A DNA stretch of 57,282 nucleotides. Origin: Deltaproteobacteria bacterium (GTDB taxonomy: Bacteria > Desulfobacterota > Desulfobulbia > Desulfobulbales > SURF-16). The position numbers were made by a program, and so were the translations under genes. Shown piece after piece: positions 1 to 57,282 of this stretch. The number at the start of each line of letters is the position of its first letter. Position 1 is the stretch's first letter. The stretch covers positions 1 to 57,282 of the forward strand of contig JACRCD010000018.1 in NCBI GenBank assembly GCA_016219175.1. Direction: 5' to 3'. The notes below the pieces were generated by a model. It worked only from the letters and a program-made list of their open reading frames with translations. It was not told the origin of the DNA and did not search any database.

Positions 1-160
1 ACAAAGCCCGGATGGCTAAGTAACAAAATTCGATATACAAGGCGTAGTGTATTTTTGAGAGCGAGGCTATACATGTGGTATGCCGAACGAACAAAAATGC
101 GCTACAACGCAGTAGATCGGATTTTTTACGACGCCATCAAGGATGGTCGGCGGTAAATTT
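1..160. repeat. Possible dispersed intergenic repeat element
   Basis: No convincing gene is seen here. The stretch has a composition unlike the coding regions: a run around 30-80 (GATATACAAGGCG, then GAGCGAGGCTATACA) and an end at 126-142 reading TTTACGACGCCATCAA. From memory, very similar blocks ending in TACGA-GCCATCAA recur between genes in Desulfobacterota genomes. That recollection is unverified. No second copy occurs inside the window. Confidence 0.35.
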
Positions 161-252
161 GTATGATATTTGTTTAATTGTCAAGAGCGCTTTGTTTGTT
201 CCGGCCGGGCTGGAGGCAATTTTTCAGGAGGGTTATTTTTTATCTGCTTGCA

Positions 253-759
253 ATGGCTGACAAAGATACAAAAAAAGAATTGGGCTTTATTATTGTCACC
301 CATGGGGATATCGGGACAGCCCTGCTTGGCGCGGCAGAGTATATCCTGGGCCGGAAACTTACCAATTTCATGGCTGTCAAGGTGCCGTTCATGAGTGAGC
401 TGCGGCAGGTGATAGCCGATGATTGCCCGCTTCCTTTTGCCAGGAGGCGGCAGTTGCTTGCAGAACAAATAAGGCAGGCGAAAGAGCAGGTTGATCGGGG
501 AAACGGGGTCGTTGTGCTGGCCGATCTGGTAGGCGGCACAAGCTTTACCGTGGCCGGGGAAATACTGGAGCCGGCGGAGGGCCTCATTATTGCCGGGGTT
601 AATCTGCCGATGCTGCTCAAGGCGGCTGAGCTGAGCGATTGCTCCCCGCAGGAGGCGGCGCTTGAACTGGTGGAGCGGACGCGGCGGGCCATCGTCTGCC
701 GGTTGCCGGCGGGCGGAGCAAAGGGCGACGGCGGGCAGGAGGATGGTTCATCTGGATAA
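253..759 (+). CDS. PTS EIIA-Man family phosphocarrier protein
   Basis: A 168-residue cytoplasmic protein of the mannose-class EIIA family. The N-terminus reads GFIIVTHGDIGTALL; the His in VTHGD is at the position of the phosphorylated histidine of EIIA-Man. A second family block, GVVVLADLVGGTSFTVAG, follows at about residues 80-97. No EIIB, EIIC or EIID genes are nearby, so a regulatory role rather than sugar transport is likely. In related bacteria this gene usually sits beside rapZ and ptsN; here those are 29 kb away. The ATG at 253 is chosen because it begins the conserved domain. An AGGAGG lies about 20 bases upstream, further than usual, so the start is not certain. It converges on the nifX-like gene. 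Confidence 0.8.
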   Translation: MADKDTKKELGFIIVTHGDIGTALLGAAEYILGRKLTNFMAVKVPFMSELRQVIADDCPLPFARRRQLLAEQIRQAKEQVDRGNGVVVLADLVGGTSFTVAGEILEPAEGLIIAGVNLPMLLKAAELSDCSPQEAALELVERTRRAIVCRLPAGGAKGDGGQEDGSSG

Positions 760-762
760 GGC

Positions 763-805
763 AACGGGGAGGCTGTCCATTCCTGAACGAGACAGCATCC
801 CCGTT
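763..805. terminator. Bidirectional hairpin terminator between converging genes
   Basis: The arms AACGGGGAGGCTGTC (763-777) and GACAGCATCCCCGTT (791-805) pair at 14 of 15 positions around a 13-nt loop. The plus strand continues with TT. It lies exactly between the converging stops of the EIIA gene (759) and the nifX-like gene (814). Confidence 0.7.
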
Positions 806-813
806 TTCAGCTA

Positions 814-1128
814 TCACGTGGCGCTGATGGCCACAATACTCCCTTCATGAATGACCGCGGTGATGCCCAGTTTTTCAAGTTCCTGGCGGGGGCGGTCGCC
901 GATGCGGGTGCAGTAAACCCTTTGGCAGCCGGCCAGCCCCTCCGCCACCGAATTAAAACGGGCCGCGTCAAACTGGTGGGATTGGTCCCCGGTTGACAGA
1001 CAGGCAACCCGCCGTTCGGCAATAGGGGTGAGACCCTGCGGTCCCGCCTCATAGATAAGAAAACGTTCCGCCTTGCCGAAGTGATCATTGACGTTGACGC
1101 CGTCGGTTGAAACAATTGCTATCCGCAT
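814..1128 (-). CDS. NifX-like dinitrogenase iron-molybdenum cofactor binding protein
   Basis: A 104-residue single-domain protein of the NifX/NafY/NifB-C-terminal family (dinitrogenase Fe-Mo cofactor biosynthesis domain). It opens with MRIAIVSTDGVNVNDHFG; the N-DHFG motif holds the conserved cofactor-region His. Members bind NifB-co or FeMo-co intermediates and hand them between NifB, NifEN and NifDK. It is the last gene of the nifE-N-B run and has a strong AAGGAGGAG site ahead of its ATG. Whether it works as NifX, NifY or a generic carrier cannot be told from sequence. Confidence 0.85.
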   Translation of the reverse strand: MRIAIVSTDGVNVNDHFGKAERFLIYEAGPQGLTPIAERRVACLSTGDQSHQFDAARFNSVAEGLAGCQRVYCTRIGDRPRQELEKLGITAVIHEGSIVAISAT

Positions 1129-1174
1129 CTCTTCTCCTCCTTTTTAATTCCTCTTCCGTACATTTTCCGGGTGA

Positions 1175-2446
1175 TCAGCCGCAGCCGTTACCGCCGCCGG
1201 AGCAGGCCCCTTTGGAGGTGCACTTCTGCTGGCGGCCCTTGAGCTTGCTCAGGTCCTTGCCGCTGTAAACCGCTTCCAGCCCCATGTCGATGAAGCCGCT
1301 CATGGTCACCGGTTTGACCCCCATTTTGGCCAGGATCTCCTTGGGTGAATCGCCGAGATCATTGACCAGCACGGCGCGGCAGTCCCGCAGGGCCCGGGCC
1401 AGGTTGTGCCAGCGCTGCGGTCCGCCGCCGGGCTGGGAGGCCGGCCGCTCTTCCACCATGTTAAAGGTGCCGTCCTCTTTCTGCTCCCAGATCTGAAAAC
1501 GGGTGGCCTCGCCCAGATGCTGGTTGACCAGCACCCCTTCCATGGTGGCCACCGCCACATACGGCCTTTCCTGTACCGGCATTGACGGCAGAGAGGCGCA
1601 GGCTGAGAGGCAGCCGTGCATCTCCGCGCTTTTATCCTCGCCCAGCAAGCCCACGGCATCGGCCCGGCAGCGCGTGCAATGCCGCATCTGGGGCAGGTAT
1701 TTTTCCGCTTTTTTGCGCAGTGTCGCCATCTTCTGCTTGCTCGGTTCCGGGATATCGGCAAACGGGGTGTCCACATTGGGGAACATGGCCATGCAGTTAA
1801 AGAGATCGGCCCCCAGCTCCGCCATCTTGCTTGCCACCTCCTCGATATGATGATCGTTGATGCCCGGAATGGCAATGCAGTTTATTTTAACGGTGATGTC
1901 GTGCTCTTTCAGCTTGGTGATGGCGTGCAGCTGGCGGGCCAGGATCAGCTCCGCCGCCTGGATGCCGCGGTAGACCACGTTGCCGTCCCGCACCCAGCCG
2001 TAAACGTTTTTGGTCACCTCCGGATCAACCCCGTTCACCGTCACCGTGACATGGGAGACGTCCAGCTCCGCCAACGCCTCCACATGGGGGGCCAGGTTCA
2101 TGCCGTTGCTGGCCAGACAGAGAATCATGTGCGGATATTTTTCCCGGATGAGGCGCATGGTCTCCAGGGTCTCGTCGGCGTTGGCAAAGGGGTCGCCGGG
2201 GCCGGCGATGCCCGCCACCGTGATGCGCGGTTCCTTTTCCAACACCCGGTCCATGTAGGTGAGGGCCTGCCGCGGGGTGAGAATGGTGCTGGTGACGCCG
2301 GGCCGCGATTCGTTGACGCAGTCATATTTGCGGTTGCAGTAATTGCATTTGATGTTGCATTTCGGCGCAACCGGCAGGTGCACCCGGCCGAACTGGCCCT
2401 TGACCTTGGCGTTAAAGCAGGGATGATGACTGTAGTCTTTGTTCAT
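1175..2446 (-). CDS. nifB: NifB, radical SAM FeMo-cofactor biosynthesis protein
   Basis: A 423-residue NifB that makes NifB-co, the [8Fe-9S-C] core of FeMo-co, using S-adenosylmethionine. The radical-SAM motif CNIKCNYC gives cluster cysteines C30, C34 and C37. The GPGDP motif and an HCTRCRADAVGLLG block follow. A NifX-like domain fills the last third and the tail is Cys- and Gly-rich (CTSKGACSGGGNGCG). The N-terminal HPCFN block is typical of NifB. It is the third gene of the nifE-N-B-X run. The two-domain form with a fused NifX domain is the usual bacterial architecture. Confidence 0.96.
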   Translation of the reverse strand: MNKDYSHHPCFNAKVKGQFGRVHLPVAPKCNIKCNYCNRKYDCVNESRPGVTSTILTPRQALTYMDRVLEKEPRITVAGIAGPGDPFANADETLETMRLIREKYPHMILCLASNGMNLAPHVEALAELDVSHVTVTVNGVDPEVTKNVYGWVRDGNVVYRGIQAAELILARQLHAITKLKEHDITVKINCIAIPGINDHHIEEVASKMAELGADLFNCMAMFPNVDTPFADIPEPSKQKMATLRKKAEKYLPQMRHCTRCRADAVGLLGEDKSAEMHGCLSACASLPSMPVQERPYVAVATMEGVLVNQHLGEATRFQIWEQKEDGTFNMVEERPASQPGGGPQRWHNLARALRDCRAVLVNDLGDSPKEILAKMGVKPVTMSGFIDMGLEAVYSGKDLSKLKGRQQKCTSKGACSGGGNGCG

Positions 2447-2470
2447 GACACGCTCCGGAAAGTGAATTAA

Positions 2471-2546
2471 CGTTTAAGCGTTCCAACGTTTAAGCGTTTG
2501 AGCGTCTGCACATTTGAACGCTTACACGCTGAAACGCTGGAACGTT
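2471..2546. repeat. Degenerate 8-bp tandem repeats, nifN-nifB junction
   Basis: Nine consecutive 8-bp units plus a partial one run in perfect register, for example CGTTTAAG, CGTTCCAA, CGTTTAAG, CGTTTGAG, and CGCTGGAA at the far end. The rough consensus is YGYTNNAR. End units are partly complementary to each other, so the nifN-nifB mRNA spacer could fold. Related blocks lie at 3931-4008, 12624-12675 and 15094-15196. Confidence 0.85.
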
Positions 2547-2553
2547 GTTTTTT

Positions 2554-3909
2554 TTACATATAGCTGTAGCCGACGGCTGAATCGCTCTGTTTCTTGTCGA
2601 TCAGGCTGTTGACCACCAGGTCAAAGAGCTGCTGCGCCCCCCGGTAGCCGAGATGCAGGATGCGCTGGCCGCCGATGCGGTCATGGATGGGAAAGCCCAC
2701 CCGGATGAGGGGGATGTTCAGCTTGCGGGCCAGGGGATAGCCCTTGCTGTGGCCCACCAGCAGATCAGGTCCTAAGCGCTCCGCCTCTTCGGCGATATCA
2801 AAGAAATCCATGCCCTCGTAGACCAGGGGCTGCTCGGTCAGCACGCCGTCGGTGGCTGCGGCGATGGCTGAGGCCATGGAGCCGCTGCGGCCGCCGCTGG
2901 CGCACAGGATGGGCATGACGCCGATTTCGGCGAGCATGGCCGTGAGTCCCACCACCAGATCCTCTTCCCCGTAAATGATGGCCTTTTTGCCGAACACATA
3001 TTTGTGGCCGTCCACATAGGCGTCTACCAGCCGGCCCCGTTCCGCCGCGTACTTGGCCGGGGCCGGACGATTGCCGAGGGTTTCGAGTGCGGCAAAGAAG
3101 CGGTCGGTCTCGCTGATGCCCATGGGCAGGCCGAGCCGGTGATTTTCCATGCCATATTTCTGAGCCAGCACGCTGCCGCCGGTTTTACTGCTGCCCAGGG
3201 TTCGGCTGAACTCGATGGTTGCCTTGGCGCCGCCCATCTCTTTGATGGCTTCAAGCGGGGTGCCGCCGCCGGGGATTTTTTCGTATTCGAGCAGGGCCGG
3301 GCCGTCGAGCGTTTCCGACAGATCGGGCAGCATGGTCGTCTTGATGCCGAAATCAGCCACGATCTCGGCCAGATAACGGTAGTCAGCCGACGAAACGAAA
3401 CCAGGCAGCAGGTTGACGGTGCCGTTTTCGCCAGACTTACCGGCCAGCTGCTCCACCACCGCGGCCACTGCGGCATGGAAACCTTCCATGTGGGTGCCGG
3501 AATAGCTCGGGGTGGAGACGTTCACCAGCAGCGGCCGAGAACTGGCGGCGGTTTCCCGGCCATATTCCTTCAGGATCATGGGCACGTCATCGCCGATGGT
3601 CTCGGTGAGGCAGGTGGTGGCGATGCCGATCAGTTGCGGATGGTATTTTTTGGTGACATTGGTCAGCCCGAGTTTGAGATTGGCCGCCCCGCCGTAGACT
3701 GCGTGTTTTTCGCTGAGCGAAGAGGAGGCGATGTCGATCGGCTCGTTAAAATGGCTGATGATGTAGCGCCGCATGTAGGTGGCGCAGCCCTGGGAGCCGT
3801 GCAGATAGGGGACGCTGCCTTCAATGCCGCGAAAGGCCAGGGCCGCGCCCAGGGGTTTGCATAGCTTGCAGGCATTGGTCGTTGATATGTAATTGGGCAT
3901 CTTTGTCAT
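2554..3909 (-). CDS. nifN: NifN, FeMo-cofactor scaffold beta subunit
   Basis: A 451-residue member of the nitrogenase component 1 family, the beta half of the NifEN scaffold on which NifB-co matures to FeMo-co. It resembles NifK near the N-terminus: CKLCKPLGAA gives C14 and C17, and HGSQGCATYMRRY gives C42. TTCLTETIGDD follows near residue 110. It lies directly after nifE, which separates it from the structural NifK encoded after nifD. The ATG at 3909 follows a GAGGA site. An upstream in-frame ATG at 3957 would read through the repeat block and is less likely. Confidence 0.92.
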   Translation of the reverse strand: MTKMPNYISTTNACKLCKPLGAALAFRGIEGSVPYLHGSQGCATYMRRYIISHFNEPIDIASSSLSEKHAVYGGAANLKLGLTNVTKKYHPQLIGIATTCLTETIGDDVPMILKEYGRETAASSRPLLVNVSTPSYSGTHMEGFHAAVAAVVEQLAGKSGENGTVNLLPGFVSSADYRYLAEIVADFGIKTTMLPDLSETLDGPALLEYEKIPGGGTPLEAIKEMGGAKATIEFSRTLGSSKTGGSVLAQKYGMENHRLGLPMGISETDRFFAALETLGNRPAPAKYAAERGRLVDAYVDGHKYVFGKKAIIYGEEDLVVGLTAMLAEIGVMPILCASGGRSGSMASAIAAATDGVLTEQPLVYEGMDFFDIAEEAERLGPDLLVGHSKGYPLARKLNIPLIRVGFPIHDRIGGQRILHLGYRGAQQLFDLVVNSLIDKKQSDSAVGYSYM

Positions 3910-3930
3910 GGGGTTTTCCTCTGTTGCAGA

Positions 3931-4008
3931 CGTTTCAATGTTCAAGCGATCAAACATTTGAGCACCGCAACGTTTGAACGCTGAAACGTTATAACGCTTG
4001 ATCGTTTC
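3931..4008. repeat. Degenerate 8-bp tandem repeats, nifE-nifN junction
   Basis: Nine 8-bp units in register (CGTTTCAA, TGTTCAAG, CGATCAAA, CATTTGAG and others) plus a partial unit. The block overlaps the 3' end of nifE, so the last residues of NifE (NDQAL) and its stop codon are written by repeat units. Confidence 0.85.
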
Positions 4009-5350
4009 TTTTTTCCTTGCGCGGCACGAATTTCCACACCGGGCTCATCACCGAGGAATAGACTTCCCGGGCGAAGTTGAGCATGCCGGTAAAGCCGGCC
4101 AGGGCCTCCTTGCGTTCATGGTTGTGGTCGCAGAAGCCCACCCCCAGCTTGTAGGCGATGGGCCGTTCCTTGACCCCGCCGACAAACACATCCACCTCTT
4201 TTTCCTTGAGAAAGGAGGTCAGCTCCAGGGGATTGGAGTCATCGACGATGATGGTGCCCGGATCGGTGATCTCGGCCAGCTCCTCATAATCTTCCTTCGT
4301 GCCGGTCTGGGAACCGACCATCACCACGTCCATGCCGATGAGGCGGAAGGCCTTGACCAGGGAAAAGGCCTTGAATGAGCCGCCCACGTAAATGGCCGCC
4401 TTTTTGCCGGTCAGCGCCTTCTTGTATTTCTGCAGTTCCGGCTGGATCTTGCGCACCTCTTCCTGGATCAGCTCGCTGGTGCGGGCCATCATCTCCGGGT
4501 CTTTGAAGAACCGGGCCACATCGTACAGGGCCTCGGACATGTCCTCGATGCCGAAATAGGAGACGCGGATGGAGGGGGTACCGTATTTCTCCTCCATCAT
4601 GTTGGCCAGGTCCATGGTGGCGCCGGAGCACTGCACGACATTCAAGGCCGCGCCGTGGGCCCGGCGGATGTCGTCGATGCGGCCGTCGCCGGTGATGTTG
4701 GCCACCACCTCGACCCCCATGCGCCGGAAATATTCGCGCACCATCCAGATCTCGCCGGCCAGGTTGAAGTCACCGAGGATATTGATGCTGTATTTGCTGA
4801 TGCTGCTGGTATCGCCGGTGCCGATCAGGCGGAACATGGCATTGCAGGCCGCCTTGTAGCCGGAGCGTTTGTTGCCCTTGAACCCTTCGGACTGCACGGG
4901 AATGACCGGGATGCCTTTCTGCTCGGTCACCTTGCGGCAGACCGCCTCCAGATCGTCGCCGATGATGCCGACGATGCAGGTGGAATAGACAAAGGCCGCC
5001 TTGGGGCTGTGCCGGTCGATGAGCTCATTAAGGGCGCTTTCGAGTTTTTTCTCGCCGCCGAAGATGACGTCCATTTCCTGCAGGTCGGTGGAGAAGCTCA
5101 GGCGATGCAGCTCAGGTCCCGAGGAGAGCGCGCCGCGGATATCCCAGGTATAGACCGCGCAGCCGATGGGGCCATGCACCAGATGCAGGGCATCGGCAAT
5201 GGGATAGAGCACCACCCGGGAGCCGCAGAAGACGCAGGCCCGCTGGCTCACCGCCCCGGCCAGACTGTCCTTGTTGCAGGTAATCTCAAAGGGCGTTTCC
5301 CCCTTGCGGTAGATCTGGTTTTCTCTCTCTTTTAAGGCAATGGCTTCCAT
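3989..5350 (-). CDS. nifE: NifE, FeMo-cofactor scaffold alpha subunit
   Basis: A 453-residue NifD-like subunit of the NifEN scaffold complex. Visible family marks are a Cys near the start (ITCNKDSLAG, C25), RACVFCGSR (C39, C42), HGPIGCAVYTWD (C64), and YSTCIVGIIGDDLEAV. The later Cys-bearing block reads NVVQCSGATMDLANMM. The start at 5350 is chosen because homology begins there; in-frame sequence back to 5512 runs through the promoter region. It is the first gene of nifE-N-B-X and has its own sigma-54 promoter (5425-5439). Its C-terminus ends inside an 8-bp repeat block. Confidence 0.94.
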   Translation of the reverse strand: MEAIALKERENQIYRKGETPFEITCNKDSLAGAVSQRACVFCGSRVVLYPIADALHLVHGPIGCAVYTWDIRGALSSGPELHRLSFSTDLQEMDVIFGGEKKLESALNELIDRHSPKAAFVYSTCIVGIIGDDLEAVCRKVTEQKGIPVIPVQSEGFKGNKRSGYKAACNAMFRLIGTGDTSSISKYSINILGDFNLAGEIWMVREYFRRMGVEVVANITGDGRIDDIRRAHGAALNVVQCSGATMDLANMMEEKYGTPSIRVSYFGIEDMSEALYDVARFFKDPEMMARTSELIQEEVRKIQPELQKYKKALTGKKAAIYVGGSFKAFSLVKAFRLIGMDVVMVGSQTGTKEDYEELAEITDPGTIIVDDSNPLELTSFLKEKEVDVFVGGVKERPIAYKLGVGFCDHNHERKEALAGFTGMLNFAREVYSSVMSPVWKFVPRKEKRNDQAL

Positions 5351-5424
5351 AATGGTCCCATGTGAAAATGGATGAATGCGGTCATGTCGCATTGGCTGCT
5401 GTGTATTGTTTGAATACATGCCAT

Positions 5425-5439
5425 AGCAACCGCTGTGCC
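5425..5439 (-). promoter_or_regulatory. Sigma-54 -24/-12 promoter of nifE-N-B-X
   Basis: On the minus strand this reads TGGCAC-N5-TTGC, a full match to the sigma-54 consensus. Transcription should begin near 5413, giving a leader of roughly 60 nt before the nifE ATG. It shows that nifE starts its own transcription unit. Confidence 0.85.
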
Positions 5440-5537
5440 ACCAGGAATTGTTGCATGAAAAACGTGTGATTACGGTATGTTGTGCGGCGATGACGGATTG
5501 TTTGGCATGCATGCGGCTTGACGCAGACCTGTACGTT

Positions 5538-5553
5538 TGTCGGAAAGGTTACA
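5538..5553. promoter_or_regulatory. NifA upstream activator site for nifE
   Basis: TGT-N10-ACA (N10 is CGGAAAGGTT), the NifA enhancer consensus. Its centre is about 130 bp upstream of the predicted nifE start point, nearly the same distance as the site upstream of nifH. Confidence 0.7.
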
Positions 5554-5568
5554 AAAATGAAGGAAGGA

Positions 5569-5580
5569 GACAATTTTGTC
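5569..5580. promoter_or_regulatory. Dyad GACAATTTTGTC upstream of nifE
   Basis: A small dyad (GACAA-TT-TTGTC) just upstream of the NifA site. The same ACAA-TT-TTGT core appears at 24923-24936 upstream of glnK, and its reverse complement at 25099-25112. It may be an operator; no regulator can be named. Confidence 0.35.
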
Positions 5581-5912
5581 GGGTGTGTGGGAAAATAACA
5601 ATTCCGCTGATGTCAGGGTGATTTTACCGGGGTATACCATAACGAAGGATATGTGCTTGATTGTTGGCTGGATTCGCGGTATTACCTGAAAGAATAAGGT
5701 GGATAAAGGCGAACTTTTTGTTGAAATAAAATTTTATGCGGTGGCCATGGGGAGATTGACGATCAGGGCCAGCCGACGCAAAAGATTGTTGAGAATCGCA
5801 GCGGCGAGGCCCATTATTGCTAACGCGGATAGCCGGGGCCGATTTCGAGGCAAACGTGGAATCGGGATTCAACAGGATTTTCAGAAAAACGCTGAACGGG
5901 GAGGGCGAATCA
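5581..5912. other. Gap between the nifE promoter and the broken DinD-like gene
   Basis: No supportable gene is seen. Open frames here lack ribosome sites and recognisable motifs. This is probably the left junction of the plus-strand insert. Confidence 0.4.
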
Positions 5913-6407
5913 ATGAGTAGTAATATCAAGCTGTTTGAATCAAGGCAAATCCGCTCAGCGTGGAACGAGGCGGACCAGCGCTGGTATTTTTCCGTGATTG
6001 ATGTGGTTGCGGTCCTGACTGACAGCCCGAATCCGCGGGACTATTGGTATCGTATTAAAAAACGGGAAAAAATCAGCGGGCTTGAACTGTCGACATTCTG
6101 TCGACAGTTCAAGCTCGAAGCCCCGGACGGCAAAATACGGGAAACCGATTGTTCAGACGCCGAAGGGTTGCTTCGCATCATTCAGTCCATTCCCTCGCCC
6201 AAGGCTGAGCCCTTCAAGCTCTGGCTGGCCCGAGTCGGCTACGAACGGCTGGAGGAGATCGAAAAGCCGGAGCTGGCCGCCAAACGTATGCGGGAGCTGT
6301 ACAAGGCCAAGGGGTACAGCGACGAATGGATCGAAAAGCGGGTGCGCGGCATCGCCATCGGATACGGAATAAAAGGCTGGGTCCTTGGTATGTGCCAGAT
6401 ACACTAA
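5913..6407 (+). pseudogene. Truncated DinD/BRO-N-like protein
   Basis: The 164 codons begin with a BRO-N-type domain. Blocks include WYFSVIDVVAVLTDS, RDYWYRIKKRE, and FCRQFKLEAPDGK (about residues 55-75). The family-typical IQSIPSPKAEPFKLWLARVG and a helical region ending in RVRGIAI follow. Intact relatives, named DinD-like or BRO-N antirepressor-like, continue for roughly 100 more residues from this point. Here the frame switches to an unrelated GYGIKGWVLGMCQIH and stops. That indicates a deletion or frameshift and a non-functional remnant. A GGGGAGGG precedes the ATG at 5913. Such genes are common in phage-derived and defence regions. Confidence 0.75.
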
Positions 6408-6559
6408 TTGCGGCAATCGGCACCTGAAGGGCTTAAACAACTTGTTTGGCGCTGAATAAACAGGATATAGGGCATTGATCGTCTTAGGGGATGAGGTGAT
6501 GAATGTTTCCAAAGTATAAAAAAAACATAACTTGTATAATGTAATGTGGTGATTTGTCT

Positions 6560-7609
6560 ATGATTACAAAATTAGCGCTACGTAATTTCAAAAGTGTAGG
6601 TGAACAGGACTACGACTTTTTACAGTTTGATCTTCTGATTGGGAGGAATAACAGCGGCAAAAGCACAGTACTGCAGGCGTTGGCAATCTGGCAGTACTGT
6701 GTTGATGAGTTTCATAGATTGAAACGTAGCGGTACAAAAGGTGTACAGGTGGTCCTGCCAAACTTTACTGCTTTGCCGGTACCTGAATTTAACCTGCTTT
6801 GGAAAGATAGAATTGATCGGCATTGGCCCATGGTCAACGGCAAAAAAAAGCAGGAATACATTCTGATTGGCATTCGGGTGGAATGGCTGATGGAGACTGG
6901 AGCGACAGATTCATTTGGCGTAGAGTTGCGCTACCACTCGCCGCAATCAATTTACGCAATTCCCAGCGATGGTTGGGCAAAATTCCGTGAATGCGAAAAG
7001 CAGGGGGTTCTGCCCAAAATTGCCTACGTACCACCTTTTTCTGGACTGGAGCCGACCGAAAAAAAACTAGATGATTCTCCGATTCGCCAGCAGGTAGGGA
7101 AGGGTCAACCCGGAAGCGTACTTCGCAATTTACTGTTGCGGGTTTGTCCTCCACCCGAAAGAGAATCGGATGGGCGCATTGTCAAGCGGCCATCACCTAA
7201 TGACTGGCAGGAACTGGCTGCTATAACCGAACGTTGGTTCTCTGTAAAAATTCGGGAGCCAAAATATGATTCTGTCGGGGATGTCTATATCACCGTTGAA
7301 TATCGACAAAATGGCAAAAACTATGACATCATTTCCGGGGGAAGCGGTTTCCACCAGACTCTGACTCTGTTGGCCTTTCTGTATGGTTATCAACCCACCA
7401 CCATACTCCTTGATGAACCAGATGCGCATCTGCATGTTAACTTGCAACGCGAGATTCTCGATTTTTTCAAAAGAAAATCTTTTGAGAGAAACACTCAGTT
7501 TCTGATTGCTACACATGCAGAGGAGTTTGCGCGAGGTGTTGATGCCAGTCAAATAGTCTCGCTGCTGAGTCAAGTGCCAAGGCGCATTCAGTCAACACCG
7601 GAAGTATAG
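6560..7609 (+). CDS. ABC-type/AAA15-like ATPase of a two-gene defence-like pair
   Basis: A 349-residue SMC/RecF-like ATPase. It starts with the typical ITKLALRNFKSV strand and Walker A GRNNSGKS (28-35). The signature-like SGGSGFHQ is near 259-266. Walker B is ILLDEPD (282-288), with the H-loop ATH at 318-319. It lacks a fused Toprim domain; instead the next gene supplies one 6 bases downstream. This split layout resembles PARIS (AriA-AriB) and separated OLD systems more than one-piece OLD or GajA. The ATG at 6560 is preferred over a TTG two codons earlier. GC content is clearly lower than in the flanking nif genes, which points to transfer. The function is inferred from architecture only. Confidence 0.8.
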   Translation: MITKLALRNFKSVGEQDYDFLQFDLLIGRNNSGKSTVLQALAIWQYCVDEFHRLKRSGTKGVQVVLPNFTALPVPEFNLLWKDRIDRHWPMVNGKKKQEYILIGIRVEWLMETGATDSFGVELRYHSPQSIYAIPSDGWAKFRECEKQGVLPKIAYVPPFSGLEPTEKKLDDSPIRQQVGKGQPGSVLRNLLLRVCPPPERESDGRIVKRPSPNDWQELAAITERWFSVKIREPKYDSVGDVYITVEYRQNGKNYDIISGGSGFHQTLTLLAFLYGYQPTTILLDEPDAHLHVNLQREILDFFKRKSFERNTQFLIATHAEEFARGVDASQIVSLLSQVPRRIQSTPEV

Positions 7610-7615
7610 AGAGCA

Positions 7616-8305
7616 ATGTCGGAAGTTACTAACGAAGAGATAGCCAGGCTGATGGCATCGCCCTACATTCTCTATGTGGAAGGGGAAAGCGATGAGCGTA
7701 TTCTTCGTGCTTGGGCAGCTCAATGCGGTGCGCAGGTAGCGATTGATAAAGTCTGTTTCAAGGCGATGGGGGGTGGCGGTAAAGAGAACATGAAAAACAG
7801 AGCGGATGAACATTACGCCGCATTGCAGCAGATCATCCCTGAGGTTTCACGATTAATGCTCTTCGACTACGACAATAGCGCCAATGCATTTCACCCCCCT
7901 ACTGATAACCTTACATTAACCGAGTGGAAGCGAAAAAATATTGAAAACTACTTATTGGTTCCTGATGCCTGGAAGCGAGCAGCTCTCCAGCTTATGAAAT
8001 GCAAAGAAGACAATCTTTTTGCGTATCCAGTGTTACACACCATCAATAATTTTTTTTCCGATCAGAATTTGACGTTGCCCGCCGGGAAAACGTGGCGAAA
8101 CGTAACGGCAAATATATTCATGATGGTCGATGGGAAGCGAATTCTGTTCGAAGAAGACAACTCACTTTTCCACCAACTTCGAACTGGCTCACCACCTTTG
8201 CAGCTCATTCGTGATGAGGTTGCTATGAGTATGAGCGCCGATGAAATTCATGAGGATGTTCATCATTTTATCGGTAAACTTGTGCAGATGACTGGTGATA
8301 AATGA
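7616..8305 (+). CDS. Toprim-domain protein, DUF4435/AriB-like partner of the ATPase
   Basis: A 229-residue protein. YILYVEGESDE places a Toprim glutamate at E22, and LMLFDYDNS gives the acidic pair D84 and D86. A KNIENYLL block at 107-114 is typical of Toprim proteins of the DUF4435/OLD type. In PARIS the Toprim partner AriB is the toxic nuclease held by the AriA ATPase; by analogy this would be the effector. At 229 residues it is shorter than AriB as I recall it, so it may be a distinct subtype. It follows the ATPase gene by 6 bases and clearly forms an operon with it. Its AT-rich codon use matches its partner, not the nif genes. Confidence 0.75.
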   Translation: MSEVTNEEIARLMASPYILYVEGESDERILRAWAAQCGAQVAIDKVCFKAMGGGGKENMKNRADEHYAALQQIIPEVSRLMLFDYDNSANAFHPPTDNLTLTEWKRKNIENYLLVPDAWKRAALQLMKCKEDNLFAYPVLHTINNFFSDQNLTLPAGKTWRNVTANIFMMVDGKRILFEEDNSLFHQLRTGSPPLQLIRDEVAMSMSADEIHEDVHHFIGKLVQMTGDK

Positions 8306-8425
8306 TGAACATACGCTGCTGATGACGAACGGCAAGTGGCTATCAGCAAGTTCCGGATGACCTGCGGAAGTGAAGCGTCAGATTAAACTCGTTTAGCGCA
8401 CCTCCCTAGCCAGTAAATAGTCTCA

Positions 8426-8890
8426 TTAGCAAACCACCTCCAGCAACTCCATCGCCAGACCGAGCATGGCCGGGATTTCCGCCATGGTGGGCGGTGTTCT
8501 GTGGTAGGTGTCGAGGTCGCAGATCTCCTGGTAGGCATCGAGGGCCAGCAGCCGGTCCTTGATGTCGCCCAGCCGGCCGGGAAAATGCTCCTCCATGGCT
8601 TCCGCCAGATCGCGCATGGTGTGATTGTATGGCAGGTTGCCGCTCTGCATGAGGGCGCCCATCACCAGTTTTTCAATGGCCATGGCAATCACGTTGTAAA
8701 GGATCTCGGCGGTGAAGGCTTGGCGTTGGTTGGCAAAGGCCCGGCGGGCCGTGGTCAGGTACTGTTCGCCCTCGCGCAGGTACTCCTCCCAGCCCGTGAT
8801 GGCAAAGGATTTGATATCGGCAAAACCGACCAAGCCGGACGGAACAGCAGCGGAAGACATAGGACGACTTTTTTGCGGCGTCATGGTCAT
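8426..8890 (-). CDS. HEPN-like small helical protein at the end of the nifHDK run
   Basis: A 154-residue, mostly helical protein. The stretch from about 30 to 100 (REGEQYLTTARRAF, then AMAIEKLVMGALMQSG, then NHTMRDLAEAM) has the A-IEK-L and H-L pattern of HEPN domains. No R-x4-6-H ribonuclease motif is visible, so it is probably a non-catalytic HEPN or similar helical bundle. An AAGGAGAACA site precedes the ATG at 8890. It is the last gene of the nifH-headed run, 24 bases after the GNAT gene. That position suggests a role linked to nitrogen fixation, but none can be assigned. Confidence 0.6.
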   Translation of the reverse strand: MTMTPQKSRPMSSAAVPSGLVGFADIKSFAITGWEEYLREGEQYLTTARRAFANQRQAFTAEILYNVIAMAIEKLVMGALMQSGNLPYNHTMRDLAEAMEEHFPGRLGDIKDRLLALDAYQEICDLDTYHRTPPTMAEIPAMLGLAMELLEVVC

Positions 8891-8914
8891 TGTTCTCCTT
8901 TTCCGCCGCCCCTT

Positions 8915-9376
8915 TCAAGGCGACAGCCGTTTGCGCAGGCAGATCAGTTCCGTGGTCTGCCAGCCGAGTTTTTTATAAAAATCCAGGGCCGGGCCGTTAT
9001 TGCGGTCCGCCAGCAGCTGGAGGCGCGACACCCCTTTTTCCCGGGCCCAGGCGCCGAGATTCTCCATCAGAAGCCTGCCGATGCCCCGGCCGTGCCAGTC
9101 CTTACGGACCACAACATCCTCCACCAGCAGGGCGGGGCCGCCTTCCGCCGTGGACACGGTAAGCTGGCCGGTGCACATGCCGATGACCTGGCCATCCGCC
9201 TCGGCCGCCAGGATGCAGGCCCAGGGGTTGTCCAGCATCATCCGCAGGCCCCGGCGCTGCAGCATTTCGTCAAAAATAAAGTCCTCTTCAATGGTAAAGA
9301 GGATTTTCAGCAGGGCCGTGAGGCTGTTAATATCTCCGGGCCGGGCCGGGCGGATGATCACCATGGGCGCAGTCAT
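8915..9376 (-). CDS. GNAT family N-acetyltransferase
   Basis: A 153-residue GNAT fold protein. The acetyl-CoA binding motif A reads VVVRKDWHGRGIGRLLM (R/Q-x-x-G-x-G), and NGPALDFYKKLGW is the usual motif B. The substrate is unknown. The ATG at 9376 starts 7 bases after the ferredoxin stop and has no strong ribosome site, so translational coupling is likely. Its place inside the nifH-headed run suggests a nif-related modification, but this is inference. Confidence 0.85.
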   Translation of the reverse strand: MTAPMVIIRPARPGDINSLTALLKILFTIEEDFIFDEMLQRRGLRMMLDNPWACILAAEADGQVIGMCTGQLTVSTAEGGPALLVEDVVVRKDWHGRGIGRLLMENLGAWAREKGVSRLQLLADRNNGPALDFYKKLGWQTTELICLRKRLSP

Positions 9377-9383
9377 GGGTGTG

Positions 9384-9689
9384 TTACGCGATGAGATAGT
9401 CTGCCGGCGGTTCTCCGTCTTCGATGCCGTCCAGGATGGCGTCGATGGCCGCGGTGCTGTCCACCCCCTTGAACCACCAGTTCTCCGGATGAACAATCAT
9501 GATGGGGCCTGATTCGCACTGCTTGAGGCAGGTGGTGGCCGTGACCAGGCAGTCCAGGCCCCGGTCCAGGATCTCTTCGTCAATGTACTGCAGAAAGCCG
9601 TCGGTCTGCTTATGGCAGAGGCCCTTGGGGTCGCCGCCGGCCGCCCGGAAGCTCTGGCACACAAGTATCTGTCGTTTGGGAATTGCCAT
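9384..9689 (-). CDS. Thioredoxin-like [2Fe-2S] ferredoxin
   Basis: A 101-residue ferredoxin of the thioredoxin-fold [2Fe-2S] type. It begins MAIPKRQILVCQSFRAAG, and the likely ligand cysteines are C11, the Cys in GLCHK, and the pair in TTCLKQCESGP. This family, including the clostridial-type 2Fe-2S ferredoxin, often accompanies nif genes and may donate electrons to nitrogenase or cofactor synthesis. An AAAAAGGAGATATACC leader precedes the ATG. Confidence 0.85.
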   Translation of the reverse strand: MAIPKRQILVCQSFRAAGGDPKGLCHKQTDGFLQYIDEEILDRGLDCLVTATTCLKQCESGPIMIVHPENWWFKGVDSTAAIDAILDGIEDGEPPADYLIA

Positions 9690-9714
9690 GGTATATCTCC
9701 TTTTTATTGAAATT

Positions 9715-9840
9715 GATCAGGTGTTTAGTCTGTAGGTGTTTAGTCTGTTAGTAAGGAAAATTCCCAATAAGACCCTCTTTGGCCCCTTGCTGCCTTCTTT
9801 TACCTGACAGGCTACAGCCTAAAAGACTAAAAAACCTGTG
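9715..9840. repeat. Small direct and inverted repeats before the ferredoxin gene
   Basis: Two copies of GGTGTTTAGTCTGT lie in tandem at about 9720-9748. A roughly complementary AGACTAAAAAACCT lies near 9824-9837. The block sits in the spacer between the NifB-like gene and the ferredoxin gene. The TTAGTCTG core recalls the 9-bp units between argG and argH. Confidence 0.5.
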
Positions 9841-9846
9841 GTGCCG

Positions 9847-11025
9847 CTATTTGCGGCATTGTTTGCCTTTTTTGCCCCCGCCGTACAGCACGTCCACCGT
9901 GCCTTCCACATTGCCGTCGGTGACGAGCACGGTGATGCCGCGGCGGCTCAGAATTGATCTCGGGTTCTCGCCGGCCCCGGAGGTGAGCAGGGCAAAGCAG
10001 TCGGTGAATGAATCCGCCAGTTTCTCCCACCTGGCTCCGCCGCCGCCCGCTTCAGGCAAGGCGCGGGTGGTGAGCAGGCAGGGGAGCCCGTCTTCCCGTG
10101 GGCCGTAAATCAGGGCCCGGGCTGCCTGGCCGAGATGCAGATCGATATCCATGCCGTTGGTGCTGACTACCGCCACGTTGGGCCGCTCTTTGCTCGGTTT
10201 GGGCAACGCGGCCGGCTGGCCGGCCGCGCCGGTCCGCGGGCCGGGAACGCCGGTCTGGCCGCAGCATGCGGGCTGTCCGGCAATTTCTGTTTTGATATAC
10301 AGGGAGGCAAGAGCGATCAGTTCGCGCAGCCGAGCCCTGTCAGGGGCGGGCGGCTGGTCCGGCTCGCCGGCCCGGGGCGTAAACGGGGCAAGCAGCAGCG
10401 TCTCCGCGCCAAGCTCTGCCAAGCGCGCACCGATTTTTCCTATCAGTTGGTCGTTGATGCCCGGATAAACCGCCGTTTTCGCCGTGACCGTGATGCCGGC
10501 CTGACGTAAGGCCGGGATGGCCTTGGCCTGTTCTTCCAGCAGCAGATCCGCGGCCTTGGGCAGCGGGACTGTTTTAGTGCCGGGCCGTATCCAGGCATAA
10601 AGCTTTTGCACCACTTCCGAATGCACCGCGTCCACCAGCAGGGTGACGCGGCTCACGCCATGTTCGGCCAGCGCCTCGGCATGCTGCGCTCCGTTAATGC
10701 CAAGCGTGGTAAGGCCCAGGGTAATTCCTGCATATTCCCGGCGCATCAGTTGCAGGGTCTCCAGGGTGGGACCGATGGCGGCCAGGGGGTCGCCCGGACC
10801 GTTAAGGTGCGCCTCGTCAACCTTTATTCCCCGGTTGAGTGTCTCCTTAAGCCAGGCCAGGGCCTCGGCCGGCAGCATGGCCCGCGGGGTCTGGTCTGCC
10901 GGAGCAAAGCGCAGCCGGGCATGGGCGTGGGCCGCCACCGGCAGATCAAGACGGATTCCCGCCTCCTGGGGGGCGGCGGCGCCGAAACTGGGCCGGATAA
11001 GAGTAAATGCGGATGCGGCATTCAT
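9847..11025 (-). CDS. NifB paralogue without radical-SAM cysteines, with NifX-like C-terminal domain
   Basis: A 392-residue protein that aligns with NifB along its length. Shared blocks include the LPVA strand, NGPGDPLAAIGPTLETL (NifB GPGDPFANADETLET), HAEALAEHGVSRVT and VYPGINDQLI. The C-terminal NifX-like domain has VAVVSTNGMDIDLHLGQA. The segment that carries CNIKCNYC in NifB reads AAHAHARLRFAP here, with no cysteine, and the HCTRCRADA block is also gone. It therefore cannot bind the SAM [4Fe-4S] cluster in the usual way. A NifB-co or FeMo-co carrier or chaperone role is plausible. It follows nifK in the nifH-headed run. The ATG at 11025 follows GGGAGGCGCAAGG. The reading frame is intact, which argues against simple decay. 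Confidence 0.85.
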   Translation of the reverse strand: MNAASAFTLIRPSFGAAAPQEAGIRLDLPVAAHAHARLRFAPADQTPRAMLPAEALAWLKETLNRGIKVDEAHLNGPGDPLAAIGPTLETLQLMRREYAGITLGLTTLGINGAQHAEALAEHGVSRVTLLVDAVHSEVVQKLYAWIRPGTKTVPLPKAADLLLEEQAKAIPALRQAGITVTAKTAVYPGINDQLIGKIGARLAELGAETLLLAPFTPRAGEPDQPPAPDRARLRELIALASLYIKTEIAGQPACCGQTGVPGPRTGAAGQPAALPKPSKERPNVAVVSTNGMDIDLHLGQAARALIYGPREDGLPCLLTTRALPEAGGGGARWEKLADSFTDCFALLTSGAGENPRSILSRRGITVLVTDGNVEGTVDVLYGGGKKGKQCRK

Positions 11026-11225
11026 TGGCTGCCTTGCGCCTCCCATGAAATTTGTTGATGAATTTGGAAAAGGCTGTTTTTCACTACAGAGGGCCCGGAG
11101 ATCACAGAGAACGGGCCCGGTATATCCGCTCCTTCTCCTATTTAACTGTATGTTGTCCCTATGTGCTCGGTCGGGCATTTTGCGGGCCAGCCGGCAGGGG
11201 AAAAATTCCCCTGCCGCGGGTCACG

Positions 11226-12599
11226 CTACATAACCAGCTCGAAACTCTGCTCCGGCTCGTCCCGGTCCTTGCGATCCATCAGCACGGCCAGGATTTTTTC
11301 CAAGAGCCTTAAGCCGCCCTTGTAACCCACCGTGGGGAAGTACTGGTGGCCCTGACGGTCCAGGATGGGGAATCCCCAGCGCACAAAGGGCAGGTCCTCG
11401 TCCCGGGCGATGTACTTGCAGTACGTGTTGCCGATCAGGAGATCCACCGGATCGTTCTTGATCCACTGGTGCAGCAGGAACATGTCGCCGGCCGCCTTGA
11501 CGTTGACCGTATAGGGCAGATCCTTGGTGATTTCCCTGATGCGTCTCTCAAAGGCCTTGCCCGGCGTGCCGGTGACGATATGCATGGGCATCATGTCCAG
11601 GGTGACCAGGAATTCGGTCATGGCAATCAACTGATCCGGATCGCCCACCAGGGCCACCTTCTTGTGGTAGAGGTACTGGTGCATGTCGGAGATCATGTCC
11701 ACCAGCTGGCCCCGTTCCATGGACAGCTCGTCGGGCACGGTCACCCCGCCGATGGTGCGCAGGGCATCGATAAAGCGGTCGGTAGCCTTGAGGCCGAAGG
11801 GCATGTCCAGCACCTTGCAGGGCACCTTGTTCTTGCTGTCCAGCTCACGGGCCGCGTCAGCGGAACACCATTCGCCCAGGGCCAGGGTGCCGATGGAATC
11901 ACCGGCGGATTTCAGCTCCGCCACGGTGGTGCCGCCCTCGGGAAACATCTTGTACTCGCCGGACAACGGGCCGTTGAGTACGCCGGAAGTATCCGGGAAG
12001 AGAATGGATTTAACGCCGATCATTTTGGTGACCCGCTTGATCTCTTCCATGTCGGACGGTTCGACCCAGCCCGGGATGATGTTCACCTTGCCGTTTTTCT
12101 TGCCGGTGGTCTCGGCGAGTCCGGCCATGGACTTGACCATGGTGGAAAAGCCGGTGACGTGCGAGCCCACATAGCTCGGGGTCGAGGCGCTGATCATGTA
12201 CTTGCCCTCGGGGATTTTGCCCTCGGCCAGCGCTTTTTTGCGGATCTGTTTCAGATCGTCGCCGATGGTCTCGGACAGGCAGGTGGTATGGACGGCAATG
12301 ATCTCCGGCTCATAGACGGAAAAGATGTTGTCAATGGCCTGCAGCATGTTGGCCTGACCGCCGAACACGGAGGCCCCTTCGGTAAACGAGCTGGTGGCCG
12401 CCGAGACCGGTTCCTTGTAATGCCGGGTCAAGGTGCTGCGGTGGTATGCGCAGCACCCCTGGGAGCCATGGCTGTGCGGCAGGCAGCCGTGGATGCCGAG
12501 TGCCGCATACATGGCGCCAATGGGCTGGCAGGTCTTGGCCGGATTGATCATCAAGGCGCTGCGCTCGGTAATTTCTTTGGGTGTATGTCGTAATAGCAT
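11226..12599 (-). CDS. nifK: Nitrogenase MoFe protein beta subunit NifK
   Basis: A 457-residue MoFe protein beta subunit. P-cluster cysteines are visible at AKTCQPIG (C24), HGSQGCCAYHRST (C49) and HTTCLSETIGDD. The short N-terminus compared with Azotobacter NifK is normal for Group III enzymes. It pairs with NifD encoded 79 bases upstream; the spacer contains a strong hairpin made of 8-bp repeats. A GAGG site lies ahead of the ATG at 12599. The C-terminus (EPEQSFELVM) is intact. Confidence 0.97.
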   Translation of the reverse strand: MLLRHTPKEITERSALMINPAKTCQPIGAMYAALGIHGCLPHSHGSQGCCAYHRSTLTRHYKEPVSAATSSFTEGASVFGGQANMLQAIDNIFSVYEPEIIAVHTTCLSETIGDDLKQIRKKALAEGKIPEGKYMISASTPSYVGSHVTGFSTMVKSMAGLAETTGKKNGKVNIIPGWVEPSDMEEIKRVTKMIGVKSILFPDTSGVLNGPLSGEYKMFPEGGTTVAELKSAGDSIGTLALGEWCSADAARELDSKNKVPCKVLDMPFGLKATDRFIDALRTIGGVTVPDELSMERGQLVDMISDMHQYLYHKKVALVGDPDQLIAMTEFLVTLDMMPMHIVTGTPGKAFERRIREITKDLPYTVNVKAAGDMFLLHQWIKNDPVDLLIGNTYCKYIARDEDLPFVRWGFPILDRQGHQYFPTVGYKGGLRLLEKILAVLMDRKDRDEPEQSFELVM

Positions 12600-12623
12600 T
12601 GTATTTGCCTCTTTGTCGTAAAA

Positions 12624-12675
12624 TGTTCAAACGTTCCAGCGTTTAAACGTTTGAACGTTTAAACGCTGGAACGCG
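12624..12675. repeat. 8-bp repeats forming a perfect 20-bp hairpin, nifD-nifK spacer
   Basis: The left arm 12632-12651 (CGTTCCAGCG, then TTTAAACGTT) and the right arm 12654-12673 are perfect reverse complements over 20 bp, with a two-base TG between them. The block is built of 8-bp units in register. It begins 6 bases downstream of the nifD stop codon in the nifDK transcript. It could mark an RNA processing or stability point that sets the nifD to nifK ratio. Confidence 0.9.
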
Positions 12676-12678
12676 GTT

Positions 12679-14325
12679 CTACTCCCAGCCGTAAGTGGCT
12701 GATAATTGTGGATTTGTCTGCCAGGGGGCCTTCATGTAGCTCCACACCTTGCTGTTCACCAGCCGGTCGATCTCCTTGTAGAAGTTGACCGCGCCCTTGA
12801 AGCCGGCGTAAGGACCGCCCGAGTCGTAGCTGTGCAGCTGCTTCATGGGAATGCCCAGCTTCTGGATGGAAAATTTTTCCTTGATGCCGGCGCAGAAGAT
12901 ATCCGGTTTCATCAGTTCCACCAGCTTCTCGGCCTCGTACTGGTTGAGGTCGTCGATGATGAGGGTCCCTTTCTCCATATCAGGGATCAATCCTTCGTAT
13001 TCCTTGAATTTGTATCCCGCCTTTTCCAGGGCCTTCATCTCTTCCGGGCTCTTGCGCGGCTTAAAGCGGGTCGCATCGGCTTCCACCTCGATCTCTTCGA
13101 TGTTGCGGCTGTCGGCATCCACCGTAAGGGTAGGAAGAACCTGGCGGCCTTCGTAATCATCGCGGTGGGCGAACTCGTAACCGGCGGAGATGGTTTTCAT
13201 GCCCATCTCGGTAAACAGTTCCTGGTAATGGTGGGCCCGGGAGCCGCCGACAAACAGCATGGCGGTCTTGCCCTGAGTGCGGGGCAGGATGTCATTTTTC
13301 GCCGCCTCCACCGCCGGCATCTCCTCATTGATCACCGCCTCCACCCGGTCGATGAGCTCCTGATCGCCGAAGTACTCAGCGATCTTGCGCAGCGATTTGG
13401 CCGTGCCCTTGGCGCTGATGAAATTCACCTTGATCCAGGGGATGCCGTATTTCGTCTCCAGCATGTCGGCCACGTAGTTGATGGAGCGATGGCACATGAC
13501 GGCGTTCAGATCGGCGGTGTGGGCCGAGGCGAACTGGTCATAGGTCGAGTTGCCGGAAAAGGTGGCGATGTTGGTGATGCCGCATTTCTTGAAAATACGG
13601 TCGATCTCAAAACCGTCGCCGCCGATGTTGTATTCGCCGAGCAGGTTGATTTTGTATTTGCCCGGTTTCACCTCATCGTTTTCCCCGACAATATGACGGA
13701 AGACCTGGTTGTTGGCAATGTGATGCCCGGCTGACTGGCTGACGCCCTTGTATCCTTCGCAGGAAAAGGCGTAGACGTTGCAGTCGCCGAATTTCTCCTT
13801 CATCCGCCTGGCCACGGTGTGGATGTCGTCGCCGATCAGTCCCACCGGGCAGGTGGCAAAGATGGCGATGGATTTCGGGTGGAACAGGTCATAGGCTTCC
13901 TGGATGGCCTTTTCCAGTTTTTTTTCGCCGCCGAAGATGATGTCCGAATCCTGCATGTCCGTGGAAAAACAGTAGGACATGTAGTTTTCGCCGTCAGCTC
14001 CGGCATCGGTCTGGTTGCGGCGGGTCAGCCAGGCGTAGAAGCTGCAGCCGATGGGGCCGTGCACCAGGTTGACGATGTCGCGGGTGGGGCCCATGATAAC
14101 ACCCTTGCAGCCGGCGTAGGTGCAGCCGCGCATGGTGATGATGCCGGGGGTGGTGCGCACGTTGGCGGAGATCTCCGGCGTCTCGTTTTCCTGGGCCTCA
14201 TTGATCATTATCTGTTTGGCGCGTTTGCGGGCGACCTTGGGCGGATACTTTGCCAGCAGCTTGGCCTTGACATCGGCCGGGTCCCACTGCACCAGTTTGT
14301 TCTTTTTTATTGCGGTTGTTGCCAT
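12679..14325 (-). CDS. nifD: Nitrogenase MoFe protein alpha subunit NifD (Group III type)
   Basis: A 548-residue MoFe protein alpha subunit. P-cluster cysteines lie in RGCTYAGCKG (C68), HGPIGCSFYAW (C94) and ATCPVGLIGDD. The FeMo-co ligands are the Cys in MCHRSINYV and the His in MKQLHSYDSGGPY. It is longer than Azotobacter NifD because of an insertion of about 50 residues near 395-450 (region rich in E, K and D, including FKPRKSPEEMKAL), as in clostridial and sulfate-reducer Group III enzymes. AAGGAG precedes the ATG at 14325, 16 bases after nifI2. Confidence 0.97.
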   Translation of the reverse strand: MATTAIKKNKLVQWDPADVKAKLLAKYPPKVARKRAKQIMINEAQENETPEISANVRTTPGIITMRGCTYAGCKGVIMGPTRDIVNLVHGPIGCSFYAWLTRRNQTDAGADGENYMSYCFSTDMQDSDIIFGGEKKLEKAIQEAYDLFHPKSIAIFATCPVGLIGDDIHTVARRMKEKFGDCNVYAFSCEGYKGVSQSAGHHIANNQVFRHIVGENDEVKPGKYKINLLGEYNIGGDGFEIDRIFKKCGITNIATFSGNSTYDQFASAHTADLNAVMCHRSINYVADMLETKYGIPWIKVNFISAKGTAKSLRKIAEYFGDQELIDRVEAVINEEMPAVEAAKNDILPRTQGKTAMLFVGGSRAHHYQELFTEMGMKTISAGYEFAHRDDYEGRQVLPTLTVDADSRNIEEIEVEADATRFKPRKSPEEMKALEKAGYKFKEYEGLIPDMEKGTLIIDDLNQYEAEKLVELMKPDIFCAGIKEKFSIQKLGIPMKQLHSYDSGGPYAGFKGAVNFYKEIDRLVNSKVWSYMKAPWQTNPQLSATYGWE

Positions 14326-14341
14326 TGTATTGCTCCTTATA

Positions 14342-14716
14342 TTAAACGATGGACTTAAGACCCATCTCGCCCGTCCGTACGCGGACGGCATCGGTCACCG
14401 GCAGGACAAAGATCTTGCCGTCCCCTGGCTTGCCGGTGCGGTTGGTCTCGATAATCGCCTGGACCACGTCATCGACCAGCTCGTCCTTAATGACGACCGT
14501 CACCATGCGCTTGGCATAGAGTTTTCCCTTTTCGCCAAGCAGGGAGGCGGCCTCCTCATAGCCTTGCTGGGCGCCATTCAGCACCACGGGATTGACAAAC
14601 CCCCGGCCCCGGCCATGGGCCTCATGGGCGAAGAAGGCGTCGATACCGATATCGGTCAAGGCCTGCTTGGTCTGATTCATCATGTTTATTCGCACAATGG
14701 CGATCACCTCTTTCAT
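14342..14716 (-). CDS. nifI2: NifI2, PII-like nitrogenase switch-off regulator
   Basis: A 124-residue PII-family protein (MKEVIAIVRINMMNQTKQAL; C-terminal GDGKIFVLPVTDAVRVRTGE) with an extended T-loop region rich in Gly. In methanogens NifI1 and NifI2 form a complex that binds NifDK and stops N2 fixation when ammonium rises; 2-oxoglutarate relieves this. Its place between nifH and nifD is diagnostic. It overlaps nifI1 by 4 bases (ATGA), implying coupled translation. No draT or draG is in the window, so NifI is the visible switch-off route. Confidence 0.94.
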   Translation of the reverse strand: MKEVIAIVRINMMNQTKQALTDIGIDAFFAHEAHGRGRGFVNPVVLNGAQQGYEEAASLLGEKGKLYAKRMVTVVIKDELVDDVVQAIIETNRTGKPGDGKIFVLPVTDAVRVRTGEMGLKSIV

Positions 14717-15066
14717 GCCTTGGCCTCCTCGGGCGCCCCGTTCTCCCTGACCCCGGAGCTGATGGTGTAGGATTCCTCCACCTCGGTGACAAAGATCTTG
14801 CCGTCGCCGAATGCGCCCTTGACCCCGGAGCGGGCCGTATCCATGATGGTCTGGATGACGAAGTCCTTTTCCTCGGGCTTGACCACGCTCATCAGCATCA
14901 TTTTGGGAATTTCATCATAGGTGACCTCGCCGATCTTGATGCCGCGCTGCTTGCCGCGGCCGGCCACCGAATATTTGGTCACGGCCGGAAAGCCTGCGTC
15001 CATGAGGGCGGCAAGGATTTTGTCTGCTTTTTCCGGCCTGACGATAGCTCTAATCATAGTTAACAT
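14713..15066 (-). CDS. nifI1: NifI1, PII-like nitrogenase switch-off regulator
   Basis: A 117-residue PII-family protein (MIRAIVRPEKADKILAALMDAG; VAGRGKQRGIKIGEV; GAFGDGKIFVTEVEESYTI). It is the partner of NifI2 and lies directly after nifH. It lacks the conserved T-loop tyrosine context of GlnB/GlnK (RGAEY), as expected for NifI proteins. The ATG at 15066 has GGAG about 11 bases upstream; a second ATG three codons on is possible. Confidence 0.94.
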   Translation of the reverse strand: MLTMIRAIVRPEKADKILAALMDAGFPAVTKYSVAGRGKQRGIKIGEVTYDEIPKMMLMSVVKPEEKDFVIQTIMDTARSGVKGAFGDGKIFVTEVEESYTISSGVRENGAPEEAKA

Positions 15067-15093
15067 AGTATTTTTCTCCAGTATGTGAGGGAA

Positions 15094-15196
15094 CGTTCCA
15101 GCGTTTCAGCGTTTAAACGATCAAGCGTTCCAGTGTTAAGGGTGTAAGCGTTTCAATGTTCCAACGTTTTAGCGTTTAAACGTTTTCGCGTTGGAG
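15094..15196. repeat. Degenerate 8-bp tandem repeats, nifH-nifI1 junction
   Basis: Thirteen units (CGTTCCAG, CGTTTCAG, CGTTTAAA, CGATCAAG, TGTTCCAA, CGTTGGAG and others), all 8 bp except one 7-bp unit near 15142. It begins 2 bases after the nifH stop codon. It is the longest of the four nif repeat blocks and sits where nifH mRNA is usually processed or stabilised in other diazotrophs. Confidence 0.85.
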
Positions 15197-15198
15197 CC

Positions 15199-16104
<906 letters not shown>

Positions 16105-16196
16105 TCAACTTCCGCCCTCTTCTTTACTGCCCGCGCCATGGCAATAATGGGCGGTATCGCTGCAGCAAGCGGGTGAGGCTTTGTTGTCATGTAATG

Positions 16197-16211
16197 GCAA
16201 GAGATGTGCCA
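16197..16211 (-). promoter_or_regulatory. Sigma-54 -24/-12 promoter of nifH
   Basis: On the minus strand this reads TGGCAC-N5-TTGC, a full consensus match. The predicted start is near 16186, giving a leader of about 160 nt before nifH. Confidence 0.85.
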
Positions 16212-16312
16212 TGGGCGGAAAGAAAAATATATTTACCGCAAATTCAATATGTTGCGTGATTTTGTTGCTGCAAATCAGCCGGGGAAACGGCGGAAACCAG
16301 GAGGGCGATTAT

Positions 16313-16328
16313 TGTCGCGAACATGACA
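16313..16328. promoter_or_regulatory. NifA upstream activator site for nifH
   Basis: TGT-CGCGAACATG-ACA, a TGT-N10-ACA match, extended to the dyad TTGTC-N8-GACAA. It is centred about 134 bp upstream of the predicted nifH start point. The divergent nifA gene starts 295 bp on the other side. Confidence 0.75.
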
Positions 16329-16357
16329 AAAAAGAAGATTGTCTTCATTTTTGTCAT
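16323..16357. repeat. Long hairpin overlapping the nifH activator site
   Basis: The arms 16323-16338 (ATGACAAAAAAGAAGA) and 16342-16357 (TCTTCATTTTTGTCAT) are complementary at 15 of 16 positions around a TTG loop. The left arm overlaps the ACA half of the NifA site. It may be a protein site or a cruciform; there is no GC-rich stem as in a terminator. Confidence 0.6.
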
Positions 16358-16436
16358 ATGGGCGGTGGAAATTTCCAGCAAAAGAATGAGGGTTCAATAT
16401 GATACAATATGGTCATTTTTCTAATATGAATTATTA

Positions 16437-16455
16437 CCAAATTGTAACAATTTGG
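16437..16455. promoter_or_regulatory. Perfect dyad upstream of nifA
   Basis: CCAAATTGT-A-ACAATTTGG, 9-bp perfect arms around one base, 168 bp before the nifA start. It is a good operator candidate for control of nifA. The AAATTGTAA core also occurs in the dyad at 25099-25112 in the glnK upstream region. Confidence 0.5.
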
Positions 16456-16530
16456 GAGGGGTTGTTCTAGGTGTTCCGGCTGATTTTTCTTTTATTGTCG
16501 AGGGGTATGGGGATTTGTGCGGGAATTGTT

Positions 16531-16558
16531 TTGTGCGGAATATATCTTGCATTATAAA
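16531..16558 (+). promoter_or_regulatory. Weak sigma-70-like promoter for nifA
   Basis: TTGTGC, 16 bases, TATAAA, ending 65 bases before the nifA ATG. The match to the -35 consensus is modest. Confidence 0.3.
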
Positions 16559-16622
16559 AGTCATCAGCAGAGTTTCTGCCTGCTCTTATTGCATTATCCA
16601 TCCATTTCCCATGGGCGACAAA

Positions 16623-18218
16623 ATGAGTACTACCAGTATCACCAATTCTTCTCAGGCCGGCATTGAAGCCCAAGAGCTGCAAGCTTTGAGTGAAATCTGC
16701 CAGCTTATCGGCTCCGCCGTTCATCTGGATACAACCTTAAGCAAAATACTGCGCATCGTGCATGATACCCTGCGCATGGAGCGAGCTACCCTGGTTCTTC
16801 TTGACAAATCGGGGGAAAAGATGACGATCCGCGCTTCCTATGGCTTGTCCGTGCAGGAGGAACAGCGGGGGGTCTATGGGCTGAACGAGGGCATCTGCGG
16901 CCAGATCTTTCAGACCTGTTCCCCCTTTGTGGTGCCGGACATTAAAAGTGAACCGCTCTTCTTAAACAGAACAAAGGCGCGTTCGGCGATCAGCAAGGAA
17001 AAAATTTCCTTCATCGGGGTGCCCGTCATCCTTGCCCAGAAGCCGGTCGGGGTGCTCAGCGTGGACCGGCTTTTCGGCATGGATGTTTCATTCGAGGAGG
17101 ACATCCGCTTTCTCACCGTACTGGCCACCCTGATCGCCCAGTTTCTCAGTCTGCACCGGGCCATCTCGCGCAAGGAGGCCGTGCTGGTGGAGGAGAACAA
17201 GAGCCTGAAGGCTGAACTGCACAGCCGCTATAACCGGCATTACATGATCGGCCAGAGCAAGGCCATGCAGGGTATTTTCTGGAGTATTGAGAAGGTGGCG
17301 CCCAGCCGGGCCACGGTGCTGCTGCTCGGGGAGTCCGGCACGGGCAAGGAGCTGGTGGCCAGGGCCATTCATCAGGCCAGCACCCGCAAGGATAAGCCTT
17401 TTATTAAGGTAAACTGCGCCGCCCTGCCGGAGAATCTGCTGGAAAGTGAGCTGCTCGGCCATGATAAGGGCGCCTTCACCGGAGCGGTGAGCATGAAGCC
17501 CGGGCGTTTTGAACTGGCCAATGGGGGAAAGCATTTTCTTGATGAAATAGGGGAGCTGCCCCTCATGCTGCAGGCGAAACTGCTGCGGGTCTTGCAGGAG
17601 AGCCAGTTTGAACGGCTGGGCGGCACGACCACGCTGACCGTTGATGTGCGCATCATCGCGGCCACCAATGTCAGTCTTGAAAACGCGGTAGTGGATGGGA
17701 AATTCCGCAACGATCTGTATTACCGGCTGAACGTTGTTCCCCTTACCCTGCCGCCGTTACGGGAGAGGAGGGAAGATATTCCGCTGCTGCTTGATCATTT
17801 TCTCAGGTCCAGCAATAAGAGAAATGAAAGGGATGTGAAAATGACCAAGGAGTTTCTTGATTTTCTGACTGAATATGATTGGCCCGGAAATGTCCGGGAG
17901 TTGCAGAATCTGATTGAAAGGCTGGTCATTCTGTCGGACAGCGGCAGGTTGCAGACCTCCGACCTGCCTGATCGCATGTTTCTCATCACTCAAGATGCGC
18001 CTAGGGCCGATCAGCCTGTCAGTGTTAGCCCGGCTCCTGTTGCGGGCGGCAAGGGGCGGAGGGTGCTTAAGGATCTTGAACGGCTGGAAGTCGAGGAGGC
18101 ATTGAACCGGCACGGCTGGGTGCAGGCCAGGGCGGCGCGGGAGCTGGGCTTGACCCAGCGGCAAATCGGCTACAAGATCAAAAAATACGGACTGAAAAGG
18201 CCGGATCAGTGGCAATAA
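16623..18218 (+). CDS. nifA: NifA, sigma-54 activator of nif genes
   Basis: A 531-residue enhancer-binding protein. A GAF domain spans about 35-180. The AAA+ core has Walker A GESGTGKE (about 235), the sigma-54 contact loop GAFTGA (about 283), and Walker B-like [10 protein letters not shown]. The C-terminal Fis-type helix-turn-helix is at about 495-525 ([20 protein letters not shown]). It lacks the Cys-rich interdomain linker (CxxxxC) of oxygen-sensitive rhizobial NifA. It is divergent from nifH, and both mapped NifA sites are its expected targets. The ATG at 16623 is chosen over an in-frame ATG at 16611; neither has a strong ribosome site. One oddity is GGKHFLDE where GGTLFLDE is usual. Confidence 0.93.
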
Positions 18219-18223
18219 AAAAT

Positions 18224-18272
18224 AAAACGGCAAGGCAAGGAGACGACAAATTCCCTGCCTTGCCGTTTTTTG
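18224..18272. terminator. Bidirectional terminator between nifA and nifV
   Basis: AAAACGGCAAGGCAAGG (18224-18240) pairs with CCTGCCTTGCCGTTTT (18254-18269) with one mismatch and is followed by T on the plus strand. The A-run on the left gives a T-run on the minus strand, so it can stop both nifA and nifV transcripts. Confidence 0.9.
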
Positions 18273-18313
18273 TTATGGGCTGTTTGGTTGACTATACCGC
18301 CCGGCCGTTAAGC

Positions 18314-19417
18314 TCAGCCGCTGATGATCTTGCGGATTTCCTCATCGTTCAGCGGCCGTTTTTTGCTGCCGGCCTGGTGGCGGACGAGGTTGACGACCTG
18401 TTCGAGTCTTTCCGCGGGCAGCGTGCAGCCAAGGGCCTGCAGCCGGTCCTGAATGGCCCGTTTGCCTGCTTTCCTGCCCAACAGAAGGCGGCGTTGCCCG
18501 CCAACCCTTTCCGGGTCGTAAGGCTCATAGGTTGCCGGATTTCTGGTTAACCCCTGCAGGTGGAGACCGGTTTCGCAGGTGAAGATTTCCTCGCCCACCA
18601 GGGGATGAGAACCGGGAATCTGCCGACCGGTGGCGTGAGCCACGAGAAGGCATAAGGTGCGCAGGTTTTCGGTTGTGTAGGAGCGTCCCTCGCGCAGGGC
18701 AAGGTAGCCGGCCATCTCTTCCAGGCGGCTGTTGCCGGCCCGTTCCCCGATGCCGAGCACGGTGGCGTCGGCCCAGTCCGCCCCGGCCTCAAGCGCGGCG
18801 ATGCCGTTGGCCGTGGCCATGCCGAAATCGTTATGGGTGTGGACGGCGATGTCAAGTGAGCAGCCTTTGGCGATCCTGCGGACCAGGGTGCTGATTGCCG
18901 CCGGGCTGGCGATGCCCACCGTATCGGCCAGCCGGACCCGGAAGGCGCCGGCCTGGGCCGCGGCCTTGGTCAGATTTTCCAGAAAATCAACATCCGCCCG
19001 GGTGGCATCCTCCAGTCCCACTGACACAGCGCCAATCCCCAGGGCCAGGCTCCGCTGTACGCAACTGGCCACCGTATCCGTCACCCAGTTGCGGCTGCGG
19101 CCCAGTTTTTCGCAGATATGCAGGTCGGAGGCGGGAATGGACAAAGACAAAACGTCAGGGGCCAGGCGCGCCGCATAGTCTATATCCCGTGGCACGCACC
19201 GGCACCAGAGGGCCAGGCGGCTTCCGGGAATTTTCCGGCGCAGAATGCGCATAAGCAGCGGCAGCTCCAGGTCGTAGGGCGTGGCAATGCCGAGCTCGAT
19301 TTCCTCGATGCCGATTTTGGCCAGCAGCCGGGCAATTCTGATTTTAACCGCCAGGGGGAAAAAGACGCCGGGGGTTTGCTCGCCTTCGCGCAGGGTGCTG
19401 TCAATCAATCCTTTCAT
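18314..19417 (-). CDS. nifV: Homocitrate synthase NifV
   Basis: A 367-residue enzyme that condenses acetyl-CoA and 2-oxoglutarate to homocitrate, the organic ligand of FeMo-co. It begins MKGLIDSTLREGEQTPGV, the DSTLREGEQ signature of the HMG-like TIM barrel. HTHNDFGMATAN (metal-binding His pair) and GIGERAGNS follow. Leucine-biosynthetic LeuA has a longer regulatory C-terminus; the shorter length and the nif setting favour NifV. The start at 19417 follows AAAGGTG and replaces an upstream in-frame ATG at 19474. It is last in a minus-strand run whose other members are of unknown function. Confidence 0.9.
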   Translation of the reverse strand: MKGLIDSTLREGEQTPGVFFPLAVKIRIARLLAKIGIEEIELGIATPYDLELPLLMRILRRKIPGSRLALWCRCVPRDIDYAARLAPDVLSLSIPASDLHICEKLGRSRNWVTDTVASCVQRSLALGIGAVSVGLEDATRADVDFLENLTKAAAQAGAFRVRLADTVGIASPAAISTLVRRIAKGCSLDIAVHTHNDFGMATANGIAALEAGADWADATVLGIGERAGNSRLEEMAGYLALREGRSYTTENLRTLCLLVAHATGRQIPGSHPLVGEEIFTCETGLHLQGLTRNPATYEPYDPERVGGQRRLLLGRKAGKRAIQDRLQALGCTLPAERLEQVVNLVRHQAGSKKRPLNDEEIRKIISG

Positions 19418-19430
19418 GGGCGTACACCTT

Positions 19431-19811
19431 TTAAAGAACCAGGTCCACCAGAATGGCAATGGCGGAGGTAACAAAGATAAAAAGATAGTTGAGATTCTCG
19501 CGGGATTTCTGCAGGGAGGAAAGGATGTAGGTCAAGACCTGCCGGTCCTCGGCCGATAATTCTTCCCCCTTCTCGATCTTTGCTGTCAAGTTGCGGGCGC
19601 TGATGGCGTTTTTGCGTTTTTGGGTAATGTGAAAGCGGAAGCCGAAGAAGAAAATGTAGCCGATGATCCCAACATACCACACGGGCCGGAATAATTCCGG
19701 GCGCAGGTCTTTTATGGCCATCAGGGTCCGGAATGACAAGGCGGAGACGAGGCCGACAACGAAAAAAAGATTGATCACGGCCGGCGGCAGGGTGTGCGGG
19801 GAGGTTCTCAT
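19431..19811 (-). CDS. Small membrane protein, unknown function
   Basis: A 126-residue protein with two hydrophobic segments in the first half (VINLFFVVGLVSALSF and YVGIIGYIFFFGF). A charged, helical middle (KIEKGEELSAEDRQVL) and a third hydrophobic segment at the end (YLFIFVTSAIAILVDLVL) follow. No motif is recognised. The ATG lies 1 base after the stop of the 435-residue gene, and nifV begins 13 bases further on, so the three are probably co-transcribed. Confidence 0.75.
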   Translation of the reverse strand: MRTSPHTLPPAVINLFFVVGLVSALSFRTLMAIKDLRPELFRPVWYVGIIGYIFFFGFRFHITQKRKNAISARNLTAKIEKGEELSAEDRQVLTYILSSLQKSRENLNYLFIFVTSAIAILVDLVL

Positions 19812-19812
19812 G

Positions 19813-21120
19813 TTAATACTCCTCAATCTGCCGGCGGAACCAGCGCAGCTGTTTATCGCGGATCTTTTTCATATCCAGATGATAGATGGACTGCGGGAAA
19901 AGCAGTTCCGCCACCCCGGTGTCAAAGATGCGTTTGACCTCATACTCATCATGGGAAACATCCCGCTGATAGATGTAGTTGAGATAGCTCTGGTAGGTGT
20001 GGACGATGAACTCCACCCGCATGCCGCCAAGCCGGGCAAAAAATTTGAACATGGCGGTATTGGGGGAGCTGCCGGTGTTTTTGCCCATCCTTTTTGCGCC
20101 GGAGAGCGAATCGCAGATGTCCTCCAGCGCCATGAATGAGTTGGCCGCAATGGCGCTGCTGGTCAGGTGTTTCTGAAATATCTTGATGTCCTGAATCGAT
20201 TCCAGCACGCCCATGAGGCCTAATTCGTCATCCACCGCCACGGCCGGATTTTCCTCACCCTTGCGCAACAGTTTCAGGACCTTGGCCTCGGGCGGTTTTT
20301 TACGGATTGACACGTAGATGGGGATTTCCCTGCCGTTTGCCGTAAACCTTCGCCGTTTGAGCAGGGTGAGTTTCTGGCCCGGTTCCAGGACGGTCTGTTC
20401 AGCCTCGCCGCGGCTGACAATCCGCAGCTGTTCGCAGGTGAAATTGTTCTTTTCGTGGTTGCTGAGGAGATAAACGATTTCCAGTTCGCCGATCTTGGCC
20501 TTTTTGCTCCAGACGTGATCATTAAGGAATTCGAGGAACTGGGTGAATTTGCTCTCGATGCCTGTTTCTCGTTCCCTCTGATCAATGGACCCGGCCAGGT
20601 TCATGAGGATCAATTTGCGTTTGGCTTCAAAACGGGCCTTCTGGTGGTAGCGGTCGTCGAACACGATGAGCAGCAGTTCCGCGGGGCGGCTCAGGGCATC
20701 GATTTCGTTGGTCATCTCGATGTGCGAGCTGTAATTGGCTAAAATTTTACTGCGCAGATAGCGGATGACTCCGTCCGCCGTTCGTGAGTAGTTGTTGACC
20801 CGGGAGATGATCTCGCGTTCCGTGCCTTCGATGCCGAACATGTTGCCAAGCAGCATATAAGCGCGATGGTCGATTTCCTGGCGGCGGGTCCGGTCATGAA
20901 GCAGGGCCTGGATGGCCGCAAAAGAGCGGACATTGAGAAATTCGAATATCTGGTTGCGGATAATGCGGAATTTGGTGGCCATCTCGCCACGGCCCAGCAG
21001 GGTTGCCATGGCGCGGGCCTGCGGGCGAAATGTATTGCCGGCCTGGAGATTGGCATGGGTGGCAAAAGGCCCTTCCTGGTTCAGGAGGAGAAACATGTTG
21101 TTTTGGCTTGAATGGATCAT
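19813..21120 (-). CDS. Hypothetical protein, 435 residues
   Basis: I do not recognise this protein. It is soluble, with mixed charge. The middle is probably helical (ESKFTQFLEFLNDHVWSKK), followed by a strand-rich part around the RRRFTANGREIPIYVSIRKK segment. A conserved-looking C-terminal stretch reads GGMRVEFIVHTYQSYLNY. There is no signal peptide, and no Cys clusters or ATP-binding motif. Length and coding pattern are consistent with a real gene, and it is tightly packed with the small membrane gene and nifV. The start is uncertain because no clear ribosome site precedes 21120. Confidence 0.75.
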   Translation of the reverse strand: MIHSSQNNMFLLLNQEGPFATHANLQAGNTFRPQARAMATLLGRGEMATKFRIIRNQIFEFLNVRSFAAIQALLHDRTRRQEIDHRAYMLLGNMFGIEGTEREIISRVNNYSRTADGVIRYLRSKILANYSSHIEMTNEIDALSRPAELLLIVFDDRYHQKARFEAKRKLILMNLAGSIDQRERETGIESKFTQFLEFLNDHVWSKKAKIGELEIVYLLSNHEKNNFTCEQLRIVSRGEAEQTVLEPGQKLTLLKRRRFTANGREIPIYVSIRKKPPEAKVLKLLRKGEENPAVAVDDELGLMGVLESIQDIKIFQKHLTSSAIAANSFMALEDICDSLSGAKRMGKNTGSSPNTAMFKFFARLGGMRVEFIVHTYQSYLNYIYQRDVSHDEYEVKRIFDTGVAELLFPQSIYHLDMKKIRDKQLRWFRRQIEEY

Positions 21121-21185
21121 GAGCTATTCTAACCGGAAAAGATAAAAAATGCAAAGTGCTGGCTTGTCAGGAAATAAGCCGGTTT

Positions 21186-21905
21186 TCAGGCCAGGCGGAT
21201 AAAATTTCTAAAAATTTGTTTAAAGTGGCGTTCCGTGGGCGCGCTGTTCTTTGCCGCCTCTGCCATGATCTGCTGGTCAGAGATGTTTTTGTCCGGGATC
21301 GAGCCGAGCCAGCCGGCGTCTTCCTTGAGCCAGACCGCGACATCTTCCGGGGCGGCGGCGTGGTTGTCGAATTGCATCCCGATCAGGTAAGGCCTGTTCT
21401 GAACGGTAAAAGCCTCAATCTGGCAGTCCTTTGAGGTAGCCAGGATGTGGAAATGGCTCGGCACCGGGGGCAGAATAGCCTGGCCGTGCCATTTGAAAAG
21501 CGGCAGGTGCGAATCGACCTTCTTGAAAATGGGATGGGCGCGGCCGGCGCTGGTCAGATGGCCGTCGATGAAGCCGACGCTGTAACAGAAATTAGGGCCG
21601 ATGATGCCTCCCAGCGCTTCAGCTAACAGCTGGTGCCCGAGGCAGATCCCCAGGCAGGGTCTGTCGCTCTGCAGCCAGTTGCGGATGGCCTGTTTTTCCC
21701 GGAGCAGAAAGGGATAATCGTCCACCTGATTCGTATTGGGGCCGCCCCCGAGAATGATAAGGCCGTCATATGGGCTCAGGTCGGGAATCTGCTGATGCCA
21801 TACCTTGATGACGTTTAATTTCGCGTTGTACTTGGCCGCGGCCTCAAGAAGAAACTTTCCCGGGCCCTCCCACCAGACATGTTGAAAAACGGCGAGCTGA
21901 ATCAT
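21186..21905 (-). CDS. Class I glutamine amidotransferase-like protein
   Basis: A 239-residue GATase1-fold protein similar to the stand-alone GMP-synthase-like amidotransferases. The nucleophile elbow GICLGHQL is present with its Cys, as is the oxyanion strand (LIILGGGPN). The usual His-Pro-Glu of the triad (QFHPE) is replaced by QFDNHAAAPED, so normal glutaminase activity is doubtful unless another His serves. It heads the run that ends in nifV. A hairpin at 21921-21959 separates it from the outer-membrane protein gene upstream. Confidence 0.8.
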   Translation of the reverse strand: MIQLAVFQHVWWEGPGKFLLEAAAKYNAKLNVIKVWHQQIPDLSPYDGLIILGGGPNTNQVDDYPFLLREKQAIRNWLQSDRPCLGICLGHQLLAEALGGIIGPNFCYSVGFIDGHLTSAGRAHPIFKKVDSHLPLFKWHGQAILPPVPSHFHILATSKDCQIEAFTVQNRPYLIGMQFDNHAAAPEDVAVWLKEDAGWLGSIPDKNISDQQIMAEAAKNSAPTERHFKQIFRNFIRLA

Positions 21906-21920
21906 GTTTTTTCTGAAAAT

Positions 21921-21959
21921 GGCGCACAGGGCCGGAGAGGCAAAGAAACCCTGTGCGCC
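21921..21959 (-). terminator. Hairpin terminator after the outer-membrane protein gene
   Basis: Arms GGCGCACAGGG (21921-21931) and CCCTGTGCGCC (21949-21959), 11 bp perfect, followed on the minus strand by ATTTTC. The T-run is short. Confidence 0.6.
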
Positions 21960-21996
21960 CGGGGGAGTTGATTAATAATCGGCGATACCGGTGTTT

Positions 21997-22797
21997 TTAG
22001 AAGGACATACTCAGGGTCACCCCGCCGTAAACGAAATCACTGTCTTTCCCGTTGGCGCTGAGGGCTTCAATAACATCTTCAGCATCGCTGTCCAGCGGGA
22101 AGGAATAGGCGATCGACGGTGTGACGGACAAGAAGTCAGTGACCGGAAAAGTCATGGAGGCGGAAAGCGAGCCGTCATGAAAACCGCTGTAAGCATCGTG
22201 ATGGTCATTCGGGTCGGCAAGGGTAGCCTCATCGTCTATGTCATAGTAACCGACCTTGGCCCCCAGGGCGAGGGACAGCGTGTCGGTGATGGGCAGCGAG
22301 TGTGAAACACCTGCCGAAATGTACCAGCCGGGATAAAAGTCATAGTCCCGGTAAATGGTCAGCGACGGCGACAATAATGTCTTCAGGGTGGCGCTGACGT
22401 AAACTTCCTGGGTGTCATCAAAGCCGTCAAGGGCATAATAGATGTAACCGAGACCGTAATCGACAAGGCTGGTGTTGAGTGTATAGGAAAGGGTCAGGTC
22501 TGTTTCCGTCCAGCTGCTTGAGTCCGCATCCGAGGTAGCGAAAGTTTCATGATGGTCCGTGTCAAGGTTGCCCCAGAGATTCATGGAAAAGCCTTTATAG
22601 GCAACGGTCATGGAAGGCTGAAGGACAATGCTGTCCTTGCTGTATTCGTACCCGCGCCACACATATTTGCTGAGGGCGGCCACGCTGAGGTTGGCGGTGG
22701 GTTTATCTTCCTCGGCCCGGACAGAGGAGGCGGCGATTCCGCTGCAAAGAATGGCCGTAAGGGCCATCCCGCCGATGTTTAATATGCTCTTTCTCAT
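21997..22797 (-). CDS. Outer-membrane beta-barrel protein, Gcw_chp-like
   Basis: A 266-residue exported protein. A signal peptide spans about 1-28 (MRKSILNIGGMALTAILC, cleavage after VRA). Alternating amphipathic strands follow and the C-terminal residue is Phe (GGVTLSMSF), typical of outer-membrane barrels. The region after the signal, LSKYVWRGYEYSKD, resembles the proteobacterial Gcw_chp (TIGR02001) family, whose function is unknown. It lies downstream of glnK-amt, with a hairpin between. It could be a porin used under nitrogen limitation; that is inference. Confidence 0.75.
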   Translation of the reverse strand: MRKSILNIGGMALTAILCSGIAASSVRAEEDKPTANLSVAALSKYVWRGYEYSKDSIVLQPSMTVAYKGFSMNLWGNLDTDHHETFATSDADSSSWTETDLTLSYTLNTSLVDYGLGYIYYALDGFDDTQEVYVSATLKTLLSPSLTIYRDYDFYPGWYISAGVSHSLPITDTLSLALGAKVGYYDIDDEATLADPNDHHDAYSGFHDGSLSASMTFPVTDFLSVTPSIAYSFPLDSDAEDVIEALSANGKDSDFVYGGVTLSMSF

Positions 22798-22834
22798 TTT
22801 TCTTTCTCCTTGGAAAAATAGATTGACTGAAAAT

Positions 22835-22856
22835 GCCCCGGATTGTATTCCGGGGC
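22835..22856 (-). terminator. Hairpin after amt
   Basis: GCCCCGGA and TCCGGGGC form an 8-bp stem around a 6-base loop between amt and the barrel gene. On the minus strand it is followed by ATTTTC. It could reduce read-through into the barrel gene. Confidence 0.55.
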
Positions 22857-22973
22857 GGTCTGTAGTTATTTAATATGCGTTTTGCAAAAAATGAAACACT
22901 TTCTTTACCGGGAAAATAACATCCTGAAACAGAGTCCCGTTCTCCGGCATGGCGGCGACATCTTCAGCGGGTA

Positions 22974-24371
22974 TCAATACTTATACGCTGACTCGCCGTG
23001 GCTTGCAGTGTCAAGCCCCTCTCGCTCCTCTTCCTCGGTCACTCTCAGGCCGATGACCATATCCACCACCTTGTAGGCGATAACCGAGACAATACCGGAC
23101 CAGACAATGGTCGTGCCGATTGCCCAGAGCTGACTGGTAACCTGGGCGCTGGTTGAATAGGGAGCGACAGCATTTGCCACATAGTCATAGACGCCGACGC
23201 CGCCAAGAGCGGGATTGGCAAAAATACCGGTCATCAGTGCGCCAAATATGCCGCCGACACCGTGCACGCCGAAGACGTCGAGGGCATCGTCAGCGCCGAG
23301 CAGGCGTTTGAGTCCATTGACGCCCCAGAGACAGAGCGCGCCGGCAAGTAAACCGATAACCAATGCCCCGCCGATGCCGACAAAGCCACAGGCCGGGGTG
23401 ATCGCTACCAGGCCGGCCACCGCGCCGGATGCCGCACCGAGCATTGACGGCTTTCCTTTGATGCCCCACTCCAGAAAAAGCCAGGATAAGGCTGCTGCTG
23501 CTGTTGCGGTCATGGTATTGCCGAAAGCCAGGGCGGCGAGACCGGTTGCTTCGAGATTGGAACCGGCGTTGAAACCGAACCAGCCAACCCAGAGGAGAGA
23601 GGCGCCGATCATGGTCATGGTCAGACTGTGCGGGGCCATGGATTCCTTGCCGTAGCCGACACGTTTGCCTGCCATGAATGCGCCGATCAGACCGGCAATA
23701 GCCGCATTAATATGAACCACGGTGCCACCGGCAAAATCGATTGCCCCTTTCTGGAAAAGAAAACCGGCGGTGGCGGCGGCTTTGACGCCTGCCTCGGCAT
23801 CGGTGTAAGCGTCGGGACCGGCCCAGTACCAGACCATGTGGGCTACCGGCAGATAGGCGAAGGTGAACCAGAGGACAATGAAGGCCAGCACCGCGGAGAA
23901 TTTCATCCGCTCGGCAAAGGCGCCGAGTATCAAGGCTGGGGTAATGGCGGCGAATGTTGCCTGGAAGAAGACATAGATGAGTTCCGGGATAACCACGCCC
24001 TTGCTAAAGGTGGCGGCCACGGAATCAATTGTGATCCCATTGAGAAAAATCTTGCTCAAGCCGCCGAAAAAGGCATTACCCTCGGTAAATGCCAGGCTGT
24101 AACCGTAGACTACCCACAGTACCATGCAGAGAGAAAATACGGTAAATACCTGCATCAGCAAGGAAAGCATATTCTTGGTACGAACCAGGCCGCCGTAAAA
24201 AAGGGCCAGTCCGGGAATAGTCATCAGCGAAACCAGGACGGTAGCGACGATCATCCAGGATGTGTCGCCCTTATTCGGAACAGGTACATCGGCAGCGAAG
24301 ACATTTCCAGCGAGACAGACGAGAAAAATCGCTGCGGCCATAACAAAAAGAGATGTGATTGGTTTTTTCAT
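22974..24371 (-). CDS. amt: Ammonium transporter Amt
   Basis: A 465-residue inner-membrane ammonium channel with a cleavable signal peptide (…GNVFAADVP) and about 11 transmembrane helices. The pore twin histidines are in FAGGTVVHINAAIAG and FGVHGVGGIFG. The F-gate and signature region (FFQATFAAITPALILGAFAER) is clear. It is 47 bases downstream of glnK; GlnK normally plugs Amt when nitrogen is plentiful. The pair is likely one transcript from the sigma-54-like promoter upstream of glnK. Confidence 0.96.
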   Translation of the reverse strand: MKKPITSLFVMAAAIFLVCLAGNVFAADVPVPNKGDTSWMIVATVLVSLMTIPGLALFYGGLVRTKNMLSLLMQVFTVFSLCMVLWVVYGYSLAFTEGNAFFGGLSKIFLNGITIDSVAATFSKGVVIPELIYVFFQATFAAITPALILGAFAERMKFSAVLAFIVLWFTFAYLPVAHMVWYWAGPDAYTDAEAGVKAAATAGFLFQKGAIDFAGGTVVHINAAIAGLIGAFMAGKRVGYGKESMAPHSLTMTMIGASLLWVGWFGFNAGSNLEATGLAALAFGNTMTATAAAALSWLFLEWGIKGKPSMLGAASGAVAGLVAITPACGFVGIGGALVIGLLAGALCLWGVNGLKRLLGADDALDVFGVHGVGGIFGALMTGIFANPALGGVGVYDYVANAVAPYSTSAQVTSQLWAIGTTIVWSGIVSVIAYKVVDMVIGLRVTEEEEREGLDTASHGESAYKY

Positions 24372-24418
24372 GATATTTCACCAAAAGAGTAGAGAATTAA
24401 GATTTGTTGTTTTTTGAA

Positions 24419-24769
<351 letters not shown>

Positions 24770-24806
24770 TTAAAAGTTGCCGTTGGTTGGTTTATCTGTT
24801 CTCCTA

Positions 24807-24822
24807 GCTAGTAATGTGCCAA
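24807..24822 (-). promoter_or_regulatory. Sigma-54-like promoter of glnK-amt
   Basis: On the minus strand: TTGGCAC-N5-TAGC. The -24 part is perfect; the -12 part has one change from TTGC. The expected start near 24795 leaves about 38 nt of leader. Confidence 0.65.
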
Positions 24823-25157
24823 GAATTGATTTTTTTATTTTTTTGTATGTAACATCTTGAAGATATTAATAAATAAAAAATAGTTCAGGTGGGACTCGCT
24901 ATGGAGGGTGGAGGGTTTAGTTTTACAATTTTGTAATTTATTAATCATGATAATGTTCAAAAATGTAAGCTTGGCCGGGGCAGGAAATGTTTTCGGGCCG
25001 GAGAACGCGGATCATTCCTTTGTTACAGCGCTTCCCGGCTTTGTAGCGAGGCTGACGGGGATTAGCCTTTTGGCTTGTTACGCTGGTTTATTATTTTTTT
25101 ACAAAATTGTAATTGTTTAGCTTTTGGTTTGTAGGGGGTGGCGAGAGTATATTTTTT
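24823..25157. other. AT-rich spacer upstream of glnK with two mirrored dyads
   Basis: No gene is supported; a 70-codon open frame at 24908-25120 has no ribosome site and odd composition. The stretch holds TTACAA-TT-TTGTAA at 24923-24936 and its exact reverse complement TTACAA-AA-TTGTAA at 25099-25112. The first is centred about 134 bp upstream of the predicted glnK start, where an enhancer would be expected. Confidence 0.5.
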
Positions 25158-26171
25158 TCATTTAATCGTCTGGTAATAGTGGCGGAGGGTGTCATCCGGG
25201 ATGGCTGAATGCCAGTGGCCGGTCACTTCCGCCGCCAGCCAGATGGTCAAAAAAACCGTCAGTAATCCCGCGGGCAGGGCAAGGGGAGGAAGTTTTTTGG
25301 CAAAGGGAGAGGCCAGGGTCAGGCAATCTTTCCGAGGGCAATGGCTGACACATTCAAGGCAGCCGATGCATTCCGGGGATCTTAATAGGGTTTTTGCCGT
25401 AATGGGCAGGGAGGAGGGGCAGATATCCTCGCATTTTTTGCAGTCTATGCAGGTAGTTTTGTCTCTGGCAACTTGCAGGGGGCTCACCATGGCCGGCAGT
25501 CCCAGAAGAGCCCCGTACGGACAGAGATAACGGCACCAGAAGTTGCGGAAGACAAGCGATAAACCAAGCAGGCAAAGGATAACGATGAGAGTCAGCCGCG
25601 AGGGATGAAAAAAGAAAAGCAACATGCGGCCATCGGCGGTGAGACTGTAGGGAGAGCGGCTGAATTGCTCAAGGGCGGCAAGATCCATCTTCCAGAGGAT
25701 AAGATAACAAAAAAAGCCCAGCAGGAGATATTTGAGCAGCAGCAGGGGATATTCAAGCCAGGCAGGGGTGCGGAGGAGGCCATGTCTCGGTGTCCCATGG
25801 CCAAATAGCTGGGCGGCATGCCGGCCCATGGTATTGAGCAGTTCGGAGGCGAAGCCGATAGGGCAGATCCAGCCGCAGAACCCCTTGCGGAATAAAAAAC
25901 TGACGACAAGGACGGCGATGAAGATGGTCAGTCCCGCAGGGTGGATTGGGTCGTAGCGGTGGGTAAGAATGAATTGTTTAAGGCTCAGCAGGGCGCCGAT
26001 GGGCAAAAAGGCCTCCACGGAGGGAGGCCTTGGGGTATAATGGCCGTTTTCGGTAGCCCAGACGAAAAAGAGGTAAAAACGGTAGCCGATAAAGAGGCAA
26101 TAAAAGGCAAAAACGTTCTGACAGAGAAAACGCAGCCGGCTGGGCAGAAATCGAATACGGCCGTCGGCCAC
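25158..26171 (-). CDS. Membrane polyferredoxin, NapH/NosR/YccM-like 4Fe-4S protein
   Basis: A 337-residue inner-membrane protein. Transmembrane helices lie in the N-terminal half, plus a last one near the C-terminus. The cytoplasmic-face cysteine motifs CGWICP and CRYLCPYG are characteristic of the NapH/NosR family. Two [4Fe-4S] motifs follow (CIDCKKCEDICP and CIGCLECVSHCP). Such proteins move electrons between quinols and soluble or periplasmic partners. It starts with GTG 2 bases after the stop of the FG-GAP gene, so the two are coupled. The partner reductase is not visible. Confidence 0.85.
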   Translation of the reverse strand: MADGRIRFLPSRLRFLCQNVFAFYCLFIGYRFYLFFVWATENGHYTPRPPSVEAFLPIGALLSLKQFILTHRYDPIHPAGLTIFIAVLVVSFLFRKGFCGWICPIGFASELLNTMGRHAAQLFGHGTPRHGLLRTPAWLEYPLLLLKYLLLGFFCYLILWKMDLAALEQFSRSPYSLTADGRMLLFFFHPSRLTLIVILCLLGLSLVFRNFWCRYLCPYGALLGLPAMVSPLQVARDKTTCIDCKKCEDICPSSLPITAKTLLRSPECIGCLECVSHCPRKDCLTLASPFAKKLPPLALPAGLLTVFLTIWLAAEVTGHWHSAIPDDTLRHYYQTIK

Positions 26172-26173
26172 GA

Positions 26174-27961
26174 TTATTTGCCCATGTACTGATAGCCCTG
26201 TTGCGGATTCTGCTCCTGGGCTTCCCTTTTACTTAAATCCAGTGGATAGATCAGCACGGTGCTGTCCTTGGCCGCGAAAACATCAAACCAGCCGCTGTTG
26301 GTAATAAGTCCGACATAAAGGGTGGCTGAATCCTTGGTGTCGGGGTTGCGGACCATCTGGTAGGACGCAACATATCCGTCAATTTTTCTCGTCCGCCAGA
26401 GATCGGTAAGGCCGATGCCGTTCCAGGCCAGGGCATGCATTTCCCCGCTGGGGTAATTTTTCATGTTTTCCAAAACCCGGGAGGCGCTATCCAGGTTTTT
26501 GTTCACCACGATGTCGGGCAAATTGTCATTGTTGACGTCCTCGACAATGATGCGGGAATGAATATAAACCCGATTTTTTACTCTGGTTTCCAGGGTCTCT
26601 TTGTCGGTTTTGGCAGCTGGGTCTTCGCCTCCCACATATTTCAGGGTGCCGCCGTAGCTTTCATCGCTTTTCCACAACAGTTTGCCGCTGGTTTCCAGGA
26701 CCTTCAGTTTGTCAAAATTGTCGAGAGCGATGACCTCTGTTTTTCCGTCGCCGTCAAGATCCGCCAGGGAAAAATCAAAGAGATTAAGGGAATCCGGGAC
26801 AGGCAGTTTTTCCGCCTGCTGGAGCGTATCGGCGTTGACGCTTACCTGATAAATCCCGGGGGTAAAGGCCTCATCAATGGCGGACCGCTGTCCGGCTAAC
26901 ATCAGGCCCGGCCCAGGGACGTGCATGGGCCGGACATACCATTTTGCCCCTTTGAACAGGTAAGTAAATTCCTTGCCCTGCCACTCGGCGCCCAGTGAGT
27001 CCGGGGTTATCCAGTCCACCCCGGTTGCGTAAATTTCCTCCTTGCCATTGCCGTTGATGTCGGCAAGTTCCAAGGAAATAATTTTGAAACGGCTTTGGAT
27101 TTCCATCTCGCCAAAGGGGACCAGGCGATTGTTGACGAGATGATAGGCAATGATTTTGTTTCTGGAGGCGATGACGACATCCTGCTGTCCGTCGCCGTCA
27201 ATATCCCCTATGTCCAGGCCCTGCATGGAAAAGTTAAGGTTTTGTGTCTTGGTGAAGCCGAATGTGCCGGTGATGGCCGTGGGGTAAACGAGCGGCGAGG
27301 CGCCTCCGCCCGGGGAGTTGCTCATGAACTGGCGGTCCGGGTGGGCGGTCCGGTAGGCGGGATTCTCGTTTTGCAGCTGCCCCTGGCCGGTGGGTAAAGC
27401 CGGGGCCTGCTGCTGGGCCGTGGGCGCAGAGACCGCGCCCTGCTGTTGCGAAGATTTGGCCACAGGCCGTTGCTTGCCGAAGGATTTTTCGGCTATATCC
27501 CAGGCCAGACTGTCAACCGCACTGATGATATCATCCTCTGTTGCGGCTGAGGCGTAGAAGGTTTCCACTGGTTTTGCGCCGTTGATCGGATAGAGCTTGG
27601 CGTCAAGGCTGATGCTTTTGCCGATGGAGGTGAGAACCCCGGACAGCAGATAATCTGCCTGGAGCGCGCTGCCCAGCTGCGTCAGTTGATTCTGTTGTTT
27701 CAGCTCCCCGGCCGCGGCGACCTGCTGGTCCACGCGGGCCTGTTCAATTATTCCGAGCCCTGCTTCAGCCGCGAGACGGCTGGCCAGCATGTTGCGGATT
27801 CCTGATTGCAGATAAGAGATATCCTTGGGGGCATTTGCCGTGAACGGCAGAATGGCGATGGTCTCTTTGGCCTTTTCGTCGCCTGCCTGGCTGTTGCCGG
27901 CAAGAAGGGAGGAAAGGAAAAGAACAAAAAACAGGGTGAAACGTAATGGAGATGTTGTCAT
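26174..27961 (-). CDS. Exported FG-GAP/VCBS repeat protein
   Basis: A 595-residue protein with a signal peptide (about 1-25, ending NSQAG). It is followed by a TolB-N/FlgO-like domain (IAILPFTANAPKD; ARVDQQVAAAGELKQ). A Gln/Pro-rich linker lies near 170-210. The C-terminal part carries calcium-binding-type FG-GAP repeats: DIDGDGQQDVVI, DINGNGKEEIYA, DLDGDGKTEVIAL and DVNNDNLPDIVV. This suggests a beta-propeller on the outside of the inner membrane. It is probably co-transcribed with the polyferredoxin. The start at 27961 is chosen for its signal peptide; earlier in-frame sequence has none. Confidence 0.8.
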   Translation of the reverse strand: MTTSPLRFTLFFVLFLSSLLAGNSQAGDEKAKETIAILPFTANAPKDISYLQSGIRNMLASRLAAEAGLGIIEQARVDQQVAAAGELKQQNQLTQLGSALQADYLLSGVLTSIGKSISLDAKLYPINGAKPVETFYASAATEDDIISAVDSLAWDIAEKSFGKQRPVAKSSQQQGAVSAPTAQQQAPALPTGQGQLQNENPAYRTAHPDRQFMSNSPGGGASPLVYPTAITGTFGFTKTQNLNFSMQGLDIGDIDGDGQQDVVIASRNKIIAYHLVNNRLVPFGEMEIQSRFKIISLELADINGNGKEEIYATGVDWITPDSLGAEWQGKEFTYLFKGAKWYVRPMHVPGPGLMLAGQRSAIDEAFTPGIYQVSVNADTLQQAEKLPVPDSLNLFDFSLADLDGDGKTEVIALDNFDKLKVLETSGKLLWKSDESYGGTLKYVGGEDPAAKTDKETLETRVKNRVYIHSRIIVEDVNNDNLPDIVVNKNLDSASRVLENMKNYPSGEMHALAWNGIGLTDLWRTRKIDGYVASYQMVRNPDTKDSATLYVGLITNSGWFDVFAAKDSTVLIYPLDLSKREAQEQNPQQGYQYMGK

Positions 27962-28171
27962 ATTCAATAATCCTGTTACTATGTTGCGGTTAAAATATCT
28001 TATTAATGCAGAGGCGGAAATGAAACGGACGGTGAGCAAGGATAAAGAAACGTGTGCTGGTAATGTTGTCCTACCGCACTTACCTTGATTGTCCGCGCCT
28101 TTTTTTAACTTATCGACCAAGCAACTTACACTGAATACAAAAGGGTTAGCAAGGTTTTTTCTGGAGCGGAA

Positions 28172-28723
28172 ATGACAGCAGCCATATATCTCATCCGGCA
28201 TGGCATGACCCAGGCCAATAGGGAAGACAGATTTGCCGGACGAACGGCTGAGCCCCTTCATCCCGAGGGGGCCAGGCAGATCAGGGAAATCGGGCGGAAG
28301 TTGCGGGAAGAGGGGCTGGCCTGTGTCTATGCCGGGCCTTTAGCGAGAACCATGCAGTCGGCGGAGATTTTATCCCAGACCTGTGGCATCCCTTATGCGG
28401 TGCAGGATGGATTGACTGATATTCATCTGCCCCATTGGGACGGGTTGACCAAGGAAGAGATCAGGCAACGGTTTGGTGAGCAGTACCCGACCTGGAAACA
28501 GTCCCCCGACCTTTTTCAGGTTGCTCACTGCGAAACCCTGGCCGATGTCCAGAAGCGGGCCGTGCATGCCGTGGAGCGGATCAGGGGGCGGCACCCCGGC
28601 CAGAAAGTGCTGCTGGTTACGCACCTTATTGTGGCCCGCTGTCTCATGCTGCATTACGCCGGCGGATCGTTGGCCCAGTTTCGCTCCATCAAGGTTGACA
28701 ATGGAGATGTGGTCAGGCTTTGA
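28172..28723 (+). CDS. Histidine phosphatase family protein (phosphoglycerate mutase-like)
   Basis: A 183-residue enzyme with the catalytic LIRHGMTQANREDRF (phospho-His in RHG) and the second catalytic His in LLVTHLIVARCL. The family includes phosphoglycerate mutases, alpha-ribazole phosphatase (CobC) and general phosphatases; the substrate cannot be told. THLIV replaces the usual THGG/THAG. It stands alone on the plus strand between two minus-strand groups. Confidence 0.88.
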   Translation: MTAAIYLIRHGMTQANREDRFAGRTAEPLHPEGARQIREIGRKLREEGLACVYAGPLARTMQSAEILSQTCGIPYAVQDGLTDIHLPHWDGLTKEEIRQRFGEQYPTWKQSPDLFQVAHCETLADVQKRAVHAVERIRGRHPGQKVLLVTHLIVARCLMLHYAGGSLAQFRSIKVDNGDVVRL

Positions 28724-28764
28724 AGGTCCGGCAGGTATGATGGGGGCGGAAAAGTCCGGGTTCG

Positions 28765-29634
28765 TCATGCCTTGTCAATATCGCGGTGATCCACGAAAAG
28801 CTTGATATCCTGCCGGGCGAGGGATTGTTTCAGTTTTTCCGCGACTGCCACGGAGCGGTGTTTGCCGCCGGTGCAGCCAATACCTATGGTGAGCTGCGCC
28901 TTCCCTTCCTTCACATATTGGGGGATGAGAAATTGCAGCAAAGGCTCAATGAGTTCAAAAAAATGGCGGCTGGTCTCGTTTTCCAGGACATAGCGGGCCA
29001 CGGGTTCTTCCAGGCCGGTATGGGATTTCAGTTCCGGAACAAAATAGGGATTGGGCAGGAAACGCACATCCCAGATGGTATCGGTTTCCGCCGGGGGGCC
29101 ATGTTTGAACCCGAAGGACATGAGGTTGACCACGATCCGGTCGGCAGAGTCCCGGCCGCCATAGAGTTTGCGGAGCTGCCGGCTCAGTTCGTGGGGGCTT
29201 AATTGCGAGGTGTCGAAAACTCGGGTTGCCTTGGAGAACAAGGAGTCCAGTCTTTTCTTTTCCCTGCTGATCGCCTCGCGTATTGTGCCTTCCCCGGCCA
29301 GGGGGTGATGGCGTCGAAGCTGGCTGAATCGCCGCAGAAGAATTTCTTCACTGCAATCCATGAAAAGGATTTCCATGTCCACCGCGCTTTTGATCTGCAT
29401 GACCACGGTCTTAAAGGAGCTGAGGAAGGAGGGGTCGCGGCAATCCATGACAAGGGCCAGTTTCTGGTAATGCAGATGTTCGCTGTCCGCGTGGTTCACC
29501 AATTCAGTGAGCAGAAAGGCCGGCAGATTGTCTATGGCGTAAAAGCCCATATCCTCCAAGGCCCTGAGAGCGGTACTCTTCCCTGCCCCTGAAAGTCCGG
29601 TGATGATGATGATCTTCGGCTTAGGTGAATTCAC
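28765..29634 (-). CDS. rapZ: RNase adapter protein RapZ (YvcJ family)
   Basis: A 289-residue P-loop protein. Walker A is GLSGAGKS near the N-terminus. The middle has NLMSFGFKHGPP and the C-terminal domain has GIGCTGGKHRSV, both hallmarks of RapZ/YvcJ. In E. coli it binds glucosamine-6-phosphate and guides RNase E to GlmZ. It overlaps the 3' end of ptsN by 14 bases. The order rpoN-ptsN-rapZ is conserved in many proteobacteria, but the hpf gene often found between rpoN and ptsN is absent here. Confidence 0.94.
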   Translation of the reverse strand: MNSPKPKIIIITGLSGAGKSTALRALEDMGFYAIDNLPAFLLTELVNHADSEHLHYQKLALVMDCRDPSFLSSFKTVVMQIKSAVDMEILFMDCSEEILLRRFSQLRRHHPLAGEGTIREAISREKKRLDSLFSKATRVFDTSQLSPHELSRQLRKLYGGRDSADRIVVNLMSFGFKHGPPAETDTIWDVRFLPNPYFVPELKSHTGLEEPVARYVLENETSRHFFELIEPLLQFLIPQYVKEGKAQLTIGIGCTGGKHRSVAVAEKLKQSLARQDIKLFVDHRDIDKA

Positions 29635-30079
29635 TGGTGGAGGCGAAAATGTTGGCGATTTCAGCGCTGTTTTCGGCGTGGAGCAGGCGTGAGCGGGTAT
29701 GAGGGCTTTTTAAAAACCGGGCAATCCGCGCCAGGGTCTTGAGATAGGGGCCTGAGGAATCCGTTGGCGCAAGCACCAGAAAAAAGAGATGCACCGGCTT
29801 ATTGTCGGCTGCGCCGAAGGGTACGCCGCCAAAGCTTCTGCCGAAACAGATTTCTATCTGGCTCAGATTGTTCAGCTTGCCGTGGGGAATGGCTACCCCG
29901 TCGCCAATGCCGGTTGAGCCGATCTGCTCTCTTTCCGAGAGGATAGCCAGAATGTCCTTCTTGCCGCCGCATTCCGGGCAGGCCGCATGCATCAATGAGG
30001 CAAGTTCGCTGAGAACATCTTTTTTGCTGACAGCCTGCAAAAAAGGAGCGATTCTGTTCTCGGTTAAATGGTGAATCAC
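29621..30079 (-). CDS. ptsN: Nitrogen-regulatory PTS EIIA protein PtsN
   Basis: A 152-residue EIIA-Ntr protein. The core GSTGIGDGVAIPHGKLNNL contains the phosphorylated His. It is part of a regulatory phosphorelay that senses nitrogen and carbon state. The start is a GTG at 30079, where family homology begins (IHHLTENRIAPFLQ). A second in-frame GTG at 30151 would add 24 residues and overlap rpoN by 56 bases. Neither has a strong ribosome site. Confidence 0.9.
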   Translation of the reverse strand: MIHHLTENRIAPFLQAVSKKDVLSELASLMHAACPECGGKKDILAILSEREQIGSTGIGDGVAIPHGKLNNLSQIEICFGRSFGGVPFGAADNKPVHLFFLVLAPTDSSGPYLKTLARIARFLKSPHTRSRLLHAENSAEIANIFASTSEFT

Positions 30080-30095
30080 GATGTCGCGCCAGGGG

Positions 30096-31571
30096 TCAGT
30101 TGAGGTTTGGCTTTTTGCGGAATTTGGAAGAGAGAATGCCGAGCTGTTCACGGTATTTGGCCACGGTCCTGCGGGCCAGCTGGATATCGTCCTTCTGAAA
30201 GATTTCCGAAAGCGCCTTGTCGCTTAGGGGCTTATCCGGGTCCTCTGTCTGAATGATCTGGCGGATGCGTTCCTTGATGCTTTCCGAAGAAAGAGAGTCC
30301 CCGCCGTCTTTGCGTTCAATGGAGGAGGTGAAGAAATATTTCAGTTCAAAGATGCCCTGGGGGGTGTGCACATATTTATTGGTGGTGACGCGGCTGATGG
30401 TGGATTCGTGCATCTCGATGTCTTCCGCCACATCGCGCAGAACCAGGGGTTTTAAGTGGGCGATCCCTTTTTCAAAAAAGTCGAATTGAAACTTCAGTAT
30501 GCTTTCAACAACCTTGTAAATGGTGCGCTGTCTCTGCTGGATGCTTTTAATGAGCCAGGCCGCTGATTTGAGTTTATCCTGGATATAGTCCTTGGTGGCA
30601 TCCTGCTGGCCTCGTTTTTCCTTGAGAATTTCCTTGTAGTAACTGCTGATTTTTAAACGGGGCAGTCCCTCGTCGTTGAGCATGATGACATATTCGTCAT
30701 CCACTTTCTGGATAAAGACATCCGGCAGAATGTAGTGGGGGGATTCGTCTGAGTAAACACGGCCGGGATGAGGGTCAAGTCCGACAATGATTTTTACGGC
30801 GTGCAGTACATCGCTGATCGGCTGTTTGGTGGCCTTGCTGATGGCGCCGTAATTTTTTGTTTCCAGAAAGTGGATATGTTCTTCAACGATTTTTGTCGGC
30901 AGGGAATTTCTCAGGCCGAGGCGCTTGAGTTGCAACAACAGGGATTCCTTGACATTGCGGGCGCCGACGCCCGAGGGGTCCATGTCCTGGATAAGGACGA
31001 TCATATCCTTTGCCATTTCAAGCGGGCAGCCGGTTTCTTCGACAATCTCTTCTTCGCTGACTTTCAGAAAACCATCATTGTCAAGGTTGCCGAGAATAAA
31101 AAAACCGACTTCCCTTTCCTCGTCCGTCACATCGGAAAGATTGAGCTGCCAGCTCAGGTGGCTGTGCAGATCCGGCTTCTGGGTAAGAATGTCAAATCGT
31201 GAAGGCTGTTCCTCTCCTGCTGATTCCCTGGGTTTGTAGGCCCCGCCGCTTTCATATTCATTGACATAGTCGGACCAGTCGATTTCGGTCAGGGTCGAAG
31301 GATTTTCACCAAGAGTGACCTCTGTCGTCTTTTCAGTAATAATCGGGATGTCAATCTCGGCGCGGGCGTCAATGTCGTGGCTGGATTCGCCTTCCGCCGG
31401 GCCGCCGGAGATCTCCTCTTCCAGCAGAGGGTTCTGCTCAATCTCGTGCTGGATGGTATCCACCAGCTCAAGCCGGGAAAGCTGGAGCAGTTTGATCGCC
31501 TGCTGCAGCTGAGGGGTCATTACCAGTTGCTGGGCGAGTTTAAGATGTTGCTTGAGTTCCAGGAATGACAT
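30096..31571 (-). CDS. rpoN: RNA polymerase sigma-54 factor RpoN
   Basis: A 491-residue sigma-54. The activator-interacting N-terminus (LKLAQQLVMTPQLQQAIKLL) is clear, followed by an acidic linker and core-binding domain. The RpoN box ARRTVAKYRE is at 466-475. It is complete. It is needed for the sigma-54 promoters mapped upstream of nifH, nifE and glnK. It lies in the conserved lptA-lptB-rpoN-ptsN-rapZ order. Confidence 0.97.
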   Translation of the reverse strand: MSFLELKQHLKLAQQLVMTPQLQQAIKLLQLSRLELVDTIQHEIEQNPLLEEEISGGPAEGESSHDIDARAEIDIPIITEKTTEVTLGENPSTLTEIDWSDYVNEYESGGAYKPRESAGEEQPSRFDILTQKPDLHSHLSWQLNLSDVTDEEREVGFFILGNLDNDGFLKVSEEEIVEETGCPLEMAKDMIVLIQDMDPSGVGARNVKESLLLQLKRLGLRNSLPTKIVEEHIHFLETKNYGAISKATKQPISDVLHAVKIIVGLDPHPGRVYSDESPHYILPDVFIQKVDDEYVIMLNDEGLPRLKISSYYKEILKEKRGQQDATKDYIQDKLKSAAWLIKSIQQRQRTIYKVVESILKFQFDFFEKGIAHLKPLVLRDVAEDIEMHESTISRVTTNKYVHTPQGIFELKYFFTSSIERKDGGDSLSSESIKERIRQIIQTEDPDKPLSDKALSEIFQKDDIQLARRTVAKYREQLGILSSKFRKKPNLN

Positions 31572-31669
31572 GTTATTCAGTTCATCATTTATTTGTTGGT
31601 AATTAAAAAAAGCGCCAAGAAATATTTTTTCTTATATTTCACTATACTATGCCCGCGGGCTATTTTCTA

Positions 31670-32392
31670 TCACATTACAAAGTCATGGCCAAGATACATG
31701 CGCCGGGCCTCCTCGCAATTGACGATATCCTCGGCCGCTCCGCTGGTTAGTGTCCTGCCGTTGTTGACAATATAGGCAAAATCGCAGACGGAAAGGGTTT
31801 CCCGGACATTGTGGTCCGATATGAGCACCCCCAGCCCCTTTTTCTTTAATCCCCTGATGATGACCTGCAGGTCCGCAACAGACAAGGGGTCAATACCGGC
31901 AAAAGGCTCGTCAAGCAGAATAAAGCGGGGATCGGTGGCGAGAGCCCGCATGATTTCCACCCGCCGGCGTTCCCCGCCGGACAGCCCGTGCCCTTTGCTG
32001 CGGGCAAGATATTCGATCTTCAGGTCTTGCAGGAGCCGGCTGATCCGCTGGTCTATTTCTTTTTTCGGGACTCCGAGGGGTTCCAGAATAATTCTGACAT
32101 TTTCCTCAACCGTCAGTTTTTTGAAAATTGACGGCTCCTGGGCCAGGTAGGAAATGCCGTTAAGCGCCCTTTTATGTATCGGCAGCGCCGTGATGTCTTG
32201 GCCGTCAAGCAGGACCTGGCCTTCATCCGGCCGCACAAAGCCGGCGATGGTGTAGAAAGATGTGGTTTTGCCGGCACCGTTGGGGCCAAGCATGCCGATC
32301 ACCCTGCCGCTTTCGACCTTCAGGCAGATACCGTCAACAACCCGCCTTTTCTTGTACAACTTTACAATGTTCCTTGCTTCAAGGATGGCCAT
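31670..32392 (-). CDS. lptB: LPS export ABC transporter ATPase LptB
   Basis: A 240-residue ABC ATPase: Walker A GPNGAGKT, signature LSGGERRRVEIMRAL, Walker B FILLDEPFAGIDP, and the switch His in ISDHNV. The YLAQEPSIFKKLTVEEN stretch is typical of LptB. It powers lipopolysaccharide movement from the inner membrane with LptF/LptG, which are not in the window. It overlaps the lptA stop by one base. Confidence 0.96.
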   Translation of the reverse strand: MAILEARNIVKLYKKRRVVDGICLKVESGRVIGMLGPNGAGKTTSFYTIAGFVRPDEGQVLLDGQDITALPIHKRALNGISYLAQEPSIFKKLTVEENVRIILEPLGVPKKEIDQRISRLLQDLKIEYLARSKGHGLSGGERRRVEIMRALATDPRFILLDEPFAGIDPLSVADLQVIIRGLKKKGLGVLISDHNVRETLSVCDFAYIVNNGRTLTSGAAEDIVNCEEARRMYLGHDFVM

Positions 32393-32907
32393 TATTCTTT
32401 TTCCGGGTAAAAAAAAGCCTTTACCCGGCCACCGCTTTTTTTGTCCGGTTCGATGATGGTCGTATCTGTTTTGAGATCAAGCATGATCGTCTCGCCGGTA
32501 ACCAGGTTGTTGTTCTGCCAGACTTTGGTGTTGCCTGTCAGTAACACTTTGCGGTCATCGGCGAAAAACTCCATTTTGTTTCCCGTGGCGATCAGTTCAT
32601 CCTGGACAATTTTTACATTACCCACCGCGTAAAGCTTTTCGATTTTCTGCGGGCTTGCCTGGTCGGCGTCCCCTGTTCCCTGGTTTTTGTGGTAGACGGT
32701 CATTTCATCGGAGTGAATGGACAGTTTTCCCTGTTTCGCATCAACATTGCCGGTAAAAACGACCGCATTGTCCTTTTTTTTTGAAACCATGCGGTCAGCC
32801 TCGACGTGAATGGGGGCATCCGCATCACCTCCCTGGGCCCCAAGGCAGATGGCGGCCGGGAGTAAATTCCAGAGAATGTGGCTGCATATAAATAATTTTT
32901 TCAGCAT
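32392..32907 (-). CDS. lptA: LPS transport periplasmic protein LptA
   Basis: A 171-residue exported OstA-like protein. A hydrophobic signal (about 1-23, ending LGAQG) precedes the OstA domain: PIHVEADRMVSKKKDNAVVF, then KLYAVGNVKIVQDEL, FFADDRKVLLTGNTKVWQ and NLVTGETIMLDL. It bridges the periplasm for LPS. The lptC and kdsC genes that often precede it are absent; an unrelated divergent arg cluster follows. Confidence 0.9.
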   Translation of the reverse strand: MLKKLFICSHILWNLLPAAICLGAQGGDADAPIHVEADRMVSKKKDNAVVFTGNVDAKQGKLSIHSDEMTVYHKNQGTGDADQASPQKIEKLYAVGNVKIVQDELIATGNKMEFFADDRKVLLTGNTKVWQNNNLVTGETIMLDLKTDTTIIEPDKKSGGRVKAFFYPEKE

Positions 32908-33229
32908 GGTCTTGCGAAGCTTTAGGGTTTAAAATCAGTACGATATGCGTTGAGCATTCGTTCCGGCATGTCTTCGTATGCTGCAATAATACTGGCTGGA
33001 ATCAAGAAAGTAAAGAAAGTAAAAAAAACTGGGCGTTAAAATTGCATGTTAGATTTTGCTTTAGCGCTTTTTCTTTGCTTCGGAAAGGGTGATACTGTAT
33101 TTTACCCCTTTTAGGCGCAGGCCGGTTCAACAAAAAAACAATGCGTCGTAAGCTGATGATAACGCGCGGGGCGGATCGCCTTGCCTTTCAGGGTCGTTGA
33201 CCGTCAAATTCAACATGAAACAGGGCGAT
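32908..33229. other. Divergent spacer between lptA and argB
   Basis: No gene is seen. A weak sigma-70-like pair for argB is TTGCTT (33075) and TATTTT (33098), 17 bases apart. No ARG-box-like operator or T-box is recognised. Confidence 0.3.
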
Positions 33230-34111
33230 ATGAACAAAAGCATAGAAAAGGCGGAAATTCTCATCGAGTCTCTGCCCTACATCAAGGAATTTTACAAGAA
33301 GACCGTTGTCATCAAATATGGCGGCCATGCCATGGTTGACGAGGAGTTGAAGAAAAATTTCGCCCTCGACATCATTTTAATGAAATACATCGGTATTAAT
33401 CCCGTCGTGGTGCACGGCGGCGGGCCCCAGATTAATAAATTTCTGCAGAAAATGAATATCCAGTCCAATTACATTCAGGGCATGCGGGTTACCGACGGTG
33501 AAACCATGGATGTGGTGGAGATGGTGCTGGTGGGCAAGGTGAATAAGGAAATTGTCGGGCTCATCAATTTTCATGGCGGCAAGGCTATCGGCCTGTCCGG
33601 GCGTGACGGAGATCTGATCAAGGCCAAGAAGATGAAGGTCATGAAGAGCCTGGCGGAAAACGCTCCGCCCGAGCTTATTGATCTTGGGCGGGTGGGCGCC
33701 GTGACCCAGGTGAATCCCGAGGTGATCATTACTCTGGACAGCCAGGATTTTATCCCGGTTATAGCCCCTGTCGGAGTCGGCGAGGATGGAGGCTCCTACA
33801 ATATCAACGCTGATCTGGTGGCGGGCGCGGTGGCCGCCCGTCTGCAAGCGGAAAAGCTTATCCTGTTGACCGATGTTGAAGGGGTGCTTGACCGGGAAGG
33901 CAAGCTTGTTACTTCCATGACGAGCAGCGAGGCGGATGAAATGATTGCTTCCGGTGTTGCCGTGGGGGGGATGATTCCCAAGATCAGATGCTGTCAGGAG
34001 GCTCTTGCCGCGGGGGTGGGCAAGGCCCATATCGTCGACGGCCGGCTCAAGCACGCCATTTTGCTTGAGATGTTTACCCGGCAGGGGATCGGCACGGAGA
34101 TAATTCGCTAA
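33230..34111 (+). CDS. argB: Acetylglutamate kinase ArgB
   Basis: A 293-residue amino-acid kinase that phosphorylates N-acetylglutamate in arginine synthesis. Motifs are [31 protein letters not shown], and the C-terminal [11 protein letters not shown] and [15 protein letters not shown]. The ATG at 33230 follows CAGGG; in-frame starts at 33197 (TTG) and 33215 have poorer context. It opens the arg run, 11 bases before argD. Confidence 0.96.
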
Positions 34112-34122
34112 AGGAAAATGAG

Positions 34123-35310
34123 ATGACGACCATCATGGAAAAAAGTGACACGTGCATCATGAACACCTACGGCCGCTACCCTGCGGTGATGGTGGAAGGA
34201 AAGGGGTGCATACTAAAGGATATCGAGGGCAGGGAGTATCTTGACTTTGTTGCAGGGATCGCGGTCTGCGGTCTGGGGCATTGCCATCCTGCCGTGACCG
34301 AGGCGGTCGTGGCCCAGGCCGGCAAACTCGTCCACGTCTCAAACCTCTATTATACCCTGCCGCAGACGGAGCTGGCGGAACTGCTGGTGGCAAACAGCTT
34401 TGCCGGCCGGGTTTTTTTTGCCAACAGCGGCGCTGAGGCAAATGAAGGAGCCATCAAGCTGGCCCGCAAGCATGGCGGCCCTGGACGGTATGAAATTATT
34501 TCCCTGGAAGGATCCTTCCATGGCCGGACCCTGGCAACGGTAGCGGCCACCGGCCAGGCCAAATTCCATAAGGGGTTTGAACCGCTGCCCGAGGGGTTTA
34601 GCCACGCCCCTTTCGGCGATCTGGACGCCCTGGAAAGGATGATCGGGGAAAAAACCTGCGGTATCCTTTGCGAACCTTTGCAGGGAGAGGGGGGGGTGCG
34701 GCCGCTGCCCCGGAACTATTTGCAGGGTATCAGAAAGCTCTGCGACAAGTACGGGCTGGTGTTGATGTTCGATGAGGTGCAGGTGGGGATGGGTAGAACC
34801 GGGACACTGTTTGCCTATGAGCAGTGCGGGGTGGAGCCTGACATCATGACCCTGGCCAAGGCCCTGGGCAACGGTATGCCCATCGGCGCCATGCTGGCCA
34901 GAGAGGAGGTTGCCGGGGCTTTTGCGCCGGGAGATCATGCCTCCACCTTCGGCGGGAATCCCGTGGCCTGCGCCGCTGCGCTGGCAGTCATGAAAATCAT
35001 GCTCGCCGAGGGCTTTCTGTCTTCTGTCGAGAAAAAAGGGCAATATCTGGCCGGCCAGCTGCGGGGTGTGGCTGGAAAATTTCCCGAGCTGGCCTCCGGG
35101 GTGAGGGGAATGGGACTTATCCAGGGACTGGTGCTGACCGAGCGAGGTGCGGCCCAGGGAGGAGATATGGTGAAAAGGCTTCTTGGCAAAGGGGTGCTGG
35201 CCAATTTTGCCGGCGGCGTGGCCTTGCGCTTCATTCCGCCGCTGATTGTCAGTGAAGGGGAAATAGATACCATGGTCCGCTGTCTTGAAGAGGTTTTTGC
35301 CGGGCTGTAA
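34123..35310 (+). CDS. argD: Acetylornithine aminotransferase ArgD
   Basis: A 395-residue class III PLP aminotransferase. The substrate-side motif FVAGIAVCGLGHCHPAV and NSGAEANEGAIKLAR are present. The PLP lysine lies in MTLAKALGNGMPIGAML, and the STFGGNPVACAAAL loop is intact. It converts N-acetylglutamate semialdehyde to N-acetylornithine and may also serve as succinyldiaminopimelate aminotransferase. AAAGGAAAATGAG precedes the ATG. Confidence 0.95.
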   Translation: MTTIMEKSDTCIMNTYGRYPAVMVEGKGCILKDIEGREYLDFVAGIAVCGLGHCHPAVTEAVVAQAGKLVHVSNLYYTLPQTELAELLVANSFAGRVFFANSGAEANEGAIKLARKHGGPGRYEIISLEGSFHGRTLATVAATGQAKFHKGFEPLPEGFSHAPFGDLDALERMIGEKTCGILCEPLQGEGGVRPLPRNYLQGIRKLCDKYGLVLMFDEVQVGMGRTGTLFAYEQCGVEPDIMTLAKALGNGMPIGAMLAREEVAGAFAPGDHASTFGGNPVACAAALAVMKIMLAEGFLSSVEKKGQYLAGQLRGVAGKFPELASGVRGMGLIQGLVLTERGAAQGGDMVKRLLGKGVLANFAGGVALRFIPPLIVSEGEIDTMVRCLEEVFAGL

Positions 35311-35620
35311 GCCGTTGCGCCAGATAACTTTTACCGTCTCATGCCGTAAGCGGCATAAGGCGCCGGAACGAAATGAATGGAAATGCCATGGTTGTTTCGT
35401 GACGGCCCCTAAAACCGGAAACCGCAAAAGCGTGCTTAATGGGGAAAAAAAACTTCCCAAAGAGATACTTTTTTTGTAATGGTTACCGTTTGAGTTCTTT
35501 GCAATATAACTTCTCGTCAACAGTAAACGAGCCTTGGAGCCCACAGAGCCGGCTGAGTACAAAAAGTGCTCCGCGGCAAATCATGTGGGCTCTCTGGTTC
35601 CTGATATTTGTGTGAAATGT
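35311..35620. promoter_or_regulatory. argD-argF spacer with two hairpins
   Basis: No gene is seen. ATGCCG-TAAG-CGGCAT (35341-35356) is a short hairpin with no T-run. GAGCCCACA (35537-35545) pairs perfectly with TGTGGGCTC (35584-35592) 28 bases before argF, with a 38-nt loop. Either could affect read-through from argD to argF. Confidence 0.35.
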
Positions 35621-36541
35621 ATGTCAAATCATCTTCTGAGCCTTTGGGATTTTGATAAGCAGCAGCTTAACGCCTATATTAACAGGGCCATGCAGCTGAA
35701 AAAAGAGGCCGCGCAGGGCGTTCGCCATCACCAGCTTGACGCCAAGGTTGTCGCCTTGATTTTTGAGAAACCCTCAACGCGCACCAGGGTCTCATTTGAG
35801 TCGGCCATGTATGGCATGGGAGGACAGGTCATCTATCTTTCCGGGCGCGATACCCAGCTGGCCCGCAATGAGCCATTAAAGGATATGGCCAGGGTGATGT
35901 CCCGCTATGTCCATGCCATGGTGGTCCGCACCTTCGGTCAGGAGGTGGTCGAGGAACTGGGACGATACTCCTCCGTGCCGGTGATCAATGCCCTGACCGA
36001 TCTCTTTCATCCCTGCCAGGTTCTGAGTGATATCATGACCGTGGAGGAGGTGAAGGGCGAGATCGGCAAGTTGAAAATCGCCTGGGTAGGGGATGGCAAT
36101 AACATGGCCAACACCTGGATACAGGCCGCCAGCCGCCTGGGATTTGAGCTGAAACTGGCCTGCCCGCCCGGTTACGAGCCTAATCCGGACATCCTGGCCG
36201 CGGCCGTGCGCGAGTCGGTAAAGCCCATTGTTCTCGTGCGGGATCCCGCGGAGGCCGTGCGTGAGGCGGATGTGATCAACTGCGACGTCTGGGCCAGCAT
36301 GGGCCAGGAGCATGAACAGCAGGAGAGGGCGGCGATTTTTCAAACGTATCAGGTTAACGGCAAGCTTTTAGCCGCGGCCAGGGCGGACGCCATTGTTCTG
36401 CACTGTCTGCCCGCCCACCGGGGGGAAGAGATTACCGAAGAGGTGCTGGAAGGAGCGCGGTGCCGGGCCTTTGATCAGTCGGAAAACAAGATGCATATTC
36501 ATAAGGCTATTTTAGAAAAACATATTCTGGCCGAGGGTTAA
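35621..36541 (+). CDS. argF: Ornithine carbamoyltransferase ArgF
   Basis: A 306-residue enzyme that makes citrulline from ornithine and carbamoyl phosphate. The carbamoyl-phosphate motif reads [33 protein letters not shown] and [11 protein letters not shown] complete the active site. The ATG at 35621 is chosen because homology begins with [11 protein letters not shown]; an in-frame start at 35534 adds 29 unrelated residues. argG starts 11 bases on. Confidence 0.95.
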
Positions 36542-36552
36542 AGGAGTTTTTC

Positions 36553-37755
36553 ATGGCAGGGGAAGTTAAGAAAATAGTGCTGGCCTATTCCGGCGGTCTC
36601 GACACCTCCGTGATCCTGAAATGGTTGAAGGAGGAATATCAGTGCCCGGTGGTGGCCTATGCCGCTGATATCGGGCAGGAAGAGGACTGGGACAAGGTGC
36701 GGCAAAAAGGTCTGGCCACCGGCGCCGAAAAGGTGATCGTTTCCGACATGAAAGAGGAGTTTGTCCGGGACTACGTATTCCCGGCCTTTCGCGCCAATGC
36801 CATTTATGAAGGTTCTTATCTGCTGGGCACCTCCCTGGCCCGGCCGGTGATCGCCAGGGAACAGGTACGGATCGCCCTTGAGGAGCAGGCTGACGCGGTA
36901 AGCCACGGCGCCACCGGCAAGGGCAATGACCAGGTGCGTTTTGAGATGGCCTATCTGGCCCTGCAGCCGAAGCTGACCATTATAGCGCCCTGGCGGATCT
37001 GGAAGCTTAATTCCCGGACCAAGCTCATCGCCTATGCGGAAAAGCATGGCATCCCCATTCCGGTGACCAAGGAGAAGCCTTACAGCTCCGATGAAAACCT
37101 GCTCCATATCAGTTTTGAGGGCGGCATCCTGGAAGACCCGTGGAATGAGCCGGAAGAATCGATGTTTAAGCTGACCCGTTCCCTGGAAAAGGCGCCGGAC
37201 AAGCCGACCTATATTGAACTTCGTTTTGAGCAGGGCAACGCGGCGGCCATCGACGGCGAGCCACTTTCCCCGGCCAGGATGCTGGCCCGCTTGAATGAAC
37301 TGGGAGGGGTAAACGGCATCGGCCGGCTCGATTTGGTGGAAAACCGGTTTGTCGGCATGAAATCACGGGGAGTTTATGAAACACCGGGCGGCACCATCCT
37401 GCGCATCGCCCACCGGGACCTGGAGACCATTACCCTGGACCGGGAGGTGATGAAGATCCGTGACAGCCTGGTGCCCCGCTATTCAGAGCTTATCTACAAC
37501 GGCTTCTGGTTCTCGCCGGAGATGAGGCTGTTGCAGAAAACAATGGATACGGCCCAGGAGACGGTGAGCGGAGTCGTCCGCCTGAAGCTTTATAAGGGGA
37601 ACTGTATTCCCGTGGGCCGTAAATCCGAGCAGTCGTTGTATCAGGCGAGTTTCGCCACCTTTGAAGAGGATGAGGTCTATACCCAGTCGGATGCCGGTGG
37701 TTTTATCAGGCTCAATGCCCTGCGTATGACCATGCAGGCCTTACGGAAAGTCTGA
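36553..37755 (+). CDS. argG: Argininosuccinate synthase ArgG
   Basis: A 400-residue ligase joining citrulline and aspartate. The PP-loop motif [15 protein letters not shown] is near the N-terminus. [17 protein letters not shown] and [12 protein letters not shown] mark the active site. Family length is normal. AAAGGAGTTTTTC precedes the ATG. The spacer to argH is made of inverted 9-bp tandem repeats. Confidence 0.97.
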
Positions 37756-37888
37756 TTAGTCCGATTAGTCTGATTGGTCTAACTGGTCTGATTGCTCCAG
37801 ATGTTCCGTTGCATTGCAGACTAATAAGACCAGCAAGACCAGTAAGACTAATAAGGCCAACAAGACTAATAAGACCAGTAAGACCAAT
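37755..37888. repeat. Inverted arrays of 9-bp repeats between argG and argH
   Basis: The left array (37755-37796) has 9-bp units such as GATTAGTCT, GATTGGTCT and AACTGGTCT. The right array (37820-37888) has about seven units of AAGACYARY in opposite orientation (AAGACCAGC, AAGACTAAT, AAGGCCAAC and so on). The two can fold into an imperfect stem around a spacer of about 20 bases. The right array abuts the argH ATG and stays open in its frame, where it would encode Lys-Thr-Ser/Asn repeats. Confidence 0.85.
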
Positions 37889-39274
37889 ATGACAAACGAG
37901 ACCAAGCTGTGGGGAGGCCGCTTCTCCGAAAAAACCGCCGCATCGGTGGAGGCCTTTACCGCATCCATTCACTATGACCGCAGGCTCTACCGGCAGGATA
38001 TCGCCGGCAGTCAGGCTCATGCTAAAATGCTAGTCAGGCAGGGGCTGATATCCGTGGAGGAAGGCGAGCAGATCCGGCAGGGGCTTGCCGCCATCGAGCA
38101 GGAGATCGAGCAGGGCGTCTTTGCCTTCAAGCCGGAGCTGGAAGATATTCATATGAATATCGAAAAGGCCCTGGTGGACAGGATAGGCCCGGCAGGGGCG
38201 AAACTCCACACGGCCCGCAGCAGGAATGATCAGATAAATCTTGACCTGCGCCTTTATCTGCGGGAGGCAAGCGAGGTTCTGGCCGGGCTGCTTGACGGGG
38301 TGCGTACATCCTTTGTCAGTCTCGCCCGCCGCTATCTCGGGGCGGTGATGCCCGGCTATACTCATATGCAGCGGGCCCAGCCGGTTTTGATTTCCCATCA
38401 TATGCTGGCCTATTACGAGATGTTCGGCCGCGACCGGGAAAGATTGTCCGACTGCGCCAAGAGAATCAATGTCCTGCCGCTGGGCGCCGCGGCCTTGGCC
38501 GGGACAGGGCTGCCCATTGACCGGGAATTTGTCGCGGCGGAGCTTGGCTTTCCGAAGGTCACGGCAAACAGCATGGATACGGTTGGGGATCGTGATTTCG
38601 CCGTGGAATTTGTTGCCGCCTGTACCTTGATTCAGCTGCACTTGAGCCGGCTGTCCGAAGAGCTGGTCCTCTGGTCAAGCAGTGAATTCCGTTTCGTGGA
38701 GCTTGCCGACAGTTTCTGCACCGGCAGCAGTATCATGCCGCAGAAAAAAAATCCTGATATCCCGGAATTGATCCGCGGTAAAAGCGGGCGGGTGGTGGGC
38801 AACCTGATGTCGCTTCTTACCATGTTGAAGGGGCTGCCCCTGACCTATAACCGGGATCTGCAGGAAGACAAGGAACCTGTATTCGATACCATGGATACGG
38901 TTGCCCAGGGGCTGGCCATTACCGCCGAGCTGCTGGCGCATATGAAGTTCAATACCGCCCGCCTGGAAGAGGCAACCAAGACAGGCTACATGACGGCGAC
39001 GGATCTGGCCGATTATCTGGTTGTTAAAAATGTGCCATTCCGGCAGGCCCATGCCATCGTGGGCCAGACAGTGGCGTACTGTGTGAAGAAGAAGAAGGAA
39101 CTCATCGAGCTTTCGCTTGAAGAGTTACGGCAATTTTCGCCGGTGATCGAGGACGATGTTTTTGCTGTCCTGACGGTGAAGGGCTCCGTCGACAGTCGCC
39201 GTTCCACGGGCGGTACCTCCATGGTGAGAGTAAAGGAGGCTTTGGCCAAGGCGGAAAGGGAGCTGGGGATTTAA
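37889..39274 (+). CDS. argH: Argininosuccinate lyase ArgH
   Basis: A 461-residue fumarase-superfamily enzyme releasing arginine and fumarate. It begins MTNETKLWGGRFSEK, with TARSRNDQINLDLRLYLR and the signature GSSIMPQKKNPDIPELIRG. The ATG at 37889 fits the family start. No ribosome site is seen, because the upstream bases are the 9-bp repeat array; a TTG at 37814 would add a Lys-Thr-Asn repeat tail. The start is therefore somewhat uncertain. The next gene starts 2 bases after its stop. Confidence 0.95.
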   Translation: MTNETKLWGGRFSEKTAASVEAFTASIHYDRRLYRQDIAGSQAHAKMLVRQGLISVEEGEQIRQGLAAIEQEIEQGVFAFKPELEDIHMNIEKALVDRIGPAGAKLHTARSRNDQINLDLRLYLREASEVLAGLLDGVRTSFVSLARRYLGAVMPGYTHMQRAQPVLISHHMLAYYEMFGRDRERLSDCAKRINVLPLGAAALAGTGLPIDREFVAAELGFPKVTANSMDTVGDRDFAVEFVAACTLIQLHLSRLSEELVLWSSSEFRFVELADSFCTGSSIMPQKKNPDIPELIRGKSGRVVGNLMSLLTMLKGLPLTYNRDLQEDKEPVFDTMDTVAQGLAITAELLAHMKFNTARLEEATKTGYMTATDLADYLVVKNVPFRQAHAIVGQTVAYCVKKKKELIELSLEELRQFSPVIEDDVFAVLTVKGSVDSRRSTGGTSMVRVKEALAKAERELGI

Positions 39275-39276
39275 AG

Positions 39277-40320
39277 ATGATTCGTTACGGGTATGCCATA
39301 GTGCTCAGCTGTTTGCTGCTGATTTTTTTCTCCGGCTGCGGCAGGAAGACGCCGCCTGTTCCACCCCAGGCTGTCATCCCGGCGCCGATCTCTGATCTGA
39401 GCAGCACCCTCGACGATAAGGGTGTCCTCTTGAGCTGGACCTACCCGTCCCGGGCTGAGTCCGGAGCGCGGATCAGTAACATCAGAACGTTTCGGATCTA
39501 TAAAAGCGAGATCGGCGCGGACAATTTTTGCGCGGAATGCCCGGTGCAATACGGTTCGTCAATCGAGGTAAACGGTTCCGGCCTGCAGCCCGGTTCAACG
39601 GTGACGTATGCGGATAGTGCTTTAAAAAATCATTATCGCTACACGTATAAGGTTGTGTCCCGGTCTGGCTGGAATATTGCAAGCGCTGATTCAAACAGAA
39701 TCTCATTTAACTGGGAGAGCCCGCTGCCGCCGCCGAAGAAATTAAGTTTGCAGGTTGAGGAGAAGCGCCTGACCCTCAACTGGCAGCCGATAAGCAGCCT
39801 GAGCGACGGCAGCCGGGTCAATTTTCCGGTCCGCTATCAGGTATACCGCAGTGAGGATGGCGAGGATTTCAGCAGAATCGCCGAAGCCGTTGATGGCCGG
39901 TCCTATAGCGATGAAGAGCTGGAAAACGGCAGAAAATATTTTTACCGGGTGCAAGGCGTCCGTACAGTCGAGGGCACGGAGCTGATTGGCGAGGCCAGTG
40001 AAGTTATTGCCGGAGTGCCGGGAAATGTCTCCTCTCTTGCGCCGCCGCAGAGATTCACGGTTGTGGCTATTGACGAAGGCGTCAAAATCTTGTGGGAGAG
40101 CACACCCCAGTCGGACGTCACGGGATATCGGGTTTACCGGCGGCAGGCCGGCAGCAAAAAATTCCGCCTGGTGGGCGAGGTGGATAAAGCATCCTTTTCG
40201 TTCACCGATCAGAATCTGCCGCAAGGGAACGAGATTTTGTATTACGTAGTGACCGCTATCGACGCAGCTGTTCCGCCGAAAGAGAGTGTTTTTTCACGGG
40301 AAGTGGAATTTCGGAGATAA
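39277..40320 (+). CDS. Fibronectin type III lipoprotein
   Basis: A 347-residue predicted lipoprotein. A signal sequence and lipobox (LLIFFSGCG, Cys about 21) are followed by a Pro-rich stretch (KTPPVPPQAVIPAP). Two or three fibronectin type III-like domains follow (VLLSWTYPSR; RLTLNWQPISS; VKILWESTPQSDVTGYRVYRR). Function is unknown. A similar small lipoprotein next to argH and lysA occurs in other Deltaproteobacteria, from memory. It starts 2 bases after argH and is likely co-transcribed. Confidence 0.8.
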   Translation: MIRYGYAIVLSCLLLIFFSGCGRKTPPVPPQAVIPAPISDLSSTLDDKGVLLSWTYPSRAESGARISNIRTFRIYKSEIGADNFCAECPVQYGSSIEVNGSGLQPGSTVTYADSALKNHYRYTYKVVSRSGWNIASADSNRISFNWESPLPPPKKLSLQVEEKRLTLNWQPISSLSDGSRVNFPVRYQVYRSEDGEDFSRIAEAVDGRSYSDEELENGRKYFYRVQGVRTVEGTELIGEASEVIAGVPGNVSSLAPPQRFTVVAIDEGVKILWESTPQSDVTGYRVYRRQAGSKKFRLVGEVDKASFSFTDQNLPQGNEILYYVVTAIDAAVPPKESVFSREVEFRR

Positions 40321-40369
40321 ATTTTTTTACCGGGGCAGCCAGCCTGTCACCTTATTAATTGCAAAAGAT

Positions 40370-41608
40370 ATGAACCATTTTCAATATAAAAACAATGTCC
40401 TGCATTGCGAAGAGGTGCCGGTGGCGGATATTGCCGCTCAGGTGGGTACCCCTTTTTACCTCTACAGTACGGAAACCCTGACCCGTCATTTCAAGGCCTT
40501 TGATCAGGCCTTCACCCTGCCTCATCTCACCTGTTTTGCCGCCAAGGCCTGCTCAAACATCGCCTTGCTGAATCTCTTTGGCAAACTGGGGGGCGGCGCG
40601 GATATTGTGTCCGGCGGCGAGCTGTTCCGGGCCTTGAAGGCAGGGGTTGACCCGAGGAAGATCGTCTATTCCGGGGTGGGGAAAAGTGAAGAGGAAATGC
40701 GGTTTGCCCTGCGGTCCGGCATATTAATGCTTAACGTGGAATCGCACCAGGAGCTTGAGACATTGCAGGGGGTGGCCGCATCTCTTGGCGTCACGGCGCC
40801 GGTTTCCTTCCGGGTCAATCCCGATGTTGATCCGAAAACCCATGCCTACATCTCCACGGGTCTGGCCAAAAACAAATTCGGCATCCCTATTGACGACGCC
40901 TTGCATTCCTATCTTGCCGCCCGGGAGATGAAAAATATCGACATTGTCGGGGTAAGTTGTCATATCGGCTCGCAGCTTACCGATGTCTCTCCTTTTGTCG
41001 AGTCGCTGCAGAAGGTGAAGGTGTTTGTCGAGCGTCTGGCCCAGGCGGGAATTCACATTTCCTATCTTGATCTGGGAGGGGGGGTCGGCATCCGCTATCA
41101 GGACGAGGAACCCCCTTTACCTGCCGCCTATGCGGAGGCCCTGGAACGTGAGATGCAAGGCCTTGCCTGCACGCTGATCCTGGAGCCGGGCCGGGTTATA
41201 GTGGGCAATGCCGCGATACTCGTGACAAAAGTGCTTTACATAAAACAGGGCGGCAAGAAATTTATTATTGTCGATGCCGGCATGAACGACCTGGCCCGGC
41301 CCAGCCTCTATGACGCCTATCATGCCATCCAGCCCGTGGTGCAAAGCAGCGGCGAGCTGGAGGTGGCGGACGTGGTCGGTCCCATTTGTGAATCAGGCGA
41401 CTTCCTGTCCAGAGGCAGAAAGGTGGCGGTGTGCGCAAAAGGGGATCTGCTGGCCGTCATGAGCGCCGGGGCCTATGGCTTCAGCATGTCGTCAAATTAT
41501 AATTCGCGGCCCAGGGTGCCGGAGGTTCTGGTGAAAGGACATTCCTTTCATGTGATCCGCCAAAGGGAAACCTTTGAAGACCTCATTGCCGGCGAGGTTA
41601 TTCCATAG
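40370..41608 (+). CDS. lysA: Diaminopimelate decarboxylase LysA
   Basis: A 412-residue PLP enzyme (fold III) that makes lysine from meso-diaminopimelate. The PLP lysine is in CFAAKACSNIALL. Gly-rich phosphate-binding motif YLDLGGGVGIRY and the active-site Cys region GPICESGDFL are present. The start at 40370 (MNHFQYKNNVLHCEEV) fits the family; an earlier frame start overlaps the lipoprotein gene. It begins the lysA-dapF-dapA-dapB set. Confidence 0.95.
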   Translation: MNHFQYKNNVLHCEEVPVADIAAQVGTPFYLYSTETLTRHFKAFDQAFTLPHLTCFAAKACSNIALLNLFGKLGGGADIVSGGELFRALKAGVDPRKIVYSGVGKSEEEMRFALRSGILMLNVESHQELETLQGVAASLGVTAPVSFRVNPDVDPKTHAYISTGLAKNKFGIPIDDALHSYLAAREMKNIDIVGVSCHIGSQLTDVSPFVESLQKVKVFVERLAQAGIHISYLDLGGGVGIRYQDEEPPLPAAYAEALEREMQGLACTLILEPGRVIVGNAAILVTKVLYIKQGGKKFIIVDAGMNDLARPSLYDAYHAIQPVVQSSGELEVADVVGPICESGDFLSRGRKVAVCAKGDLLAVMSAGAYGFSMSSNYNSRPRVPEVLVKGHSFHVIRQRETFEDLIAGEVIP

Positions 41609-41616
41609 AAATTATT

Positions 41617-42447
<831 letters not shown>

Positions 42448-42504
42448 GAAAAGATAAAATTTTTACTAAAAATTTATGATAATTGAGAACCGGAGGAGAA
42501 AAAT

Positions 42505-43389
42505 ATGACACCGTTTCGCGGAGCCTTTGTTGCCATAGTCACCCCGTTTATTGATGGGGAAATTGATGAGCAGGGGTTAAAGGATCTTATTGAATTTCAA
42601 CTCGAGAACGGCACCCATGGCATCGTGCCCTGCGGCACAACGGGTGAATCCGCGACATTGAGTCATGCGGAGCATCAGCGGGTTGTGGAGTTGACCATCA
42701 AAACCGTCAATGGCCGGGTGCCGGTGCTGGCCGGCACCGGTTCCAATTCCACCTCGGAAACGATAGAGTTGACCAGGCATGCCAAGGAGGCCGGAGCGGA
42801 TGGCGCCTTGGTGATTACCCCCTATTATAACAAACCTTCACAGGAAGGATTGTACCAGCATTTCAAGGCAGTGGCCGAGGCCGTGGACCTCCCTATCATT
42901 CTCTATAATGTCCCTTCCCGCACCGCGGTCGACATGAGCGCGGTAACGATAGCCCGCTGCGCGGCGATTGATAACATTGTCGGCGTTAAAGAGGCGACGG
43001 CTGATATGAGCCGGGCCTGTGACGTGATCTGCCGATGCCCGGCGGATTTCGCGGTCATGTCCGGCGACGATTTTACCGCCTTGTCGCTGGTTCTCCTTGG
43101 GGGGACCGGGGTGATTTCCGTTACCTCGAACGTCAATCCGAAAGGCATGGCTGATCTGATGAATGCCGCCCTGGCGGCGGATGTGGCCAAGGCCAGGTTG
43201 ATTCAATACAAACTTTTCCCGCTCATGGGGGCCATGTTTTATGATACCAACCCCGTGCCGGCCAAGAAGGCCCTGGAGCTCATGGGAAAAATCAGGTCGG
43301 GCGCGCCTCGGCAACCCCTGTGGCATATGGGTGAAGAGCCGCTGAACCGCCTGAAGGTTGTCTTGAAGGATCAGGGCTTGATTGGCTGA
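42505..43389 (+). CDS. dapA: 4-hydroxy-tetrahydrodipicolinate synthase DapA
   Basis: A 294-residue TIM-barrel aldolase joining pyruvate and aspartate semialdehyde. CGTTGESATL, the Tyr motif YNVPSRTAVDM, and the Schiff-base lysine in GVKEATADM are present. GGAGGAGAAAAAT precedes the ATG. Confidence 0.97.
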   Translation: MTPFRGAFVAIVTPFIDGEIDEQGLKDLIEFQLENGTHGIVPCGTTGESATLSHAEHQRVVELTIKTVNGRVPVLAGTGSNSTSETIELTRHAKEAGADGALVITPYYNKPSQEGLYQHFKAVAEAVDLPIILYNVPSRTAVDMSAVTIARCAAIDNIVGVKEATADMSRACDVICRCPADFAVMSGDDFTALSLVLLGGTGVISVTSNVNPKGMADLMNAALAADVAKARLIQYKLFPLMGAMFYDTNPVPAKKALELMGKIRSGAPRQPLWHMGEEPLNRLKVVLKDQGLIG

Positions 43390-43503
43390 TTGACCATTGG
43401 CAATGATGGCCAAGATGGGAACGCGAAAAAATTTATACCCCCCCGGGGGTACTGAACAGAGTCCAGCTCTGCTGGGTTTGTTTTTGCATAACGGAGAAAA
43501 TCT

Positions 43504-44313
43504 ATGACAAAGGTCATTGTTGCCGGGGCAGCCGGCCGGATGGGAAAGCGTATTGGCTATATGGTCACTCAGAATAGCGCCCTTCAGCTGGCCGGCGGGT
43601 TTGAGCAGAGTAACAGCCCTGCCGTGGGGAAGGATATCGGCGAAGTGGGCGGCTATGGCCCGGTGGGCGCTGTCATCTTCCCTGATTTGCCGTCCGTTGT
43701 CGCTAAGTGCGATGTGATAATTGATTTTACCTTTCACGCCGCCACCATGGGCTTTGCCAGGATCGCCGCCCAGCATAAAAAGGCGATGGTCATCGGCACA
43801 ACAGGACTCAGTCAGGAAAATCTGGCCGAACTGAAGGCGCTGTCCAGGGAAATTCCCATTGTGCAGTCCCCGAACATGGCGGTGGGGGTCAATGTGCTGT
43901 TCAAGATCACCCAGAAGGTAGCGGCCATTCTCGGAAACGATTACGACATTGAAATAGTGGAAGCCCATCACCGGATGAAAAAAGATGCGCCCAGCGGCAC
44001 TGCCCTGAAACTGGGAGAAATGGCGGCGCTCGGGGTGGGACGGGATCTGAGCAAGGTCGGAGTTTATGAGCGCAGCGGCATCATCGGGGAACGGACCAAT
44101 GAAGAAATTGGGATTCAGACCATCCGTGGTGGTGATATCGTCGGAGAGCACACCGTTTATTTTGCCGGTCCCGGTGAGCGGATCGAACTCATCCATCGCG
44201 CCCACAGCCGTGATAACTTTGCCCGGGGCGCGGCTCTGGCTGCTGCCTGGATTGCCGGCAAGGCAAACGGCATGTACACCATGTTTGATGTTCTGGGGCT
44301 GACGGATCTTTAA
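43504..44313 (+). CDS. dapB: 4-hydroxy-tetrahydrodipicolinate reductase DapB
   Basis: A 269-residue NAD(P)H reductase. The Rossmann start VIVAGAAGRMGKRI and the signature EIVEAHHRMKKDAPSGTA are clear. GGAGAAAATCT lies ahead of the ATG. The 114-base spacer after dapA has a CCCCCCGGGGG palindrome at about 43440-43450. Confidence 0.96.
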   Translation: MTKVIVAGAAGRMGKRIGYMVTQNSALQLAGGFEQSNSPAVGKDIGEVGGYGPVGAVIFPDLPSVVAKCDVIIDFTFHAATMGFARIAAQHKKAMVIGTTGLSQENLAELKALSREIPIVQSPNMAVGVNVLFKITQKVAAILGNDYDIEIVEAHHRMKKDAPSGTALKLGEMAALGVGRDLSKVGVYERSGIIGERTNEEIGIQTIRGGDIVGEHTVYFAGPGERIELIHRAHSRDNFARGAALAAAWIAGKANGMYTMFDVLGLTDL

Positions 44314-44344
44314 GCTGAAGGCAAAAGGCTAAGGCGGAACTCTC

Positions 44345-44839
44345 GTGGCCCAAGCTTTCATAGGACTTGGCTCCAACCTGGGCGACGGCGGAAAGAATCT
44401 GCTTCTTGCCTGGCGGAACTTGCAGCGCCAAGCCGGACCCGGCCTGGTCCTTTCATCCCCATATCTGACGGAGCCGGTGGGCATGGACAATGATCATCTG
44501 TTCACCAACGCGGTTGGGCTGCTGCAAACGTTGCTTTCCCCCGGGGATCTGCTGGCCGTCATGCTGCAGGTCGAGGTGGAACTGGGGCGGGATCGGCAAA
44601 AGGGCAAGGATAGAACCATTGATCTTGACCTGCTTTATTACGACGACCTGGTGCTGGCCACCTCATCGCTGAATCTGCCGCATCCGGAAATTGCCAGGCG
44701 GCGTTTTGTGCTGGCGCCGCTGGCCGAAGTGGCGCCATTACAGGTGCACCCGATCCTGCACCAGACCTCGCTGGAGATGATGGAAAATCTGACAGAAGAG
44801 GGGAGCTGGATAAGGCGGATCACCTGGGAGAGCAAATGA
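44345..44839 (+). CDS. folK: 2-amino-4-hydroxy-6-hydroxymethyldihydropteridine pyrophosphokinase FolK
   Basis: A 164-residue folate enzyme. FIGLGSNLGDGGKNL and the signature GKDRTIDLDLLYYDD are diagnostic, with HPEIARRRFVLAPLAEV near the end. Start is GTG at 44345. Its stop overlaps the next gene by 4 bases (ATGA). Confidence 0.95.
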   Translation: MAQAFIGLGSNLGDGGKNLLLAWRNLQRQAGPGLVLSSPYLTEPVGMDNDHLFTNAVGLLQTLLSPGDLLAVMLQVEVELGRDRQKGKDRTIDLDLLYYDDLVLATSSLNLPHPEIARRRFVLAPLAEVAPLQVHPILHQTSLEMMENLTEEGSWIRRITWESK

Positions 44840-45105
44840 GCCCCTTACGCATCATTATCCTGGCACTCCTGTGTTATATCCTCTACCGGCTGCTTTTTTC
44901 CGGCAAAAAGAAGGGGAAAGAGTTTCCCCGATCCGCCTCCGGCAAGGCGGCGCCCCCCCAGGACGTTCTGGTGGAAGATCCGGTTTGTCACACCTATGTG
45001 CCGCAAAAACAGGCAATCCGGGCGGTGAAAGAGGGAAAAGCTTATTATTTCTGCAGCGAGAAGTGCTGCCAAACCTTTTTAGCGGATAAAGGAGAAAAAC
45101 AATGA
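44836..45105 (+). CDS. Small membrane-anchored YHS/TRASH-like protein
   Basis: An 89-residue protein: one N-terminal transmembrane helix ([18 protein letters not shown]), a basic linker, then a metal-binding-like module ([25 protein letters not shown]) of the YHS/TRASH type. It may bind a metal ion at the inner face of the membrane. It overlaps folK and the next gene by 4 bases each, so it is translationally coupled. Confidence 0.8.
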
Positions 45106-45746
45106 AATTTTTTATTGATACAGCCAATATTGATGAGATCAGGAAGGGCGTGGAGATGGGGATGGTTGACGGCGTAACCACCAACCCGTCGCTGATTGCC
45201 AGGGAAAAGAAGCCTTTTGAAGAGATTCTCAAGGAGATCTGTGCCACCGTTGATGGACCCATCAGCGCCGAGGTGGTCAGTCTCCAGGCCGAAGGCATGC
45301 TGGCCGAGGGCCGGCAGCTTGCCGCCCTGCACGAAAATATTGTCATCAAGGTGCCGATGGTTACCGAGGGACTCCGGGCGGTCAAGCAGTTTGCCGCGGA
45401 AGGGATCAAGACCAACGTTACCCTGGTTTTTTCCGCGACCCAGGCGTTGCTGGCCGCCAAAGCCGGGGCAACCTTCGTCAGCCCCTTTGTCGGCAGGCTT
45501 GATGATATCTCCTTAACCGGCATGGACCTTGTCAGCGATATCATGACCATCTATGACAACTACGGCTACCAGACAGAGGTGATTGTGGCCAGCATCCGTA
45601 ACCCCGTGCACGTGCTGGATGCCGCGCTGATCGGCGCCGACATCGCCACCATCCCCTATAATGTTATTGCCCAGCTGGCCAAACATCCTTTAACCGATAT
45701 CGGCGTTGAAAAATTTCTGGCGGACTGGGAAAAGAGAAAAAAGTAG
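45102..45746 (+). CDS. Transaldolase/fructose-6-phosphate aldolase-like protein
   Basis: A 214-residue short transaldolase of the TalC/FSA family ([30 protein letters not shown]). The Schiff-base lysine lies in [13 protein letters not shown]. Such short forms act as transaldolase or as fructose-6-phosphate aldolase; sequence alone does not decide. GGAGAAAAAC precedes the ATG inside the upstream gene. Confidence 0.93.
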
Positions 45747-45781
45747 GCTGATGCGAGATCTTTTTGCATTATAATAGAACC

Positions 45782-46393
45782 ATGTTAACTTTTTTACGAT
45801 CATGCCTTGTCGTGCTGATTTTCTGCGCCCTTTATCCCGTGGGTGCCCAGGGGAAGATGTACACCTTTGTTGATGAAAAGGGGGTTGTCCATTTTTCCAA
45901 TGTGCCCAATGACCCCAGGTATGTGCTGCTGGATAAGATAAAAAGCCGGCACCCCTTGTCGAGATCGGCAAAATATATTGACCTGCGGGATTACGAGCCC
46001 TATATCAATTCAGTGGGAAGCCGATACCGGGTCGACCCTTTGTTGATCAAGGCGGTGATTAAGGCCGAGTCAAATTTTGATTGCCGCGCCCTTTCAGGCA
46101 AGGGGGCACAGGGTTTGATGCAGCTCATGCCCGGCACGGCCAGGGATATGTCGGTAGCCGACCCCTTTGACCCCAAGGAAAATATCAGGGGCGGGGCCTG
46201 TTATCTGCGGAAAATGCTTACCCTGTTCGAGGATGATGTTCATCTCGCCCTGGCGGCGTATAATGCCGGGCCGGAAACGGTAAAAAACGTGGGCGGAATT
46301 CCCGACATCCCGGAGACAGTCGATTATGTCAATAAGGTTCTTGGCCATTACCGGCGTTATCAATCCTCTTCTTCCTTTGGTAAGGGGGGGTGA
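45782..46393 (+). CDS. Lytic murein transglycosylase with DUF4124-like N-terminus
   Basis: A 203-residue exported protein. After a signal peptide (LVVLIFCALYPVGAQG), a short DUF4124-like strand reads MYTFVDEKGVVHFSNVP. The SLT domain (about 90-195) has the catalytic Glu in IKAVIKAESNFD and GAQGLMQLMPGTARDM. It cleaves peptidoglycan in the periplasm. The ATG at 45782 starts the signal sequence. Confidence 0.92.
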   Translation: MLTFLRSCLVVLIFCALYPVGAQGKMYTFVDEKGVVHFSNVPNDPRYVLLDKIKSRHPLSRSAKYIDLRDYEPYINSVGSRYRVDPLLIKAVIKAESNFDCRALSGKGAQGLMQLMPGTARDMSVADPFDPKENIRGGACYLRKMLTLFEDDVHLALAAYNAGPETVKNVGGIPDIPETVDYVNKVLGHYRRYQSSSSFGKGG

Positions 46394-46417
46394 GGCTGCT
46401 CCCTGGGTGTTTATACT

Positions 46418-46975
46418 GTGAATCAGCTTGCCCATGTCCCAAATATTCTGACGGGCTATCGCTTTGTTGCCGCGCCTCTTCTGCTCTTCTGTCTGTATCC
46501 CGGCGCTGAGACCTGGGTCAGCCTGCTCGGCTTCGGCCTGTATCTTTCCGCCGCCCTGACCGATCTGGCTGACGGTTATATCGCCAGAAGGTATCAGGTT
46601 GAATCCGTGCTGGGGAAGCTGATGGATCCCCTGGCCGACAAGGTGCTGGTTGCCGCGGCTCTGGTCATGCTCATTCCGCTGCACCGAATGCCGGCCTGGG
46701 TGGCCTTTCTCATCCTCTCCCGTGAGCTGGTCGTCACCGGTCTGCGGGGTGTCGCCGCTTCCTCGGGGCTGGTCATTGCCGCCAGCCGGCTGGGGAAGTG
46801 GAAAAGTGTCGTGCAACTAATTGCCCTGGGCACCCTCATGTTCCCTCTTGGGGTTCTGCCCATTCCCTATCTGCACCAGATTGGCCTGGTGATTCTTTAT
46901 GTGGCTCTTTTTCTGACGATCTGGTCGGGGATCGACTATTTCTATCGTTTTCAGAAGGTGTATCTGAACCCCTGA
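46418..46975 (+). CDS. pgsA: CDP-diacylglycerol-glycerol-3-phosphate 3-phosphatidyltransferase PgsA
   Basis: A 185-residue integral membrane enzyme of phosphatidylglycerol synthesis. The CDP-alcohol phosphotransferase motif is spread over LTDLADGYIARRYQVES and GKLMDPLADKVL (D-G-x2-A-R-x8-G-x3-D-x3-D). NILTGYRFVAAPLLL begins it. Start is GTG at 46418. Confidence 0.93.
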   Translation: MNQLAHVPNILTGYRFVAAPLLLFCLYPGAETWVSLLGFGLYLSAALTDLADGYIARRYQVESVLGKLMDPLADKVLVAAALVMLIPLHRMPAWVAFLILSRELVVTGLRGVAASSGLVIAASRLGKWKSVVQLIALGTLMFPLGVLPIPYLHQIGLVILYVALFLTIWSGIDYFYRFQKVYLNP

Positions 46976-47090
46976 CGCGTCTGGGGGCTAACCCCCATCA
47001 CCCCGCTGTTTCGCAAAAATCCCGGGCAATTTTCTCTCTTGTGTCATCCGCTTTCCCGATGTTTTCTTGTTTGTAATCAAAATTTCCGAT

Positions 47091-47118
47091 TTGACTTATG
47101 GGCTAAACCTTCTATGTT
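47091..47118 (+). promoter_or_regulatory. Possible sigma-70 promoter for the double-cubane pair
   Basis: TTGACT, 16 bases, TATGTT, 93 bases before the ATG at 47211, in an otherwise gene-free spacer of 235 bases. Confidence 0.35.
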
Positions 47119-47210
47119 GGGTAAAACATTATCCGGAAGGGAATAATGTGATTTTCAGTTGGGAAGGAGCAGGTTAGAAAAAAAGCCGCTTGGCAAGGAG
47201 GGACTGGCAC

Positions 47211-48500
47211 ATGGCAGATTTTGAAGTAAAGGCATACCCGGAATTATGGAAAGAGCTTGACATGGATGTGGCAAGGTTTGACAAGGCCAGGCAGATGCTG
47301 GGCAGCGCCTATGCCGCAATGTACCTTTCCCAGCAGAACAGGCCGGCGGCAATGGCTTATTTTGACAACATGGTAGCCGAGATCCATGGCGGCCGGGTGC
47401 GGGAGCTTATGGACGCCAAAAAAGAGGGGCGGCCGGTGGTTGGCACCTTTTGCGTTTATATCCCCGAGGAGATAGTCGTCGCCGCCGGGGGGATCTGTGT
47501 CGGTCTGTGCGGTGGCTCCCAGGGCTCCATCCCGGATGCGGAAAAAATTCTGCCGCGCAACATCTGTCCCATGGTCAAATCCGCCTTTGGTTTCAAGGCC
47601 GGAAAAATATGCCCCTATTTCCAGGCGGTGGATTTCGTGTACGGTGAAACAACCTGCGATGCCAAGAAAAAAACCTGGGAGATACTGGATCGACTCGTGC
47701 CCACCTATGTCATGGAGATCCCCCAGATGAAAAACAAGCGGGACAAGGTTCTGTGGCTGGAAGAGGTGAAGGGATTCAAACAGAAGGTGGAAGAGGTGTC
47801 GGGCAAAAAGATTGCCGCGGACGACCTCGCCGCAGCCATCAAGGTCATTAACGGTAAACGCGGGGCGCTGCAGCGGCTTACCCGTTTGCGGGCCGCAAAT
47901 CCTGCGCCCATCAGCGGCAAGGATGCGCTTCTCCTGGAACAGATCGCCTTTTATGATGAGCCGGTGCGTTTTGCCGAGAAGGTCAATGTCTTATGCGACG
48001 AATTGGAGCAACGGGTCAAAAGGGGAGAAGGGGTCATGCCGGGGGATGCGCCCAGGGTGATGGTGGCCGGGGTGCCCATGGCTCTGCCGAACTGGAAGGT
48101 GCATAACCTGGTGGAGACGGCCGGGGCCGTCATTGTCAACGAAGAAAGCTGTATCGGTACCCGCTATTTCAAGGACCTTATTGCCGAGAATGTCAAGGAT
48201 ATGGATGGCCAGCTCGATGTGTTAACCGAGCGCTACATGCGGATCGACTGTTCCTGTTTTACCCCCAATAACGAGCGGATCGAACAGGTGGTCAAGGAGT
48301 ATCGGGACTCCCAGGCCCAGGGGGTGCTGCATTATTCCCTGCAGTTCTGCCATACCTATAATGTGGAGGAGATCAGGATCAAAGAGGCCTGCCAGAAGGA
48401 AAAAATCCCCTATCTCTCCATTGAGTCAGACTACTCGCCGGAGGATGTGGGGCAGCTGCAGACCAGGATCGAGGCGTTCCTGGAGCAGATAAGGGGATAG
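47211..48500 (+). CDS. Double-cubane cluster protein / 2-hydroxyacyl-CoA dehydratase family subunit
   Basis: A 429-residue protein of the HgdB/BcrB-type family. The gene is alone with an activator, without the second dehydratase subunit, a CoA transferase or acyl-CoA genes. That is the layout of double-cubane [8Fe-9S] proteins (DCCP), nitrogenase-like reductases that can reduce acetylene. Candidate cluster cysteines are spread over GTFCVYIP, GICVGLCGGSQ, NICPMVKSA, GKICPYFQ, ESCIGTRYF and IDCSCFTPN. AAGGAGGGA precedes the ATG. The natural substrate is unknown. A true dehydratase role is the alternative. Confidence 0.8.
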   Translation: MADFEVKAYPELWKELDMDVARFDKARQMLGSAYAAMYLSQQNRPAAMAYFDNMVAEIHGGRVRELMDAKKEGRPVVGTFCVYIPEEIVVAAGGICVGLCGGSQGSIPDAEKILPRNICPMVKSAFGFKAGKICPYFQAVDFVYGETTCDAKKKTWEILDRLVPTYVMEIPQMKNKRDKVLWLEEVKGFKQKVEEVSGKKIAADDLAAAIKVINGKRGALQRLTRLRAANPAPISGKDALLLEQIAFYDEPVRFAEKVNVLCDELEQRVKRGEGVMPGDAPRVMVAGVPMALPNWKVHNLVETAGAVIVNEESCIGTRYFKDLIAENVKDMDGQLDVLTERYMRIDCSCFTPNNERIEQVVKEYRDSQAQGVLHYSLQFCHTYNVEEIRIKEACQKEKIPYLSIESDYSPEDVGQLQTRIEAFLEQIRG

Positions 48501-48504
48501 GCCA

Positions 48505-49251
48505 ATGTTTGTCGGCGTTGATCTGGGATCACGGACCGTGAAAATTGCCGCCATGCGGGACGGCAGATTGGTAGGCCACGAGATTAAGGAAAGCGGTTTT
48601 GATCCTCACCTTCAGGCGCGTGCGATGCTGGCCCGTTTTGATCCCGTGCGGGTGGTGGCCACCGGCTATGGCCGCCATCTGGCCCACAAGCATTTTGCCC
48701 ATGACGTGATAACCGAGATCAAGGCCCATGCCCTGGGAGCCAGGCACTATTTCCCCCAGTGCCGCACCATCGTCGATATCGGCGGTCAGGATTCCAAGGT
48801 GATCGCCCTTGACGAGGAGGGGAGGGTCAGCAATTTTCAGATGAACGATAAATGCGCCGCCGGCACAGGCCGGTTTCTGGAGATCATGGCGGCAACCCTG
48901 GGCTATACCCTGGATGAGTTCGGCCCGGCGGCGCTGCAGTCCGAGCACGAGGTGGCCATCAACTCCATGTGCACCGTCTTTGCCGAGTCCGAGGTTATTT
49001 CCATGAAAAACCGTGGCGTCCCGCCCAGGGATATCGCCATGGGGGTGCATCTGTCCGTGGTGAACAGGGTGCTCGGCATGCTGAACCGGGTGGGCCATGG
49101 GGATGCCCTGGTATTTTCCGGCGGGGTGGCCCGCAATCCCTGCATGGTCAAAATGCTGCAGGACCGGCTTGATGGAGTTGCCGTGGTGTCGCCCGAATTC
49201 CCGGATATAGTCGGGGCCTTGGGGGCGGCCATTCAGGCAGGGCTTAGGTGA
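48505..49251 (+). CDS. ATP-dependent activator/reductase of the double-cubane protein (HgdC/ASKHA family)
   Basis: A 248-residue ASKHA-fold ATPase (FVGVDLGSRTVKIAAM; IVDIGGQDSKVIALD). The bridging [4Fe-4S] cysteines of the dimer lie in NDKCAAGTGRFLE and NSMCTVFAESEV. It donates low-potential electrons to its partner with ATP hydrolysis, as NifH does for NifDK but by an unrelated fold. It follows the DCCP gene by 4 bases. Confidence 0.9.
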   Translation: MFVGVDLGSRTVKIAAMRDGRLVGHEIKESGFDPHLQARAMLARFDPVRVVATGYGRHLAHKHFAHDVITEIKAHALGARHYFPQCRTIVDIGGQDSKVIALDEEGRVSNFQMNDKCAAGTGRFLEIMAATLGYTLDEFGPAALQSEHEVAINSMCTVFAESEVISMKNRGVPPRDIAMGVHLSVVNRVLGMLNRVGHGDALVFSGGVARNPCMVKMLQDRLDGVAVVSPEFPDIVGALGAAIQAGLR

Positions 49252-49528
49252 GAGGTTTTTTGCCGCGCCGCTTGGGCCGGATAAGGACAAAAACATCATT
49301 ATCTAGTGCGGCTTTGTCAAATGCACCCGCGGCCACGATGGTGCGGCACGGGCCGGAAAACTCGGTTACAAAAACCTGCTGCGGCAGCCAGACGGTATTT
49401 TTGCCTGCGAAGGCGCCGGCTTTCCGGTTGCAGGTGTGGAATAATTTCGTATTGTTATCAGTGTACTCAGGCGCAGGAAGGAGAATCGGCTTCTTACTGG
49501 GCAGAGGATAAATGAAAAGCTATCGGCA

Positions 49529-50029
49529 ATGGGTCTGTTTGTTTACCGCACACCTCTCTTTGATAAACAGTTGAAGACGCTGGGCAAGGCTGATAAAAAA
49601 GGCTCCCTGGCCGCGGTTCGCGCCGGGGAGATAATCAATTATCTGTCCGCCTGTGGCTGGCGAGCCCTGGCCTTGAAAAATAAACTCACCAAGCGCGGGG
49701 AGTTACGGGTCAGAAAATGCCTTAAATATGATCTGGGCAGCGGCTATCGTCTCATCAGCCTGAAAAGGGGGGATGAGCTGTTTCTGCTTTATGTGGGCGC
49801 CCATGATGAATGTGACCGCTGGTTGAACAATAAACGGGGCAACAAGCTGCAGGTAGAGACGGCGAGCTATATTTTTGTTGAGGAAAACGGCGAAGTGGCG
49901 CCGGACCATTTGCCCGGAGACTGTTTGTCCGCCGGGCAAAGCGATGAGGATGAGTATGAAGAACAGCTGTCGGCCAGGCTGAGCGACGGTGTTCTGCGCC
50001 AGATTTTCCGGGGTATCTGCCAAAGGTAG
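49529..50029 (+). CDS. RelE/ParE-like toxin-family protein, solitary
   Basis: A 166-residue protein. The first 110 residues match the RelE/ParE-type mRNA interferase fold (MGLFVYRTPLFDKQLKTLGK; GELRVRKCLKYDLGSGYRLI; ELFLLYVGAHDECDRWL). A charged C-terminal extension of about 55 residues follows, acidic in the middle. No antitoxin-like gene is seen on either side. It may be a housekeeping derivative rather than half of a toxin-antitoxin pair. Confidence 0.65.
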   Translation: MGLFVYRTPLFDKQLKTLGKADKKGSLAAVRAGEIINYLSACGWRALALKNKLTKRGELRVRKCLKYDLGSGYRLISLKRGDELFLLYVGAHDECDRWLNNKRGNKLQVETASYIFVEENGEVAPDHLPGDCLSAGQSDEDEYEEQLSARLSDGVLRQIFRGICQR

Positions 50030-50274
50030 CACCGGGTTCCGGGGCAAAATCAGTATTGAATGCCATTTATCCCTCTGCGTCATCCATATTGCAATTCACT
50101 CAGCAGGGGAAATAATTAATAAGGAGAGGACGAAAAGGGCTGCCTCTTGTGCCGGACGGCAAAATAACTTGAAAAACGACAAGAAGTAGGATATTTAATG
50201 ACATCCCTGCGGCACGATTTGCCTTGATGAAACATCGACAGGCTCATTCTCGCGGGAAAACTGAACATATGACA

Positions 50275-50361
50275 GCCGGAGTGGTGAAACTGGTAGACGC
50301 ACGGGACTCAAAATCCCGCGACCGCAAGGTCATGTCGGTTCGATCCCGACCTCCGGCACCA
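50275..50361 (+). tRNA. tRNA-Leu (anticodon CAA)
   Basis: An 87-nt tRNA with encoded CCA. Acceptor arms GCCGGAG and CTCCGGC pair perfectly. The anticodon stem GGGA/TCCC holds the loop CTCAAAA with anticodon CAA. A long variable arm (GACCGCAAGGTC region) identifies a type II tRNA-Leu. The T-arm is TCGGTTCGATCCCGA. Confidence 0.96.
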
Positions 50362-50370
50362 ATAAAATAA

Positions 50371-50405
50371 AGGGGTTACAGCTGGTTTGCTGTAACCCCT
50401 TTTTC
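50371..50405 (+). terminator. Rho-independent terminator of tRNA-Leu
   Basis: AGGGGTTACAGC and GCTGTAACCCCT form a perfect 12-bp stem with a 6-base loop, followed by TTTTCTTTG. Confidence 0.93.
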
Positions 50406-50676
50406 TTTGTTTTTTGGTCTGTGTAATTCCTGTGTAATTGTGTCAGTGTCCATTTTTATCATGCCACCTCAACTTGGGATGGTGGGATCAAAGGGCGAAA
50501 CAAAAGCTATACCGGCAGCATGATAAAGCTGAGTTGAGCAGCTTGTCTGCTCAAACGAAACTTATGCCCTTGCGGTATAAAGATTATTTTCTATTCTCCT
50601 TGAGAATTATCGCTCCCCCTGTTACACAAACAAGATCTTTGTTTCAATATGTTATTTACACTTGGCAGACAGACGC
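50406..50676. other. Spacer between tRNA-Leu and the hsd operon
   Basis: No gene is seen. CTGTGTAATT occurs twice in tandem at about 50419-50439. No integrase gene or exact copy of the tRNA 3' end is found in the window downstream. Confidence 0.4.
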
Positions 50677-53646
50677 ATGGCAACAGAAAACCAGATCGAA
50701 CAATGCTTAATAAACAAGCTCGTTGATCTCAAATACTCCTACCGCCCGGACATCCGCGACCGCGCCGCGCTGGAGCAGAACTTCCGTCAGCATTTTCAGA
50801 CGCTGAACCGTGTCCATCTCACCGACACTGAATTCGCCCGCCTGCTGGAGAGCATCGTCACCCCCGACGTGTTTGCCGCCGCCAAACACCTGCGCGAGAA
50901 GAACAGCTTCGAGCGGGATGACGGCACGCCGCTCTACTACACCTTGGTCAACATCAAGGACTGGTGTAAGAACAGCTTCGAGGTGGTCAACCAGCTCCGC
51001 ATCAGCACCGACTACAGCCACCACCGTTACGACGTGATCCTGCTCATCAACGGCATTCCCGCCGTCCAGATCGAGCTGAAGACCCTGGCCATCAGCTCGC
51101 GCCGGGCCATGCAGCAGATCGTCGATTATAAAAACGACCCCGGCAACGGCTACAGCAAGACCCTGCTCTGCTTCCTGCAACTGTTCATCGTCAGCAACCG
51201 CAGCGATACCTGGTATTTCGCCAACAACAACAGCCGCCACTTCAGCTTCAACGCCGACGAGCGTTTCTTGCCGCTCTACCAGTTCGCTGACGTGGACAAC
51301 GCCAAGATCACCCATCTGGACATCTTCGCCGACACCTTCCTCGCCAAATGCGGCCTGGCCGAGATGATCAGCCGCTACATGGTGCTGGTCGCCAGCGAGC
51401 AAAAGCTCCTGATGATGCGACCGTATCAAATTTACGCCGTCAAGGCGATTGTCGATTGCATCCACCAGCACTGCGGCAACGGCTACATCTGGCACACCAC
51501 CGGCAGCGGCAAGACGCTCACCTCGTTCAAGGCATCGACCCTGCTCAAGGACAACCCGGACATCGACAAATGCCTGTTCGTGGTGGACCGCAAAGACCTC
51601 GACCGGCAGACGCGGGAGGAGTTCAACAAATTCCAGGAAGGCTGCGTCGAGGAGAACACCAATACCGAAACCCTGGTCCAGCGCCTGCTCTCCGACGACT
51701 ACGCCGACAAGGTGATCGTCACCACCATCCAGAAGCTTGGCCTGGCGCTGGACGGCACGAACAAGCGCAACTACAAGGAGCGCCTGAAACCTCTACGCGA
51801 GAGCCGCATGGTCTTCATCTTCGACGAATGCCACCGCTCGCAATTCGGCGAGAACCACCAGGCCATCAAGGAGTTTTTTCCAAACGCCCAGTTGTTTGGC
51901 TTTACCGGCACGCCCATCTTCGAGCAGAACGCCAGCTATCAGCAAATCGAAGGCCAGCAGGCAAGTTATAAAACCACGGCGGATATCTTCCAGCTGCAAC
52001 TGCACGCCTACACCATCACCCACGCCATCGAAGATCGCAATGTCCTGCGTTTCCATGTCGATTACTACAAGCCCGAAGGCAAAACCCCACCCAAGCCGGG
52101 CGAGGCATTAGCCAAGAAGGCCATCGTCGAAGCCATCCTCGGCAAGCATGATGCGGCTACCAATGGACGTAAGTTCAACGCGGTTTTTGCAACACACTCG
52201 ATTAACGACGCCATCGAATATCACGCCCTGTTCAAAACCGTGCAGGCGGAAAAGCAGGCCGCCGACCCCGACTTCCTGCCGCTGAACATCGCCTGCGTCT
52301 TCTCGCCGCCCGCCGAGGGCAACAAGGACGTGCAGCAGATTCAGGAAGACCTGCCCCAGGAAAAGACCGACAACGAACAGGAACCCGACAAAAAGAAAGA
52401 AGCCCTCAAGGCCATCATCGCCGACTACAACGGTCAGTATGGCAGTAACTTTCAGCTTGGCGAGTTCGACCTCTACTATCAGGACGTGCAAAAGCGCATC
52501 AAGGATCAGCAATACCCCAATGCCGATCTGCCCCACGCCCAGAAGATTGACATCACCCTGGTGGTGGACATGCTGCTCACCGGTTTTGATTCCAAATACC
52601 TCAACACCCTCTACGTCGATAAGAACCTCAAGTTCCACGGCCTGATTCAGGCGTTTTCGCGCACCAACCGCGTGCTCAACGACACCAAGCCCTACGGCAA
52701 CATCCTCGACTTCCGCCAGCAGCAAGAGGCCGTGGACACCGCCATCGGCCTCTTCTCCGGAGAGATTGCCAGGCCCGCCAAGGAAATCTGGCTGGTGGAC
52801 AAAGCCCCGGTGGTCATCGACAAGCTGCAAGCCGCCGTGCAGAAACTCGGCGACTTCATGCTGTCGCAAGGGCTGGCCAATACCCCTAGTGACGTGCCCA
52901 AACTCCTAGGCGACGCCGTGCGCGGCCAGTTCATCAACCTGTTCAAGGAGGTGCAGCGCCTCAAGACTCAGCTCGACCAGTACACCGACCTCACCGACGA
53001 CAACCGGCAGGCCATCGAGCAGATCGTGCCCAAGGAAGAGTTGCAGGGCTTCAAGGGCGTCTATTTGGACACCGCCCAGCAGCTGAAAAAGCAACAGGAC
53101 AAGGGCGGCGACAAGACCGACCCGGCGGTGCAGCAGCTCGATTTCGAGTTCGTGCTGTTCGCCTCCGCCCTCATTGATTATGACTACATCATGGCCCTCA
53201 TCACCCGCTACGCCGGCCAGACGCCGGGCAAGCAGAAGATGAGCCGCGAACAGCTCATCGGTCTTATCCAGTCCGACGCCAAGTTCATGGACGCACGCGA
53301 CGACATCGCCGACTACATCGACACCCTGGAGGCGGGCAAAGGGCTGGACGAGAAAGCCATCCGCGAAGGCTTCGAGCGCTTCAAGGCCGACAAGCACGCT
53401 CGCCAGATCAAAGCCATCGCCGACCAGCACAATCTTCCCGCCGCCGCCCTGCAAGGCTTTGTGGACACCATCCTGCGCCGCATGATCTTCGACGGCGAAC
53501 AACTGAGCGACCTCATGGCCCCGCTGGAACTGGGCTGGAAGGCGCGCACCAAGGCCGAACTGGCGCTGATGGATGACCTCATCCCGCTGCTGCACAAACT
53601 CGCCCAGGGGCGGGAAATTTCAGGGCTGGGGGCGTATGAGCAATAA
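50677..53646 (+). CDS. hsdR: Type I restriction enzyme R subunit HsdR
   Basis: A 989-residue motor and nuclease subunit. The N-terminal PD-(D/E)xK nuclease is visible as HHRYDVILLINGIPAVQIELK. The helicase core has HTTGSGKT (Walker A), FIFDECHRSQFG (DEAD-type) and GFTGTPIF. Further motifs are VVDMLLTGFDSKYL and LIQAFSRTNRVLN. It cuts unmodified DNA after translocation, with HsdS and HsdM. The ATG at 50677 is preferred over a start five codons earlier. It overlaps hsdS by 11 bases. Unusual order: hsdR comes first and hsdM last. Confidence 0.96.
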   Translation: MATENQIEQCLINKLVDLKYSYRPDIRDRAALEQNFRQHFQTLNRVHLTDTEFARLLESIVTPDVFAAAKHLREKNSFERDDGTPLYYTLVNIKDWCKNSFEVVNQLRISTDYSHHRYDVILLINGIPAVQIELKTLAISSRRAMQQIVDYKNDPGNGYSKTLLCFLQLFIVSNRSDTWYFANNNSRHFSFNADERFLPLYQFADVDNAKITHLDIFADTFLAKCGLAEMISRYMVLVASEQKLLMMRPYQIYAVKAIVDCIHQHCGNGYIWHTTGSGKTLTSFKASTLLKDNPDIDKCLFVVDRKDLDRQTREEFNKFQEGCVEENTNTETLVQRLLSDDYADKVIVTTIQKLGLALDGTNKRNYKERLKPLRESRMVFIFDECHRSQFGENHQAIKEFFPNAQLFGFTGTPIFEQNASYQQIEGQQASYKTTADIFQLQLHAYTITHAIEDRNVLRFHVDYYKPEGKTPPKPGEALAKKAIVEAILGKHDAATNGRKFNAVFATHSINDAIEYHALFKTVQAEKQAADPDFLPLNIACVFSPPAEGNKDVQQIQEDLPQEKTDNEQEPDKKKEALKAIIADYNGQYGSNFQLGEFDLYYQDVQKRIKDQQYPNADLPHAQKIDITLVVDMLLTGFDSKYLNTLYVDKNLKFHGLIQAFSRTNRVLNDTKPYGNILDFRQQQEAVDTAIGLFSGEIARPAKEIWLVDKAPVVIDKLQAAVQKLGDFMLSQGLANTPSDVPKLLGDAVRGQFINLFKEVQRLKTQLDQYTDLTDDNRQAIEQIVPKEELQGFKGVYLDTAQQLKKQQDKGGDKTDPAVQQLDFEFVLFASALIDYDYIMALITRYAGQTPGKQKMSREQLIGLIQSDAKFMDARDDIADYIDTLEAGKGLDEKAIREGFERFKADKHARQIKAIADQHNLPAAALQGFVDTILRRMIFDGEQLSDLMAPLELGWKARTKAELALMDDLIPLLHKLAQGREISGLGAYEQ

Positions 53647-54919
53647 GGCGGAAGATGGGGCGATGAAGTCTGTTGAAAAACGCGGGTCGGTGCCCAAGCT
53701 GCGCTTTCCGGAGTTTTGGGAGGCGGGAGAGTGGGTGCCGAAAAAATTAATAGAGGTTCTGAATCCTGCGACACGCGAGGTCGCCAAACCTAGCTCTAGT
53801 TATTTGGCGCTGGGCATTCGTAGCCATGGGAAAGGCACTTTCCACAAGCCCAATCAGGCACCCGAAAAAAACTCAATGAATCGGCTTTATTTGGTGTATC
53901 GAGATGATTTGGTTGTGAATATTACGTTTGCTTGGGAAGGCGCAATAGCAATAGCTGGCGATGACGATCATTGCAGCTATGTGTCTCATAGATTCCCAGC
54001 ATATACGTTTAAATCCTTGGCTTCAATGCCCGCTTTTTTTCGTCATGTCATTACTAGTAAAGCATTCGTTTACAAGCTAGGCTTGATTTCGCCGGGGGGA
54101 GCGGGGCGAAACAGGGTGATGAACAAAAAAGACTTTTTAAAAATTCCCGTTCTATTTCCGTCGCTTCCAGAACAACAAAAAATTGCCGACTGCCTCGCTT
54201 CCCTCGACGAACTGATTACCCTGGAGGCGCAAAAGCTTGGCACGCTCAAGACCCATAAAAAAGGGCTGATGCAGCAGCTTTTCCCCGCCGAAGGCGAAAC
54301 CCTGCCCAAACTGCGCTTCCCCGAGTTTCGGGAGGCGGGGGAGTGGGAGCCAAAATCAATCGGGCAACTGGGTGAAGTCGTCACCGGAAGCACGCCCAGC
54401 ACAGCTCAGCCGGAATTCTATGGTGGAGAAAGGCTATTCGTTTCGCCCGCCGACATTTCAGACGACAGATTCATTAAGAAGACCAAGACCACGTTGACCG
54501 AGCCAGGCTTTCGTGAAACTCGCCCGATCAAGGCCAACAGTATTTTGTTTGTCTGCATTGGCTCCACGATTGGAAAAATTGCGCAAAACAGGCATGAGTG
54601 CGCAACCAATCAACAGATCAATTCAGTCATCCCAAATTCGGAGAACTCTGACGGTTTTGTTTACTACGCGCTTAGTGGTATTGCAGACAAGATCGCCAAT
54701 CTCGCAGGGAAGCAGGCTGTTCCCATCGTCAATAAGTCGCTGTTTTCATCTATCGAATTGACTGTTCCAAAACTGCCAGAGCAGGATCGCATCGCAATTT
54801 GCCTGTCCTCACTTGACGAATTGATCTTGGCCCAGACCCAAAAACTCGTCGCACTCAAGACCCATAAAAAGGGCCTGATGCAGCAGCTCTTCCCCTCGCT
54901 GGACGAGTCGCCCGCATGA
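53636..54919 (+). CDS. hsdS: Type I restriction enzyme specificity subunit HsdS
   Basis: A 427-residue DNA-recognition subunit with two target-recognition domains and two copies of a conserved region. PKLRFPEF starts each half (about 20 and 220). Each half ends in LKTHKKGLMQQLFP; the DNA under these is a near-identical 42-bp direct repeat at 54245-54286 and 54854-54895. The first recognition domain is more AT-rich than the rest of the operon, as expected for exchangeable domains. It overlaps hsdR by 11 bases and rhuM by 4. Confidence 0.95.
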   Translation: MSNKAEDGAMKSVEKRGSVPKLRFPEFWEAGEWVPKKLIEVLNPATREVAKPSSSYLALGIRSHGKGTFHKPNQAPEKNSMNRLYLVYRDDLVVNITFAWEGAIAIAGDDDHCSYVSHRFPAYTFKSLASMPAFFRHVITSKAFVYKLGLISPGGAGRNRVMNKKDFLKIPVLFPSLPEQQKIADCLASLDELITLEAQKLGTLKTHKKGLMQQLFPAEGETLPKLRFPEFREAGEWEPKSIGQLGEVVTGSTPSTAQPEFYGGERLFVSPADISDDRFIKKTKTTLTEPGFRETRPIKANSILFVCIGSTIGKIAQNRHECATNQQINSVIPNSENSDGFVYYALSGIADKIANLAGKQAVPIVNKSLFSSIELTVPKLPEQDRIAICLSSLDELILAQTQKLVALKTHKKGLMQQLFPSLDESPA

Positions 54920-55932
54920 CGCAACTCATTCTCTACACCAGCGAAGACGGGCAAGCCCAAGTCCAACTGCGGGCCGACCGGGGCACGGTCTGGCTCACCC
55001 AGATGGAGATGGCGGAGCTGTTCGACGCCAGCAAGCAGAATATTTCGCTGCACCTGAAGAACATCTATCAAGACGGTGAGCTGGACCTCGCCGCAACTGT
55101 CAAGGAATCCTTGACAGTTCAAACCGAGGGCGGGCGCGAAGTGCGCCGCAGCGTCACGCTCTACAACCTGGACGCCATTCTGGCCGTCGGCTACCGGGTG
55201 AGATCAAAGCGCGGGGTGCAGTTTCGCCGCTGGGCCAGCACGGTGCTGGCGGAGTACCTGCGCAAGGGTTTCGCCATGGACGACGAGCGGCTCAAGAACC
55301 CCGATGGCCGCCCGGACTATTTCGACGAGATGCTGGCGCGCATCCGCGATATTCGCGCCTCGGAAAAGCGCTTCTATCAAAAGGTCCGCGACCTGTTTGC
55401 GCTGGCCGCCGATTACGACAAGACCGATCAGGCCACCCAGCAATTCTTCGCCACGGTGCAAAACCTGCTGTTGTACGCAGTGGCGCGGCAGACCGCCGCC
55501 GAGATCATCCTCGCCCGGGCCAACCCCGCCGATGCCCATTTTGGTTTGCTCAGTTGGAAGGGCGAGCGGGTGCGTAAGCAGGACATCCTGGTGGCCAAGA
55601 ACTACCTGAGCGAGGACGAAATCGACACCCTCAACCGCTTGGTGGTCATCTTTCTCGAAACCGCCGAGCTGCGCGCCAAGCGGCAAACCATCACCAGCAT
55701 GGCTTACTGGCGCGAGAACGTCGGGCAGATCATCGCCGCCAACGGTTTCCCCCTGCTGGCGGGTGCCGGGTCGGTCAGCCATGCCCGCATGGAGCAGCAG
55801 ATTGCCCCGCTCTTTCTGGACTACGATCAATGTCGCAAAGCCCAAGAGGCGCAAGCGGCGGATGAGCAGGACGAGGCCGAGCTGAAGGCGCTGGAGAGCA
55901 GGATCAAGGACCGCAAAGGGTCGGAGTCATGA
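54916..55932 (+). CDS. rhuM: RhuM family protein in the hsd operon
   Basis: A 338-residue RhuM-family protein. The N-terminus has a winged-helix-like region (VWLTQMEMAELFDASKQNIS; HLKNIYQDGEL), then TLYNLDAILAVGYRVRSKRG. Its biochemical role is unknown, though it is often found inside type I restriction loci and pathogenicity islands. It overlaps hsdS and the next gene by 4 bases each. Confidence 0.88.
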   Translation: MTQLILYTSEDGQAQVQLRADRGTVWLTQMEMAELFDASKQNISLHLKNIYQDGELDLAATVKESLTVQTEGGREVRRSVTLYNLDAILAVGYRVRSKRGVQFRRWASTVLAEYLRKGFAMDDERLKNPDGRPDYFDEMLARIRDIRASEKRFYQKVRDLFALAADYDKTDQATQQFFATVQNLLLYAVARQTAAEIILARANPADAHFGLLSWKGERVRKQDILVAKNYLSEDEIDTLNRLVVIFLETAELRAKRQTITSMAYWRENVGQIIAANGFPLLAGAGSVSHARMEQQIAPLFLDYDQCRKAQEAQAADEQDEAELKALESRIKDRKGSES

Positions 55933-57065
55933 CTGCCCCTAAAAACTTTGTCGACCTGCCCGCATTGGCCGGGCATCTACGCGGCGAACTGGAAAGCAAA
56001 AGATTCATCCTGCTCTACGCCTACAACGGCACGGGCAAGACGCGCCTGTCCATGGCTTTCAAGGACATCGGCAAGCAAGGCGAGACAAGGGATACGCTCT
56101 ACTTCAATGCCTTCACCGAAGACCTGTTCACCTGGGATAATGATCTGGAGGGGGACAGCGCGCGGGTGCTGAAAATCAACTCCGCTTCCCGCTTTTTCGC
56201 GGGGCTGGCGGAAATGGAAATGGATAACCGCATCCGACCGTTGCTGAGTCGCTACGCCGACTTTGATTTCAGGATCGACACCAGCGACTGTAAAATCAGT
56301 TTTTCACGCCAGGTCACCATCGGTAATGGTGAAGACGTTAGAACGGAAAGCGTAGAAAACATCAAAATCTCGCGCGGCGAGGAGAACATTTTCATCTGGT
56401 GCTTCTTCCTTGCCATCGTGCAGTTGGTGATTGATGGCGCGGAGGCGTATGACTGGGTCAAGTACATCTATATCGACGACCCGATTTCTTCGCTCGACGA
56501 GCACAATGCCATTGCGGTGGGAAACCATTTGGCCCAGTTTTTAAAAAGACAAGATCACGCCATAAAGGCGATTATTTCAACCCACCATACCCTTTTTTTC
56601 AACGTGCTTTGGAATGAGCTGCGCGAGATTGGCAAAAAGAAATTCGCCCCGCATTTCTTGTCGCTCACCAGAAAAACGGGCGAATATCACCTTTCATACA
56701 CGGGGGACACACCATTTTTTCATCACTTGGCGTTACTCCAGGAGATTTGGCGGGCAAAGGAATCGGGGGAAATATACACGCATCACTTCAATGCCTTGCG
56801 CAGCCTTCTCGAAAAATCATCCATCTTCCATGGGTATAAAAAATTTTCTGTCTGCATCAGGAGCCAGGAAGACGATCCTGACGAGACGCTTTATGGAAGA
56901 CTCATCAACATCTTGAGCCATGGCAATTATTCGTATTATGACCCGGTAGAAATGCTCCCCGAGAACAAGGAGCATTTTGAAAAAGTATTGCTCGATTTTC
57001 TCGATTTTTACCCATTCAACCGGGAACTTACTCCTGAAGCGAACGAGCAGGAAACAACACCATGA
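55929..57065 (+). CDS. PrrC/RloC-like ABC ATPase, candidate anticodon nuclease
   Basis: A 378-residue ATPase with Walker A AYNGTGKT (31-38), Walker B YIDDPISSLDEH (181-192, the DDPISSLD form of the AAA_13/PrrC group), and a switch His in ISTHHTLF (217-224). The C-terminal part has R291-x3-E295 (LRSLLEKS) and H331 (ILSHGNYS). That spacing recalls the R-x3-E...H triad of PrrC and RloC tRNA nucleases. PrrC itself sits inside a type I restriction locus and acts when the restriction enzyme is blocked. The nuclease role is inferred. It could be only an accessory ATPase, since such R-E-H spacing also occurs in other AAA_13 proteins. It overlaps hsdM by 4 bases. Confidence 0.7.
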   Translation: MTAPKNFVDLPALAGHLRGELESKRFILLYAYNGTGKTRLSMAFKDIGKQGETRDTLYFNAFTEDLFTWDNDLEGDSARVLKINSASRFFAGLAEMEMDNRIRPLLSRYADFDFRIDTSDCKISFSRQVTIGNGEDVRTESVENIKISRGEENIFIWCFFLAIVQLVIDGAEAYDWVKYIYIDDPISSLDEHNAIAVGNHLAQFLKRQDHAIKAIISTHHTLFFNVLWNELREIGKKKFAPHFLSLTRKTGEYHLSYTGDTPFFHHLALLQEIWRAKESGEIYTHHFNALRSLLEKSSIFHGYKKFSVCIRSQEDDPDETLYGRLINILSHGNYSYYDPVEMLPENKEHFEKVLLDFLDFYPFNRELTPEANEQETTP

Positions 57066-57282
57066 CCGAACAAGACCAAAAACAACTGGGCAATACCCTG
57101 TGGGGCATTGCCGACCAACTGCGCGGGGCGATGAACGCGGACGACTTCCGCGATTACATGCTGTCCTTCCTGTTCCTGCGCTATCTGTCGGACAACTACG
57201 AGGTAGCAGCTCAAAAAGAGTTGGGGCGCGACTATCCCAACTTGGAAGCTGGCGACCGACGCACACCGCTGGCCGTCTGGTC
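57062..57282 (+). CDS. hsdM: Type I restriction methyltransferase subunit HsdM, 5' part
   Basis: The first 73 codons of a HsdM N-terminal domain (LGNTLWGIADQLRGAMNADD; RDYMLSFLFLRYLSDNYE). The frame is open to the window end, so the catalytic NPPF region lies beyond. It starts in a 4-base overlap with the PrrC-like gene. Confidence 0.93.
   Translation, partial: MTEQDQKQLGNTLWGIADQLRGAMNADDFRDYMLSFLFLRYLSDNYEVAAQKELGRDYPNLEAGDRRTPLAVW

Follow-up and report, generated by a model that had tools for sequence, protein, structure and literature searches.

A NifB paralogue without radical-SAM cluster motifs, encoded behind nifK in Desulfobulbales, is a candidate two-domain cofactor chaperone of nitrogenase

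The window, by which we mean the whole 57,282-nucleotide stretch of DNA analysed here, carries its nif genes on the minus strand (Table 1). In the order of that strand, nifH is followed by two PII-type genes, nifD, nifK, the gene for a protein that we call P0001, and a gene for a 2Fe-2S ferredoxin; nifE, nifN, the gene for a full NifB (P0002), and the gene for a small NifX-like protein (P0003) come further on. P0001 comprises 392 residues, and its frame is open throughout from an ATG at 11025 to a stop at 9847. The frame also stays open 5' of the chosen ATG, upstream of which a GGAGG is seen by eye. A first-pass annotation, made from the letters alone, had placed an intact frame behind nifK in a nifH-headed run, with a complete NifB encoded 7 kb away. 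The open frame and the gene order agree with this description, the distance measures 7.4 kb, and P0002 scores over the NCBIfam nifB cut-off.

Table 1. Nif genes, regulatory sites, and predicted domains of P0001 in the window
Feature	Position	Strand	Basis
NifB paralogue without cluster motifs, P0001, 392 aa	9847..11025	-	ORF, BLASTP, alignment
Predicted dead radical-SAM (NifB) barrel of P0001, ~residues 20-250	10276..10968	-	AlphaFold2 model; VIA-align residues 24-248
Variable linker of P0001, ~residues 251-279	10189..10275	-	pLDDT <50 at 253-271; mean column conservation 0.37
NifX-type (Nitro_FeMo-Co) domain of P0001, ~residues 280-392, with H297 and C343	9850..10188	-	PF02579; Foldseek 9ian_F; 93/93
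nifK	11226..12599	-	TIGR01286 over cut-off
nifD (longest frame)	12679..14391	-	TIGR01282 over cut-off
Two PII-type regulators, nifI1 and nifI2	14342..15066	-	Sequence; same pair is P-II behind nifH in N. vulgaris
nifH	15199..16023	-	By sequence
Exact sigma-54 consensus upstream of nifH	16197..16211	-	Consensus scan
Thioredoxin-like 2Fe-2S ferredoxin, next downstream of P0001	9384..9689	-	NF041612/NF041613 below cut-off; N. vulgaris orthologues annotated (2Fe-2S) ferredoxin
Exact sigma-54 consensus before nifE	5426-5440	-	Consensus scan
nifE (longest frame; start probably further in)	3989..5512	-	By sequence
nifN	2554..3957	-	Sequence and place
Full NifB, all motifs (P0002)	1175..2446	-	TIGR01290 381.8 bits, over cut-off
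Small single-domain NifX-like protein P0003, after nifB	814..1128	-	PF02579 56.2 bits

The exact sigma-54 consensus TGGCAC-N5-TTGC occurs in the window only at the two sites of Table 1, before nifH and nifE, and the consensus scan found no exact site between nifK and the P0001 gene, which is thus probably read from the nifH promoter. With one mismatch the same scan gave six sites, equal to chance; a glnB-type gene is preceded by a sigma-54-like site (24807-24821, minus strand) that has one mismatch and is at chance level by number. A terminator scan found 11 candidates against 9.9 expected, which is near chance, and a sigma-70 promoter scan found 8 against 3.6 expected. The gap between nifK and the P0001 gene (11026-11225, minus strand) holds, just after nifK, a perfect hairpin (GGCAGGGG, an AATTT loop region, CCCCTGCC) with no T run behind it, and the fold z of the gap is only -1.61.

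Other features accompany these genes. Between the ferredoxin gene and nifE, the cluster is interrupted by a mobile or defence-like island (5817-8305, plus strand) encoding a Bro-N protein, an AAA_15/AAA_21 ATPase, and then a 229-aa partner without a Pfam match. A GNAT acetyltransferase gene directly follows the ferredoxin gene (8918-9496, minus strand). Near the ferredoxin there is also a 154-aa protein with no Pfam match (8429-8890, minus strand), which an ORF behind the ferredoxin of another locus (L166, 3174-3728) resembles by eye. A 435-aa ORF with no Pfam match lies near nifV (19816-21120, minus strand).

P0001 aligns with P0002 over 400 columns at 32% identity (BLASTP, E 1e-61). The first-pass annotation had matched P0001 to NifB at the GPGDP and PGIND blocks and in a C-terminal NifX-like domain, and had found the cysteines of CNIKCNYC and HCTRCRADA replaced or missing. 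In our alignment both blocks are retained, CNIKCNYC stands opposite a Cys-free AHAHARLRF, and HCTRCRADA has no CxxC equivalent. The Pfam models Nitro_FeMo-Co (PF02579; 35.8 bits, cut-off 26.3) and Radical_SAM (30.3 bits, cut-off 29.5) both match, and the score against NCBIfam nifB (TIGR01290) is 100.8 bits, under the cut-off of 343.65. Of 80 aligned relatives, all 80 match NCBIfam nifB (best member E 1.2e-59) and 76 match PF02579 at E 1e-3. Genome-wide, P0001 and P0002 are the only full-length matches, and two more consist of the NifX-type domain alone. The original observation on P0001 was right and, indeed, understated.

The loss of motifs extends across a family. CxxxCxxC occurs in none of 116 paralogue-class ORFs (duplicates and fragments counted) versus 46 of 47 NifB ORFs, the exception being a broken copy (L134). 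After removal of six fragments and duplicates, 93 distinct paralogues were aligned with 44 NifB. Since all 93 of these relatives lack CxxxCxxC, P0001 does not represent a lone loss. At the three SAM-cluster columns, Cys is absent from 78 of the 93 and occurs once, never more often, in the other 15, and 92-93 of the 93 have gaps in the columns of NifB Y41-P49, where C43 and the ExRP motif lie. As plain patterns anywhere in the sequence, HPC, ExRP, TxTxN, and Cx2CRxDA are found in 10, 19, 1, and 0 of the 93 paralogues and in 43, 44, 37, and 44 of the 44 NifB, respectively; Cx2CR is found in 0 of the 93, and GPG is kept in 89. The K1 ligands of Methanosarcina acetivorans NifB are given as Cys30, Cys63, and Cys129 in the available text of PMC6053413. 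We take C10, C43, and C110 of the window NifB as their counterparts by motif positions, and a Cys is present there in 57, 0, and 12 of the 93 paralogues, respectively. His43 of NifB is a further K1 ligand (PMC7145814, available text); H23 of the window NifB is taken for it from the context of the alignment, and its column has His in 18 of the 93. Because the SAM-cluster cysteines, the loop with ExRP and a K1 Cys, and Cx2CR are lost, these proteins are predicted not to synthesize NifB-co in the way of NifB. The earlier suggestion that P0001 is catalytically dead as a NifB is thereby supported at the level of motifs, with no SAM-cluster ligand set, an incomplete K1 set, and no Cx2CR.

Phylogenetic analysis separates the two classes. 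After thinning, 67 of the 93 paralogues were placed together with 41 NifB in an unrooted tree (quick search, SH-aLRT only), in which one branch with a support of 100 parts the paralogues from NifB. The branch leading to the paralogues is long, and the NifB of Pseudomonadota and Chloroflexota fall on the NifB side. As far as sequences can tell, the paralogue is an old derivative, of single origin, of two-domain NifB.

Selection on the paralogue was estimated with the Nei-Gojobori method (own script) from 19 independent pairs, that is, pairs without a common sequence. The median dN/dS is 0.19 (range 0.11-0.28), far from the value near 1 that relaxed selection would give. By part, the medians are 0.20 for the barrel, 0.12 for the NifX domain, and 0.37 for the linker, where two values from short samples are at or above 1. 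These estimates indicate that both domains are held by purifying selection. From overlapping pairs, the values for nifK, nifD, and nifH are 0.05, 0.06, and 0.03, relative to which the paralogue is less constrained; in the same comparison, we obtained 0.21 for nifB (3 usable), 0.17 for nifE (10), and 0.16 for nifN (4). The faster change than in nifK and nifD, together with a frameshift-split copy in one assembly of the same genus, is what a decaying duplicate without function would predict. However, there are 93 distinct full-length sequences with pairwise dN/dS of 0.11-0.28, and the gene is kept in 95 of 106 genomes, so that such decay has next to no probability: it is already refuted for the family, and the window copy is open and ordinary. 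A pseudogene or recent lone loss was likewise ruled out by the 0 of 116 ORFs with CxxxCxxC, the supported clade, the dN/dS of 0.19, and the retention in 95 of 106 genomes.

The last figure was obtained by sampling the window's order: of 145 genomes (completeness at least 90%), 106 had a NifB-family match at E 1e-50 or better, 95 of them with the paralogue and 11 with NifB only. The paralogue was called at 299 bits or more, the next lower match being 268, and one genome (G421) is borderline at 299.5 bits. Of the 95 carriers, 92 show one more match, presumed to be full NifB, which is absent in G338, G383, and G386. Across the phylum, the paralogue is present in 10 of 296 sampled genomes (at least 366 bits), all 10 with a second, NifB-level match. 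An eleventh carrier (G310) shows a two-piece match in one frame, directly behind nifK. Assignments in both samples are score-based, and motifs were read in fetched sequences only; outside the phylum, sampling was by plasmid and genome-contig scans only. Among 38 genomes comprising the window's own and 37 relatives, 23 have an orthologue, in two cases seen in two pieces (by frameshift in G002, in one open frame in G017), four have NifB only (G005, G024, G029, G030), and 11 have neither. A scan of named genome contigs gave 145 relatives, of which the best 80 were kept. Judged by their record titles, these best 80 are mainly from Desulfobulbaceae and Desulfocapsaceae and also include Desulfovibrionaceae (e.g., Pseudodesulfovibrio pelocollis), Desulfamplus, one Desulfarculaceae bacterium, and the cable bacteria Electrothrix and Electronema.

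The position of the gene is similarly consistent. Among these best 80 of 145 loci, nifK ends at most 400 nt upstream on the same strand in 75 (median gap 94 nt), a ferredoxin gene starts at most 400 nt downstream in 76 (median gap 54.5 nt), and both flank the paralogue in 71. The exceptions are contig ends (L067, L039), two loci without nifK in the stretch (L080, L093), one in which it lies 5 kb away (L085), one rearranged locus (L095), two with the ferredoxin 2.1 and 0.5 kb away (L098 and L104), and a frameshifted locus of the window's genus, in which the split paralogue (L036, 4763-6050) reflects an assembly error or a recent break. In Azotobacter and Klebsiella, nifK has the NifY gene behind it, and the AnfO gene lies near its K gene.

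Genomes without the paralogue are informative in turn. Three N. vulgaris plasmids and, in the window's order, at least G024, G254, and G029 have nifK and the ferredoxin without it; in the plasmids its slot is simply closed, with nifK followed by the ferredoxin. In 10 paralogue-free genomes whose nifK was inspected, nifK is followed by the ferredoxin in six and by nifE in three, with neither in the stretch for one. The absence in G005, of the same genus as the window, is uninformative because its sole nifK-type match is NifN-level and nifK itself was not found. Given the plasmids and the genomes with nifK followed directly by the ferredoxin, the paralogue is dispensable for a nif system and is an accessory protein. 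Paralogue-free genomes carry a small conserved ORF near the ferredoxin (L164, 3201-3482; L165, 3132-3485), which may be Nif11-like. The N. vulgaris RCH1 plasmid (L114) has no nifE listed between the ferredoxin and nifN, in a PLSDB table that omits pseudogenes, and in the place of NifB it has a short NifB/NifX-family gene only, unlike the two other N. vulgaris plasmids.

These gene neighbourhoods bear on two further explanations. The ferredoxin found so regularly downstream could point to a different function, for instance the delivery of electrons or the protection of NifDK, but the ferredoxin also follows nifK where the paralogue is absent, so that the link may be mere neighbourhood, and we give this idea a very slim chance. 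Alternatively, the paralogue could be a regulatory pseudoenzyme whose barrel pairs with NifB, takes its cluster donors, or senses SAM via GPGD, thereby tuning cofactor supply. The retention of GPG and the co-occurrence with a presumed full NifB in nearly all carriers would suit this idea, yet the gene travels with nifK and not with nifB. Moreover, NifB-like SAM binding is unlikely because the SAM-holding cluster is gone and TxTxN and ExRP, as plain patterns, are largely lost; we regard regulation as distinctly improbable.

The predicted structure also groups P0001 with NifB. The AlphaFold2 model (80 sequences) has a mean pLDDT of 88.1 and a pTM of 0.70, with low pLDDT at residues 1-14, 253-271, and the last residues, and is predicted to consist of a NifB barrel, a disordered linker, and a NifX-type domain. 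VIA-align matches the model to NifB 7jma (Z 29.3, rmsd 1.6, 213 residues, 24% identity), and the next non-NifB row has Z 19.3. The VIA-align list spans residues 19-274 only, and the tail fold is based on sequence and on one Foldseek row, which relates it to NifX 9ian_F (E 1.6e-6, TM-score 0.60 by target, rmsd 3.4). Sequence profiles match NifB structures at E 7e-44 and the NafY core 1p90 at E 0.0028. A control NifB model (A3) was poor, with a pLDDT of 69. Pure misannotation of a NifX is ruled out for this family, residues 20-250 being a predicted NifB barrel by both the structural score and the profile match.

Conservation is distributed differently in the two classes: the mean is 0.74 in the tail versus 0.54 in the barrel of the paralogues, the opposite of NifB, with 0.65 in the tail versus 0.70 in the barrel. 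Residues present in 93 of 93 paralogues include G78, G109, W145, R147, and Q166 of the barrel and H297, L298, G299, A301, R321, R332, W333, D342, and C343 of the tail. In the former radical-SAM loop, now A-x-x-R-x-R-F, 87 of the 93 have R37 and 83 have R39; at the old SAM-cluster site, these arginines might accommodate an anionic cluster or a protein surface. Two other residues were considered and set aside. C316, invariant in 21 sequences and thus a candidate clade-specific new ligand, is Cys in only 77 of the 93. D295 was not used as a carrier mark as P0003 has Asn at that position; its column has Asn in 44 of 44 NifB and Asp in NifX and NafY too.

H297 occupies the same column as H310 in the tail of the window NifB. 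H310 in turn is paired with residue 35 of chain 9ian_E of NifX in a weak alignment (E 0.32), and H297 falls on the His of the HFG motif in the NafY core 1p90 in an alignment that is weak (E 1.2) and in register. According to the available text of PMC13128457, NifX H35 binds NifB-co, and a His of this type is found in NafY, VnfX, and the tail of NifB itself, with NifY and NafX lacking it. The retention of H297 thus fits a carrier role, although, because this His and a NifX domain are already found in the NifB parent, H297 alone may be inheritance. The carrier role could also be filled already, because P0003, which matches NifX 9ian_E (E 5.7e-4) and the NafY core 1p90, and the tail of NifB are encoded in the same genome.

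The first-pass annotation, which is supported in part, read P0001 as a protein that carries, stores, or delivers NifB-co or FeMo-co, analogous to NifX/NafY. In one form of this idea, the paralogue would be a buffer or shuttle of NifB-co before NifEN, passing the cluster from NifB to NifEN, or a cluster store. A NifB-type body with H297, the His by which NifX binds the same cluster (PMC13128457, available text), would be suited to this task; however, the gene is encoded with nifDK rather than nifENB, and a small NifX-like gene already stands behind nifB in the window. We therefore consider a NifB-co shuttle unlikely. The location behind nifK would also suit a placeholder that stabilizes apo-NifDK without any cofactor, in the manner of NifY or NafX (PMC13128457, available text), and Klebsiella NifY sits on apodinitrogenase according to a title cited in PMC11938142. 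Yet the cofactor His that NifY and NafX are described as lacking is kept in every paralogue, and we find a cofactor-free placeholder very improbable.

The hypothesis that we favor, with a probability of roughly one half, is that P0001 is a tethered two-domain cofactor chaperone of NifDK, similar to NafY and AnfO, with a dead NifB barrel placed first. It follows from the combination of the plan of AnfO, here headed by a NifB barrel, with the location behind nifK; we infer that this location, the linker, and the two-domain build favor a helper of apo-NifDK over storage of NifB-co. In such a mechanism, the NifX-type domain would hold FeMo-co (or NifB-co) via H297, and the dead barrel would serve as a docking and shielding module that recognizes apo-NifDK (or hands over from NifEN). 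The disordered linker may give the cofactor domain the freedom to swing over to the site of insertion, and co-transcription behind nifK would tie the dose of the paralogue to that of NifDK. The binding, the partner, and the direction of transfer are all conjectural parts of this mechanism. More tentatively, and on balance with slightly less confidence, a radical-SAM maturase may have turned into a catalytically dead chaperone whose barrel attaches to apo-NifDK and encloses the completed cofactor, the SAM cluster having given way to basic residues, and nearly all Mo nitrogenase systems of Desulfobulbales may use it. In broader terms, the second, machinery-less NifB beside the nitrogenase genes of many sulfur-metabolizing bacteria is probably a carrier or helper and not an enzyme.

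In open-licence PubMed Central, we found no publication dealing with what this family does. A survey of NifB excluded 28% of 390 putative sequences for missing motifs, and most of those excluded lacked Cx3Cx2C and were taken for misannotated NifX (PMC5715403, available text). In the available text of PMC11505543, nifB_1 and nifB_2 are listed without comment in one Pseudodesulfovibrio cluster, and the extra NifB of Paenibacillus keep Cx3Cx2C in the motif listing of PMC8287671. Judging from the motifs, nifB counts taken from the annotation of sulfate reducers and cable bacteria would include a protein unable to be NifB in function. For anaerobic diazotrophs that lack NafY, the paralogue bears on the question of which protein inserts FeMo-co into NifDK, and helper proteins are important when nitrogen fixation is to be transferred to other hosts. 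A NifB chassis without the chemistry offers, furthermore, a naturally occurring way to tell which parts of NifB serve only for holding the cluster.

Like two-domain NifB, the paralogue has both domains, the barrel, the GPGD and PG-ND blocks, and the tail His and Cys; unlike NifB, it lacks CxxxCxxC, the ExRP loop, Cx2CR, and TxTxN, scores under the NCBIfam cut-off, and is encoded at another locus. With NifX and VnfX, the carriers of NifB-co, it shares the NifX fold and the His at the position of NifX H35. NifX is, however, a single domain with a C-terminal NifE-binding helix (PMC13128457, available text), whereas the paralogue has a 250-residue barrel in front and a GGGKKGK-like tail. NifY and NafX share the NifX-like domain but are without the cofactor His (PMC13128457, available text). 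NafY and AnfO are two-domain helpers with a linker, and AnfO, likened to NafY, consists of an apo-protein-binding domain, a linker, and a cofactor-binding NifX-like domain (PMC11938142, available text). The paralogue likewise has an N-terminal domain, a linker, and a C-terminal NifX-like domain, a likeness to AnfO in architecture only, since AnfO serves Fe nitrogenase, excludes wrong cofactors, and has an N-terminal domain of another kind (PMC11938142, available text). NafY, a FeMo-co chaperone and the gamma subunit of apodinitrogenase, resembles the paralogue in its NifX-type domain with the cofactor His, in having a second domain, and in the proposed target, apo-NifDK; the first domain of NafY is a sterile alpha motif, whereas that of the paralogue, for which binding is proposed only, is a NifB barrel.
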